A DNA stretch of 64,000 nt from Pratylenchus scribneri (Eukaryota > Nematoda > Chromadorea > Rhabditida > Pratylenchidae): NCBI GenBank assembly GCA_030063045.1, contig JAQSEB010000150.1, positions 992,001 through 1,056,000 of the forward strand, written 5' to 3'. The number at the start of each line of letters is the position of its first letter. Position 1 is the first letter of the stretch. The notes under the pieces are model-generated. The model did no database searches, had not been told where the DNA came from, and saw only the letters and a list, made by a program, of their open reading frames with translations. The translations under genes were made by a program, and so were the position numbers. Below, one piece after another: positions 1 through 64,000 of this stretch.

Positions 1-15
1 TTTTATAAAACTTAC

Positions 16-2139
16 AGAAGCATGCATGATTGATAAAGTATGGAAGAAGCCAAAGGCCATATCCACTGCAAGGCTGATAGAAACCTCCCATCAAGCGTTT
101 GTCCCCTTCTGCTGTTCCAGGTATTTCGTAAAGCATTCCATGTTCGATTAAATTGTCCTGTGTTGCGAAAGCATTTTGGTTTATAATCATTTCAATTCGT
201 TCAGCATCAATTACTTCGGCCGGAATTTTTTCCTTTTCGCGATCAACCTTTTTGATTGATGTTGGAATGAAAATGGCTAATTAATTACATATCCCTGGGC
301 CAGCATATAAAGCATACAAATCCTTGGCACTTTGTGGATTTTTGTGCAATTTTTGAACAATCTCCATTACACATTGTATTGTTAGTTTGGGCAATTCCTG
401 TTCCGCATCAAAAATTGCACTCTCCTTATATGTAAATCATGACAAATGCCTCGGAAGCGAGCAACAATTGACCCTTTTCCACATTTTCCGTGATAACAAG
501 TCCCATTCCTATGTTGGATGGAAAATATATTTAATATTCGTTAAAATTTAATCAGATTTTACTATTACCGTAAATACTCTATATTAATTTCCCAGTCTCT
601 AAAAAATCCCCACCCTCGACTTTGAGGGCCCATAAAATTATTATTGCATAGTTCCCTAGAGTCCTACAAAATTCGCTATAATTTGTTCAAAAATGTTTAA
701 AAATTAAAGAGTTAGACCCAAAATTTTTAGCAATTTTTGAGGGGTTGAAAATAATTCCCCATGGGAATTAAAAGAGCATATACGGACGGTATCAATCTTT
801 TACCGAAAGTTTTATTCTTTTTATTTTTCAGTTCAAAAACTTTTCATATTTAGCTCTATGATTTTGATATAGTTTTGGCCGATCCAATCTAAACACTCAA
901 AGATGACAATTTATTTTATAAATTTGTAAATTTGAAATATTCTAAATGATTTATTGGTATTTCCTATTTTTCCGTTTGTTTCTTTCTTTAAACAATTTAA
1001 TTAAATAATATTTTTTATAAAGGAATTTTTAAAGAAATAAATTTTTCACAATTTCCGAAAATTTCCAGTTAAAAATGAATTTCTAAAGTTTTTCTGAATT
1101 CCAAGTAACTATTATTTTTAGGTATGTTATTATTTTTTCAATGTTAAATTATCAAATAATTAGATTAAAAATCATTTAAAATACTAAAATTTGATTCCAC
1201 CTTTTCCAGGAATTTTGGCAATTTTCACTGGCCCAATATAATCAGCCATATCGTAGAATTTTTCTTGTTTTCCTTTCAACCCATTTTGTTTATTAAATCC
1301 GAACAATTTCCATTGATCATATTTTCCGGTTGTCGATTCCGCCAATCGTTCCTTTGCCTTCTCCAATTCAATAGCTGCATTTTGCGCTGCATTCTCATCG
1401 CCCAATTTCTTGGATTCCGCCATCAATGCTTCAAACATTTCTACCGCTTTCTCCCAATTGCGCATCCCATAGGCGGCTTTCCCCAAACTGCAAAATTTCC
1501 GAGAAAAATTCTATTTAATTATTCGCATAAAACTCACCGATACAATGCTTTTAGATTTACACTCAATGCTTTTGTGGCTGCTTCTTCGACCTCAAAGAAT
1601 CTTTCCAGGGGTAAAAGAGCAGCTGCCCGATTCAAATGAATTATTTTCGATTGTTCTTCTGATTCGGCTTTGGCCAATGCACGATCATAGAAATGGAGGG
1701 CATCTACCAGAAGATAAATTTTGATTTTGTTTCTAGACTGATTTTCTAATTTTTATCATTTATAACTAACTTTCATATTGGTTCTGGTTAAATTGATCAT
1801 TTCCATTCTTTTTAAGCTGTTCAAATGTCAATTCTTCGGGTTTATGCCAACAAAGGGCATTAACTCTCTCCAAAAATGCCTTGTCCCAATGGTTGATGAA
1901 AATCACATCAGAAGGAGAATCGACACGAATAAATCGTTCACAGCTTAAGTTTGTCAATCTGAGTGAATCGAATTAAAAAAACTTTTTTTTAATAGTATAA
2001 TGAAACCTTAAATTGGGTTCCTTTATCAGTAAAATTGCTTCTTCCTTAAACATTTTTGTATTCTCCAATGTTGGATCAAAGTTGTAGAAACAAATGCCTT
2101 CGACATCACCTTTCACATCTTCAGCAATTAATTCACTGC
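16..2139 (-). CDS. TPR-SET domain protein gene (partial, spliced, possibly degenerate)
   Basis: A host gene related to the TPR-plus-SET (SMYD-like) lysine methyltransferase family. I reconstruct five minus-strand exons: 2139-2007, 1958-1771, 1713-1538, 1487-1201 and 508-16. Every junction has GT/AG ends and keeps the frame. The upstream exons hold the family's IRVDSPSD-like segment, written here FIRVDSPSDVIFI. Exons 3 and 4 encode TPR helices (YDRALAKAESEEQ, LGKAAYGMRNWEKAVEMF). The 1201/508 junction rebuilds the start of the SET domain (PGKG-MGLVITENVEKG). The last visible exon ends in GLWLLPYFINHAC, the SET NH-x-C motif, followed by a consensus GTAAGT donor at 15-10. Exons 5' of 2139 and 3' of 16 are not identified. 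The 508-16 exon contains a one-base frame change near 420-430 and an in-frame TAA near 282-287, so this copy may be a pseudogene or carry sequence errors. Family assignment is fairly sure; substrate is unknown. Confidence 0.7.
509..1200 (-). other. Intron of the TPR-SET gene
   Basis: The donor GT at 1200-1199 and the acceptor AG at 510-509 join glycine codons of the pre-SET and SET segments exactly. At 692 bp it is far longer than the other introns of this gene (about 48-57 bp). It is A+T-rich and I see no other gene or clear repeat in it. Confidence 0.55.
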
Positions 2140-2418
2140 CTGTTTTTTATTGGTAAAGCATAAAAAATAATATTAATTTTGTTGAATTTATCGGCATTTT
2201 TGGGACATATAATTTGACCATAACGGAAACGTTTATCGAAAAATTATCATTTCATCTCAATTTAAAATATTATCTTGAATTTCTATAGAGTCAGAAATTA
2301 TAGTTCAATATTAAATTAAATGATTTATTGTGGGTGCTAAATTTTTAAATTAAATAATCAAGAACAACAAATTATTACTATATTTTATTTAGTAAAATGA
2401 TAGATATGGTCTATGGTG

Positions 2419-2664
2419 GCACGACAATTCGACAGTTGATTTAATTGTCGCCAAAATTGTATCAAATTTAGCATTGATTTTTTACTAATTGAATTGTTAG
2501 AAACTTTATGGGTTCAAAGAACGGTTTGATAAAAATTTAACTTTAATAATATGAACCGATAAAAGTTCAAGCAATTCAATTAGTGAAAAACCAATGCTAA
2601 ATTGGGTTCCTCTGAACCCATAAATACATATTTTTACGACAAAATCACTGTCGAATTTTCGCAC
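2419..2664. mobile_element. Foldback/MITE-like palindromic element
   Basis: The two ends are inverted copies: AATTCGACAGT at about 2426-2436, mirrored by ACTGTCGAATT at about 2647-2657. A second inner pair, AGCATTGATTTTTTACTAAT and its near complement, lies at about 2470-2495 and 2575-2600. The whole 246-bp segment folds on itself and has no coding capacity. It lies just upstream of the visible TPR-SET exons. No clear target duplication was found. Confidence 0.55.
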
Positions 2665-2689
2665 TTTCAAATTTCCATGTAATCATAGA

Positions 2690-2870
2690 CATTTGCATTT
2701 TTTCAGAAATTTAAGAACAAACATATTTGAACATTCACTTTCGTCAACACCCGCATCAGCAAATAGCATCCCAAATAGACTTTCGGGAATTTCATTTGGC
2801 CCAAGCAAATTGGATTCAACTGATCAAAATGTTTGTAGCAAGCATGCGATTTTCCTACATAAATGTTGCA
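2690..2870 (-). other. Possible isolated exon
   Basis: Read on the minus strand, an open stretch after a TTTTGATCAG acceptor-like site gives an acidic, codon-like peptide containing NEIPESLFGMLFADAGVDES. No homology is recognised and it does not match the expected N-terminus of the TPR-SET family, so it may belong to another gene. The plus strand is also open here. Confidence 0.2.
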
Positions 2871-2879
2871 TCAAATTTT

Positions 2880-4020
2880 GATTTTAATTTACATAGAATT
2901 TTGTTTGTAATTTAAATAATTTCGATAGAAATATGACAGTTGTTTTAATACCGTGAAATTCAATCAATAAGTATAACAATAAGCTTCCAATTCGTGAATG
3001 TTTTATATAGGTATGTCAATAACACGAAGGCCTAAAATGTCCACTGAAAATGGTTTTCGATTTTTTGAAAAGCTAAAGTAATTTGTAAAAAATATAGATA
3101 CGTAGCTTTTCCTCCAACAATTCAAGTTCATCAAACTCAAAAACATAAGTTATTAAGGCTTCATTTTTATTATACATAAAAAGTAAGGTATAAGACACTT
3201 TAAGCTTTATTGTCGCATATCACTTTCGTGAATAGGTTTCCATCTTTCCAAGCTATAAACAAAAGAATAATCCAGCTAAAGAAATAACAATATTGGCCGT
3301 TCTTTCAATATTCATAAAGAAATTATATTTTAATGACTTTGTCATATTTCTTTCAAATTCTCACTAGGAGAATTTTAAAAATAATATTTTTAATGAATAT
3401 ATGAAACCTATTGTCCAAGGTATTTTCATTGCTGCGTCCTTAACCATTTTGCGTTCATGTATTGACAGAGATTTGGCCTCTCGGAGTCGTATTTCAAATT
3501 CCATAAGTTTCTCTGCACGATACGACATTTGTATTAGAATTTTCTAATAGAAACCACTTTAAAAATCTATAAAAATTCTATTTAATTAAAAATGTTTATC
3601 AATTAATGATTATAAATAAATAGACAAGTTAAATATTGACAAGTAAAATTTGAGTTATAAGCAAAATAATAAAAATGGATAACTGCTGGGCAAACAAAGA
3701 ATAAGGCGCTCACAATCTAAATATATTAAATGGAGAGTTCCCGGACAAATTGACATTTGAATATTTTAACTTTGGCGTTTTGTATTATGAAATAAAATCC
3801 AAAAATAAATGATATAGTTAAGGAATAAAGAAAAAGAGCTTTTAAACATAAAATATAAAGAAATAAAGAAAAAATAATTATTTTAGAATGATATTAAATG
3901 AGAAAAATTTTTAATTAATTTAATGGAATGGCCGAGAATTATTAAAAAATAATGTAAAAATTTGCCAAATTTTGTAAATAATTGTATAAAATGCTAAGAA
4001 ATGATTGAGATAATTAATTA
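2880..4020. other. Intergenic A+T-rich stretch
   Basis: No gene recognised. From about 3715 a block begins (ATATTAAATGGAGA, then ACAAATTGACATTTGAATAT) that recurs at about 4872, marking the first of two related repeat units that run to 6636. Confidence 0.5.
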
Positions 4021-4033
4021 TTTTGAACCAATC

Positions 4034-4072
4034 GGAGCGGCCGGGAGCCGCGCAGCGGCGACCGGGCGCTCC
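4034..4072. repeat. G+C-rich imperfect palindrome, copy 1
   Basis: GGAGCG and CGCTCC arms enclose GCCGC/GCGGC, in otherwise about 80% A+T DNA. The same 39-41 bp recurs at 5170-5210 and 5583-5623, so it belongs to a repeat family. Confidence 0.75.
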
Positions 4073-4349
4073 TTTAAGCAATTAAATCATTGGAATAATG
4101 TAATAGGTAATAGCAAACTCGGGAATAGGTTAAAATTAAAATAGTTTGGATCGGATCAAATGGTAGAGAGATTCATGAGTTAAATAAGATAATAATTAAT
4201 TTTATCGGGATCTGATTTAAAAAGCCGATAATAATAGAAAAATGAGGAAATGAATTAGAAATGCCATGAATGAGTTCACGAATGAAGTGATAAATACCGG
4301 AAATAATCGATAATGATGGGTAAAAAATTCAGAAAAACTCAAGGATGGT

Positions 4350-4605
4350 CGAGAATGAAAGGCAAAAATCTGGATTAGTCGAGAATGAAGGGTATGAAGC
4401 CGGGATTAGTCGAGAATGAAGGGTATGAAGCCGGGATTAGTCGAGAATGAAGGGTATGAAGCCGGGATTAGTCGAGAATGAAGGGTATGAAGCCGGGATT
4501 AGTCGAGAATGAAGGGTATGAAGCCGGGATTAGTCGAGAATGAAGGGTATGAAGCCGGGATTAGTCGAGAATGAAGGGTATGAAGCGAGGAATGGTCGAG
4601 AATGA
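4350..4605. repeat. 31-bp minisatellite array A
   Basis: Period 31 was measured from GAGAATGAAG at 4381, 4412 and 4443. About eight copies of a GAATGAAGGGTATGAAGCCG-type unit. Apparent reading frames through it are by-products of the repeat. Confidence 0.85.
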
Positions 4606-4829
4606 AGAGAAAAAATAAATGGAAATATTGAGAATCTTGAGGATGAATGAAGGTGAAGTAGAAGATTGAATGAAAAAAATATGAATTAGAATTAGTGTTA
4701 TAGTTTGAAATCATAATCAAGATTAAAAATTAAAAGAGTTTGAGGATTTTGTACTTTCCATTTTCCAAATAGGCAGAATCGAAACTGAGAGTTTTAAGTT
4801 TTCCATCTTTTTTATTTTAAAAGTTTTAG

Positions 4830-4868
4830 CGAGCGTTGGGATGCCGCGAAGCGGCATCCCAACGCTCG
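4830..4868. repeat. Perfect hairpin, 18-bp stem
   Basis: CGAGCGTTGGGATGCCGC, a GAA loop, then the exact complement. A near-identical copy (one mismatch) ends the next unit at 6597-6635. Confidence 0.85.
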
Positions 4869-5169
4869 TCTAAATATATTAAATGGAGATGTCCGGGACA
4901 AATTGACATTTGAATATTTTAATGTTGGCGTTTTGTTTTTTAAATATATTTTGGACTTATTGTCCAAAAATTAAATGATGCAATGAAGAATTAAAGAAAA
5001 ATAGTTTATAGACAATATGAATAAAGAAAATAAAACAAATGGCTTTGTGAAATAAATAAAAATAAATGGAAAATATAAAAATCGGCTTAAAGAATATTGA
5101 TTAAAGAAAAATAATTAAAATAAGCAAAAAATATCAATTATTAATATGTTAATTATATAAAATAAACTC

Positions 5170-5210
5170 GGGAGCGGCCGGGAGCCGCGCAGCGGCGACC
5201 GGGCGCTCCC
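5170..5210. repeat. G+C-rich imperfect palindrome, copy 2
   Basis: Same 41-bp sequence as 5583-5623; both are followed by CCTTAA and an A+T spacer containing ATTGGAA. Confidence 0.75.
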
Positions 5211-5582
5211 TTAATTATTTAATACATTGGAATATCGATAATAATTTTAAAGGAAAAACCGGGAATGAGTAATTATTTAATATTTTAATGGGAAAGTGGG
5301 GTAAATCATGGAGTGAATATTGAGAATTATGGGGAAATGATAGAATTTATTGAAAATGAGGGGGAAAATTCAAGGATTTGAAGAAAATAAAGTAGTGAAT
5401 ACCCAGAATTGTATGAGAATTTTAGAACATTAATGGAAAATGACGGGAATGATCGAGAATGAAATGTAAAAAGCAGGGAATAGTCGAGAATGAAGGTAAA
5501 GAGCCAGAAATAGTCAAGAATGAAAGAAAAAAGCTGGGAATAGTCGAGAATGAACGGGAATATTCGAGAATGAAAGGTAGTC

Positions 5583-5623
5583 GGGAGCGGCCGGGAGCCG
5601 CGCAGCGGCGACCGGGCGCTCCC
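5583..5623. repeat. G+C-rich imperfect palindrome, copy 3
   Basis: Third copy. It interrupts the minisatellite between a degenerate upstream part (about 5450-5580) and the regular array downstream. Confidence 0.75.
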
Positions 5624-5699
5624 TTAAGTATTTAATTTATTGGAAATAAAACTGGAATGATCGGGAATTAAAGGTATAAATATAAAGCCGGGAATGATG

Positions 5700-6360
5700 G
5701 AGAATAAAAGGTATTAAAACGGGAATGGTCGAGAATGAAGGGTAAAAAGCTGGGAATTGTCGAGAATGAAGGGTAAAAAGCTGGGAATTGTCGAGAATGA
5801 AGGGTAAAAAGCTGGGAATGGTCGAGAATGAAGGGAATAAGCTGGGAATGGTCGAGAATGAAGGGAATAAGCTGGGAATGGTCGAGAATGAAGGGAATAA
5901 GCTGGGAATGGTCGAGAATGAAGGGTAAAAAGCTGGGAATGGTCGAGAATGAAGGATAAAAAGCTGGGAATGGTCGAGAATGAAGGGTAAAAAGCTGGGA
6001 ATGGTCGAGAATGAAGGGTAAAAAGCTGGGAATGGTCGAGAATGAAGGGAATAAGCTGGGAATGGTCGAGAATGAAGGGAATAAGCTGGGAATGGTCGAG
6101 AATGAAGGGAATAAGCTGGGAATGGTCGAGAATGAAGGGTAAAAAGCTGGGAATGGTCGAGAATGAAGGATAAAAAGCTGGGAATGGTCGAGAATGAAGG
6201 GTAAAAAGCTGGGAATGGTCGAGAATGAAACAAAGAAAGCCGTAAATGGTCGAAAATGAAATAAAGGAAGCCGGGAATGGTCGAGAATGAAGCAAAAAAG
6301 CCGGGAATAGTCGAGAATGAAGGGTAAAATGCCGGGAATAATCGAGAATGAAAAGAAAAA
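5700..6360. repeat. 30/31-bp minisatellite array B
   Basis: About 21 units of GGGAATGGTCGAGAATGAAG followed by GGTAAAAAGCT (31 bp) or GGAATAAGCT (30 bp). The short variants come in runs of three, and a block of several units appears twice (about 5830-5990 and 6040-6200), suggesting a segmental duplication inside the array. The long minus-strand frames here are repeat artefacts. Confidence 0.85.
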
Positions 6361-6596
6361 TCCATAGAATTATTGAGAATGATATGGATAATGAAGAGAA
6401 AGTTGAGGAATGAAAAAATAAAATAGTAATGATGAATTAGAGGCATAATTAAAGTAATGTCAAGAATTAATAATCTGATTTTCCAATAATATTTAACAAA
6501 TATGATTGTGAGAAATATGTACATTTGTTCAATTTATGGAGCATTGAAACTGAGATTCTAAAGCTTTCCATCATTTTTTATTTTAAAAAGTTTTAG

Positions 6597-6635
6597 CGAG
6601 CGTTGGGATGCCGCGAAACGGCATCCCAACGCTCG
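6597..6635. repeat. Hairpin, copy 2
   Basis: Same as 4830-4868 except for one change next to the loop (GAAACGG), so the perfect stem is 17 bp. Confidence 0.8.
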
Positions 6636-7159
6636 TATATAATTTTCTGTTGGTTTGTCCCCAAAAAATATTGTTTAAATTTGTCATTGGCATAAATGAC
6701 AAAATATCCAAATAAATAAAAATAAATGTTAGAGCAAAAAATAAGCAAATAAAAATTGATGCAACTTTCTAAGGGTAATTTGGGGCGCTGATCGCGAATC
6801 TGACATTAGATTTTTGATTAGACATCATCTAATCTATGATTTTCAAAAATCTTTGATTATTCCAACAATATTAAGAATAAGTAAAAAGCACTAATATTAT
6901 TTGTGAATAAAGTTAAATAAAACATATTAAAAAATAAATTAGCATTCAAGCAAAGAAATATAGCATCAAATCAATCAGCTTTACTTAATTTTTTAAAATA
7001 AATTATTTATGCAAAAAAAGAAAGATGAAAATGAAAATGTTACAAAATCAATATAAAATGAATTGTAATAAAATGCACGACGGCCGCATGTTGATTGTTA
7101 ATGTTGAGAGGGATGAATGGAGGATGAGGAGAAATGAATGGGATGTTGAGAGGGTTGGC
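6636..7159. other. Intergenic stretch without recognised gene
   Basis: A+T-rich. From about 7100 it passes into a purine-rich, degenerate GGATGAATGGAGGATGAGA-type repeat that the next two mobile elements have entered. Confidence 0.5.
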
Positions 7160-7519
7160 CGACACTTGCGGACCCGACACTTGCGGACAAACGATCTGGC
7201 GCCGATGGTGGTAAAGCTATTGTGGAATTGTTTATGGCATATTATAAGGCATAAAATTAGCTAAAAAATGACATCAAAAGCATTGGCCAAAATTGAATAT
7301 TCACCGAGTTATGGCCAAAAACCGTTGATTTAATTAAAATTGTGTTTTTGACTGTTTTTTTGGCCATAACTCGGTAAATATTCAATCTTGGCCAATGATT
7401 TTGATGTCAATTTGTAGCTAATTTTATGCCTTATAATATGCTATAAACAATTCAACAATAGTTTTACCACCCTCGGCGCCAGATCGTTTCGTCCGCAAGA
7501 GTCGGGTCCGCAAGTGTCG
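7160..7519. mobile_element. Foldback (near-full palindrome) element, 360 bp
   Basis: Both ends read CGACACTTGCGGACC inward, followed by a second CGACACTTGCGGAC-like repeat and GATCTGGCGCC. The two arms stay complementary almost to the centre (GGCCAAAATTGAATATTCAC against its complement), so it could form one long hairpin. Non-coding. I could not define a target duplication, because the surrounding DNA is itself repetitive (GTTGAGAGGG on both sides). Confidence 0.75.
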
Positions 7520-7555
7520 TAATACGGTTGAGAGGGATGAATAGAGGATGAGAAG

Positions 7556-8024
7556 CATGGCTGGGCAAAATCGAAAAATCAAAAGCGATACGCGATAGCG
7601 ATATGGCCAAAAAATGCGAAACGATAAGCGATACGATATTAAAAATGGTCAAAAACGCGATAATTTGCGATATATAAGCGATATTTTGGAAAAATTTTTT
7701 AACAAAAAATAAAAAAAATTTTAATTATGCTGCTGATGAAAAAGAAATTTTTAACATTTGCTATTTTAAAACTCTTTCAAATTAATAAAATATTATCCAG
7801 CTGTTGAAAAAAATAGCCTGATTATAGCAAATAATAGCCCGGCGAGGCTTTAGCATTTAGCCAAAATTGTCTGATGATGGGAGAATGGCGAATTATATAA
7901 TTTTTTTTTGATGGTACTTTTTTATTATTTTAAATGCTCGATACAAAAATTGCATAAAATTTTAATTATTTGGCCATGTTTTGGTCTACGACCGAAAATG
8001 ATTACCATACGATACCCAGCTCTG
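7556..8024. mobile_element. hAT-like non-autonomous element, 469 bp
   Basis: The ends are CATGGCTGGGCAAAAT and the complement of CAGAGCTGGGTATCGT, the CAG-GCTGGG-A style of many hAT MITEs. They are flanked by an exact 8-bp duplication ATGAGAAG (7548-7555 and 8025-8032). The left half is rich in GCGATA repeats. No transposase. Confidence 0.85.
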
Positions 8025-8032
8025 ATGAGAAG

Positions 8033-8290
8033 TGATTAATTGAAGGATGTATGAGAGGATGAGAAGAGATGGATGGGATGATGAAATGGAGGATGAGAGT
8101 AATGAATGGAGGATGAGAGGGATGAATGGAGAATCAGAAGAGGTGGATAGGAGGATGAGACTGGATGATTAATGGGAGGATGAGAAAATGGGAGGATCAG
8201 AGGAAGAGAGTGCGTTAATGGAGGATGAGAAGATATGAATGGGAGGATGAAAAAGGATGAATGGGAAGATGAAAAAGGACGAATGGAAAA
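8033..8290. repeat. Purine-rich degenerate repeat
   Basis: Many imperfect copies of GGATGAATGGAGGATGAGA and variants. It continues the sequence seen left of the hAT-like element (7100-7155, 7525-7550). Low-complexity, not coding. Confidence 0.6.
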
Positions 8291-8594
8291 AAGTGAAGAG
8301 AAAAATAGAATATAAAAGTTGAAGGAAAGTTTGAAGCATGAAAAGAATGGAAGAGAAGATAAATAATTAAAAAGAATAAAGGAAAGGAAATTATAGTAAA
8401 AAAATGTAAAGGGATGAATGAAGATGATGATGAGTTATGAGTATATGAAATAAGGAATATTGAATTTGATGAGGGATGAATTAATGTATTTAGATAGAAT
8501 TTTTTTCTTATATTTTTTTGCATAAAATTATTCATTTATTATTAATTTTTTTATTATATTTAATTATTTCAAATATTGGTTCAACTCAAAAAGT

Positions 8595-8640
8595 AACTAG
8601 CTCAGGGACGCGCGCGATAGCGCGCGTCCCTGAGCTAGTT
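8595..8640. repeat. Perfect G+C-rich hairpin, 21-bp stem
   Basis: AACTAGCTCAGGGACGCGCGC, a GATA loop, then the exact complement. It has the same architecture as the hairpins at 4830 and 6597 but a different sequence. Stem identity over 21 bp in neutral-looking DNA suggests selection, recent origin or a mechanism that keeps the arms identical. Confidence 0.85.
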
Positions 8641-8927
8641 TAAATAAGAGGGAAACGACGCCTATGGGTCAGTCAAAACTCAAACTAAAACAAATATATA
8701 ACTGTGGAATTTTGTGAGGGGAAAGACATTTTTGTATAATGTATATTAGCCAATCCTTATTGATATTGAGATTTGAGAATATAAATTTACTCATCAAAAT
8801 CAAAAATTCAAAATAGAAAATACCTAATTTTCTTATAAATTGCAAAAGTGTATTCAAATTCATATGGAAAAATTAAATTAACAAAAATGATTCATTATTA
8901 TTCGAAAATCGAAATTTAAAAATAAAT

Positions 8928-9005
8928 ACGTTTTGTTATGTATTATTATAATTACGTTTTGTTATGTATTATTATAATTACGTTTTGTTATGTATTATTA
9001 TAATT
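8928..9005. repeat. 26-bp tandem repeat, 3 copies
   Basis: ACGTTTTGTTATGTATTATT plus ATAATT, starting at 8928, 8954 and 8980; the copies look identical. Confidence 0.9.
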
Positions 9006-9798
9006 TATATAATTTAAAATTATTCAAAAATGATTCACATCAGTTAAATTAGAAGCTTAAATAATGGGTAACAGCGATTAACCTCTTCTTCTTTTGGATT
9101 ATTTTCGATTCTCGAGTAGATTAAATCATCATATTATTATTAAATGGCGAAATTAGAGGGAAAGAAGAAAAAGAGAAAGGATACCATTTTTACACCTTGT
9201 ATTGTATTTATACCACACCCTTTTGAAAAATTAATCATCATCTTCACATCATTTTCTATCATAAAAACAAACAAAAGATTGGAGAAAAAAAATTTATCTG
9301 GGATTATGTCAAAAATAATATGGAATTTTGGAAATAAAATTAAATTCCGTTTACGCTTCATCATTAATCATTATGATTAATCACTTCATCCATTCTTTAA
9401 TTTGTTATTTTGTCCAGAACAATTCATTCAACAATTCCACTGGCAATACTCAAGATTGAATTGATAATTTTGGCTGAAAAGATAAAATTAATGCATTATT
9501 TTTTTTACTTTTTGATTTTATATTTTCTTCAACGGATGATCAGGATGAAATAGTCGGGGTGATGGTTGATGATGGGTTGATGATTGGACAAAAATGGGGG
9601 TAAAAGTGATTAAGTGTGGGGGGTTTACCTCGAATAGAAGTAAAAAATGCGCAAAAAATTGTAAAGAAGGGGCAATTGATGGGGAAAATGAATACGTAAA
9701 GATAGGGAAAGGGAATGGGGTGAATTGACCAAGGGGAAAAAGTTGATAAATAATGTACTTTGGTCCGGCAAACTAAAAATGGAAGAGGATGGAAGAGC

Positions 9799-9814
9799 GG
9801 GGGGGGGGGGGGGG
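9799..9814. repeat. G16 homopolymer
   Basis: Sixteen consecutive G in A+T-rich DNA; a site prone to length error and able to form quadruplex structure. Confidence 0.85.
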
Positions 9815-10605
9815 AGAAGGGCTAGCAAATGATGAATTCAAAAAATAGTAAAAATATAATGGGAAAATTGCACCAGGCAAAAATGGATGTTTGAGAGAAA
9901 TTTTTGCATAGAAATATTGGAATTAGCTCCAGGGAAATGGGAAAATATTGGATGATGGAATGTAATGTACGATGGATGCCGATTGCCGACTTTAGATAAG
10001 AATAAAATTTTACAAAGATAGTTCTTCTCATCCTAATGATGATTTTGGTGAATGCTGGAAAATTTGAAAATCAAAATAAAAATATGAATAATTTAAGCGA
10101 ATTCTGGGAAATAAAAATTAAAAATATGAAAAATTTATGCTATTAGAATAGGCCTGGATTTTTATTTTTAGGCTGTAATAATCGCTAAATAGTTTCCTAT
10201 TTAAATTTGGGAAAATTTGCCAAAAATAGATTTCAAAACCCTTATATAGTTAATTTTATACTTTTCATTTTCATTGCATTTTATGAAATTTATGTTAAGT
10301 AAAAATAAAATGAGCGGATGGAATAATTTTGTAATTTACTTCGATTTTCTTATTCGCAGTCATAAAATAAAAATATGAATTTGTATTTTTGATTGAATAT
10401 GCTGACATTTTCCGACATTTTTTATCCCAAAAAATGAATGATGGATTTATAATTTGGAAAAAGCGGGCATCATAAATGAAAGTTGGAAATTTGGATTGGG
10501 GCAAAAATGAGGTGGGGCATAGAAAGAATGATTGTTGCTGGGAAATTGCCCTATAGAAGAGCAAATCTTTCTCTGTTCATTTTAACGAAAATAAAAAGAA
10601 GATAT

Positions 10606-11535
10606 CAGTGCTGTGCCAGCTCCGGCTCCGGCTCCAGCTCCGGCTCCAGCTCCAGCTCCGGCTCCGGAGCCGGAGCTGGAGCTGGAGCTAAAAATTTTGG
10701 GGGTCGGAGCTCGGAGCTGGAGCCGGAGCTAAAAATTTGAAGGGTCGGAGTCCGGAGCTGGAGCCGGAGCTAAAAATTTGAAGGGTCGGAGTCCGGAGCT
10801 GGAGCCGGAGCTAAAAATTTGAAGAGTCGGAACCCGGAGCTGGAGCCGGAGCTAGGGATTTTTGGCCGGTTAGTGGCTCCGACTAGGGTTGGATTTAGTC
10901 GGTTTCGGTTTGAGTAAATTGATGAAATTTCAAACCGTAATTGGGAAATTTTGCTATTTTAAACCGAAAATAGGAGAAACCGAAACCGAAAACCGACTTT
11001 TTTCAAAAATCGAAAACCGGATTTTGCCAAAATCCCGGTTTAAAACCGACTTTATCCAACTCAAGCTCCGACCACGTTTCCTTTTTGCCTATCATCTTTT
11101 CAGTCATCATTGGAATTTTCTAATTATAAAACATTTTTTCGCATATAAAAGCATTTAAAACTTAGTCAAAATGTAAATAAAAATTTTGTGTGAAAAAAAT
11201 TCGATTTTTTTTGAACCCGGAGCCGGAGCCAGATTTTGAAAAATTTTTAGTACAAGAGCTGGAGCTTAAAAAAAATGGTCAGAGCCCGGAGCTGGAGCCG
11301 GAGCTAAAAATTTTGGGGGTCGGAGCTCGGAGCTGGAGCCGGAGCTAAAAATTTGAAGGGTCGGAGTCCGGAGCTGGAGCCGGAGCTAAAAATTTGAAGG
11401 GTCGGAGTCCGGAGCTGGAGCCGGAGCTAAAAATTTGAAGGGTCGGAGCCCGGAGCCGAAGCTGGAGCTAAAATTTTTTGGAGTCGGAGCTCGGAGCTGG
11501 AGCCGGAGCTAAAAAATCGGAAAGGCACAGCACTG
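10606..11535. mobile_element. hAT-like element, 930 bp, with GGAGCTGGAGCC repeats
   Basis: The ends are CAGTGCTGTGCC and GGCACAGCACTG, a 12-bp perfect inverted repeat. They are flanked by an exact 8-bp duplication GAAGATAT (10598-10605 and 11536-11543). The interior has tandem units built on GGAGCTGGAGCCGGAGCTAA (period about 40), very G+C-rich against the background. A smaller element sits inside it at 10884-11064. No transposase; non-autonomous. Confidence 0.88.
10884..11064. mobile_element. Nested hAT-like MITE, 181 bp
   Basis: Inserted in the 930-bp element. Its ends, TAGGGTTGGATTTAGTCGGT and the complement of TTGAGTTGGATAAAGTCGGT, match over most positions. It is flanked by an exact 8-bp duplication GCTCCGAC (10876-10883 and 11065-11072). 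The interior is rich in AAACCG and CGGTTT. Confidence 0.85.
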
Positions 11536-13394
11536 GAAGATATTCAAAATGGAAGAAGACATTTTTATGTAAGGTAGCCACGGGGCAAATTTTTTATAGT
11601 GAAGGACTTATTAGGGAAATGAACAATTGGATGGAATTTTGGGTGACGCATGACGTAGAACAGCAGAAAAGGAAAATTTGAAAGGTAAAATGAGCGGGAT
11701 AAAATAATTTTGAATTTAGATTTACTCATTACTCTTAAAATGAAAATTGAATTTTCCGTCAACCAATATTTTTCAACAAATTTTTTATCTCCAAAAGGAA
11801 AAGAAAAGAAGGATGAAGATTATTTTAGTTTAGGGCTAGGCTTTAACCATGATAAGCTTAAAAAGGAGCAACTTTTTATGTAAAAATTAAGCAGATATTC
11901 ATGATTTAATGGATAAATTAATCGGAATTCATTAAAAAACAATGGGGAAATGTATAATAATTTTTTTTACTATCTGTATAAATATTCATTATAAAAATTA
12001 TTGAACATAATCAGTTGAACAAATGCAATGAACATCATCAAGTAGTTTACTAAAAAAATGCGCTCTATGATAATTATTTTTAAAAATATATTTGTATTTC
12101 ATTAAAATTATCAATTTATATTGCAATCATGAATTGAGGTATGCGAAGATTTTATTTTTTATTAAATTAAAATTTGGTATTGTAAAAAATGAATAAAATT
12201 ATCAATTAGTTTAAATAATATTATTTTTGAATATTCACTAAATATTTCTTTATCTATATTTTTATTTATTTACTTTAAATAATTCTTTACTAAATTTTTT
12301 AATTATATTTAAATAAAATAATTTATTCGATATTTTATATTTTAAGAAAAATTAATAAATGGGAATTTTTTGCCCATATATTAAGCTAATGATGTTTTAT
12401 AATAGTAAAATGAAGTTGCAGATTCTAAAAAATTCTATTTCGAATATTTAAATTTATTTTATTTTAACTAATACATTAAAAATTTTTAAAGATTTAATTC
12501 TATTATATATTTATAGAAAATTTTATAATTTTTTAAAATTTAGCTATGTTCATCTCTTGCTTATACCCCTGCTTGATTGTGGCAAGCTAAACTCTTCAGC
12601 GACGCCGGCCCCTCTTATTTTAATTTGTAAATTATTATACAAAAAATTTTCTCATATAATATATTTAGTGAAATTTTTAATCAATTCCATTAGATTCGAA
12701 TAAATTTTTTATTTTTATTAATTAATTTATTATTTCATTTTTCTTTTAAATTGACATGTTTGTTCAAGAGTTGAAAATATTTATGAATTGATTATTCATT
12801 TTTCGAAAATTAATAAAAATATAACGAAGAAAAAAAACAAAAAATGTAAAATAAATTTAATTAATTATTTAAATCTTATTTAATCTAATTTTTATTTAAT
12901 TTTCCTGAATAATTATTTTTTTATATTGCTATCTAATATCTATATATCTTTTCAAGTCATAATTATATTTCTTTATAATTTCTTTAAAAAATGTAATCTA
13001 TAATGTTAAATTTTCTTTATATTATTAAAAAATATTAAAGAATTTATACTTTCATCGCTATACGTTGTAGCCATTTAGTGTTATCCAGAACCAGAATATA
13101 AAAAAGTATAAAAAAATTTTATCTCCATGTTATTAATTTTAAAATTGCTCACGAAAATTTTGAAAGTAAAATTTCATATATCAAGGACATATATTCGTCC
13201 ATAAGATCTGATTTTAAATTATTTTTTTATTATATTTAATAATTTTAATGAATAGGATAGATTATTTTAAATTACATTTAAAATTTTTCATCCATTTAAT
13301 TTGTTGATAATTATTAATTTATTTTTATTTCAACAAAGAATTTTTCTAATTAACAATTATATAATCATACAAAATTATTCATAGAAAATTAATC

Positions 13395-13525
13395 ATTGCA
13401 CCTCCTGCCAACAAAGCTACTCTAACCGGGTGTTTTACGGTAAATCGTGCTAATCTTTATATTTTTTTGGTAAGTCTTGATGCTGCTCTTAATGCAATTG
13501 CTCCCACAGCATGTTTCTTAATAAG
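13395..13525 (-). other. Exon-like islet or gene relic
   Basis: The minus strand reads HAVGAIALRAASRLTKK, a stop, then RLARFTVKHPVRVALLAGGA. The composition is protein-like but no family is recognised. A canonical-looking 50-bp intron on the plus strand also spans part of it, so the strand is uncertain. Confidence 0.2.
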
Positions 13526-16500
13526 ATTTTAAAAAAATTAAAAATAATTTTGTCTACGAGATTTAATGCTAAAGGCTTATAATTCTCAGCCTAGACATTT
13601 TTAATTTATTTTAGGACACTCGACTAAAAATTTGAAAATTTAAATTAATTTAATGGCTTTATTAAATTATAGATTTAAATTTTTTACAAAATTATTTGAT
13701 AATTTTACTATTTATTTTTAATATTTATAATTTTTTTCAATAAATAATAAATTTTTTTTTCAATTATTTTCTATATTTTGAAAAAAAGATATTTAAAATA
13801 ATATCTTTAGTAATTTTGACAATTCGGTACTGATTTTTTTTAATTTTTCATCATGTTTAAAATTCATTATCAAAATGATTTAAATTGTAGAAAAATCGAA
13901 ATTAATTTTTTTATTATTTTTCTTCCATCAAAGAATCATCGTCATCCTAATAAATGATCTTTTTATAAGAAATATATTTTGACAAAGACAATTGATTCTC
14001 ATTATTTGGATATTAAATTTTCATTTAAATTTTACTTTATTATAATTATAATTTTTAATATTATGAATATTTTATTATAAAAATTTAATAAAGAAAAATA
14101 ATTAGATTATAACTTTACTCTAAATTTTTAAAAAAATTCTCATTAAACAAGTGTTAAATTAGTTAATTGTAAAATTTAAAAATACTTATAAATTTTAAAT
14201 AATTATACATTTTTTGATAAATATAAAATATTTAAAATTTTTGAATATAAAAATTTTCATTCAAAAATTTATAAATTGACTTGTGTAAAGAATAAATTAT
14301 TATTTGTTCGCATTTCGAGAACTCGTAAAAGAGAAACACTGAGCAACCATCCACAATGAATGAAGGAAGGCAAAAATTTATACATATCGAAAAATGCTTT
14401 AGTTCAAAATAATTTAAATAATTTTGTTCAAATTGTTTATCATAATATATTTAAAAAAAAATAATTTCTTTATGATAATAAAGTTCTAATTTTTATAATT
14501 AATTTTTTTCTTATATATTACATAAATTAATATTCAATTTTCCATTTAAACTTATAAACTTATTAGTAATTTTTAATTTATAAACTCCTTTTTAATAATT
14601 GCACTAGTTAATAGTTTTAACTTAAGATATTGCCACTACTGGAAAGTATTTAAAATAGCCCAAATATGGCCATAGATTATCTGGTTGAAAGTTCATTTAT
14701 AAAATATATATGAATTTCCATTAGCAATAAATTTTAATTCATTTTCGAATGAATTAAATAATTTTTTATTTTTTATTTTAAAAATTATATTTTTATAATA
14801 ATTTTTATTACACTAATTTTATTTTTTGAACATTAATTATTTTCTCGATATGGAAATATTGACAGATAAAAAGATCAGCAATCTTGATTAAAGAAAACCA
14901 CATTATTTTAAGAAAATAAATTCATGTTTATAAATTCTTGTTTTCAGTTTTTAAAAAATTTCAAATTATTTTCCAAATTAAATTCAAGTGAAAATACAAT
15001 ATTTTTAGTGTCGCATAAAAAGCAAGAATTAAGAATTAAAATCATGATATTATCCATTTGAATTTGTATACTTAATAATTAATAACTCATTAATTTCAAA
15101 ATTTTATTCAATATTTTATTATATAAAGTTTATCATCCATTTCGGACAACTATTAAATAATCTTTATAATAATTATTTCAATTAAAATAATTTATTTTTT
15201 AATTAATAAATATTTTTAATCAGAAATTTATTAATTTTTTAAAAAAAACAAAGTCACATTCAGCTGATAAAAAAGTTATTGATATATTATTTCATTAGAT
15301 TGCGTTGTTAATTCCGATGTATTTTGATAATATTTTTAAAATGCCGAATCATTTAATTTATTTATAAAAATTTAATTTAATAATAAGCTTTTTTTATTGA
15401 TTTATTAAATTAAACAAACTGTTTTCAACAAATCTTTAAACGATAATATTAAAGCTAAATACCAGAGTGTAGGTGGACTAAGATGTCCTCTCATTACCAA
15501 AAAGATATCATTTCTATTCCGTAAAATTGCTCACTCATTCGCTAATTGAAAAATTTGAAATTAATAAAATATATTTTATTTAATCTCTATTACTTCTAAA
15601 TTAATATATTATTTAATATATTGGAATTTATTATTATATTTATTTAAAATATTTGAATCAATTTTATTTTTTTTTTTTTCAATCTATGATTTATATTCCA
15701 TTATCTTTAAATATTTATACTTTCACAGTAAAAATTGTTAAAATTAGAGACAGCAATTTTATTTAAATTTAATTAAATCAAAAATAGCCTGATAATTGTA
15801 GTCTTATTTTATTAATTTATTCCATTTATTAATAATTTACAATATTTGTTTGTAATTTAATTTTTATATTAAATTTTATTCATTTTAAAAAAATTATTTA
15901 ATTTTCGGTTTTTCTGGAAAATCTAGGTCATGTTTTGGTAATTCTAAACATGGCAGCTTAAAAAATTTAACATTTTTTAAATTTATTTCAAGAACTTTTC
16001 ATATTTTATTTTATTCTATATTATATTCAGGGTTCTATTTGTAAAGAAATAAGATAAGATTATTTTCTTTTTTAGTATTTTTAATAAATTTAAAATTGAG
16101 TAAAAAATTCATTTTGTGATTTTCACAATTTTTTTTACAATTAAATTTATTTCTTTATGCATATAATATATTTTAAGAGAGATTAAATTTATAAGTATGG
16201 AACTAATTTGGTCTTGAAGAAAAATTTCATAATTGATATTATTTTAAATCCTATAAAAATAATTCCAAGTTGTGAAATTTTTATTGCAAATTAAGTGATC
16301 ATAATTAAAGGATAAAAAATTTTCCTTCTAATTAAATTAATCGATGGTTTTTTTTATATATTATTTCATCGAACAATATTTCGTTTTCATTTTTAAATTT
16401 TTAATTATGAGAAAAACGATTTTAAAAAATTTTTATATTTTTTATAGTTCTTAACTGTTCCTAAATACTCTTCTCGGAAAAATTTAAATCCCATTCAAAC

Positions 16501-16534
16501 TAAACTAAAATATGAACTTTGTAAGAAAAAATTA

Positions 16535-16608
16535 TTATTGTCTGAAATTAGGATTGGCTATCAAATAATTCGATTCATGTCGAAGATCATGAGCTGCTTC
16601 AGATGCCT
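16535..16608 (-). other. Exon-like islet
   Basis: After an AATAAAG acceptor-like site the minus strand reads ASEAAHDLRHESNYLIANPN and then a stop. Not assigned to a family. Confidence 0.22.
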
Positions 16609-19600
16609 TTATTAAATGTTAAATTTGTTTTGTATCTATTAAAATATATTATGATTTTATCTTTAATAATTTCGATATGATTATTTTTTTAAATATTATA
16701 GATATATTTTATTTATAATTATATTTTTAAAATTCTAATTTATAAATTCAATTAAAAATTTTAATAAAATGTCTATATATAAATTCTGAAATAGAATTGT
16801 TATTTATTATTATTTTTATTTTTTATTAATATGGTAATAAATTTAAAATTTCCATGTATTTTTACATTCTTTACACCAATACGAACATAAATTTTATATA
16901 TTTAATTTTTATCGGCAATTATATATATTTTTATAAATAATTTCAATGGTTTTTTAAAAAATGTTAAAAATTATTATTACTTTAAATGAAAAATTATTTC
17001 ATTATATGTTTTTTAACAATATTAATATTTTTTCCAATTTATTTATTTATTAGCAAATCAGATAAGATAATTTTTCTTCAATTATTTTATCTCATAAAAT
17101 ATTTTCTATTTTGAATAATTTTAATTAAGATTTCTTCGAATCAAATCTGAAAAATTATTCATTCTTAGATGGAATATAAAAATTAACAAATATTTTTTCA
17201 TCAACATGTACACTGGCCTTACCAACATATAGAATCATCCGAATTCTTTGCGATGCTCTGCTTTTGGTCACTCAAATAATTATTTTTATTTTATTAAAAT
17301 AATATTATTTGACTTGAGGCTATCTATTCTAAAAAAGCCATTCTCAATTAAATTTTAAAAAATAAATTTATAATTTAAATAAATTATTTATGTTATTTTA
17401 ATACAAATATTTATTTTTTTTATAATAATTTAAATTTCTCTTTGCCAAATTGAAAATATATTCATTACAAAATATAAATTTTAAAAATTCAAAATAATTG
17501 CAAATGAAATTGTAAATTTTTCAAAAAAAAAACACAAATTTTATTAAACAAAAGATGATTTTTAAGAATAATGCTCGGAAGTTGAGGTATTTTTTTAATA
17601 AATAAAGAAAAAATTACACAGATTTACTACTTTTTTTTCAACAAATTAATTTTTTTATATAAACAATGTCAATTATTTAATTATTTATGGTTAGAAAATT
17701 ATTTAAAAATTCCATCATATTATTATTTTTAATTATGAGATTTAAAATTAAAATAATTATTCAAACTACTGTGACCGTTAATTTTTATTTTACTTTATTT
17801 GTTAATAATTTTCTCTATAACTTTTTTTATTTCAATCTAATAATTTAATTATATTTAAAAAATATGATGTCATAATCTGATTAACCAAAATAATAATTTT
17901 TTTCCCAATGATTTTGATATTATTAAAGAATTTTATTCAAATTCTTCAATTTCTAATTTATTTATTTTTTAGATCTTTATATGTTTATACCATTTACTCC
18001 TTTTAAATTATTAAATGAATGTCATAAATTGTCAATCAGAAATTTTTGATATACAAATATGTTTCTATTATTTCCATTCTACATCCCACATGTAGAGGTA
18101 GAGACAATTTTCGATAATTTTATTGTCATCGAAAATATGATTCTCTATTTCATTCTATCAATTCCTTTGATTATTATTATTTTTAAAAATTTTTATTTTT
18201 TTATATTAATACGCTTGATTTTTAATTCCATAAATATATTTTAATTATTTTATTAAATTTTTTCATCATAAAATAGTTTATTCATTTATTTTATTTAAAA
18301 ACAGTGGAAAATAATACTAAGATTTTCTCCATTTCTTTATCAAATTAAAATTTATTTTTCAACATTAAATTCATATTTATTTTAAAAGTTCTTAAAATAT
18401 TTTTCATCAATAAATTTAATCAATACCCTTCGCTTGAATATTAAAAATTTTTGATAAATTTAATTTATTGAACAAAAATGTTTTAATTTATTAATAAAGA
18501 AGTCATTTCTCTATTTTAAATATAATTTTATTTATTTGAAATCTTCTTTTATTTATTTTTTAATAATATCGATAAGATTTTTAAATAGATTAATTACTTT
18601 TATGAAATTTTAATATCATTATATCTTTTATAAAAATATAAATAACTTGCAGTATTACGTCCAAATAAAATGAATTTTTTATTCTTAAATAAAAATTTTT
18701 TTATTCGCATAATTCCGAAATTAAATTAACAATGGGAAAAAAATTAAATTTATATTCTTTCTATCCATTCGATAAATATATTAATTCCAGCAATTATATG
18801 GGACGAATTTGATTGATCATATTTTTTTGGTGATAATTTTCACCCTTGCTCTGTTTTGAAATGAAATTTTTTTTATAAATTTTTTACTTTTTTCACTGCC
18901 ATCCAAATTTAAAATTATTAGATCAATCTTTGAATATTTCCTTTTAAATAAAAAATTTTAAAAAAAAGAATAATAATTATATTAAATTTTGAATTATTTT
19001 TATAAATATCATTATTATTTGTTTTTTTATCACAATTTATTTAAAGTTTTTATAATTGATTTAATAATTTATCTTAGTTAATTATAAGTCAATTATATTT
19101 TGCTACTATTTTTTGTTGCTTATTTCATTTTTTTCTGATATTAGATTTTTATTTTTAATATTAGGTTTATTGAAATTTGAGTATTATTTTGAAATAAATA
19201 TAATTTAAAAATTTTTTTGGGGTTTAGACAATTTCATTTTATGCTATTAATAAAATTAAATTTTTAATTTTTTTTTGATATATATCTAAATAAATATAAT
19301 TTATTTTAATATTTAATATTATGTCCGTTTCTTTATATAATTTAAAATTTACTGTCATAATATAAATTTATATATATTCAAATAATTTTTTAATAAATTT
19401 TGGATTATTTGTTTTATAATTTATATAATTTATTTTCCAAAATTATAATTAATAATGTTTAATAAATTTTAGTGAAATTTTGAATTAAAAAATAAGAAAA
19501 ATTTCCAAGGATATTTTATTATTACATATTTTGTACGTGAAAATGGATATTTAAATTTCTTTTAAAGTTTTTATATGCCTTTACCATTTTTTAACAATTC

Positions 19601-21289
19601 TTTATTTTCAAAAGAATTATAAATTTAAATTCGAAAAATTTGTAATTTATATATTTTTATTAATTTAATATTACTTATATAACCATCACGATTTCGTTAT
19701 CTTACAAATTTTTACAAGTAAAAGAATCGCTTCAATATCAAAAGTAAGTCTTTTGGTGAAAATTCATAGTTATAAATTAAAAAAAGAAGATTAATTTTAT
19801 TTTGTATCTAAAATGTTTATAGGCTATTTCATATTTTCTATGTGAAGAAAATTATTAAATTACATTTTTAATTATATAAAAATTAAATTTGATTTTATAT
19901 AAAATTTATAATTTCAGAATAAAATCTTGTATTAAATAAAATTCATTTATTTTATATAGCAACATTTGTATAAAAAATAATTGCAATATTTTCTCTTTAT
20001 ATGTTTGTTTATATTTTAATTAATTTAATAGCTTCCAAATTTTCAAGATTTTCAAAAATTACGACTCAATTTCCCAGTATGTATTCTTCTCTTTTTTCTT
20101 TAAATGAAAGAATTCGAATTTCAAATCCATCAGTAATAATAAATTTTCCTATTAAAAAATTAAATTTAAATTTATAATCTTTCAATTTTTCTGCTTATTT
20201 TGATTTTTTTAAATTCATCTTTTTTAAATCTCTTAAATCAAATTTTTTTTCATAAAGAATATTTTTTAAAAAAATATTAATTCATTTCAAATTTATTTTA
20301 TTCAAATTGAATTTTGAACATTGATATTTATTTCAATTAAATATAAATTTTTTTACATTTTTTTTCTAAAATAATTTATTTATATCTCCTTCTTCAAATC
20401 TCTGTGGCCTTCTCTTAGTATAGGGATTATTATTTTTAATAATTAAAATTTTTTAATGTAATTATTTAATTAATAAATTTTTTTAATTATAATAATTGCC
20501 TTTTTAAATTTATGGAAGAGCCAATGTAAAAGTACATATTTGCCTATGGATGTGCTATGAAAAAATCTTCCATTCGCCCAGTATTTTTTTTGTTCATGCT
20601 GGTAAAATAAGTTGCCAGCTGGCTAGCTTTGCTATGCCTCTTGTTACAGTTTCTTCGAAATAAATTTAATTCAATTATTTTTTGACAATTTTAAAAATAT
20701 CATAAAAAATATAAATTTTTATGTTTGTTTTGAATATTTTTTTTATGATAAACATTGTGTTTTCCATTTAGGAACATCTATGACAAATATTTTTTAATTT
20801 TCAAATTATTTCCATTTTCTTATGATTATGGAATTACTAGAAAATTTAACATTGAGAATATATTATTATATCTTTGATTTAGAAAGTATTTTTCTAAATA
20901 AATTTTTAATTTTGAATAAATATTTTGAAAAAATTGGGGAATTTTTCTAAATGTAAGTAATACATTATTCACTATTTATAGTTTAACAACTATTTTGGAC
21001 GATTATTTTTTTACAATTATAATAAATTAAATTATTACTATTGAAGATTTTTTCAATATAAATTATTTTAATTTCCCAATTAAGACTTTTATCTTCGCAT
21101 ATATAAATTTTTTAAATTTTATTTTTATTCAAATAATTTAATCATTTTATTTTTATTTAAATTATATTTTTATACTCAATTTTTGGTTCTTTTTTCCTTC
21201 ACTTTCTGAATATCAAATGGTATATGAGAATTTGATGGATGATAAATAATTTGTGACTACAATATTCAACTTTAAAAGTATTTTTTTTT

Positions 21290-21400
21290 TCATAAAAAAT
21301 CCTTTCATCCATCAGTGCCGCTAAATCTTCCCACATCATTGTCCTTTTTTGATCCGATATTCCTTCATTGCGCGATCGAACTCAATCAATGACATATTTG
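21290..21400 (-). other. Exon-like islet with frame change
   Basis: The minus strand gives LIEFDRAMKEYRIKKGQ and then a stop. One frame over, MMWEDLAALMDERIFYE continues. The two halves look like one coding segment split by a small indel, which would fit a decayed gene. Confidence 0.25.
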
Positions 21401-24400
21401 CATATTATAATTATCGTAATTTGAATTAATAATTTCATTTGGATATTTATCGCTAGATTTCTATTTTTACTGCACAGCAGGATTTAAAGGCATTTCCATA
21501 AAATCTCCATCCATGTTTATGCACAAAATATTTTTCATTTTCAAATTCAATTTTTGCTCATTATTTTTAAAATTAAATTTTTATTAGTCAATTTAAAATA
21601 TTATTAATTTTAAACTTTGAAATTGGGACAATAAAAACATGCCAAATATTTTCAGCTGGCTATTTTCTCATCTTGTTCTCATTTTAAAAGTGTAAATTAT
21701 TTTTTGCTTCCATTAAAATAAATTTCCTAGTACAAAATATCATATTTTAGATGAAAAATGTTTATAGGCTCGTTGTTTTTTTTTTGTTTTCAAATTTTTA
21801 AATTATTATATTTTATATTTTTGAATTTTTAAATTAATTTACCAACTTTTTATTTGATATCAAATAAATTTTCTTTAAATAATATAAATTTATTTTTTCC
21901 TAGATCGTCAAGCAAGCCATAAATGGGAAAATAATGCCATTGCAAAAATGAATATAATAACATTGGGTATTTTAACAGAGAATTTAAAAAATCTTTAATA
22001 ATTTTATTGAATTTGTTCAATTCATTTTTTATATTTCAACTCTTTTAAATTATTTTGATTCTGCTTCGATATTTTTCTAGTTTATTGAGGTGATTCAATT
22101 AATAATAATAAAAATTAGGAATTTTTTCCTTCCATCATATTTTTTTAATATGTAATGCAATATTTTCCTCTTTCTTTATTATTTCTTTATTTCAAAACTT
22201 CCATTGATGATTTTTTAGTTTTAAAAAAATTCTTCTCTTCTTCAATAGATTTTTTCATTTTTTTATCAAGAAATATGCAAGGGGGTTGCATAATTTTTTT
22301 TCAAATTATTTTTTATATAGTAATAATCAATAAAATTTTTAAAGTGATAAATTTATTAAATGAATGTTAATTTTTTATTTATTTAAAAAATTTTCTAATT
22401 ATTTATTGTTGCTATAATTATTTCTCAATTATAATCTTCCACTGAATATTTATTTAATTAGTGGAAAATTAATTTAAATGATGATAAAATTGTTAAAGAA
22501 AAAAATTAATTTTATTTTTAAATTTATAACTCATTTTTTATATTTTAATAAATATTTCTTTAGAATTTTTTTATAAAAGAGTTCAAAGGGAAGAGATTCT
22601 CTCATAATTGTTCAAATACAATTTGTAACAGTTCTGAATGAAATAGGATTCCTTCCTTTTTTTATTATTTTCTGGAATAAATTATTAAAATTAATAAAAT
22701 AATTTATATATTATTTTGCTCCATTATATAAAAATTAATTAAATTTTAAATGCTGGTTATTAATTTTAAATCATTTAAAATTTCTTTTATTTTTCATTAT
22801 TATATGAAGTAAAAATTATAAATATAAAAATTTTTAATTTGTTGCAATCAATTTCATCTTTAAATTTGTTATTTCAGTGTTTAATTTATTTTTGATAATA
22901 TTAATTTTTTTAACAATTTTCTATACATTATGATATTAGTTTATGAAATTTCTGAAGAATTTTTTTCGATAAAATATTTTATTGTATCCAGTTTTTCAAT
23001 AATAAAACTATATAAAAAAGATCTTGAAATGAAAGTTAAGTTGACCTAATAGAATGGAATACCAATTTCTGTGAATCAATTTTCTTTTATTTTTTCCTTT
23101 TAATTTTCATTTTTTATATTTTATTTCCTATTTTTTTAAAAAAATTGTTTATTTTTATCTAATCATAATATTTTTTAATTCCAATTTATTTGAATTCAAT
23201 AAATGGCTATTTTCTTTTCCAATGATTTGTTACTTAATAAATTACTTTAGGTCTTTTCAAATAAATTATATAATTGATTTCCTTTTTACCTTCTTTTTAA
23301 AAAAAGCAAAAGAATATCAAAATTTAACCAGCTCGCCAAACTTCTGTTACTTTATATTAAATTATTTATCTCTTTCAATTTCTTAAATTTTATTCTTTTC
23401 CTTAATTTTTTCTTCAAACGACACAAGTACCGTATAATTAATACGAAAATATTTTTTAAAGATTTTATAATATATATTAATTAGATTTTAAATTTTTTTA
23501 ATGCTATAGACATGAGGCAAATTGTCTTAAAATTTTCTTATATTTATTTGAAATTGCCTTGTCTTTTATCATTATTAATCGTGAAATTTTTCCAAATAAA
23601 AGTGGAAAATTACTAAGTTGTATTATATATTTATAAAAATTTGTTAAAATTTTGTTCTTTTTTACAAAACAATTTATATTTTAGACAATTTATATTTTAG
23701 CTTTCAAATTTATATTTTAATGAATTTGTGTAACAATTAAATAAAATTCATGTGTAACAATTAAATAAAATTCATTAAGGGAATTGTCAATATTTATCAG
23801 AATTTGTATTTTGTTCTTTGTCGTTGTAGAATTGGAATAATTGTTGTCGATAGAAATAATAATTATTTGCCGATTTTTAATTCTGTAAGACCATTTGAAA
23901 GATAACCTAAGATTCTTTTCGCATAAGAATTTCATTTATATATTAAAATAATTTTATATATTATTTAATTATTTGTTTTATTTTCCAAATTATTAATTTA
24001 TAATAATTAAAATTTAACTTAAACATTTTTTATGAAAAAATTTCAGTATTTAATTATGCATTATAATTAAAACTATTATTTATAATTTTATATTTTTATA
24101 ATCATTTTAAAAATAAAATTTTTTAATTTTTTTATATATTTTTTAATTAATTAAAATTTAATTCATAAAATCGAAAGCTCATTTCAAATGGCAAATTTAG
24201 CATTTTGACAGAAAATAAATTATACAACAATTATAATGATAGCATATGAAAATTCCTAGTATTTTCTGGAGTTATTTTTTATTATTTCTTAACGCTTGCA
24301 GTGATTAATATATTTTTATTTTAATGCCCTATTTATTTATTTTATTTATTTTTAAAAATATATCAAAAATTGTTTATTAAATAAATTAAAATAAATTATA

Positions 24401-26251
24401 TACAAAAAAATTAAGCTCATTTATTAATTAATAAATTTAATAATTAATGTTTCGAAAATTATTTTTTATCATATATGAAATATACTATCGATATAATAAT
24501 TATTTTTTCGCAAAAGAAACGAATTCAGAAATTTTTTGAAAAAAAATCAAGTTTTTTATTACATTAATCATCGATATATTTATTATTATTTTACTCTTTT
24601 TAAAAAATATCTATAATAAATAAGAAATTTGTATTTAATTATTTTTTAATATAATTATTTTTATCAAATTAAAATTGTTTCTTAATCTTTATAAATTTTT
24701 CTTTTAAATTTCATTTTTTTTCTATATTTATAATAAAATTAATTTTAAATCTAAATCATGGCAGTCAAATATAAAAAAAATTATTTCATTTTTATTCTCT
24801 TTCAAAGGAAATAGGAAACTCATTGGTTAATGGTATTAGATAATCATCAAAATTAAACATTTATATTTCAATTACACAATATATTTGATCGAAATAAATT
24901 ATTTTAAAATTCAATTTATTTTCAAAATTTCTCATTACAACTTCATCTATACTTAATTTTATTTTTAAATTTAGTCAATAAAAGTAGTGAATATGTTTTA
25001 TATTATAATTTTTTTCATTAGATTTAATTTAAGAATAATGTGATGTGCAAATATTTTTTAATAAACCAAATTACTTTTTTAAAAATCATATCTTTATATT
25101 TTCTTTGCCTGCAAAAAATGATTATTTTTATTTTTCATTGATATTTTTAAAAAAAAACTTTTAGCTTTAATTAACAATTCGAAATAAATAATAAAAAATT
25201 TCTTGATTAGTTTAGCGAAAATAATATTGTATTTTTCATATTTAATTTATTTAATTACAAAGTTTCTCCATTTAAATACATATATTTAATTTCAAATCAT
25301 TCCTTTAAATTAAAAAAAATAATCCACATAAATTTTGAAAATTGTAAATTAAGACAAATTTAATTATTTTTATTTATATTTTTTCTTTTTCCAAATGGAT
25401 TATTATCTTATTTTAGACTTTTCAAGAGTATATTATTATCTTTTCAAATTAACACACTATTCTAATGCAAAAAGATTTAATTTTCATTGCTCCATTTTAT
25501 TGACAATGAAGGATCCATAATAAATTGCATATGAATTTCTCGATTCATTTCATATTCGAGTAATTGAAGACAGTAATAATAAAAAATATTTTAGAGTTGA
25601 ATCAAGTATAATATACAATAGAGAGTATTTTTTAATTTATCACATTAATTTAGTTTCATTAGCTCTCTATTATTTAAAATTTGTTTGCAGAGCTCTTCAT
25701 TTAGTCGATTATCCAAATGATTTAATTTATAATTGAAATTTATTAAATTTCTTCTAAATATATATGTATATATAATCACAAATATAATTGAACAAAATTT
25801 TTCAATCATGAGATCTTCTATTGCACATTTGATAATGCTTAGGGAAGATCTTGGCCAGATTTTTTTTGCTAGGGGAAGATTTTGGCCAGATTTTTTATGA
25901 ATTTTAATGTATCACTGGGATAAACTATTAACCAGATCTTAACTTTAAACGAAGAAAACTATATATTAGAAACTATGTAAAGTTTTAATTAAAAAGAATT
26001 TATTTATCTTTTAATTAAAATTTTATTGTTTATGATTATTATTTTCTTCATTTGAAATTTTAAATATTATTAATTTTCAAATTTTTTTTTAAATTAATAT
26101 TTGATCAATGCAATTTTTGCCTTTCTAATTTTTTTAGTCTATTTTCAATTATATTTAATTAAAATTTATTTTATATCGATTTTTTATTTATCTACTTATT
26201 TTATAATTTTTACATTATTATTTAAAAATTTTCCATCAATTCTTCATTTAC

Positions 26252-26336
26252 CACTCATCATCGCTTTCTGCTGGCCAATCAATTTCACCATTTGGCACAA
26301 CAATCACCCATTCCTCCTCATCAATTTCAATATTGC
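26252..26336 (-). other. Exon-like islet, acidic
   Basis: The minus strand reads EIDEEEWVIVVPNGEIDWPA then ESDDEW, and ends on a GTAAAT donor-like site. Acidic residues and varied codons make chance less likely, though the plus strand is also open for 93 codons. Confidence 0.3.
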
Positions 26337-27878
26337 ATCATTGTTTCGTTTAATAAAGCTTAAGAGTTTTTTATTTTTTTAATATCAAAATTTGTCTTTG
26401 GCGAATTGCAATTTTCGATATATTTATATATAGCTGTTTGCTTCACTTATTTTTATTGTTATTGTTTTAAATTTATCTATCTATATTTTTTTAAATTAGT
26501 TTATCAATAATTAAATTTCTATTCAAATTTTTTAATTTTTTATAATAATTTTTTTAAAATTTTTTAAATATCGAAAAAATTATTATTCTTTATATATCAT
26601 CTTTTGGATAGCTTTTCAGACATGAATGATATATCAGCCATTGATATAATTTCCCCTTTTTTTCTCAAATCTATTTTTGCATAATAATTAAATATAATTT
26701 TTTTAATTTATTTGATATGTTTTATTTTTTAAATTTTTATTTTAATAAATATTATCTCAAATATTATGGAATATTTTTTTATAATTTTAAACATTTTTTT
26801 AGTTTATTTTTGTTAAAATTTTCAGTCGATTGAAAAATTATTCAACAAAGAATTTCACGGTGATCTCTGTCATAAATTCTGCGGTTAGAACTCTATATGT
26901 TTTCTATTATAATTTGATTTGAAGATTGAGGGAAGCGTAGAAAATGTTGAAGAGAAATACTTAAAGGTTTGCTAAGATGAAGTTGAAAAGCAAACTTTAA
27001 GGGCAGCGAAGATGACGATAATTTTTTAGTAGAAATTTTGAATTAAATTTTCAAGAAATAATAATTCTTTTTTTCGAACAAATAATATTTTTTAATTTTA
27101 CTTACAATTTATAAATCCTTGGAATTCAACTCAAAAGACAAAAATTTTAATTAATTTTATTAAAATTTTAATATATTATATTTATATTTTCATATATAAG
27201 AATATTTTTAATAATTTCCTTTACCTAATTTTAGTGATATTTATATTTATTACATATAAATTAAATTTCGATTAAAATTTTTGAGATTTCAGCTTAATAA
27301 TTTTTTACACCTTTATTTTATAATTTCTTTTATAAATTCCGATATATTTTACAAAAATTATGAGTTTTTGAATATCGAAAATATAGACTTCAGTAATTTT
27401 GTTTTTAATTATTTATTCTAAATAAATATTAGATCTAATCTTTGTTATCATTTTTTTTAATTTGGGAATTAATTTTAATAATTATATTTTATATGCTTAT
27501 TACATGATTATAAACAATATAAGAATCATTTTAGTGAATTTATTTTTTTCGATTTGGAATATTTTTCAGCTTTCTCATAGTTTTTTTAATTATTAATTTT
27601 TAATAAGTTTATTCATTCGTATGTTTATTATTTTTAAGTGATCCTGTTTTAATTCAAGTTGGGTCAACTTTTTCCTTTGATAATCATTGCTTGTATAATT
27701 TTTTTATTTTTAATTTGTATTATATCATTAAAATTTAATATATTTGTTTCGGATGAAACTTAATAATATGGAGTAAATACTGGTAATAATTAAATTTTAT
27801 TTTGTTTTCATTTTTCATTATTATTTATTAAGGAATTAATTTTGATTTTATTTTCTGAATTTATTTAATATAATTTTT

Positions 27879-28077
27879 GAATATTTTATACTTTTTCGAT
27901 TTCTATTTTTCATGTTTCGAAGGTGCTATTTTATTGAGGAATTTAAAGCCACAAAGTCAAGAACAAATGTATTCCTCGAATATTTTATACTTTTTCGATT
28001 TCTATTTTTCATGGTTCGAAGATGCTATTTTATTGAGGAATTTAAAGCCCCAAAGTAAAGAATAAATATATTCCTCA
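27879..28077 (+). repeat. 99-bp tandem duplication, in frame
   Basis: Two 99-bp copies starting at 27879 and 27978 differ at a handful of bases. A plus-strand frame (27877-28065) runs through both, so each copy gives a 33-residue unit (NILYFFDFYFS-FE-AILLRN). No homology; duplication of non-coding DNA is equally possible. Confidence 0.6.
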
Positions 28078-28530
28078 TAGCAGCAAATCACAATTTATTT
28101 GCCAAGAGTTTAAAATTTTGTATTTTTTTAAAAATGTTATTTATTAATTTTATTTAAATATATTTTTAAAATTTTTATTTATTTTAATATGATTTAAAAT
28201 TATTTAATCATATTTTATAAATAATTTTAATTCAAGTTAAATAAAATTGTCCATAAATAAATATTTATACAAATTTTACATTTCTTTAAATTAAACTATT
28301 ACTTCTCATTTTCATTCTTTTTGATCATAAAATTTGTGAGAGTTTTTATTAAAATTTTTAGCCAACTCACCAAACAATCTTTATGAAATTATTTTTTGTT
28401 TTTATTTAATGATTTTAATATTAATAAAGAACATTAAAATTTTGCTCTTTTTCGGCGCAACTGAATGAACTTATATTTGTAACATCCGTTTATTCCACCT
28501 CCATTATAATAGGAAGAACTTTTTTTCTTC

Positions 28531-28614
28531 CTATGCTTTCCATTGACAATCACTTTTTTCCTTTAATTTTCCTGTTGGATGCAGATATTTGCATTCCGCA
28601 CGCACGAATTGGCT
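28531..28614 (-). other. Exon-like islet
   Basis: A TTTTATCAG acceptor-like site precedes a minus-strand frame reading FVRAECKYLHPTGKLKEKSD and then CQWKA and a stop. CKYLHP recalls CCCH zinc fingers, but the full Cys/His set is not present. Confidence 0.25.
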
Positions 28615-29602
28615 CTGATAAAATTTTTATATATATTATTTATTTGATTTTTATAAAATTTTTTCAACATTAATTATAATTTTCTTTTTTTTATATTAAT
28701 CTTGACAGCTTGAATTACCTAATTTTTTGATGTAGAAAAATAATTTGGAATTGTATCCTAGAAAGAATGCTATTCCTGGAAAATAATAAGATATATAACT
28801 CATATTGTCTTTGTAGAAATTCTGAAATTAATTTTTTAATTTTATAAATTTTTAACTTTAATTTTATCAATAATAAAATAAATTTTACTTCAATATTAAA
28901 AATTTTTAAACAATATAAAATAGAATTTGATTTAATTTTGCCTGAAATTAAAAATAAAAGAATGTTCATCAAAAATAGATGTGCAGATTGAAGCGAGCCA
29001 TATCATCTTTCCCATCACATATACTATTTATTGAGAAATATTTTATAGAATTATTTTTTGCATCCTTGTTGATTATATAACTTTTAATTTAGTTGTTTTG
29101 CCACCTTTATCGCCGATAGTCATCATGGCCAACAATTTTTCTTTAAAATATTTTTAATTCTTTTACCAATAATTAATCTTCAATATCCATTTTAAATTTA
29201 TATCGATTTATATTTTTTGAAAAATTAAATTTAAAGTATATTATAAAAAAATTTATTTAAGACAATATTTTAATTATTTTCAAACAAATATTAATATTTT
29301 TAAATTATAAATACATCATAATATAATTTTATAATAAATAGGTGATTATTTTTTATTTCAAAAAAGATTAAAATAAATTTTATAAATTAAAATTCATTTA
29401 TTCTAAAATAATTAAAATTGACATGAATTTTCTTATTTAATCCCCAACTATATTCTATGATAGATATATTTGGAAAAGAAAAACTAATAATAGTAAAAAA
29501 CATTCCCATAGTTTATTTTATATTTAATAATTTTAAATTAATTTCATAAAATTACATTGATTTTTGAATTAGTTTTATTTTATTCTGATAATTGATTTAT
29601 TA

Positions 29603-29608
29603 GCCAAT
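29603..29608. repeat. 6-bp target-site duplication (left)
   Basis: GCCAAT lies directly before the element's AGTAG end and is repeated directly after its CTACT end at 44854-44859. Six-base duplications are the rule for Polinton/Maverick integrases. Confidence 0.92.
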
Positions 29609-31121
29609 AGTAGTTCCTAGCGTAGAATTTTACCGGCTGGCACCCCAGCCCATAGATAACCTCGTACTTCAAACCGGCTGGCAGCATTGCCAGCCTAAAC
29701 CTATGGAAGTGGTTGGCAGCTGGCAATATTGCCAGCTTAAACCTATGGAAGGGTTTGGCAGCTGGCAATTAAGCCCAAGGGTAAACTCAAACCTTTTAGC
29801 CCCCCTCATATTCATGACTAGCCCCTCACACCAGGCCCATAGATAAAGTCAACTTTAAAATTTAGAGCACATGGATTCATGACGGATCTAACCAACTCCA
29901 TAAAAGGCAAAAGGAAGGCATGAGCCGATTTCCATAAAAGGCCAATAGGGCCCAAAGGTAACGGCTGGTTCTTAGATGACTTCCTTGACCCCAAGGAACC
30001 CTTCCCACCCCGGCTGTCAATATAACAAAATCGAGAAATCGACGTGGGATGCTCCCCTTGGCCCCAGGAACCCTTCCCACCCCCTCCAGGAACCACCGGC
30101 TGTCAATAGAGCCCAAATATGGGACCGGCTGTCAATAATGCAAAATCGAGAAATCGATGTGGGATGCTCCCCTTGGCCCCAGGAACCCTTCCCACCTTCT
30201 CCCGGAACCACCGGCTGTCAATAGAGCCCAAATATGGGACCGGCTGTCAATAAGACAAAATCGAGAAATCGATGCGGGATACTCCCCTTGGCCCCAGGAA
30301 CCCTTCCCACCCCCTCCAGGAGCCACCGGCTGTCAATAGAGCCCAAATATGGGACCGGCTGTCAATAATGCAAAATCGAGAAATCGATGTGGGATGCTCC
30401 CCTTGACCCCAGGAACCCTTCCCACCCCCTCCAGGAGCCACCGGCTGTCAATAGAGCCCAAATATGGGACCGGCTGTCAATAATGCAAAATCGAGAAATC
30501 GATGTGGGATGCTCCCCTTGACCCCAGGAACCCTTCCCACCCCTCCCGAACCCAACGGTTGTCAATAGAGCCCAAATATGGGACCGGCTGTCAATAAGAC
30601 AAAATTGAGAAATCGATGTAGGATGGTCCCCTTGGCCCCAGGAACCCTTCCCACCCCCTTTCGGACCCTCCGGCTGTCAGTAGGGCCCAAATATGGTACC
30701 GGCTGTCAATAAGGCAAAATCGAGAAATCGATGTAGGATACTCCCCTTGACCCCAGGAACCCTTCCCACCCCCTTCCGGACCCTCCGGCTGTCAGTAGGG
30801 CCCAAATATGGTACCGGCTGTCAATAAGGCAAAATCGACAAATAGATGTGGGATGCTCCCCTTGACCCCAGGAACTTTTGGCCCTAATTTTAGGATGACT
30901 TTTGAGTTATTTTAATCCCAGATTTAGGATGATATTTTAGGATGGAAAACTAGGATGATATTTCTGAGTTTAGGCCCAATTTTAGGATGACCTTTCTGGA
31001 CTATTTTTTCCGGAGAGAGAGGGAGGAAGAGGGAATTTTTGTGGACTGGAATTTTTTAAGAATGATTTTGGGATATGTTCAGGAATGGAATTTAAGGAGG
31101 AAAACCTCCCACTTATATAGA
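29609..31121. repeat. Left terminal inverted repeat (about 1.51 kb)
   Basis: It matches the complement of 43484-44853. From outside in: unique end (AGTAGTTCCTAGCGTAGAAT), two copies of a 42-bp repeat with palindrome GCTGGCAATATTGCCAGC, a unique segment, eight copies of a 115-bp minisatellite, then a unique segment ending CCTCCCACTTATATAGA. Overlapping open frames spaced by 115 bp are by-products of the repeat and not genes. Confidence 0.92.
29990..30880. repeat. 115-bp minisatellite in left TIR, about 8 copies
   Basis: Each unit contains CAAAATCGAGAAATCGATGT, then CCCCAGGAACCCTTCCCACC and two CCGGCTGTCAATA motifs. Copies were counted by CAAAAT(C/T)GAGAAAT-type sites near 30027, 30140, 30255, 30370, 30485, 30600, 30715 and 30830. 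Confidence 0.88.
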
Positions 31122-31150
31122 TCAGAGACTCACATAAGATCTTGCCAAGA

Positions 31151-31777
31151 TTAATATAATCTTTTTAATCTACACCTACAAATCGACACATGTTCCCTTA
31201 TTTTCTTACATTTGAAGATATATCCCCTTCTTGTACAGACTTTTCCCTTATGACTATTATTATTTCCATTTAATTGTCCATTACTTAATATTATACCATA
31301 CCCACTTACAAACTCATTTTTAGATTTTATTAATAGAGTAGAAAATTTAGGCAATCTCCCCTGTGGAAATCGAGTAACATTGACTATTGATTCTGTGGTT
31401 GTCTTATTTCTTATTACTGATTTATTTGTAGTATTCAGAACGACTTTATATTTTTGACCAACCGTAACATTCCTTTTTGAAAATGACTTATTAGTTAGAG
31501 AAAATAAATTAACATATGATTTGGTAGTAGACATTATTTTTATCTCCTCTCTAGGGACCATATAAGTCGAATTTTTAATGGATTCATTATTCTCAATGTC
31601 CTCCCCTGAAATTCTTTCTATGTAGTCTACAGTTTTATTTATGTGAAATAGTTGATAGAATATGTAACCGAATATTATAAAGTGAATTAATGTGAGGAAG
31701 AAAAGGCTTAGAATTGTCTTTATCTTTACTCTTTATAAACGAGAATGGTAATAGAATAGTGGATATGGATCTTCCAT
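31151..31777 (-). pseudogene. Type II membrane glycoprotein-like gene with early stop
   Basis: The only minus-strand gene of the element, transcribed toward the left TIR and divergent from the integrase. From the ATG at 31777 the frame gives a short N-tail, then a TAA at codon 15 (31735-31733), then one hydrophobic segment (ILSLFFLTLIHFIIFGYIFY). Beyond it lies a 140-150-residue tail with several N-glycosylation sequons (NKS, NVT, NKT, NNS) and a Cys-rich end (VC-C-ICRC). Apart from the stop the frame is open for 208 codons. The next downstream Met (31561) leaves out the membrane segment, so the product is probably lost in this copy. The layout suits a virion or infected-cell surface protein, but no homology is recognised. 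A TATA-like site on the minus strand lies at 31813-31824. Confidence 0.6.
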
Positions 31778-31812
31778 TTTTAATTATTTTTACTTACCGT
31801 TATAAAAATCTA

Positions 31813-31824
31813 GTATTTATAAAC
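31813..31824 (-). promoter_or_regulatory. TATA-like box for the minus-strand gene
   Basis: GTTTATAAATAC on the minus strand, about 36 bp before the ATG at 31777, back to back with the integrase box at 31834. Confidence 0.5.
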
Positions 31825-31833
31825 CCCAAGAAT

Positions 31834-31843
31834 CTATAAATAT
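31834..31843 (+). promoter_or_regulatory. CTATAAATAT box before integrase
   Basis: Exact copy of the repeated CTATAAATAT motif, 28 bp before the integrase ATG at 31871. Confidence 0.6.
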
Positions 31844-31870
31844 ATTTTTCTCCCAATATTCCAAAAGGAA

Positions 31871-32623
31871 ATGATGGACAAACATATAGAAAATATATTA
31901 AAAGACCTCTATTATAATCTCAAATCACCGGTATGTTATTCAGGGGTGGAGAGACTATTGGATGAAGCAAGAAAGAAGAACGGGGCAATAACTCGTGAAA
32001 ATGTGGAAGAATTTCTCTCTAGACAACGTACTTATACACTCTATAGGGATGTAAAAAGGAAGGGAAAGAAATTAAAAACAATACCCTGTTTTCTGAATAC
32101 GGATTGGCAGGCGGATTTGGCTGTATTGAATAGATTGTCAAGAGAAAACGATGGAAATAACTATCTTCTCGTCTGTATCGACGTTCTCAGTAGAATGATA
32201 TATGTAGAACCGGTAAAAACCAAATCCCCAAAAGATATGATTACTTCATTTGATACAATATTTGAACGAACAAAAATAATCCCCTGGCGAATTGCTACTG
32301 ACAAGGGAAATGAGTTCGTGTCTGGTCCGATGAAACGATATTGGGAACATAAAGATATACAGAATATTACACCGGAAAATCCTCTACTTCATGCGACTAT
32401 GGCAGAGAGAGCTATTAGAACAATCAAAGACCGTCTTTATAAAATGATGAGTGAGACAAACAGTATTCGTTGGATTGATCGGATTCAACAACTTGTTAAG
32501 GCGATAAATCATAGTATGCACAGAATTACTGGAATGAGACCGGTCGACGTGAATTATGAGAACGCAGGGGAATTATACGATAGATTATATGGTAAATATA
32601 TAAAAAAATCGAGATATAAATAA
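31871..32623 (+). CDS. Retroviral-type (Polinton c-) integrase, catalytic part
   Basis: DNA integrase that inserts the element and makes the 6-bp target duplication. The N-terminal YYNLKSPVCYSGVERLL and RQRTYTLYRDVKRK segments are typical of Polinton integrases. The DDE catalytic residues are visible: D82 in DWQADLAVL, D144 in ATDKGNEF and E179 in MAERAIRTIKDRLY, with the 35-residue step of retroviral integrases. The frame ends after 250 residues at an A7 run (32602-32608), while the C-terminal SH3-like and chromodomain part continues in the next frame. The start follows a CTATAAATAT box. Known for the family: acts in the nucleus on the terminal inverted repeats. In this copy the split probably removes the C-terminal targeting domains. 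Confidence 0.93.
   Translation: MMDKHIENILKDLYYNLKSPVCYSGVERLLDEARKKNGAITRENVEEFLSRQRTYTLYRDVKRKGKKLKTIPCFLNTDWQADLAVLNRLSRENDGNNYLLVCIDVLSRMIYVEPVKTKSPKDMITSFDTIFERTKIIPWRIATDKGNEFVSGPMKRYWEHKDIQNITPENPLLHATMAERAIRTIKDRLYKMMSETNSIRWIDRIQQLVKAINHSMHRITGMRPVDVNYENAGELYDRLYGKYIKKSRYK
32602..32608 (+). other. A7 run at integrase frame break
   Basis: The catalytic frame runs through this homopolymer and stops at a TAA about 20 bp later. The chromodomain frame is open from 32610 in the +1 register. A one-base change here would join them. A -1 shift would hit a stop, so ordinary -1 slippage does not help. Confidence 0.7.
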
Positions 32624-32954
32624 GACCAAATTCAAAGTCGGTGACACTGTACGTATTGAGAAGCATAAGGCGATGTTTAATAAGGGCGACACTAAATTTA
32701 CTGACGAGATATTTAGAATTGATAAAATTTATTCTAGGAGAATTCCCATAGTATATCGTTTAAAAGATTTAAAAGGTGAACCAATAAGCGGTATTTTTTA
32801 TCAAAATGAACTCTGCCGTGCCTCCGAAGACACATCATGGCGAATTGAAATACTCGATGAGAGAATAAGAAAAGGAAAGAAACAATATTTTGTACATTGG
32901 ATTGGATATCCTAGAGATCAGGATAGTTGGATCGATGCCTCTGATATCATATAA
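32610..32954 (+). pseudogene. Integrase C-terminal part with chromodomain (frame-shifted)
   Basis: Continuation of the integrase in the +1 frame. The first part (KFKVGDTVRIEKHK) is the SH3-like DNA-binding segment found after the catalytic core in Polinton integrases. The end (WRIEILDERIRKGKKQYFVH then WIGYPRDQDSWIDASDII) is a chromodomain with the usual aromatic cage and W-GYP-SW pattern. Chromodomains on integrases steer insertion toward modified chromatin. It has no start signal of its own; the first Met (32673) falls inside the SH3-like part. Confidence 0.85.
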
Positions 32955-32984
32955 TTATAATAAATAACTTATTCATTCTCAAAT

Positions 32985-33345
32985 TAAATATAATATCCTT
33001 CATAGACGAAAACTTCTACCCTTCATAGAATCTACATAGACCTTCTCATAGATATAGATAACTACATAGACATCTACACAAGATAGAGAATATCTACATA
33101 GATTTAATCAATATAGACCATCTACATGGACTTTCTCAAAGATTCTAGATATAGATATCCATACTAGATATACAAGATATCTGCATAGATGTAATCTACA
33201 TAGATTCTACATAGACCCTCTGATAGATATGGACACTTACCTTACACTACCCCTTAGAAAAAAGAAGATCTACATACTCTATATAGACTTTCTCCTAGAT
33301 ATAGACATCTACATAGATCTTCCCATAGGCCCATATTCCATCTAA
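32985..33345. repeat. Iteron-like TCTACATAGA direct repeats
   Basis: About ten imperfect direct copies of (T)CTACATAGA and related CATAGATATAGA words fill the largest internal intergenic gap, between integrase and ATPase. There is no long frame. They could be a regulatory array or a replication-origin-like set of protein-binding iterons; nothing in the sequence decides between these. Confidence 0.6.
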
Positions 33346-33349
33346 TCTA

Positions 33350-33359
33350 CTATAAATAT
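33350..33359 (+). promoter_or_regulatory. CTATAAATAT box before FLYWCH-ATPase
   Basis: Exact motif, 42 bp before the ATG at 33401 and right after the TCTACATAGA repeats. Confidence 0.6.
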
Positions 33360-33400
33360 AATCAAATCATTTGAAATAATTTAAAAATAAACAATAAGCA

Positions 33401-35443
33401 ATGGTTATTGAAGGAGACGGATATCGATATATAATCGTCAATATTAATCGCAATCAAACAAAGCGATATCTCAAATGTAGTAAACACAAAGAAGGTTGTG
33501 GTGGATGGGCAATTGAAGAAAATGGTGATATAAGAATCACAAGAGAACATAATCATCCACCTAATAATGTAACCGATTTAGTAAAGAAAACACAGCCATC
33601 TCTATCTAGCTATGTCAAAATTGGGACACTTCATAAAATCGATGGGAATAAAATTGCTAACTTTCCAAAAGAGAATCAAAAAACCCTATACAAATCCGAA
33701 TTAGAGAAAACATTTAATAATACGAGCGATAATATCGATGAAAATCAGCTCAAATTCATGCATCCATTTAATATGATAGTGGGTGGAGCGAGCGGTTCTG
33801 GGAAGACTCGATGGATAATGAAATTTCTAAGATCCCATGCCCATTTAATCGACACCCCAATGAAACATATCCTCTATTGTTATGGTGTATATGACAACGA
33901 TGTTCTAATATTCCAGAATTGGGGCATGGAAACACATTACGGTCTTCCAGCTGAAGAGAAATTAAAGGAATTACCGAAACCTCTACTTGTAATTTTCGAT
34001 GATTTAATGGTAGAGAGTAAATCTAAATATCTCGATATCCTATTCACACGTGGAAGTCATCATTGGAATATGAGTATTGTCTTTGTGACACAAAATTCAT
34101 TTAATAGACAACTCTCTAGTGCCAGAACAAATTCCCACTATCTTGTCCTATTGAAGAGTCCATCATCTGAGTTACAGATTCGCATACTAGGTTCTCAATT
34201 ATTCCCACGAAACCTAAATTATTTTATGGAATCCTATACAGATGCCACTGATAATCCATTTGATTATCTGGTGATTAATAATCATCCCAGGGGTAATAAA
34301 CAATTGAAGTTGACCTCGGATATTTTCCCAAATGAATATCTGACTGTCTATTCAAATAGTGGTAATAAAATGAATAAGAGAAGATTGATAGATTTAGATG
34401 AATTGGGCCTTCAAAATGATCCATTGGTGGAACCTATAGATGCCCAGATTGAAGAAGAGGGGAAACAGCTAAAATTAATTAAAAATAATAGGCAGCTACC
34501 CATAGAGGAAAAGAATTATAAAACCATGGACCACTTTAATAAATTGGCAAGACTCATTCATAATCGCGAATCCAGACCGACAAATGTTAATATAGTTGAA
34601 ATTGGTAAAAATCTGGTTGAGGGAAACAATAGGAAATTTAATCCTATGAATTATCATAAAGAAGAAAACAATGAAGATGAATGGATATGGGATGATGAGG
34701 ATTTGAAAAGTCGACAATATGGTTCAGGGAGTATCCTTTTTTCCCGTCGACCCGGTCTTCCCATGAAGGATGATGAAGAGGAGGAAGAAGTATCAGATGA
34801 GGAGGAAATTGATGAAGAAGAATATCAACAATTTCTGAAGGAATGGAATCGGCTACAGGAATCAAGAGAGCAGGCTGAAAGAGATAAAAAATGGTATGAT
34901 GAACAGGAAGAGAGGGAAATTCAACGGGGTAGAGAGGAAAAGATCTCCGATAAAGAGGATATCGATGAAAAAGATTATCAAAAATTCCTGAAAGAATGGA
35001 AACAACTTAAAGTAATGGACGAAGAGAATGAAAAAGATATAAAATCGTATGAAGAACAGGGAAAGAAACAACACGGTAGGGGCCATTTCTTAGAACAAAA
35101 GAATACCCTATCAAATGATAATATGAAAAATGAACAGAAGAGGGAAAAGTTAGATTTTTTTCTAACCATTATTGCTGATGGTGATATGAAGAGACGAAAG
35201 AGATTAATTGAGGGTGCCTCGGATATACAGATTAAAAAGCTCCATTGTTTGATTATAAATATGATTAAAGGAGATTTTAAATATACAGAAAAAGAAAAAG
35301 AATCATTAAAGAAATTTGGAGAATTCTATCATTCATTACGTCTAAAACGTCGTCTTGATACCATTAGAGAAAATCTAGTTACAAAAGTGGGATTGAGAGC
35401 ATTAGGACCTCTTCTAGCTCCACTATGTCGAGAAAAATTTTAA
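33401..35443 (+). CDS. FLYWCH-packaging ATPase fusion protein
   Basis: A 680-residue protein with at least three parts. Residues 7-53 look like a FLYWCH/WRKY-GCM1 zinc finger (GYRY, YLKC26-x6-C33, then H50-N-H52), a DNA-binding module common in transposases. Residues 115-310 are a FtsK/HerA-type (A32-like) genome-packaging ATPase: Walker A GASGSGKT at 129-136, Walker B LLVIFDD at 195-201, sensor VFVTQN at 227-232, and the ATDNPFDYLVIN segment. Residues 430-580 are highly charged, coiled-coil-like, with an internal duplication (EEYQQFLKEW and KDYQKFLKEW). Residues 583-680 resemble a small basic protein (ending GLRALGPLLAPL) that relatives encode separately, as I recall. Polinton ATPases are normally only about 200-300 residues. 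Likely role: DNA packaging into the capsid, perhaps with DNA recognition by the zinc finger. Confidence 0.85.
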   Translation: MVIEGDGYRYIIVNINRNQTKRYLKCSKHKEGCGGWAIEENGDIRITREHNHPPNNVTDLVKKTQPSLSSYVKIGTLHKIDGNKIANFPKENQKTLYKSELEKTFNNTSDNIDENQLKFMHPFNMIVGGASGSGKTRWIMKFLRSHAHLIDTPMKHILYCYGVYDNDVLIFQNWGMETHYGLPAEEKLKELPKPLLVIFDDLMVESKSKYLDILFTRGSHHWNMSIVFVTQNSFNRQLSSARTNSHYLVLLKSPSSELQIRILGSQLFPRNLNYFMESYTDATDNPFDYLVINNHPRGNKQLKLTSDIFPNEYLTVYSNSGNKMNKRRLIDLDELGLQNDPLVEPIDAQIEEEGKQLKLIKNNRQLPIEEKNYKTMDHFNKLARLIHNRESRPTNVNIVEIGKNLVEGNNRKFNPMNYHKEENNEDEWIWDDEDLKSRQYGSGSILFSRRPGLPMKDDEEEEEVSDEEEIDEEEYQQFLKEWNRLQESREQAERDKKWYDEQEEREIQRGREEKISDKEDIDEKDYQKFLKEWKQLKVMDEENEKDIKSYEEQGKKQHGRGHFLEQKNTLSNDNMKNEQKREKLDFFLTIIADGDMKRRKRLIEGASDIQIKKLHCLIINMIKGDFKYTEKEKESLKKFGEFYHSLRLKRRLDTIRENLVTKVGLRALGPLLAPLCREKF

Positions 35444-36066
35444 TCCCTGAGGAAATGTTCATTGCATTGAGACATAGATGGGATAAAGATAATCCCAGAA
35501 ATTTCGGGGAGAAAATTGTATTAGAATCAAATGAACAAATAAAAAATTCACTTACAAATGAGATTTTGGGACCGGAGGAGAGGGTGGCCAGATACAATGA
35601 GAATTTTCGTAAATTTAAAAATCTACATAATAAGAGAAGGGAACGAGCAAAAAATATTGCAATACGTGATATACTTTTAAATGAACCTGTGGAATTCTTG
35701 AATAGGGGAGAAAGGGAGAGAATATCTCCTAGAGAAATCAAGAATGAACCTGAATATATTCCATTAAGTGAAACACCTAAACGTAAAGAATTGGCAGAGA
35801 AGTTTAAAGAGAGGAAAATAGAACGTATCTTGAATTACATAAGGGATCATCATACACGATTGGGTGTTAGTGGAGATGGTAGAATTGAACGGAGAAAGGG
35901 TGTGGTTTATAAGAATAGTAATATTGAAGATATTGTCCGTACAATACTTGGATATACGAAACCAAATCGTAAACCGGACGGTTATAATATAGCCTGTCAA
36001 CGTTTTCTAGAGGATGTTAATCTTATACGAATGATCGGTTCGGCAAAGTTGATAGCAGAAGATTGA
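35425..36066 (+). CDS. Conserved-type element protein of unknown function
   Basis: 213 residues, starting inside the last 19 bp of the ATPase gene, so probably translated from the same transcript. The N-terminal 140 residues are charged and helical (ERVARYNENFRKFKNLHNKR). The C-terminal 70 residues (GDGRIERRKGVVYKNSNIED then a P-DGYNIACQRFLEDVNLIR pattern) resemble a domain I recall from companion proteins in related capsid-encoding elements (SNI-DL ... P-G ... FL). No enzymatic motif is visible. Function unknown; position between packaging and capsid genes suggests a virion role. Confidence 0.7.
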   Translation: MSRKILIPEEMFIALRHRWDKDNPRNFGEKIVLESNEQIKNSLTNEILGPEERVARYNENFRKFKNLHNKRRERAKNIAIRDILLNEPVEFLNRGERERISPREIKNEPEYIPLSETPKRKELAEKFKERKIERILNYIRDHHTRLGVSGDGRIERRKGVVYKNSNIEDIVRTILGYTKPNRKPDGYNIACQRFLEDVNLIRMIGSAKLIAED

Positions 36067-36072
36067 CCTTAT

Positions 36073-36082
36073 CTATAAATAT
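36073..36082 (+). promoter_or_regulatory. CTATAAATAT box before penton gene
   Basis: Exact motif seven bases after the preceding stop codon, 161 bp before the penton ATG. A weaker CTATAAATTAT lies at about 36138. The true start site in this 177-bp gap is uncertain. Confidence 0.45.
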
Positions 36083-36243
36083 TTCCTATACATTTATCTT
36101 TTAAATGTCAAGGTTTATATTTCTGAAGAAATTTTATCTATAAATTATTTTTCTCAATACCTTCCTATATAATTTTTTAATTTTCAAGATTTATATTTCT
36201 GGAGAAATTACACCCTAAATCATAATATATATCCTTCCTAATC

Positions 36244-38582
36244 ATGAATTCATTCTACGTATATTTACCCTCAAATTCAAAAGGTACAAATAATAATAAC
36301 AAGACCTCATCTTTCACAATTCAGTTGTCAAAAAGATTGAATTTTTCAGATGCGAGTTGGTCCGTTGCACTCACCAATATAATCTATCCCATATCATGGC
36401 CTAATCTGGGTACATATAGAAATGAATTTATCGACATAAATTGGAAAGAAAGGGGAAAAACACGTCTGTATATCCCATTGATAACCTTTAATAACAGTCC
36501 TGAAGAATTATTATCATCTCTATTTTCCCTTCTAAATAATGCCTCACAGAAACTCTGTAAGAGGACAAGGCGTAGCGTAGTCTATGATGACCTCTGGAAA
36601 TTGGAGTTAGAACTATTTAATGCAGAGGATATTATCTACCTTTGTAGAATGAATATACAGATCGCAGGGGAACGTATGCCTAGTGTTATTGGTAAAAAAG
36701 TTTATTTTGAGACACTTAAAAAATTATCAGAAGAATTGATCAAGGAATATGAATTAAGAATTGCCACATTCAAGGGTTATGTGCAGGCTAAGGAACAGGA
36801 GATGCTGATCTGGGATATAGAGAAATTCTATAGTGAGATAGAAAAGTCAAATAAGATTTTGGCTGAGAAGAGTCAAGAATTGGGTATTCTAGCATATCAA
36901 CTTACACTGACCAATGATGAAGTGGAACTAGTTCATTATACGGATATAGAATGGTATAAAAATACAAAGGAATTGGACAATATTGACTCCTCACCATTAT
37001 GGGATATAGAAAAATTGAAACAGCATGTTAATAAATTCGTCTCATTAGATGGACGTACTAATTTTTCTGGAATCGATAGACGTTATCTACTTGATTCGGA
37101 TGGAATTGAATTGAGAAATAAGTTATCGACATATCCAAGAGAGAAACCGGATGGAAAAAAACCGTATATTGAATGGGTGACCCTATTGATTTCTTATAAT
37201 AGGATTCAGGTGGAAATTATGGAAGAGAAATTGAAATTAGGTGGATTGGAACGAATTAAACAAATGCGAAAAATTATCGATTCGGAGAAAGAAAATGAAT
37301 ATAATAAATTGGTCGAAAAATTGAAGAATCTAGAAAATGATAATGAAAAATATACAAAACAGGTTAAAAATCTAAATGAAATAAACGAAAAATTAGAGAT
37401 TGCAAAGAAGACAATGAGAGAAAATGAAATAAATTATGTTAGAGAGTTGGAAATCTTAAATGAAAATATTACTAAAGAAAGGGAGAAATTGTCAAAAATT
37501 GTAAGTGAACAGAAAAGTACTGAAGAAGATCGTAGAAAATTAGAGAACGAAATTGAAAATTTTAAAGAAAATATTTTCAAAAAAGACGAGATTATAAAAG
37601 CATTGGAGAAAAGAATTGTGGCCATGAAAGTTGATGAGAATTTAGGGGAAGATGAGAGGGCAAAAATATCTTCTGAGTTGGAAAATTTAAAAATTGGAAA
37701 GAAAAAAATTGAAGATGAGAAAAATAAATTATTACAAGAGTTAGGTAATAGGGAGAATGACGAAACGAAAAAGTTTATGAAGAAAATTGAAGAAATTGAG
37801 AAAGATAGAGCAGAGATAATAATGGAGCGAGACAGGCATGAAAAAGAGAAAATTAGGTTTGAAAAAATGATTATAGAATTAAAAAGAGAGATTACCGAAA
37901 AGGAGGAGGAAAAATTGAAATCAAAAATGGATATAGAGAATATAGAAAAAGAAAATAGTCGGGTGAAAGCAGAAGGTGATATATTACGTCAACAGTTAGA
38001 ATCATATAAGAGAGAAATAATCCCTGATGGAAATGAGAATAAAATATCTATGGATTGTGACATAGTAAATTGGGATCTAGGTACCATATATAATTATTTG
38101 AAATTCACCTATGATTCAAATCGTGAAAGATTTGCATTAAATTTGAATAGAGAATATATTGAGAGGGTTGAACTCTCGGAACAGTTAAAGTATATAATGG
38201 GTTTCGATAACAAATATTTTGAGGATGAAATCTCAATTGCCAGATATCTCCCAGATCTTAGTGGGGGTATCCATACACTATACATATATGCTCCCTCACA
38301 CATTGAACATACAATAATCGGTGATATTTCAGCACCATTACTTAGAATAGCCAAAGTGAAGGGTAAAAGTGGCGATATAGTGGAGGACACATTTCTAAAT
38401 CCACAATACTATAGAGTCATTGAGAAGACTACACATTTCTAAATCCACAATACTATAGAGTCATTGAGAAGACTGTCTCACAGATCAAGATAGATATAAA
38501 TACTAACACCGGTCGTCTAGTTCCATTCAATTACGGTAATTGTATATTAACCTTACATTTTCGAAAGAATCTTATAATATAA
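36244..38582 (+). pseudogene. Penton-like minor capsid protein with long coiled-coil insertion (C-terminus cut by duplication)
   Basis: The N-terminal about 100 residues (MNSFYVYLPSNSKG, SSFTIQLSKRL, ALTNIIYPISWPNLG) and the C-terminal end (HTIIGDISAPLLRIAKVKGK then FLNPQYYRV) match the penton-like protein that accompanies F54H12.2-type capsids. Between them lie about 500 extra residues, of which about 334-595 are a charged heptad-rich coiled coil, unlike a compact jelly-roll penton. The frame stops at 38442 after 732 codons because a 44-bp segment is duplicated (38387-38430 and 38431-38474). The old reading frame resumes after the second copy and ends at 38582, three bases before the next ATG. 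About 36 family-conserved C-terminal residues are therefore lost or replaced. Role by analogy: capsid vertex. Confidence 0.8.
38387..38474 (+). repeat. 44-bp tandem duplication inside penton gene
   Basis: Two exact copies of a 44-bp unit beginning ACACATTTCTAAATCCACAA. Because 44 is not a multiple of three it shifts the frame, and the TAA inside the second copy ends the protein. Exact identity points to a very recent event. Confidence 0.95.
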
Positions 38583-38585
38583 AAA

Positions 38586-39062
38586 ATGCCACATGTTATG
38601 TTTGATCCTAATTCCATCGATTGGGAACAGATTATTCTGGCACAGATAGGAAGTGGCTTCTATTTTGAAAGTCTACCCTATCAACGAGGTGCCGGTATAG
38701 GGACAATTTTTGGTCATATACTTAGATATCTTATTCCTATTGGGAAAATTATTGGAAAGGAGATTGGAATGGAGGGTCTTAGAAGTAGTGAAAGAATTGT
38801 ACAGGATATTTTGGCCGGTAATCCTGTGAAAAAGTCTGTCCTAGTTGAAACACAACAGGGTTTGAAAAATGCCGTCGACAATATATATGCAAGGGGAGAT
38901 GAAATGTTTGCTAAACAAAAGGGAGAGGGGAGGGGTAGAAGGAGGAGAGTTGCCCATTCTAGAGTTGGTCCTATATCGATGGTGAATAAACCTAAACCAA
39001 AATCGAAAAAGAAAGCAACCGGTAGGGATAAAAAGATGAGTGATTATTTAATAAATTTTTAA
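38586..39062 (+). CDS. Small basic minor virion protein (pVI/pX-like position)
   Basis: 158 residues. Starts three bases after the original penton stop. Order: a short N-tail, a glycine-rich hydrophobic/amphipathic segment (GAGIGTIFGHILRYLIPIGK then IIGKEIGMEGL, residues 36-66), a helical middle, and a strongly basic C-terminus (GEGRGRRRRV, KPKPKSKKKATGRDKK). Similar small proteins with a YQRG-GIG-IF...LRY-PI-K start stand between penton and capsid genes in related elements, as I recall. The amphipathic part could act on membranes and the basic tail could bind the packaged DNA; both are inferences. Confidence 0.72.
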   Translation: MPHVMFDPNSIDWEQIILAQIGSGFYFESLPYQRGAGIGTIFGHILRYLIPIGKIIGKEIGMEGLRSSERIVQDILAGNPVKKSVLVETQQGLKNAVDNIYARGDEMFAKQKGEGRGRRRRVAHSRVGPISMVNKPKPKSKKKATGRDKKMSDYLINF

Positions 39063-39136
39063 ATATGGTTTTTAGATTCTATCTGAAAACGTACCTATCC
39101 TATTAGATGTGTAAGTTTACCTTTTAATTTTTTAAA

Positions 39137-39146
39137 CTATAAATAT
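39137..39146 (+). promoter_or_regulatory. CTATAAATAT box before capsid gene
   Basis: Exact motif in the 135-bp gap, 51 bp before the capsid ATG at 39198. Confidence 0.6.
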
Positions 39147-39197
39147 ATGTATACTAAAATGTATTTAATATAATAATAAATTAGAACAAATCAAATC

Positions 39198-40517
39198 ATG
39201 AGTACACTAAAGAAAATCGATAGTGAGAGTGGCCCATCCTGGAATTCTGCCCTCAACATCTTTACAGTGCCACCGACAAATTCCAATTTTAATAGGGCTG
39301 CAATCAGAGAAATCCTCCCACTCAACTCAATTGAAGAGAATCCATATGAATTCCGTATTTTCAGTGACAATAATTGGATCGATCCATCCAAAGTCTATCT
39401 TTATTTGGAGTTAAGTATCGAGAAAAAGGATGGAAATAATTGGGTGGGTCTGGTGGATGCGGACACCCATGTTGCGCCAATCCAGGCAATTGGTCAGAGT
39501 TTCGTCAAACAGCTAAAAATGACCATCAATGGGACAGATGTATACGATTCTACAAATCTCTATCCATATATAAGTTATATAAAAAGGGAGTTATATTATC
39601 CAAAGGATTGTAAGGAATCCTTTTTCGGTGCAGAGGGATATTATATGGAAAAGAAATTGAATGATGCCAATGATGAGGGTTTCATGAGTCGTGTTAAACT
39701 GATGAAGAATAGTAGTGTCTGTGAATTTATGTCTCGATTGGATTTTGACCTTGCCAATCAACCACTATTCCTGTTAAACAATCTGGATATTCTGTTCACA
39801 ATCTATCGTTCCGATGATGCCTTCCTCATACAGACACTTAGAGCCGATGATAATGGAGAATATCGGGTAAGGGTCCATGGTGCAAAACTCTATGTTAAAA
39901 CTCTGGAACTACAACCTTCATTAAATTTGACCATTTTTAAAATTCTTGAGCAGAAGGCTGCAAAATATACAATTAGAAAGAATGAGATCCGTTCCTGTTA
40001 TCTCTCTGCACAGAGAAGTGAGATTTCATATAATGCATTTACAAATATTCTGCCACGTCGGTTGATAGTAACTTTTGTAAAAAATGACGACTACAGGGGT
40101 AGTTTTAAAACAAATCCATTCAATTTTAGGCTATATGATCTAAGGGAAATCTCCGTAAATGCCGGTGGTCTCCTCTTCCCCGCCGTTCCATATAATATGA
40201 AATTTAATGGGGCAACTAAAAAATTTATGCGAGCATTCATTGACATGCATTTGGCTACTGGAAATGGGGAGAGTCAAACCAATGGACTATCATTGGAGAA
40301 ATTCTTAAGTGGTTGGAGTTTCTTTATATTCACACTTACAAGTACATTAGATGACGAGAGAGGTGTAGAGATTGTTCGACAGGGAACCACGACCATCCGG
40401 GCCCAATTCAATACACCGATTCCAGATGGTGGTGCAACGATGATTATTCTAGGAGAGTTTGATCAGATTCTTGCTATAGATCAGAATCGTGTTGTGATTT
40501 CGGATACAACAGTTTAG
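39198..40517 (+). CDS. Major capsid protein, probable double jelly-roll (F54H12.2-like)
   Basis: 439 residues, frame intact. The N-terminal LNIFTVPPTNSNFNRA, followed by YEFRIFSDNNWIDPSKVYLY and QAIGQSFVKQLKMTINGTDV, follows the order seen in the F54H12.2-like capsid family (L-FT-PPT, then a phrase on I-D, then FV-L---NG--V). The sequence is beta-rich without membrane segments, as expected for a double jelly-roll. It sits between the minor virion protein and the protease, as in other Polintons. This would build the icosahedral shell. Assignment is from remembered family patterns and gene order, not a structure prediction. Confidence 0.78.
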   Translation: MSTLKKIDSESGPSWNSALNIFTVPPTNSNFNRAAIREILPLNSIEENPYEFRIFSDNNWIDPSKVYLYLELSIEKKDGNNWVGLVDADTHVAPIQAIGQSFVKQLKMTINGTDVYDSTNLYPYISYIKRELYYPKDCKESFFGAEGYYMEKKLNDANDEGFMSRVKLMKNSSVCEFMSRLDFDLANQPLFLLNNLDILFTIYRSDDAFLIQTLRADDNGEYRVRVHGAKLYVKTLELQPSLNLTIFKILEQKAAKYTIRKNEIRSCYLSAQRSEISYNAFTNILPRRLIVTFVKNDDYRGSFKTNPFNFRLYDLREISVNAGGLLFPAVPYNMKFNGATKKFMRAFIDMHLATGNGESQTNGLSLEKFLSGWSFFIFTLTSTLDDERGVEIVRQGTTTIRAQFNTPIPDGGATMIILGEFDQILAIDQNRVVISDTTV

Positions 40518-40532
40518 GCTAATAAAATAATA

Positions 40533-40991
40533 ATGGATAATATTACAATAAATTATCTACTTAAAAACAATCCAAGTGTGAAGAGATTCTTTCTTGGCTG
40601 TTTTCCCTGTGATCATATCCCATACACGGATAGATATCCATATTTTGTGGTCGTCAATACGGATAGTTCCTTCCAACCTGGTACTCATTGGGTTGTAATA
40701 TATGTTTTAAAAGACCAATATGTAGAATATTTTGATTCCTATGGTGGAACGCCTAATCCCTGTATTCAAAAGTATCTTGATAATTATAAATATGTTAAGA
40801 TCAATAAATTCCAGATACAGAGTGATTTTTCCCCAGTTTGTGGTCAATATTGTATCTATTTCAGTATAAAAAGGTCAGAGGGTATAAATTTTGACGAAAT
40901 TATTCAAAAGTTAAGACATATTAAAGATCCCGATAGATACGTACGAAATCATTTATTAACATGGACGAGTATGCCATCAGGAATATGTTAA
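40533..40991 (+). CDS. Adenain-like cysteine protease
   Basis: 152 residues. The catalytic set of adenovirus-type proteases is complete: H52 in GTHWVVIY, D68 in EYFDSYGG, Q96 and C103 in SPVCGQYCIYF. The Q-to-C step of seven residues is the one found in adenain, and the CGQYC pattern is diagnostic. Known role of the family: maturation of capsid proteins. It follows the capsid gene by 15 bp with no promoter motif between them, so the two are probably co-transcribed. Intact. Confidence 0.9.
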   Translation: MDNITINYLLKNNPSVKRFFLGCFPCDHIPYTDRYPYFVVVNTDSSFQPGTHWVVIYVLKDQYVEYFDSYGGTPNPCIQKYLDNYKYVKINKFQIQSDFSPVCGQYCIYFSIKRSEGINFDEIIQKLRHIKDPDRYVRNHLLTWTSMPSGIC

Positions 40992-41221
40992 ATTCCCTAC
41001 TTCAGAATAATACTGGAATAATAAAACCCCCGACTGATATATGTTCAATTGCCAGGGTATTCACAAATGATACCAATCTCCCACTGACGATTTTCTGCAT
41101 ACTCTATTTCATATTTTGGATTTTCCTTTTTGGAATCGGTGGCTATTTTTATATGAAAAGAGTCATTGGAAAGAATCGAAATAGTACACAGGAAATTCCC
41201 CTAACCTCTCTAAATCCCTAA
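40961..41221 (+). CDS. Small single-pass membrane protein
   Basis: 86 residues, starting 31 bp inside the end of the protease gene in another frame. An N-terminal domain of about 40 residues with sequons (NNT, NDT) precedes one membrane helix (residues 41-64, LPLTIFCILYFIFWIFLFGI) and a basic tail (MKRVIGKNR). The pattern suggests an outside N-terminus with a short inner tail. No family recognised; the overlap with the protease supports a real gene. Confidence 0.6.
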   Translation: MDEYAIRNMLNSLLQNNTGIIKPPTDICSIARVFTNDTNLPLTIFCILYFIFWIFLFGIGGYFYMKRVIGKNRNSTQEIPLTSLNP

Positions 41222-41232
41222 GTTTCGTTCTA

Positions 41233-41242
41233 TTATAAATAT
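41233..41242 (+). promoter_or_regulatory. TTATAAATAT box
   Basis: One base off the common motif, 79 bp before the ATG at 41321, followed by a short (AT)n run. Confidence 0.45.
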
Positions 41243-41320
41243 ATATATATATATGATAGGTTTCTAAATCATTGATTAAGGGTTTAAAATAAATAAATAA
41301 ATAAAAATTACTTTTAGAAA

Positions 41321-41665
41321 ATGGGTTTAATTATTGGAGGTATGGCAGTTTTATTAAAGATTATCATAACGGCCGTTTTTGGAGCAGCCTTCAAGATGGG
41401 CTATGATAAGATGATGAAGATAGCCGAAGTGAAAGGGGCTGTTATGAATGGTTTATTGAATGTTAAACGTGTAATTAGGAAAAATTTTATGATCCCTATT
41501 TATTTTAGAGGTGCAAATGAGATTGGGAAATTATCGGTCTGTGAAAGTGCGGAAAATGGTCCATGTTTCCCCGTGGAGGAATTTATTTCAAAAGAGAATA
41601 TTGAAGGTGGAGATATTGTTTGTGATTCAGAGGGTAGTTGTATAAAATTTAAAGAAGATATTTAA
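41321..41665 (+). CDS. Membrane-anchored Cys-rich protein, paralogue 1
   Basis: 114 residues: a hydrophobic N-terminus (residues 1-24, LIIGGMAVLLKIIITAVFGA), a basic helix, and a C-terminal module with four cysteines (C74, C82, C101, C107; pattern VC-x7-C...IVCD-x4-C). The same module ends the next gene (41727), so the two are paralogues. Four spaced cysteines suggest either two disulfides or metal binding. Function unknown. Confidence 0.6.
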   Translation: MGLIIGGMAVLLKIIITAVFGAAFKMGYDKMMKIAEVKGAVMNGLLNVKRVIRKNFMIPIYFRGANEIGKLSVCESAENGPCFPVEEFISKENIEGGDIVCDSEGSCIKFKEDI

Positions 41666-41669
41666 AAAA

Positions 41670-41679
41670 CTATAAATAT
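41670..41679 (+). promoter_or_regulatory. CTATAAATAT box
   Basis: Exact motif five bases after the preceding stop, 47 bp before the ATG at 41727. Confidence 0.6.
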
Positions 41680-41726
41680 TCCTTTCTTGTCTTTCTCTTG
41701 GTATCTCTAATTTACTCCCTAAATCA

Positions 41727-42002
41727 ATGTTCTTCTGTGTAGTTTCTAAAATCTTTTCCATGATCCGTTTTTTAATCCGTGGTACCAGGAAAGTCTATAT
41801 CTTTGGAAAAGATGGGATGAGAAGAAATCTTTCCATGGGGCGTTCCTTTGGGGAACATTCCACCGGGGAACATTCAATCGAAATAAAAAATCAGCAGCCA
41901 TTTGTATGTCAAAACGGGGAAAATTGTAAAGATATAAGGGAAATTATCGATAGGGGAGAGAAAATTTGCGATGATCGTGACTGTCTATTAAGGGGTCTAT
42001 AA
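41727..42002 (+). CDS. Cys-rich protein, paralogue 2
   Basis: 91 residues: a short hydrophobic start (FFCVVSKIFSMIRFLI), a basic middle with a SFGEHSTGEHS repeat, and the four-cysteine module C61, C67, C81, C86 (FVCQNGENC ... KICDDRDCLL) shared with the 41321 gene. Its stop codon overlaps the next CTATAAATAT motif. Function unknown. Confidence 0.58.
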   Translation: MFFCVVSKIFSMIRFLIRGTRKVYIFGKDGMRRNLSMGRSFGEHSTGEHSIEIKNQQPFVCQNGENCKDIREIIDRGEKICDDRDCLLRGL

Positions 42003-42006
42003 ATAT
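41997..42006 (+). promoter_or_regulatory. CTATAAATAT box overlapping a stop codon
   Basis: The TAA stop of the 41727 gene is part of the motif. It is followed 115 bp later by the PAZ gene; a second A+T-rich candidate (TTTATATAAAG) lies directly before that ATG. Confidence 0.5.
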
Positions 42007-42121
42007 TTCGATATGATATAGAAGTTCTATTTCTCATTCCCGAATTTATATTTGAAATATTTAAAAATATTACTTAAAAATCGTTATTTCTCTATTCAAC
42101 GGATAATTTATATAAAGAAAA

Positions 42122-42541
42122 ATGCCAACTTCACTAGTTGATATTTGTTGTAATTTATTTAAATGTAAACCTAGGGAATTAAAAAAAATGTTCCTTCGTC
42201 CCGAATATTACTGGCCTCTATGGTTATATTTTAAAATAGATGAATGTGGGCAATTCTGGATTCCACATTTGAGAAAATTTGTTACGTTCGATGGCTTCTC
42301 CCGATATCCCTCAGATAGACAATTTGCCTATAATGGATTTCAACGTACCACCGTAGTCCAACATTTCTATTCAAGGCATGGAATCAGAGTAAAATATCCG
42401 AAACTCCCGTGTATAAAAGTAAAAAGGGGAATGAGAAAAAGGGGCGGATATCATTACGATTATTTTCCACTGGAACTGGTTTTATATTATAGTCATGTCG
42501 AGTTGTCCTCAGCACCCCTGTACCGAACTAATCGAAGATAA
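42122..42541 (+). CDS. Stand-alone Argonaute-type PAZ-domain protein
   Basis: 139 residues. Residues 49-120 follow the Argonaute PAZ domain closely: LRKFVTFDGFSRYPSDRQFA corresponds to the first PAZ strands, TTVVQHFYSRHGIRVKYPKL to the conserved TV-QYF---H-I-L-YP-L stretch, then PCIKV, a basic loop (KRGMRKRGG) and YFPLELV for the YLPLEV strand. PAZ domains grip the 3' end of small RNAs. No N-terminal, MID or PIWI domain is present and the protein ends 19 residues after the PAZ, so it cannot be a slicer. A capsid-encoding element with a lone PAZ could bind host small RNAs and interfere with silencing, or recruit host RNAi factors; this is inference. The ATG follows a TATATAAAG sequence. The next gene overlaps its end by 47 bp. 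Confidence 0.78.
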   Translation: MPTSLVDICCNLFKCKPRELKKMFLRPEYYWPLWLYFKIDECGQFWIPHLRKFVTFDGFSRYPSDRQFAYNGFQRTTVVQHFYSRHGIRVKYPKLPCIKVKRGMRKRGGYHYDYFPLELVLYYSHVELSSAPLYRTNRR

Positions 42542-43175
42542 TAGACGAGGGGATATAATCTGTCCAGAATGTGGCCTTGTTATTTTGGATAGGTGTATAT
42601 TTGAAGATAGGTTTTCACCGATAGATAATGATTTTCGGGAAGAGAGGGAAAATTTCCCTGCATATTATCATATCTTAATAGATGGGTATATAGCCAAATT
42701 AGGTCTACCGGATCCAATCAAATTTAAGGCAATTGAAATATATGAAAAAATACGGGATAGGTTAGTGTCTAAGAGTTTAGAAATAAAAAGTAGTGTAGCT
42801 GTTTTGATTGCCTGCAGAATGGAAAGGATAAATAAAACTTTTTTAGATCTATCTATGGTAAGTGGTTTAAGTTCAGCGGTTATATGTAGGAATATGAAAC
42901 TTGTAGAAGATAAATTTGATTTCAAAAATTCCCTAAAAGATAAAAACCATCTAGATACCGTGCTTCGTTATTCATCATTACTTAATCTATCATATAAAAT
43001 GGCTGTGGAAATTTCAGAACTATATGAAATGGAGATTGTCAAGGGCCGTAATCCTCTTTCAATATTGGGTGCATGTTTCTATAAAGTAATGGGAGAAAGA
43101 ATCGAAGAGATCTCCAAAGTTGTTTCCATATCGAAGACTACATTGCTAAAGACGTATAAAATCCTATTCAATTAG
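42495..43175 (+). CDS. TFIIB-like transcription initiation factor
   Basis: 226 residues. Residues 4-26 are a TFIIB zinc ribbon (C4-x2-H7 ... C23-x2-C26; ELIEDNRRGDIICPECGLVI), with the same 19-residue step between the Cys pairs as in eukaryotic TFIIB. Two cyclin folds follow: residues about 75-138 (IACRMERINKTFLDLSMVSG) and about 155-226 (GRNPLSILGACFYKVM then EISKVVSISKTTLLKTYKIL). The linker is shorter than in cellular TFIIB (about 316 residues in animals). It would contact RNA polymerase II and TBP at promoters. It is the last gene before the right TIR, and the repeated CTATAAATAT motif before the other genes is a plausible target. TFIIB homologues are known in large DNA viruses; I know of none as a standard Polinton gene. 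Confidence 0.9.
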   Translation: MSSCPQHPCTELIEDNRRGDIICPECGLVILDRCIFEDRFSPIDNDFREERENFPAYYHILIDGYIAKLGLPDPIKFKAIEIYEKIRDRLVSKSLEIKSSVAVLIACRMERINKTFLDLSMVSGLSSAVICRNMKLVEDKFDFKNSLKDKNHLDTVLRYSSLLNLSYKMAVEISELYEMEIVKGRNPLSILGACFYKVMGERIEEISKVVSISKTTLLKTYKILFN

Positions 43176-43483
43176 AGTTGTTCATTGTGTGGCATACAGA
43201 GAAAAAAGATGAAAAGAAGGAATTAAAAGAAATAGCTTATATTATTATTATATATTATGTTTTTAAATTTTATCTTAAGATTTATTTGTATTATTGTATT
43301 TCTATATTGTAGATATTTTATTCTATTCCATATTGTAATAGTATTTTCAAAATGAGATAAATTTGCCTTGGTCTGTGCCAAGTGAACCAAAAAATCAATG
43401 TGTATAATTTATTTTAAACGGAAAAGGATCATAATAATCTTGACATGATTTTATAAGTTTTATGGGCGTGGTCTAAATGGTCT
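43176..43483. other. Gap between TFIIB gene and right TIR
   Basis: A+T-rich 308 bp with no frame of note. Probably 3' untranslated and polyadenylation sequence for the plus-strand genes (T-rich, several ATTATA/TATTATA words), but no site can be fixed. Confidence 0.4.
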
Positions 43484-43734
43484 TCTATATAAGTGGGAGG
43501 TTTTCCTCCTTGAATTCCATTCCTGAACATATCCCAAAATCATTCTTAAAAAATTCCAGTCCACAAAAATTCCCTCTTCCTCCCTCTCTCTCCGGAAAAA
43601 ATAGTCCACAAAGGTCATCCTAAAATTGGGCCTAAACTCAGAAATATCATCCTAGTTTTCCATCCTAAAATATCATCCTAAATCTGGGATTAAAATAACT
43701 CAAAAGTCATCCTAAAATTAGGGCCAAAAGTTCC

Positions 43735-44425
43735 TGGGGTCAAGGGGAGTATCCCACATCGATTTCTCAATTTTGCCTTATTGACAGCCGGTCCCATATT
43801 TGGGCTCTATTGACAGACGGTGGCTCCTGGAGGGGGTGGGAAGGGTTCTTGGGGCCAAGGGGAGTATCCCACATCGATTTCTCGATTTTGCCTTATTGAC
43901 AGCCGGTACCATATTTGGGCCCTACTGACAGCCGGAGGGTCCGAAAGGGGGTGGGAAGGGTTCCTGGGGCCAAGGGGACCATCCTACATCGATTTCTCAA
44001 TTTTGTCTTATTGACAGCCGGTCCCATATTTGGGCTCTATTGACAACCGTTGGGCTCGGGAGGGGGTTGGAAGGGTTCCTGGGGTCAAGGGGAGCATCCC
44101 ACATCGATTTCTCGATTTTGCCTTATTGACAGCCGGTCCCATATTTGGGCACTATTGACAGCCGGTGGGCTCGGGAGGGTGTGGGAAGGGTTCCTGGGGC
44201 CAAGGGGAGCATCCCACATCGATTTCTCGATTTTGCATTATTGACAGCCGGTCCCATATTTGGGCTCTATTGACAGCCGGTGGTTCCGGGAGGGGGTGGG
44301 AAGGGTTCCTGGGGCCAAGGGGAGCATCCCACGTCGATTTCTCGATTTTGTCTTATTGACAGCCGGTCCCATATTTGGGCACTATTCACAGCCGGTGGGT
44401 CCGGGAGGGGGTGGGAAGGGTTCCT
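43735..44425. repeat. 115-bp minisatellite in right TIR, about 6 copies
   Basis: Units counted by GATTTCTC(A/G)ATTTTG sites near 43760, 43877, 43994, 44111, 44224 and 44341, each followed by TTGACAGCCGGTCCCATATT-like sequence. Confidence 0.85.
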
Positions 44426-44649
44426 TGGGGTCAAGGAAGTCATCTAAGAACCAGCCGTTACCTTTGGGCCCTATTGGCCTTTTATGGAAATCGGCTCATG
44501 CCTTCCTTTTGCCTTTTATGGAGTTGGTTAGATCCGTCATGAATCCATGTGCTCTAAATTTTAAAGTTTGACTTTATCTATGGGCCTGGTGTGAGGGGCT
44601 AGTCATGAATATGAGGGGGGCTAAAAGGTTTGAGTTTACCCTTGGGCTT

Positions 44650-44785
44650 AATTGCCAGCTGCCAAACCCTTCCATAGGTTTAAGCTGGCAATATTGCCAG
44701 CTGCCAAACCCTTCCATAGGTTTAAGCTGGCAATATTGCCAGCTGCCAACCACTTCCATAGGTTTAGGCTGGCAATGCTGCCAGC
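44650..44785. repeat. 42-bp repeat with perfect palindrome, 3 copies
   Basis: GCCAGCTGCCAAACCCTTCC plus ATAGGTTTAAGCTGGCAATATT. The junctions create GCTGGCAATATTGCCAGC, a perfect 18-bp palindrome. The left TIR has two copies (29690-29770). Confidence 0.8.
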
Positions 44786-44853
44786 CGGTTTGAAGTACGA
44801 GGTTATCTATGGGCTGGGGTGCCAGCCGGTAAAATTCTACGCTAGGAACTACT

Positions 44854-44859
44854 GCCAAT
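44854..44859. repeat. 6-bp target-site duplication (right)
   Basis: GCCAAT, identical to 29603-29608. Confidence 0.92.
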
Positions 44860-45194
44860 TCTATTTAATTATAGCGGTATCTCTTAAAAATTGTCAATGA
44901 AATGTTTATAATGCTTTGAAAAAAAATCCCTAATAATATTTCAACATGTTATTTACTGTTAGAAATACAATTTAAAATAATTAATATTTTATCTATATTA
45001 TATAATTAATTTATTTCAAATTATTATCTATTAATTTTTTATAAATAACAATAATATTATATCTAAATTTATTTGCTCACTTTCATAAAAAATTATTTAT
45101 TTAATTATAAATTTTTGATTTTTAAATGAATTGAAAGAAATATTATTAATTATTATATGCATGTATTATTAATATAAAATATAAATTCCGGTTT

Positions 45195-45290
45195 CTATAC
45201 AGGTGCCCTTTGTTTTTTAACCATCTTACTCAATTCTTTACTTATGAATTGGTGCGGTAATGCATGGTTGGCTTCCGTAGGTATTTTTTG
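45195..45290 (-). other. Exon-like islet
   Basis: The minus strand reads KIPTEANHALPHQFISKELS then KMVKKQRAPV and a stop. Not assigned. A further open piece (RIILAKTVKRQKRT) lies upstream in the same frame before a TGA. Confidence 0.25.
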
Positions 45291-48200
45291 TCATGTTCTT
45301 TTTTGACGTTTGACAGTTTTGGCCAAAATTATCCGATAAAATATACGAAAGAGATATAAATATTTAAATAAAATTTAATTTGAAAAAGGTTATATATTTT
45401 AATGCTTTCTTATTATATTTTCTACCATTCCAAAAATTTATTATTCTATATAAAAATAAAAAAAAATAGGAAAATCAGATAAGTGGGCGGATAATATAAT
45501 CGATATATTATTGACGCAAATAAATGTAACAATATAATAGAAATATAATTATAATTAAATTATCATAATTTTATTGAATTATAAAAATGAATTTTCTTTT
45601 TAATTTTTTAAAATTCTATTACTATTATTGAAAAGCATAATTTTGTTATCTTCTACAAAATGATAAATAATTTCAATAATTTTTCTAAGATTCTTTAAAA
45701 AGAATCAAAAATTTATATTTTCTTCAAATAAATGTTAAAATAATATAATGCATTATTAATATATGGAATGGAGTATTTTATCAGATGAATCAACAATAAT
45801 TATATTACAATCTAAAAATCGAGAAAAGTTAAAATCAAATAATTTCTATTATATTTATTTTCTATTTAAATTTTAATAAGAATACATCAATAAGCAAATC
45901 AGTCTTCAGCAATTTGTTCTCGATATTTTTAGTGGAAAATATTTTTAATGATTAAATTTGCAGATAATAATTTTTTAATTTTTTTTAATAATTATTTTAT
46001 TGCAAAATTTATTTTGATTAAGTTTGTAAATTAATTCCAATCATTTCTATACTAGCGCAATAATACTATCATAAATTAAATTATATCATTAAATTTTTTA
46101 ATTACCAAAACCGATAGAAAAACATATCAAATGTCATCCATTTGCAAATTACACGGAATTTGGCACCTTCGGAATCGAGATGATTCATAAAATATATTAT
46201 TATTTTTTTGTATTAATTTAATAAATCTCGCTGAAAATTAAAATAAAATTGTAATTTAAAATTTTATAATAATAACCTTCTAATTAAAAAATAGGTAATA
46301 AATAATTTAATTACTATTTGCTAAATATTTTATTTTAAATATTTTTATCTCAATATGATTATCAATTAATTACATTTAATTTATAGCAATTATTATTTTT
46401 ATAATATGAAATTAAAATTTTTTCTATCAATCAATATTTCAGATTACATTGCTCTTTAATTATTACATTATTTTAAAACTTGCAAAGAATATTAAAAAAA
46501 CAATGAATAAATTAAAGCAGTGCGGTAAATAAAAAAAAATGAAAATTTTATTCACAATGATTAAATTAGCAAGCAATTTTTTTTCAGTAGGCATTTTTAT
46601 TACAATCATCATATGATTTTCCTTCATTATTTTCCTTTTACAAAAATAATCATTAAAATGCGAATATTTTCAAATATAAAATAATTTTTATTTAAAATTA
46701 TTTTATTTATTCAAAAAATAATTATTTTTTTTATATTTTTTTATAATAAATTTTTATATATAAATGTTACTATAATAATGCTCGATTAAAATAATTAATT
46801 TTAATTCAGAGAAATTCTATATTTTTTTTTATTTTTTTTGAATTATATATTATTTTAATAATATCATAATTTTATTTCTTATTTTTCATTTGCAAGTTAG
46901 ATATATGGCTACATTTATTTGAATAGAAAATGCATCTTGTAATCATTTGTTTTTAATTATACATTTCCTTAGAAGAAGACCTTTCAACAATTGTCTGATT
47001 AATTAGCTCTCGATGGCATTACGCTGGATATTTTGACTTTTCGGCTTATATATTTAATTTAAAATTTATTAAAATAATTTCATGGATTTCTTTCAATCGC
47101 TATTTTATAATAATTTGATATTTATTTATTTAATTATCATTTATTATAATATATAAATAGAAAATATTTATGTCATATTTTGGTTTTTATTTTTAATTAG
47201 AAAAATTATTATTTTAATCTTTTAAATATTAATAATTAGTCTTTTTTTATTATACCTTTCAAAAGTATTTATTTTCAATTTAGTAAATCGTCTTTAAAAA
47301 ATTCTAATTTTTTCACAATGTAAATTTATTTTAATTTATTATATTTATTTTAAAATTATTTTTGATTTTTTTAAAAATTTCGACCTATCAGTAGCATCAT
47401 TATTTTTCAGCATGTGAAAGGTTATTTTCTGAATAAGCTCCAATATCTGATTTTGCTATTTCCTGGGAATAGAACAAGCATTTTCTCATTCAAATTTAAA
47501 CTTATAGCAACGCTATTTGTCTATTTCTTATGTTGCTAATTCCTCAAAAATTTTTCCAATATCAATATATCAAATGTCTGATCTCATTAGTTATTTTTTA
47601 ATTATATAAGGAATTTTTTGATGCATATTCTAATAATTTTATATAATAACAAGCATAGAATATTAATTTATTTTTTTAAAATTTTATATTTAATTCTGTT
47701 AAGAATGGTTTAATAATTTAATATTATTTGTTTCATAATTTATTTAAGAAAAAAATTGAAAAAATTTATTATTAAATATTATCATTTTTTTTACCAATAA
47801 CATATTTCTTTATATAATTGATTTTTTAATGAAATTCCTCTTTACAAGGGTTAAGTGCAAGCCAGGGAAGAATTTTTGATTATGGCGAATTAAGTTGAAT
47901 GCGCAAAAATAGCCGATTGACTCATTACTCTTTTCGATCATTGCTGCTCGGACTAGGAATTGCAACTTATTTTGTTCGGGCTAAGAAATTATATATTTGT
48001 TCCTTTTTAAATAAATTTATTCGTACACCCTCAAAAACAAAATATTTTTTAAATATTTTTTCTAATTTTCTAATTTTTACTGCTTATTCTCACTGATTTT
48101 ATTATTTTATAAAAAAAAATTTATAACGCACAATCTTTGATAAAATATTTTTAACAATTTTACCATTTTTTCATTATTATATTTTAAAGAATTATAATTT

Positions 48201-49009
48201 ATTACCTTGTTTTTAAAATTTTTTTTAATTATTATTATTTTAAAAAATAGAGAAAATATAGATAATTATTTTTGCAATAAATTTTTAAATATTTAAAGTA
48301 GCATTTTGCATTCATGGTCTTTTAACTTCTTGCTCTCACTTATCTTTCATTTAATACAAAAATATTAAAAAATTTTTAATTAATAATATTTATTATTTTT
48401 TCCAATTACTCAGATTAAATTTATTAATTTTTTAAAATATTTTATATATTAGAGAATTCTTATTTTATATTTCTACATTAGTCAAGATAATTTTCATTTT
48501 TCTCTTGATGTATCTTTAATTTTTTAATAAAAAAATAAAAATTTAATTTAATTTTTTTTATAATCAGAATTACTATAAAAATTCGTATATAATAATTTAA
48601 AGATATAATTAATATATTTAAAATATTACTGCTTAAATGACAAAGCTATTTTCTAATAAGAGACAATTATTATTTATATAATTTTTGGTATATTTTTTAT
48701 TTTTTTATTTAGAAAATATTTAAAATTTTTTAGGAATTATTTTTAATTAGGGAAATTGATTTGGTTTAATTCATAAACGTTTATTTTGGGAAAAATATAC
48801 TTATTATAAATTTTGATAATATATTTATCATAAAAATTTTATAGAAATTAAATTTTATTTATAAAAATTATAATATAATTATAGGTAAAAACTTGATGAA
48901 TTTTAAATTAATTATTCCATTTTTCTGCCTTCCATCGTAATTCATTTAAGATATATTGAAATTTAATAATAGGAGATTATTATATTATTCCTATTTTAAT
49001 ATTATTATT

Positions 49010-49175
49010 TTATTTTCCAAATTTATGATATTCCATTAATTTATAAAAACGGTGTTTAATCATAATGGATTCATTGACGAAAATCAACTGCACAAAATTT
49101 TGAATTTCTCCGCTATCCAGGTCCAAGCGCTGCAAGGTGAAGGCCCCCACACCGACGTCATTAATTTTTTTATTA
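49010..49175 (-). other. Exon-like islet or gene relic
   Basis: A minus-strand frame of about 50 codons contains NDVGVGAFTLQRLDLDSGEI and NFVQLIFVNESIMIKHRFYK before a stop. Codon use is varied and much less A+T-rich than the surroundings. No family recognised. Confidence 0.32.
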
Positions 49176-50394
49176 AATAATTTAGTAAAATTTAAATTCT
49201 ATAAAAATGTTGAAAATATTAATAAAATTTTAAATATTATTTATTCAACTTATTTTTCATTTTACCATTCATTTTTCGCAAAATAATTTTGGAATTCGGC
49301 CAAAATGATCACCATTTTTCATTTTTTTACAAGATTCATTTTTCAATTTTATGCAATTTTGTAGTTTTGATTTATCTATTTCATTCTGATAGACAGTCTC
49401 ACTGTGAAATTAAAAATTATTAATTAACTAATAAAAATTTGAATTATTTAAGAATTAAATAAAAATTTAATATAAATTTTTTTGATAGTCAAAAAGCGTA
49501 CTTAAAATTAAATATTTTTCTTGTAGTTATTTTTCCCCTTCATTTTGATTTTAGAAAAAATTAATAGAATTTCACTAAATGATATTTTAAAATTATTTTA
49601 ATTTATTCAAATAATTCCTAATAATTATAACACACTAAAATTTTATAAATTCATTCGAATAAATGATACTATTTGTATTTCTTTCATTCAATAATTTATC
49701 ATCTATTTCCTAATTATAATTTAATTCATAAATTTAATATTTTTTAAAATGTATCTCACAAAATATTAAATCATTTATTGATTTTTTTATATTTTTTATT
49801 TTATATTATAAATACGGGATATAAGAATTGATTTTAAAATTCAAATCCATATACATTAATTTATTGAAAAATATATACAATTTCTCGATTATATTTATTT
49901 AAAATTTTAATTACTAATCTGTTTCTTTACACATTCGTAGTGCAACTAAAAGAATTCGTCAACCGTATTCACAATAAATTTAACCATTTTTTCTTTTTTT
50001 AGAATATATTATAATAATTTTATCTACATGATTAATATAATGTTTAAATTTTTAATAATTATTTTAATAATATGGCATATTTTATTAAAAAATTTTACTA
50101 TAAGGCCCGACTTTACAAAAACAAAATATAATGCCTTGATATCTTTTACAATGTTTACAATGGATTAATGGAGCCAAACTATTTGATGTTGTATTGAGAA
50201 AGCAATGAATAGATTTAGTTTATATTTATAATTTCAGACTATTTTTTAAATATGTTTGTCGGATTAAATTATTTCTATTAAAATAATGAATATTAAAAAT
50301 ATAATTTATAAATAATCAATAGGTTAATTTGGATACAATAATCGATTTTATTTTTTATTCTCGAATTGGTATTGACCCATTTCTCAAATATTTG

Positions 50395-50551
50395 TTAACT
50401 TCCTAATTTCATTCTACGAGTATCACATAATTTGATTCCCTGGAGAGACATCCCATAACGTTCCATTATAATATGAAGTAAATCATTTTTAATGAAGGCC
50501 ATAATAAGTTTGACGAAATGTTCATTCTGGCCTAATATTATGTAATTTTAA
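50395..50551 (-). other. Exon-like islet or gene relic
   Basis: The minus strand reads GQNEHFVKLIMAFIKNDLLH then IIMERYGMSLQGIKLCDTRR and a stop, after an AATATTAG acceptor-like site. It is among the most protein-like stretches in the flanks. No family recognised. Confidence 0.35.
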
Positions 50552-50554
50552 ATT

Positions 50555-50689
50555 TTATAATTTTTTTTTTGAAAAATAATTTGGAAAATCTTTCTCATTT
50601 AAATTATATACAATTTTTATTAATTTTTTTGTCTTGTAGTTTTTCATAGGGCGCACCACGAAAGAATGATCTAGAATTTTAAAATTCAT
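50555..50689 (-). other. Short frame or exon relic
   Basis: A 44-codon minus-strand frame starting with ATG: MNFKILDHSFVVRPMKNYKT, then KKLIKIVYNLNEKDFPNYF. It lies just upstream of the 50395-50551 frame on the same strand, so the two could be neighbouring exons. Confidence 0.3.
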
Positions 50690-53600
50690 TTAAAATTTTA
50701 TTAATTTATTTTTCAATTATATTTATTTAAATTTATGACGTCCATTTTTCTGCCAAAGCTCTCTAGCACTGATAATTGATAAGTCGGAGATTTCCCATAA
50801 TTTTCAAAATTTTTAATTTATTAGTCCAAATAATAATTTATCATTATTGAATTTGTGGATTAAGTTAAGAAAATTTTATAAAATCAAATAAAAATTATAT
50901 TATTCAATAAAAAGAAAAAAAATTTATCAATTGCTTAGTTTTATGAAAATAATATTTATTTATTGCATCAATATATTTATATTTATTTGTAATATTTTTT
51001 CTATGCATAATTAATTTGAAAATTATAATTATTATTGATTGATATTTTTCATTTAATTTTTATATAATCATATTTTTATAAATATTTTTTTTAATTTTTT
51101 TCTATTAAACTTTTATTTTATTTAATATATAAAAATGGATTATTATAAGATAATATCAGTTTTTATTTAAATTTAACGAATAATATCATTTAAACTTGTT
51201 TTGTTATTATTTTTATTTTTTTTTTATAATTGATTCCTAATCGAGACAATTGTCTGAGTTTGACGACATTGCTTTGATTTACCTTTCAGGATTGTTATTG
51301 CGATCTTCTCCACAGTTGAATCTATTAAAAGATTTATTTAAATTTTTATTTATTTCAATTAAATTTTATTTTTTAATTAAAATTTTTTTAGAAGATTAAA
51401 TTCTTGCAACTTGTCCCTCCATAAAGCAATTATAATAAATAGTTTAAGAAAATTTCAAATTATTCTATTTTATTTATATTTATTATAAAGATAAAATTAT
51501 AATTTTATTCTTTTATTTTTTAATTTTTACAATGAATTGAATTACTTTAATTTAAGAAATAAGAAGATTAATTTATTAAAATTTCTAATTCTTCATATAT
51601 TTTTATTTGTATCCGGCTTACTATTATATCAAATAATAAATAAATTTATTAATTTAATTAACTTTTATTTCATTGTTGTTAATAATAAGTAACAATATAT
51701 TTGGCTACAATGGCATCATTGAATTTAAGATAAAAATTTGATTGTAATTTGATAAATTTTTTGGCAATCGTTCAAAAATATTCGTTTGACCCGTTCGAAA
51801 TTATTCGTTTGATCGTATCGCCCAAAAATATTACTCGCTCTAAAATTTAAATACTTTTGTAAATTATTTATAAATTATTATGGCTTTGAATTATAATTCT
51901 TTGAATATTATTTCTTTAATAATATTATATTTTTTAAAAATCATAAAAAATTTTATTAATGTATTTTTTTATTATTTTATAACTTTTTATATATTAAATA
52001 AAAATTTATTCAATGTTTTCTTTATTAATCAGTTCTTTTTCATATCAATTATTACATTAGGTTATTTTGATATTTTAATATTTAATTTTTAAATTTATAT
52101 ATATATATATATATATATTTAATTTATTTCCACTTATTAGTTTATATTATCTATGTATTTCTAATTTTACATTTCTAATAAGGAAAACGATTCCTGTATG
52201 GCTCTCTGCCAAGGAGGATACAAGGGAATCAGCAATGGATAAGATGAAGCATTAGAATTGTAAGGGGAGGTGGATGTATAGTGTGCAGAATTTTTAAGGC
52301 GATCATCCATACACCATTTAGTTTCTTTGATTATTGCCCTCTATTGAACACACAAAACTGGGTTCACTTTCAGTAATTAAAATATTTTACGCATTTCAAA
52401 TCGGGAGAATAAAAATTATATATTTATTATATAAGTAAATACAAAATTTTTATATTATCTGATAATATTATTTCTATAAATATTTTTTTTTGTATATTGT
52501 CCATCACTTTGATTTCATCAACTTCTTATTTACTTGTACCCGTTGAATAGATCTTATAATTTAAAATTAATAAAATTTTTTAAATTATTAATTAACATAA
52601 TTTATATCTTATCTTTTTTGCCATTCTGTCATTTTGCCCTCCTTCTTCTAATTTTCTTTTTTTCGATTTCTAAAGTAAAGAACTCAACATCAACTATTTT
52701 TTTAATATTTCTTTTCTTTTTTCTTTAATTTATTTATTTGTTTATTTTTACCTTATAATTTAATAATTTTCATTTAATTTAAGTACATTTTTTATCATAT
52801 TAAGTTTCAAATTTAATTTTTATCAATATTTTTGCAATAGACCATATCTTTTCCATAAACAAGTTTTCTTGAAAATGGCAATTGTTAATTAATTTTTATC
52901 TTATTTTGAATCTCTAAAACATGGAAGGATTTAAAAAGTTATAATACTTTAAATTTATATCAAACCATGTTTAATTGTATATCAATTTTTTTATTCTTGG
53001 TTTTTTACTATTTATCCTGTTCTTTCTGGCTTTTGCGTAGAATTGTGCAGATTGCCGAACCATCTATTTTGTAATTATTTTGGGATAAATTAATATTAAA
53101 ACGAATTGGAGTGAATTTCGATACCCCTAATTTTATTTCTTTTCTGCGGAGTAATTTTATTATCCACGTTTCGATTTTTTTAACTTTTCCGTTGACAAGT
53201 TCATATTGCTTCCAAATGTTCCAGGTTGCGAACTTTGTGATTGTTCCATTCCGATTTCATCGGAATTCGTTCCTGAGAGTGTTTCGCAAAGACAAAATAC
53301 ATTTATTTCATAATTCGTCAATTAAAATTTTCTAAATAAACCCATATATTATCCATAAAATAAAACTTAATTCAAGACTGAATTACACAGTCAAAAAAAG
53401 TATTTCCTTTCTAAAATACAAAACGCATTTTGATCTTTTTTTCTTATATATTTATGAATTACAAAATAGAATTGAATTTATTTTAAATTAATGGCGAAAA
53501 ATATAAATAACAATGGCAAAAATAAAATTGCAATCAAACCAAATATTTATTTCTTTTTTTAAAAAAATTATAAGGCCAAAAATATTTCAATCATAAGGCA

Positions 53601-56600
53601 AAAATTAAATAAATTTCAAATGCAAAAAATCGATTTCTATTTATTGAACATTTATTTATTTATTTATTTATTAGTTTATTTATTTATATTTTATTTTTGA
53701 TTTTTTGCTATATAAATTTGATATCTCAAATTTTTTCGTTTGAATGATGAGTTGAAATTTTTAATTATTATTTTTAAATTGTTTAAATAAGATGACATAT
53801 AATGGCTTATATTTTCTCATTTTTCTCAACTTTATTCCCAAATTTAGCAATCCTTTTATTCACATTTTTCATTGTCCATTTTTCCCTTTATTTTAAATTT
53901 TTCCTTGGTAGATTTTTTTAATAATCTTCTATAAAAGTAACAATTAAACTATTTATATATTTAAAAAATTTATTATATTTGTAATTTTTTTTAATATAAT
54001 AAGTATTATTAATTTATATTTTTAATTTTTACTTTATTTTATTAAATTAATTATGTACAATAAACATCCAGAAATATCTGAGGCTCAATCAATTAATCAT
54101 CCATAATTTAAAGAAAATTCATCAAAGCTTTGAATGCTGGAACACAAATGTTAATACTTGTGGTTCATTAAAATATTTTCTTTATCAAATAATTTTATTT
54201 TAATAATTTGAATATTTTTTTTTAAATATAAAAAAAAGTTCGATTTGCCAAAAAGACATATTTTATACATTTTCAAAAATGAGCTCATCAAAATTAAGAG
54301 AGACCCAAAGGATTAGCGGATTTGTAAGGCAATTTATATGATTAATAATATTTGATATAAATAGAAATTTTGCAATTTAAATTATTTTCAAATAAAAATT
54401 ATGTACTTTGCATTTTATTAAAAAATATATAATTATTTACCAAAATTAATATCTGTTTATGATTTTATTTCATATTTTTTGCACATTCATCGGAAATTCA
54501 AATATTTTTATCCATTATATCTTCATCATATAATTTTTTATATTTTAAATTTTAATTATTTTATTATGAATAAAATATTATAATATTTTAAATATGATTT
54601 AATTATTTAATTATCAATCTCTTTTTTATTTTAATTTTAAATTTTTTTTATGTAGTTTTCAATTTTTTTTTATAAATTTTTTATTTTTATATTTAAAAAA
54701 TTTTTAAATTCCTTGAATATTATTTTTATAAATTTTAAAATTTATTCAGTTGATATCGACAATTCCATTTTGGACAACAACTAGAGTATGTTTATTGTTT
54801 TTGTTGTTGAAAATAGGCACAATGCCTCCTTAAAGATTTTTAAAACAAATTAATCCATATTTATTTTGTTTTCAGAATTTTATAAATTATAGTAATTTTT
54901 ATAAATAAATTTCATTTTATCAAATAGAATTTGATAAATAATCTTTTCTTTATCTATATTTAAAAATTTTTATCCTATATTTCTTTAATTTTTATTACAT
55001 TTTAACTGCACTTGAAAATTAAAAATTATTTTATTAATATTACTATTTGAAATAAATTTTAATTTTAAATAGTTGAAACTTTATTCGAAGATTAATTTAT
55101 AGTATTATTATTCATATATTTTAATTAATTAAATTATTTTATGTATAAAAATTCTTTTATTTTTAACGAAATATAGAAAATAAATTAGCTTTGAATATTT
55201 TTCTTTCAAATCTTTTATTCTTCACTTAATTTCCTCTCATATTTATTTTCTTTTTTTAATTTTATTTGCAGGCTTTATAAAATCGAAAAATCTTTTCTCA
55301 AGTTTTAAAAATTTCCTTTTTAACATTTTATCACATCCAATAAGCAATTGCCTAATCAGAATGGCTCTTCGATTTGTATTTGTGAATTATTTTGAAATTT
55401 ATTTATTCATTATATAATTTATCTAATAAATTATTTTAATTATATCCGCTATATTATATCTCTATTATTGAGAATATTAAATTTGTTTTTTTATTGAATT
55501 TACTTTATTTTTTATTTTAATTTTGTCAGCCTATGTAGTTCTACTAAATTTTAAGGTTGTTGGATAGCATTTGTAACTGAGCAAATGGCGAATGATTGAT
55601 GCCCCAAATTTAACAATATTGTGATTGTGCTGATTCACATGCACTTAAATGCGCATGTTCAAAAATAAATATTTAGTAAATGTTAAGTTAATTTTAATAA
55701 ATTTTTAAACAGCCATTTTTTGAAATTTATATTTAAAATTAACATATTTAATCTTTATAAATATAAATTTTGCTTAAATTATTATTTTTTGATATTATTT
55801 ATCATTTATCTATTTAATTGTCAAGTCTCGTCCACTGATCTTAAATTCATAGTCTTAAAAGAAAAATCTTCAAGGTTATTTTGATATGAATTAATTAATT
55901 TATTTTATGTTTTTGAATTTATTTACTTTAAGTTAATATTCTCTCTCTTCTATAATTACACAAATTTATTATTTCAAATATTTTATCATTTGATTAAAAT
56001 TTGATAATATTTTTGAAAAAAAATGACTGAATATTAAAATCATATTTAATTATAATTTTTTATATAAAAATTTAGCAATTATTTTTTTAAAAATATTTGA
56101 TTTTTATTAAAAATATTTGGTCTATAAAAGTAATATTAAAATGAGATTTTATTTTTATCTTTTCGTTTCCATTTATTTTTCATTATAAAATATTCTTAAT
56201 TGTACTTTTCATCAATTTAATTAAAAGTATTATGGAATTAATTAATTAATGTAAATCCAAAAATTTTTTCTCTAAACATTTTTTTTATTTTTTCCCAATT
56301 TTATCTATTTAGTTATTAATTTTAAATATGGAATTTTAAGATCTTTTTAAGAAAAAATGAAACTTTTCATTATTGCTTCATTCGATGAACATAATTTAAT
56401 ATCCAAATCCTATTAATTTTTTTGCAATTTTTTTTAACTATTTTTGAAATATTTCAAATCTTAAAATTTGAATTCATCGTATTTTAAATTTTAGATTTAA
56501 TTTTTTGAAAGGCAATTTTATATAGAGGAAGATTTTTTCCATTCTTAATAATAATTCATAAAAATAATGCATACTTATTATTTAGATTTATTTTAATTTA

Positions 56601-59316
56601 AATTCATTTATTATAAAATTTTTTATAATTTATTTAAATTTATTAATAGTTAATTTGAATCTTCTTAATTTTTAAAACAAGCATAAATATATTACAATTT
56701 GTATTGGTCAAATTCTACAATAAAAAAAACAATTTTTTGATAAACATAATAATTGTTTTTATTTTATTATTATCTTTTAAAAAAGAATTTTGCGCTTAAA
56801 TCGCGTCCAAACATATATTAATTTAAATTTCATTGTTTGTAATTAAAATATTATTAAATTTAAATATTGCCATAGATAAAGTTAATAGCATAAGATTTGA
56901 TTAAATTAAATTCAATTAAATAATTTTTAAATCCCTATTCCTATTTTCCATGGTTTAGTCTCTATTAGGTTGAAAACATGACTTTAACTTTGGATATATT
57001 TTTCATTTCTTTACCATCTGCACTCTTTTATTTATTAAACAAACATATAAATTCCGAAAAGATTTCTTACCAAATAATAAAAATTGTACTACCAATGTTG
57101 ATTTTGTTACATATTTAAAATATTTCATTGCATTCTTGTAAATATTATTTTAAATTATTTTATTTAGATCTTATATTTCCATTTTTCCTATGCTTTAGAA
57201 TAATTATAAATACTTTTTTAATTATTTATAATTTTAACAATTTTAAAAATTAGTAACTTTTTTTTGAAAAAATCATATAAAATTTTTTAAAATATAATTT
57301 TCATTAGGATGAAAAATTTAAAGCAATATTGAAAATTGTCATAATCGCAAATATTATGAAATATATTATTTTATTTTGGTAATCGATAAATATGAAATTA
57401 AAAATATGATATTAGATAAAAAATTTTTTATGATTTATTTTCTATTTATTATTTTTTTACTTTTCCTTATTTGAGTATTTAATTTATAACTTCACTTAAA
57501 TATTCTATTATGAAATGAGAACAAATGATGTCATTCATAGTATTTTATATTTATCACTATTTTTTATATCAGAAATTTAATCGATTATGGTTAATTGGAT
57601 AATGTATTCACTCTATACTGAATCCATTTCCAAAGGCAATTTTTCGATGAATATAATATGTTAACTCATTAATACCATTAATATTTTCTATTATGCAAAC
57701 TTTAAAACATAAGTTTTTTTGACTCTTTAGAAATTCATTGTTTAAATAAAAAAACTTCTTTGTTTATCTTAAATTCAGAAATATATTTTTATATTATTTC
57801 TTTTGATTTTAAAGACTTGAAATATTGGGTGTATTAATTGGAGCAAGGTCCGAGAAAAATTGCTCATTTAAATTATTATTTAATTTTTGATAAAATATTT
57901 TAACTTTATAATTCGGCTTCATTTCTTTAATAGTCTTCATTTTAACAACTTGTCATTGCTTTTTTAACATAGAAGCATCAATGAGTCGAGCATATGAATT
58001 TAGGATCAGGGCATTATCCAAATTCATATGAAAATTTATTTCTATATTCCATTTCAAATTTTTATAGAAAATTTATTTAAATATAATTTTGCTTTCAATA
58101 TTGTTTTGAAATTTATTAGTCATAAATTAATTTATTTCTCCTATAACATTAATTTTACGAAGCAATCAATTCATCAGAGCTTAATATGCATCCTTCTTTC
58201 GTTTGAAAGTGATAAATCTCATTAATTATTTTTTCTTGGAATATGTAAGAATTTATTATTATAACCATTAAAATTTCATAGTATAAAATTTGGAAATATA
58301 ATATTTTCCCCCATTTCAATCAATGTCCGTATTAGTAATTTTAAAATTATAACATTAATTTGATAAAATTTTAATTTTTTAATATTTTTTTATATTTACA
58401 AATTAAGTATTTGAAAGCTTTCGAACTAGAAACTTATGGGAGCAAATTGATGAATTGGATTCTTTAATTATTTTTTTTATTTTTACATTTTATTTATTGT
58501 TTTTTATTTCTTTGCCCTGAGAAATATCTATTTTGTATAACCTAATTTTAAATGATCCTGTTCATTAATTAGATCAATTTTATGTAAATATAATTATTGC
58601 TAATTTTTATATGCTATTCTTCTTAATTTTGATTCGTTTTAATTCAATTATTCTGTCCATATTTGATCTTTTATGAATTCAGGAAATTTTAAGAGAATTA
58701 AATTTATTCCTTTTATGATCAATGTAATTGATTTGTTATTTTATTTAATTTTTTTTTCCTTACAAAATATATAATAAATATGATTTATTTAAATAATAAA
58801 TAATAATCACTTGTTAGATGAAAATTTAATCTACATTTCTTATATTATTTTATAAAAAAATTAAATTGTAAATAAATTAAATCATTTTTAAAATTAGTTT
58901 TAAAAATTTCTTTTAATTTTTATTTAATAGTAAAAAAATTGTATATATTTTTAATTAATTTAAAAAAATTTAGATTTTTATTTAAATTTTTTATTAATCT
59001 ATTAAATAAAAATTTTTAATAATATTTTTTATCATATAATGCTTGCTCAATGGTTTATTTTTTATATTGTTCAAGAGTAGCCGATCCTACAATTTCCATT
59101 ACAAAATATTTTATATTATTTAAAAATTTGACACTTTTTAATATTATTATAAAATTTAAATTTCATAAATACATAAATTAAAAATTTTTGCAAAATAAAT
59201 TTTTTTCTTAGAATTTTATTTTTAAATTACAAATTTACCAAATAAAAATTCACTAAAATTAATAAAATATGATGCTTAATCAAATATATATATATTTTAA
59301 TTTTTTTTTATCATAT

Positions 59317-59430
59317 ATGTCGGAAAAGCTTGGTAGAGACGGGATCGCTGCTGACAAAGTCAATGGCCCAGAGCACAAATTGGGAGAACAATTTCAATGG
59401 CCGATTGATGAGGAAATTTGGGGCTTTTGA
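59317..59430 (+). other. Small frame in a G+C islet
   Basis: A 37-codon plus-strand frame, MSEKLGRDGIAADKVNGPEH then KLGEQFQWPIDEEIWGF. It is hydrophilic with varied codons. The opposite strand is open as well. It may be a small gene, an exon or chance. Confidence 0.25.
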
Positions 59431-62400
59431 TTTTGCTAATTCTCAAATTACCCAAAAAAGAATAAATGGAATAAAATAGATCTTTATTTTATTTTCAACA
59501 CAATAAAAATTGTGATGGATAAAAAGTTGGTTGTGGTTGGTTGAAGATTGAAGAAGAATGAAAAAAGGGATTAGCTTGGGGGAAATTAAACAAGGCAATT
59601 TGCCTTCATCAACTTTCTTATCTTTGTCTGTCATCGCCCCCAAACGGCCTGGGAAAGTTGATGTTCATTTTCTTTGTGCCCCAAACGACAATTAATTTAA
59701 ATTCCAACAATTTATTATAAATGTAAAAATGGAAAATTATAAAAATGAATGAAAAATTTAAAAGTAAAAAATGGAAATTATAAATTTATTTTTATCAACT
59801 TTTCAATTATTTCCAATTATTTTCATTTTCCACAATATATGAAGGAATTTTATATTGTCTCATTTGATGCCATTCCAGGCGTGATCGGCAATTCAACTGT
59901 TATAAAAATTTCTTGTTTTGCGTTATAAAAAATCAAAAATTGAATTAGAATATTGATATTCAATAGAGATGACCAAATCACAAATTTGAACTATACGATC
60001 TTTATATTTATTATTTCAACGAATTATTTTTATCACGAAATTATTTTATTTAATTCACTCGTTTTCTTTTGATTTAAATACCGAGATAAAATAATTGATT
60101 TAAAAAACATTTTAAAAAATTCGTTCAATTCCAAGTCATGCTTGATATCCTTTTTCTCTTGCCTAATTTTCGATGAGACCTTGAAAGATTAAAAAAATTA
60201 TCCCGTGAAGAAATTTTTAATCTTTTATTTAACATATTTATTTTTTAATTTCTCATTTTTCCTTAAAATATATTAAATTTTGATGGAATAAAATTCGATC
60301 TGCTTATTTGAAATAGCGATAGAATAGGAACAGCAAGTGCATTAATTTTTTTGATTTATATTTCCTACTATAATTTATCTAAAATTCATTTATTTCCAAA
60401 TATTGATTGTGTTTTATATCGTCATATTTAAAACATTTTTTGAGCCACTCTTATAATTTATTAATCCATTATTATATATTCATTTTTTTAAAAATTTTAT
60501 TTGAATTAATTTTTAATTTCTTAAAATTTTAATTGATATCATAATTCTTTCATTTTATTTTTATTAATCTTTATAATTATCTTCATATTGAAAAATAATT
60601 GTTTATATTTTTTCTTGACATTATAAAGTATGAATGGGCCAATATATATAAGATTTACTCAATTTTTTTCACAATTTCGTTTTGTTTCATTTTTATTAAA
60701 AATTTTGTAATTAATGAAAAAATTTTAAAAACTTTATTTTTTAGACAATTAAACAAATTGAAAAGAATAAGAATCAGGCATTTTCAATGGTGCTCAAACT
60801 TTCTAAATTTTAAGATCAAAATGATGTTGTGGCTGTTCGAACACTTTTTTATAGGAGCATTTGGATTTAAAAATTATCGAGATGTTAGGTTTTGTTTGCC
60901 AATTGATTTTGGAAAAACAATGATAATTACAATGACCAATTCATTTTTTGAATGTATTTTATTTATTTTTTTATCCATATATTCCGAATTATAAATATTT
61001 AAATAGAATAATAAAATTTTTAAAATTGAAAATTAATATTTGTGTTATTATGATATATTGCTTTTCTATATATTAATTATTTCGTTTTTCAAATTTGCAA
61101 ATTTGCCTCCTATTATTATAATCCTAACTTTAAATTTTTATTTTTTTAGCTATGCCTAACTTAAAAATATTTTTATTTCTTAATTATAATAATAAATTTT
61201 ATATTTTATGTAAAAAGATGCCGGTATTTGTCCGATTGCTGCTTTTCTTTTTTATTTCTAAATTAAATTTCTTTTTTCTTAAGAGATTTTTGAATTTTAA
61301 AAAATTAATTAAAACTTGCAGGATTAATGCAGGATTACAAGACTCGTTATTTTGGGCACAATAACAATAACATTCGCCTTCGTTACCATCATCACACCAT
61401 GTTATTTTTATTTATAATATTGTCCTTCTCAGCAGCAATAATTTTCTTTTCTTTTTTTAGTTTATATAAAAAATATCAATTTTATTTTATTTCAGAAAAT
61501 AAAACTTTCATCAATACATTTCACTCTGCTTCAATTAATTAAAAAAAATAAATAAAAAATTTAAAAATGAAATTATTAAATTTTAAATTAATTCACTTAA
61601 GTTACTTTTCTTTTTTTAAAATTATTTTCTTTATATTAAATTTTTCTATTTAAGATAAATATATTAATTTAAATTGATTTAAATTACTATAGTGGTTCTC
61701 TATTGTTGAGCCATTGGTTCTCCATATAATTTACAAATTCATTTGCTTCATTACTCATAGTTCTATCATCTTATAATTTCAGAAATTGAAAAATTCTTCC
61801 CGAAATTATTTCTATTTGAATTCTTTAAAATAGTGATAGTGCAGAAATTCTTCAAAACTATTTTTTAATTTATATTATTTTCATAGAATTTCTTGTTTTT
61901 TATTCGACTTTTTTGATAATCCTTCATTAATTTATTAATTTTTTATTTTATTTTATTTTATTTATTTAAAATTTTTAATACATTTCAAATTTATCCATAT
62001 TCAATAAATTTAAATAAATATATATTAATTGCTTTAATTTTCTTACTTATCCATTCAATTTTTCTTTCAAAAAAAACCAAATTGAAATACTTGAAATTTT
62101 TTTCTCCAATGTCTAGTCCAATATTATTACCTTACAAATGCCACATATTTTTTTAACAAATTATGATTCCAATTAATTATAAAATAATTAATTTAAAATT
62201 TGATCCTTCCGATAAAAATAATGAAATTAAAGCAAAATATGTATTTAATTTTTAAAATCAAAAATTTTTTATCAGAATTTAATAAAATTATTTTTTACTT
62301 TTTTATAAAAATATTTTTTTATAATACAAAATTATAATTGATAATTATTTTTTTCTTTATATAATTTTAAAAAATTTTTTTTTAAATATCTATAAAAACT

Positions 62401-63432
62401 TTTAAAAAGAAAACTTCCATTTAGCAAATAAAAATCTTTAAATTTTATTTTGTTTTATACTTAAAAATAAAATAAAAATTTTTCTCATAAACATTCTTAT
62501 TATAATTATAATATTATTTATTATATGCATGGACCTGCTATGTTTTTTTTTATTTGCCCTAAATTATAAATAGAATGATTCAATTTTAATTATGATATTT
62601 TTTAATGATATATCTTTCTTTAAATTTATCAAATCTAGTGCCAAATCCCGCAATAGAAAAATTCTTAAATTCTGAGGATAAATGTTTTATTATTTTATGA
62701 TAAAAAATATTTTTAATTTTATTAGATTATTTTGATACAAGCCTTTAAAATTATGCTAAATAAAAATCGAAAATATTTTCCTTAAAATTCTATTAAATAT
62801 TTGTTTTCTTTGACGATATTATTTTAATGATACAAAGGAAAATTTATTAAATAATTCGGTCAAATAACCCTAATTTTCTTTGCAAATATTTAGTCAAAAG
62901 TCTTATGAAATAATTTATATGATGTATATATGTATAATTATCTTTTTATAAGAATTTTCGATAAATCAAATCCATGATCTGAATTTATACTTTTATTTTG
63001 AAAATAATCATCTTATAATGGAATATTTTTTAAATTTTTATAAGAGAAAATTAATTTAGCCGCAGGTGATTGACAGAAGGTTATGGACAATTCCTTATCC
63101 ATTAAAAAATTAATTTCTTTTTGATTTTTTAAATTTTTTTAGCAAAAAATGTTATTTTTTATAATTATGAATTATATAATTTAATGTCATTTTTTAATTT
63201 AATATTATAAAATTTTTGATTAAAAAAATTTTTTATAAATATTTGATTAAAATTTTTTTAAATAAATTATATTTTTCCTAAAATACTTCAATTCTCTTCA
63301 TAATTTGTTAATTATGTTAAAAATTTGGTACTATGCCCATGTAGAATGGTTTTTATTTAAATAAATTAAAAAATTAAACAATTTTTCCTAGAATTCTATT
63401 TGCTTAAATTTTAATGCCCTCCAGCTGAAATT

Positions 63433-63642
63433 TGCTCAAATTGCACCAAAACAACATTGCCACTCAAGGAATACCAGTGTAAATTTTTCGAACAACATTT
63501 CGCCCAAGAAATGCAAGTCCAAAAACATTACCACCCAAAGAATGCATTTCCTCTATTGATCATGTCGGTGACACTAATTGAAGAATCCGTTTTAATAGAT
63601 AAATTTTATCAATTTTTAATAAATTTTATCAAGCTAATTTAA
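63433..63642 (+). other. Possible C2H2 zinc-finger relic
   Basis: The plus strand reads CSNC, then EYQCKFFEQHFAQEMQVQKH YH. The spacing and the HFAQ---QKHYH end resemble a C2H2 finger in which the second cysteine has become phenylalanine. If so it is a decayed finger; the reverse strand is also largely open. Confidence 0.3.
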
Positions 63643-64000
63643 TTTGAATAATTTTTAATTATATTTCTGAGTGTTCCTTTTCGATATTAGAGCATTGAAA
63701 TTGAAATATTTTAATTTCTAAATTGAATCGTAAAAATGGATGAATTTATTTATTATATAATAAAAAAGCAATATTATCTATTCAGATATATTTTATAATT
63801 TTAAGCTCTTGTAATATTTATATTTCCAAATTGAATCGTTAAAAATTAATAAAAATTTATTTATAATATAGAAAGAAGTCAATTTTATTTATTCTGATAT
63901 TTTTTAGAAAATTTTAACCTTTTGAAATATTTTTATTTTCAAATTTAATTGTTAAAAATTGATAAAAATTTATTTATTATTTAGGAAAAAAACAATTTTA

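What the first reader, a model, noticed from the sequence alone, without database searches (positions are those of the whole stretch)
42122..42541. Lone Argonaute PAZ domain encoded by a capsid transposon
The strand order and signature residues of the PAZ domain are present, without PIWI, MID or Dicer parts. A free PAZ could bind small-RNA 3' ends and shield the element from silencing, or guide host RNAi proteins. I know of no described Polinton protein of this kind.
Basis: partly seen in the sequence, partly recalled or inferred. Interest (0 to 1): 0.9.

Follow-up and report, generated by a model that had tools for sequence, protein, structure and literature searches.

The report
Polintons carrying a stand-alone Argonaute PAZ domain
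A virus-like mobile element in what looks like a root-knot-type nematode carries a small gene that is nothing but the Argonaute domain that grips the ends of silencing RNAs; the gene recurs across many related elements and is protected by selection, which suggests a tool for interfering with the host's RNA-silencing defence.

Summary

It is not a one-off. In the window's own genome 84 of 96 scored Polinton capsid loci have a PAZ match within 12 kb; shifted controls give 1-4, chance about 2. PAZ and capsid identities vary together (Mantel r 0.94; 0.86 on six deduplicated families). dN/dS is 0.06 outside the overlap with the next gene. So the PAZ is an old, selected gene of a Polinton clade, apparently of plant-parasitic nematodes (host inferred). 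Some, not all, reported RNA-contact residues are kept.

Most likely it binds small-RNA 3' ends and blunts host RNAi; that step is inferred and untested. I found no earlier description in the listings seen, but a key nematode Polinton paper was not held.

The parts
29609..44853 (.). Whole Polinton-type element, 15,245 bp, flanked by 6-bp target-site duplication GCCAAT (29603-29608 and 44854-44859)
   Evidence: Inverted arms and flanks read directly; both ends begin AGTAGTTCC. GC 30-41% in 2-kb steps from 30 to 46 kb against 15-21% in 12-28 kb and 46-64 kb
29609..31121 (.). Left terminal inverted repeat region with internal 115-bp tandem repeats (30010-30875)
   Evidence: outermost 161 nt 100% complementary to 44693-44853, inner 582 nt 97%
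43484..44853 (.). Right terminal inverted repeat region with the same 115-bp repeats (43730-44436)
31871..32623 (+). Integrase (rve), 250 aa
   Evidence: 66% identical to the L030 homologue, which matches rve 2e-8 and Chromo 1.1e-5; the window copy itself was not scanned
33401..35443 (+). A32-type packaging ATPase, 680 aa
   Evidence: Pox_A32 2.8e-7, over cut-off
36244..38442 (+). 732-aa protein upstream of the capsid gene with homologues in related elements; 'penton-like' is a guess from position, not tested
   Evidence: Homologues in related loci; no Pfam match over cut-off, no PHROGs match
39198..40517 (+). Major capsid protein, 439 aa
   Evidence: Two of six aligned homologues match DJR-like_dom (best 7.2e-5); the window's own row matches none and the profile has no significant PDB match
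40533..40991 (+). Adenain/Ulp1-like protease, 152 aa
   Evidence: Peptidase_C5 E 0.017, below cut-off; beside the capsid gene in related loci
42122..42541 (+). Stand-alone Argonaute-type PAZ protein, 139 aa (the finding)
42495..43175 (+). TFIIB-like transcription factor, 226 aa, overlapping the PAZ ORF by 47 bp in another frame
   Evidence: TFIIB 2.5e-13, Zn_Ribbon_TF 4.7e-7

Best explanation
The gene is a free-standing Argonaute PAZ domain, most likely taken from an AGO/ALG-type Argonaute by an ancestor of this Polinton clade and then inherited with the capsid genes. Shown here: domain identity and predicted fold, Polinton linkage, parallel divergence with the capsid protein, purifying selection at the window copy, retention of part of the 3'-end contact residues, absence of PIWI, MID and Dicer parts. 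Inferred: the protein binds the 3' ends or 2-nt 3' overhangs of host small RNAs without offering a slicer or a 5'-end site, so it sequesters or diverts siRNAs and weakens silencing of the element's transcripts. It would work as an RNAi suppressor built from part of the host's own kind of Argonaute.
Against: No binding, expression or silencing data. AGO2 Y311 is His in 32 of 52, R277 is Lys/Arg in only 37 of 52, F294 is not clearly aligned. Three of the ten contact positions (277, 295, 337) are less conserved than the median, and the stronger five-position test (p 0.004) was chosen after seeing the data. Nematode secondary siRNAs are single-stranded and Argonaute-loaded (recalled), so their 3' ends may be out of reach of a free PAZ. 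12 of 96 capsid loci have no PAZ place within 12 kb. Some pairs show little or no constraint: L044/L062 dN/dS 0.99, L039/L048 5 nonsynonymous and 0 synonymous changes, L011/L008 0.46, L011/L020 0.41, L038/L051 0.39.
Confidence: 0.5

Rival explanations
1. The PAZ binds the element's own nucleic acid: 3' ends of single-stranded DNA made in replication, or 3' ends of its transcripts, as an end-protecting or replication/packaging factor.
For: It sits near capsid and protease genes in many loci. The AGO PAZ pocket also takes DNA: 1si2 has a deoxynucleotide overhang (title) and PMC5896489 mentions deoxynucleotide binding to hAgo2 PAZ (passage). Linkage and constraint suit a core function.
Against: The window element has no detectable DNA polymerase B, so no local replication partner is visible. 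Nothing here separates RNA from DNA binding.
Confidence: 0.2
2. The PAZ works through protein contacts: it mimics an Argonaute surface and titrates an Argonaute partner or blocks loading, without needing RNA.
For: The whole domain, including its N-terminal helices, is kept, and long tails follow the domain in some families.
Against: Reported RNA-contact positions are on the whole more conserved than the rest, which this reading does not predict.
Confidence: 0.15
3. The PAZ uses host small RNAs against competing Polintons (exclusion of rivals) or stabilises element-derived small RNAs to keep the element latent.
For: The same genome holds many Polinton loci in several capsid families, with strongly diverged PAZ proteins.
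Against: No small-RNA data; without MID and PIWI the protein cannot itself direct cleavage.
Confidence: 0.1
4. It is a decaying captured fragment without function.
For: A minority of copies carry stops or show little constraint.
Against: dN/dS 0.11-0.12 for the window copy against its four near relatives, 0.06 without the overlap, and persistence in divergent families.
Confidence: 0.03

Closest known systems
Argonaute PAZ domain (animal AGO1-4 / nematode ALG clade)
   Same: Predicted fold, length, N-terminal helices, part of the 3'-end contact residues; best profile matches are AGO2, AGO1, AGO4 and AGO3
   Different: No N, MID or PIWI domain; single-domain protein encoded by a mobile element; Y311 position usually His
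Polinton/Maverick elements
   Same: Integrase, A32 ATPase, capsid protein with double jelly-roll relatives, adenain-like protease (weak match), long terminal inverted repeats, 6-bp target-site duplication
   Different: A PAZ gene as a regular part of the gene set; no DNA polymerase B found in the window copy
Viral suppressors of RNA silencing that bind siRNA (for example p19, recalled)
   Same: Proposed effect: withholding small RNAs from host Argonautes
   Different: Here the proposed binder is homologous to Argonaute itself; suppression untested
Viral RNase III suppressors (PMC4352025, search listing and start of abstract only)
   Same: A relative of a host-type RNAi domain used by a virus
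   Different: They cut dsRNA; PAZ has no catalytic site (recalled)

Membership tests
PAZ domain (PF02170) | Profile match over the curated cut-off | tested here: met
   36.0 bits against 28.8; one other family member scanned falls short (L037, 21.4 bits), another passes (L011, 37 bits)
PAZ domain (PF02170) | PAZ fold | tested here: met
PAZ domain (PF02170) | 3'-end contact residues (H271, R277, Y311, R315, H316, Y338 of hAGO2) | tested here: inconclusive
   R315, H316 and Y338 largely kept; Y311 mostly His; R277 Lys/Arg in 37 of 52; H271 column Tyr 39, His 10, Trp 3, the window row being ambiguous there
PAZ domain (PF02170) | Binds nucleic-acid 3' ends | not testable with these tools
   Needs purified protein
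Argonaute protein | MID and PIWI domains with PAZ | tested here: not met
   Only PAZ in 139 aa and in a 279-aa relative
Dicer | Helicase and RNase III domains | tested here: not met
   Neither matched in the ten window proteins scanned; no Dicer chain among the 34 PDB sequences matched by the family profile
Polinton/Maverick | Terminal inverted repeats and 6-bp target-site duplication | tested here: met
Polinton/Maverick | Integrase and packaging ATPase | tested here: met
   ATPase; integrase by 66% identity to a Pfam-positive homologue
Polinton/Maverick | Double jelly-roll capsid protein | tested here: met
   DJR-like_dom in two of six aligned homologues, which also show a weak Teneurin TTR-like match (0.0065, two members); the window member alone shows no Pfam match and no significant PDB match
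Polinton/Maverick | Adenain-type protease | tested here: inconclusive
   Peptidase_C5 E 0.017, below cut-off
Polinton/Maverick | Protein-primed DNA polymerase B | tested here: not met
   No significant match in the window to polymerases of two sibling elements; DNA_pol_B_2 is present in L044 and L034. The element is therefore described as a Polinton relative without its own detected polymerase
Viral suppressor of RNA silencing | Suppresses silencing when expressed | not testable with these tools
   Needs a reporter assay

The most novel reading that the evidence does not exclude
A whole clade of animal Polintons, in plant-parasitic nematodes, carries a self-standing Argonaute PAZ as a core gene that has diverged together with the capsid. 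It would be a new class of RNAi suppressor made from the guide 3'-end-gripping domain of Argonaute, perhaps the way these elements persist in hosts reported to lack piRNA Argonautes.
Probability: 0.45. Interest if true: 0.93.

Novelty: new variant of a known kind. Interest (0 to 1): 0.86.

Why it matters
No match to this fold with E <= 0.001 was found in a library of predicted viral protein structures. If the protein binds small RNAs, it is a virus-borne suppressor built from Argonaute's own guide-binding part, present in many copies in one nematode genome. That makes a concrete question testable: how large virus-like transposons persist in animals that rely on siRNA rather than piRNA defence. 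It also matters for annotation: PAZ-only genes in such genomes (for example the Meloidogyne 'PAZ domain-containing protein' entries) may be Polinton genes rather than Argonaute fragments.

Tried and rejected
Relatives outside this nematode group: two scans of viral contigs found none. The single-sequence protein search found one 94% hit; only the family alignment reached others (29 proteins, two with a species name, M. enterolobii and M. graminicola). BFVD predicted viral structures: no match with E <= 0.001, best 0.69; 50 of 185 weak rows were shown and none is labelled PAZ. PHROGs: nothing for seven window proteins. The capsid profile has no significant PDB match (best 0.3).

An early guess that the host is an anaerobic fungus (AT-rich flanks, note) was dropped: the host Argonaute exons look animal and ALG-like (likeness to ALG recalled), and the named capsid relatives among the 120 of 176 listed are Meloidogyne, Ditylenchus, Globodera, Heterodera and Aphelenchus/Aphelenchoides.

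Capture from the host again in each element: not favoured, since 34 Polinton or hit PAZ rows fall on one side of a branch (SH-aLRT 100) and distances track the capsid. That tree has only three cellular rows, one on a long branch, and no secure root, so one origin is consistent, not proved.

My first linkage count (72 of 96) used 138 of the 150 rows and 32 rows, leaving out 12 weak rows and 26 rows that I took for host Argonaute exons, odd long frames or similar. The second (84 of 96) added 19 places that I had picked by hand. I therefore recounted with all rows and the rows not overlapping (227 distinct places): still 84 of 96, shifted controls 1, 1, 3, 4, 4, expectation 2.3.

The PIWI search of the own genome (PF02171) did not complete, so host Argonautes were seen only through PAZ. 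A genome search for DNA polymerase B was also unanswered. The nematode Polinton paper 10.1093/molbev/msad274 is not held; the 2023 nematode Maverick paper is recalled only and was not looked up.

Full report
WHAT IS THERE. The ORF at 42122-42541 on the + strand is 139 aa from an ATG. Shuffling the bases of the 16-kb region (50 times) gives 0.06 ORFs of at least that length per region. Pfam finds one family, PAZ, at 36 bits against a cut-off of 28.8. By sequence alone the best PDB hits are Argonaute PAZ domains at E about 1e-3. A profile from 23 family members raises that to 8.5e-16 for AGO2, followed by AGO1, AGO4, AGO3, plant AGO10 at 1.3e-4 and Drosophila Ago2 at 0.13; there is no Dicer or PIWI-clade chain among the 34 distinct sequences listed at E <= 1, whose last three are unrelated proteins.

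ELEMENT. The gene lies in a 15,245-bp element, 29609-44853, with inverted repeats (outer 161 nt 100%, inner 582 nt 97% complementary) starting AGTAGTTCC at both ends and flanked by the 6-bp duplication GCCAAT. It carries an integrase (by homology to L030), an A32-type ATPase, a capsid protein with DJR-like relatives, a weakly matching adenain-type protease, the PAZ and a TFIIB-like gene. GC in 2-kb steps is 30-41% from 30 to 46 kb, against 15-21% in 12-28 kb and 46-64 kb. No DNA polymerase B was found in the window with two sibling polymerases as queries. The capsid label rests on two of six homologues matching DJR-like_dom (best 7.2e-5); the profile has no significant PDB match. The terms penton and protease rest on position and on a sub-threshold match.

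NOT A ONE-OFF. The window protein finds 150 scored PAZ matches in its own genome at E <= 1. The Pfam model finds 143 at E <= 0.01, the best of which are host Argonaute exons. The capsid protein finds 96 loci (106 matches; 96 of 345 candidates scored). A second PAZ query finds 148 matches at E <= 0.001. Taking all rows and the rows that do not overlap one search gives 227 distinct PAZ places, host Argonautes included: 84 of 96 capsid loci have one within 12 kb. Shifting the capsid positions by 60-200 kb gives 1, 1, 3, 4 and 4; random placement predicts 2.3. Twelve capsid loci have none. An earlier count on a trimmed list was 72 of 96. Seen from the other side, 85 of 227 PAZ places lie near a scored capsid. 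In the largest capsid family the PAZ appears split by a short intron (two copies read).

INHERITANCE AND SELECTION. In nine loci with both genes, PAZ and capsid identity correlate (Mantel r 0.935, p 0.0002); in six deduplicated families r is 0.857, reached by 9 of 720 permutations. The capsid tree (32 rows: seven PAZ-linked loci and 25 chosen from the 120 listed relatives) has PAZ-linked families on both sides of its midpoint; Ditylenchus, Aphelenchus, Globodera and Heterodera rows are nested on one side, Meloidogyne rows on both. The tool warns of long branches there. Against L029 the PAZ has dN/dS 0.11 in full and 0.06 without the 47-bp overlap with the TFIIB gene (5 nonsynonymous, 18 synonymous changes; binomial p 4e-9); the capsid gene has 0.04, the protease 0.22, TFIIB 0.28. 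Among the other pairs most fall between 0.03 and 0.46. Against constraint: L044/L062 at 0.99 and L039/L048 with 5 nonsynonymous and no synonymous change; several pairs are saturated or identical, and some sequences were cut by the fetched stretch.

RNA-END POCKET. Contact residues reported for hAGO2 (PMC5896489, passages) were mapped on 52 sequences: 23 chosen from the 46 distinct open-frame sequences (four of those 46 are host), plus the 29 proteins. H316 is His in 49; R315 is Arg in 44 and Lys in 3; Y338 is Tyr in 32 and Phe in 19; Y311 is His in 32, Tyr in 12 and Phe in 6; R277 is Lys/Arg in 37. The H271 column holds Tyr, His or Trp in all, but the window row is ambiguous: a small shift would place its His50 there. 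F294 could not be aligned with confidence. The ten contact positions are together more conserved than the other 108 mapped ones (one-sided p 0.041), though three of them (277, 295, 337) are less conserved than the median; a five-position subset gave 0.004 but was picked after the fact. PDB entries of an AGO2 R315V/H316A mutant exist.

HOST. The genome is 227 Mb in 276 contigs and unnamed. Three multi-exon Argonaute loci are animal-type and look ALG-like (likeness recalled). Named relatives of the PAZ are Meloidogyne enterolobii and M. graminicola (2 of 29 carry a species); named capsid relatives among the 120 of 176 listed are Meloidogyne, Ditylenchus, Globodera, Heterodera and Aphelenchus/Aphelenchoides. 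A root-knot-type nematode is my inference. In M. incognita a survey using Piwi, PAZ and AGO1 domains counted 36 Argonautes, with CSR-1-like WAGOs amplified and no piRNA Argonaute found (PMC5934874, passages). The M. graminicola genome paper lists three Mavericks and does not mention PAZ in its main text (PMC7593179, passages).

MECHANISM. Isolated AGO PAZ domains hold RNA in solved structures (titles). A free PAZ with end-gripping residues but no 5'-end pocket and no slicer would occupy small-RNA ends without producing silencing. I judge this RNAi-suppressor reading most likely (0.5) and untested. Rivals are binding of the element's own DNA or RNA ends, protein mimicry, and use against competing elements.

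NOVELTY. Searches for PAZ with Polinton, Maverick, adintovirus, virophage, Meloidogyne, silencing suppressors and captured Argonaute parts showed no such protein in the rows listed; searches list only 20 of 64, 20 of 218, 20 of 154 and 40 of 70 papers. PMC11071308 and PMC11071296 hold neither PAZ nor Argonaute in the main text. Of the two papers holding both PAZ domain and Polinton, PMC6361761 does not link them in the passages seen and PMC6128900 was seen in the listing only. Jeong et al. 2023 on nematode Polintons is not held, so an earlier mention there cannot be excluded.

Noticed in passing
L043:5136-6164 (-); own genome contigs C155, C15, C48, C41, C45, C13, C64, C22, C2, C60, C176, C23, C114: An innexin gene (PF00876, 4.5e-85) lies directly next to the PAZ gene in some Polinton families. 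Of 34 innexin-like matches in the own genome at E <= 1e-20, 19 lie within 3 kb of a PAZ place; some copies carry stops. A search for papers naming both innexin and Polinton found none.
   Followed up: partly
window 42495-43175; L030:3588-4343, L031:4964-5719: TFIIB-like transcription factor encoded beside the PAZ gene, overlapping it by 47 bp in the window.
   Followed up: partly
window 29609-44853: Element with matching ends and target-site duplication but no detectable DNA polymerase B; possibly replicated by a sibling's polymerase.
   Followed up: partly
L067, L068 (C33:3124850-3125550, C82:950-1550): PAZ of the largest capsid family appears to contain a short intron.
   Followed up: no
window 30010-30875 and 43730-44436: 115-bp tandem repeats inside the terminal inverted repeats.
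   Followed up: no
window 4000-12000: GC-richer stretch (31-36%) with positive GC skew and 31-bp and 41-bp tandem arrays; the listed ORFs there of at least 120 aa are repeat translations.
   Followed up: no
L011, L020, L037 and relatives: Several PAZ proteins carry long acidic tails with Cys pairs behind the domain; function unknown.
   Followed up: no
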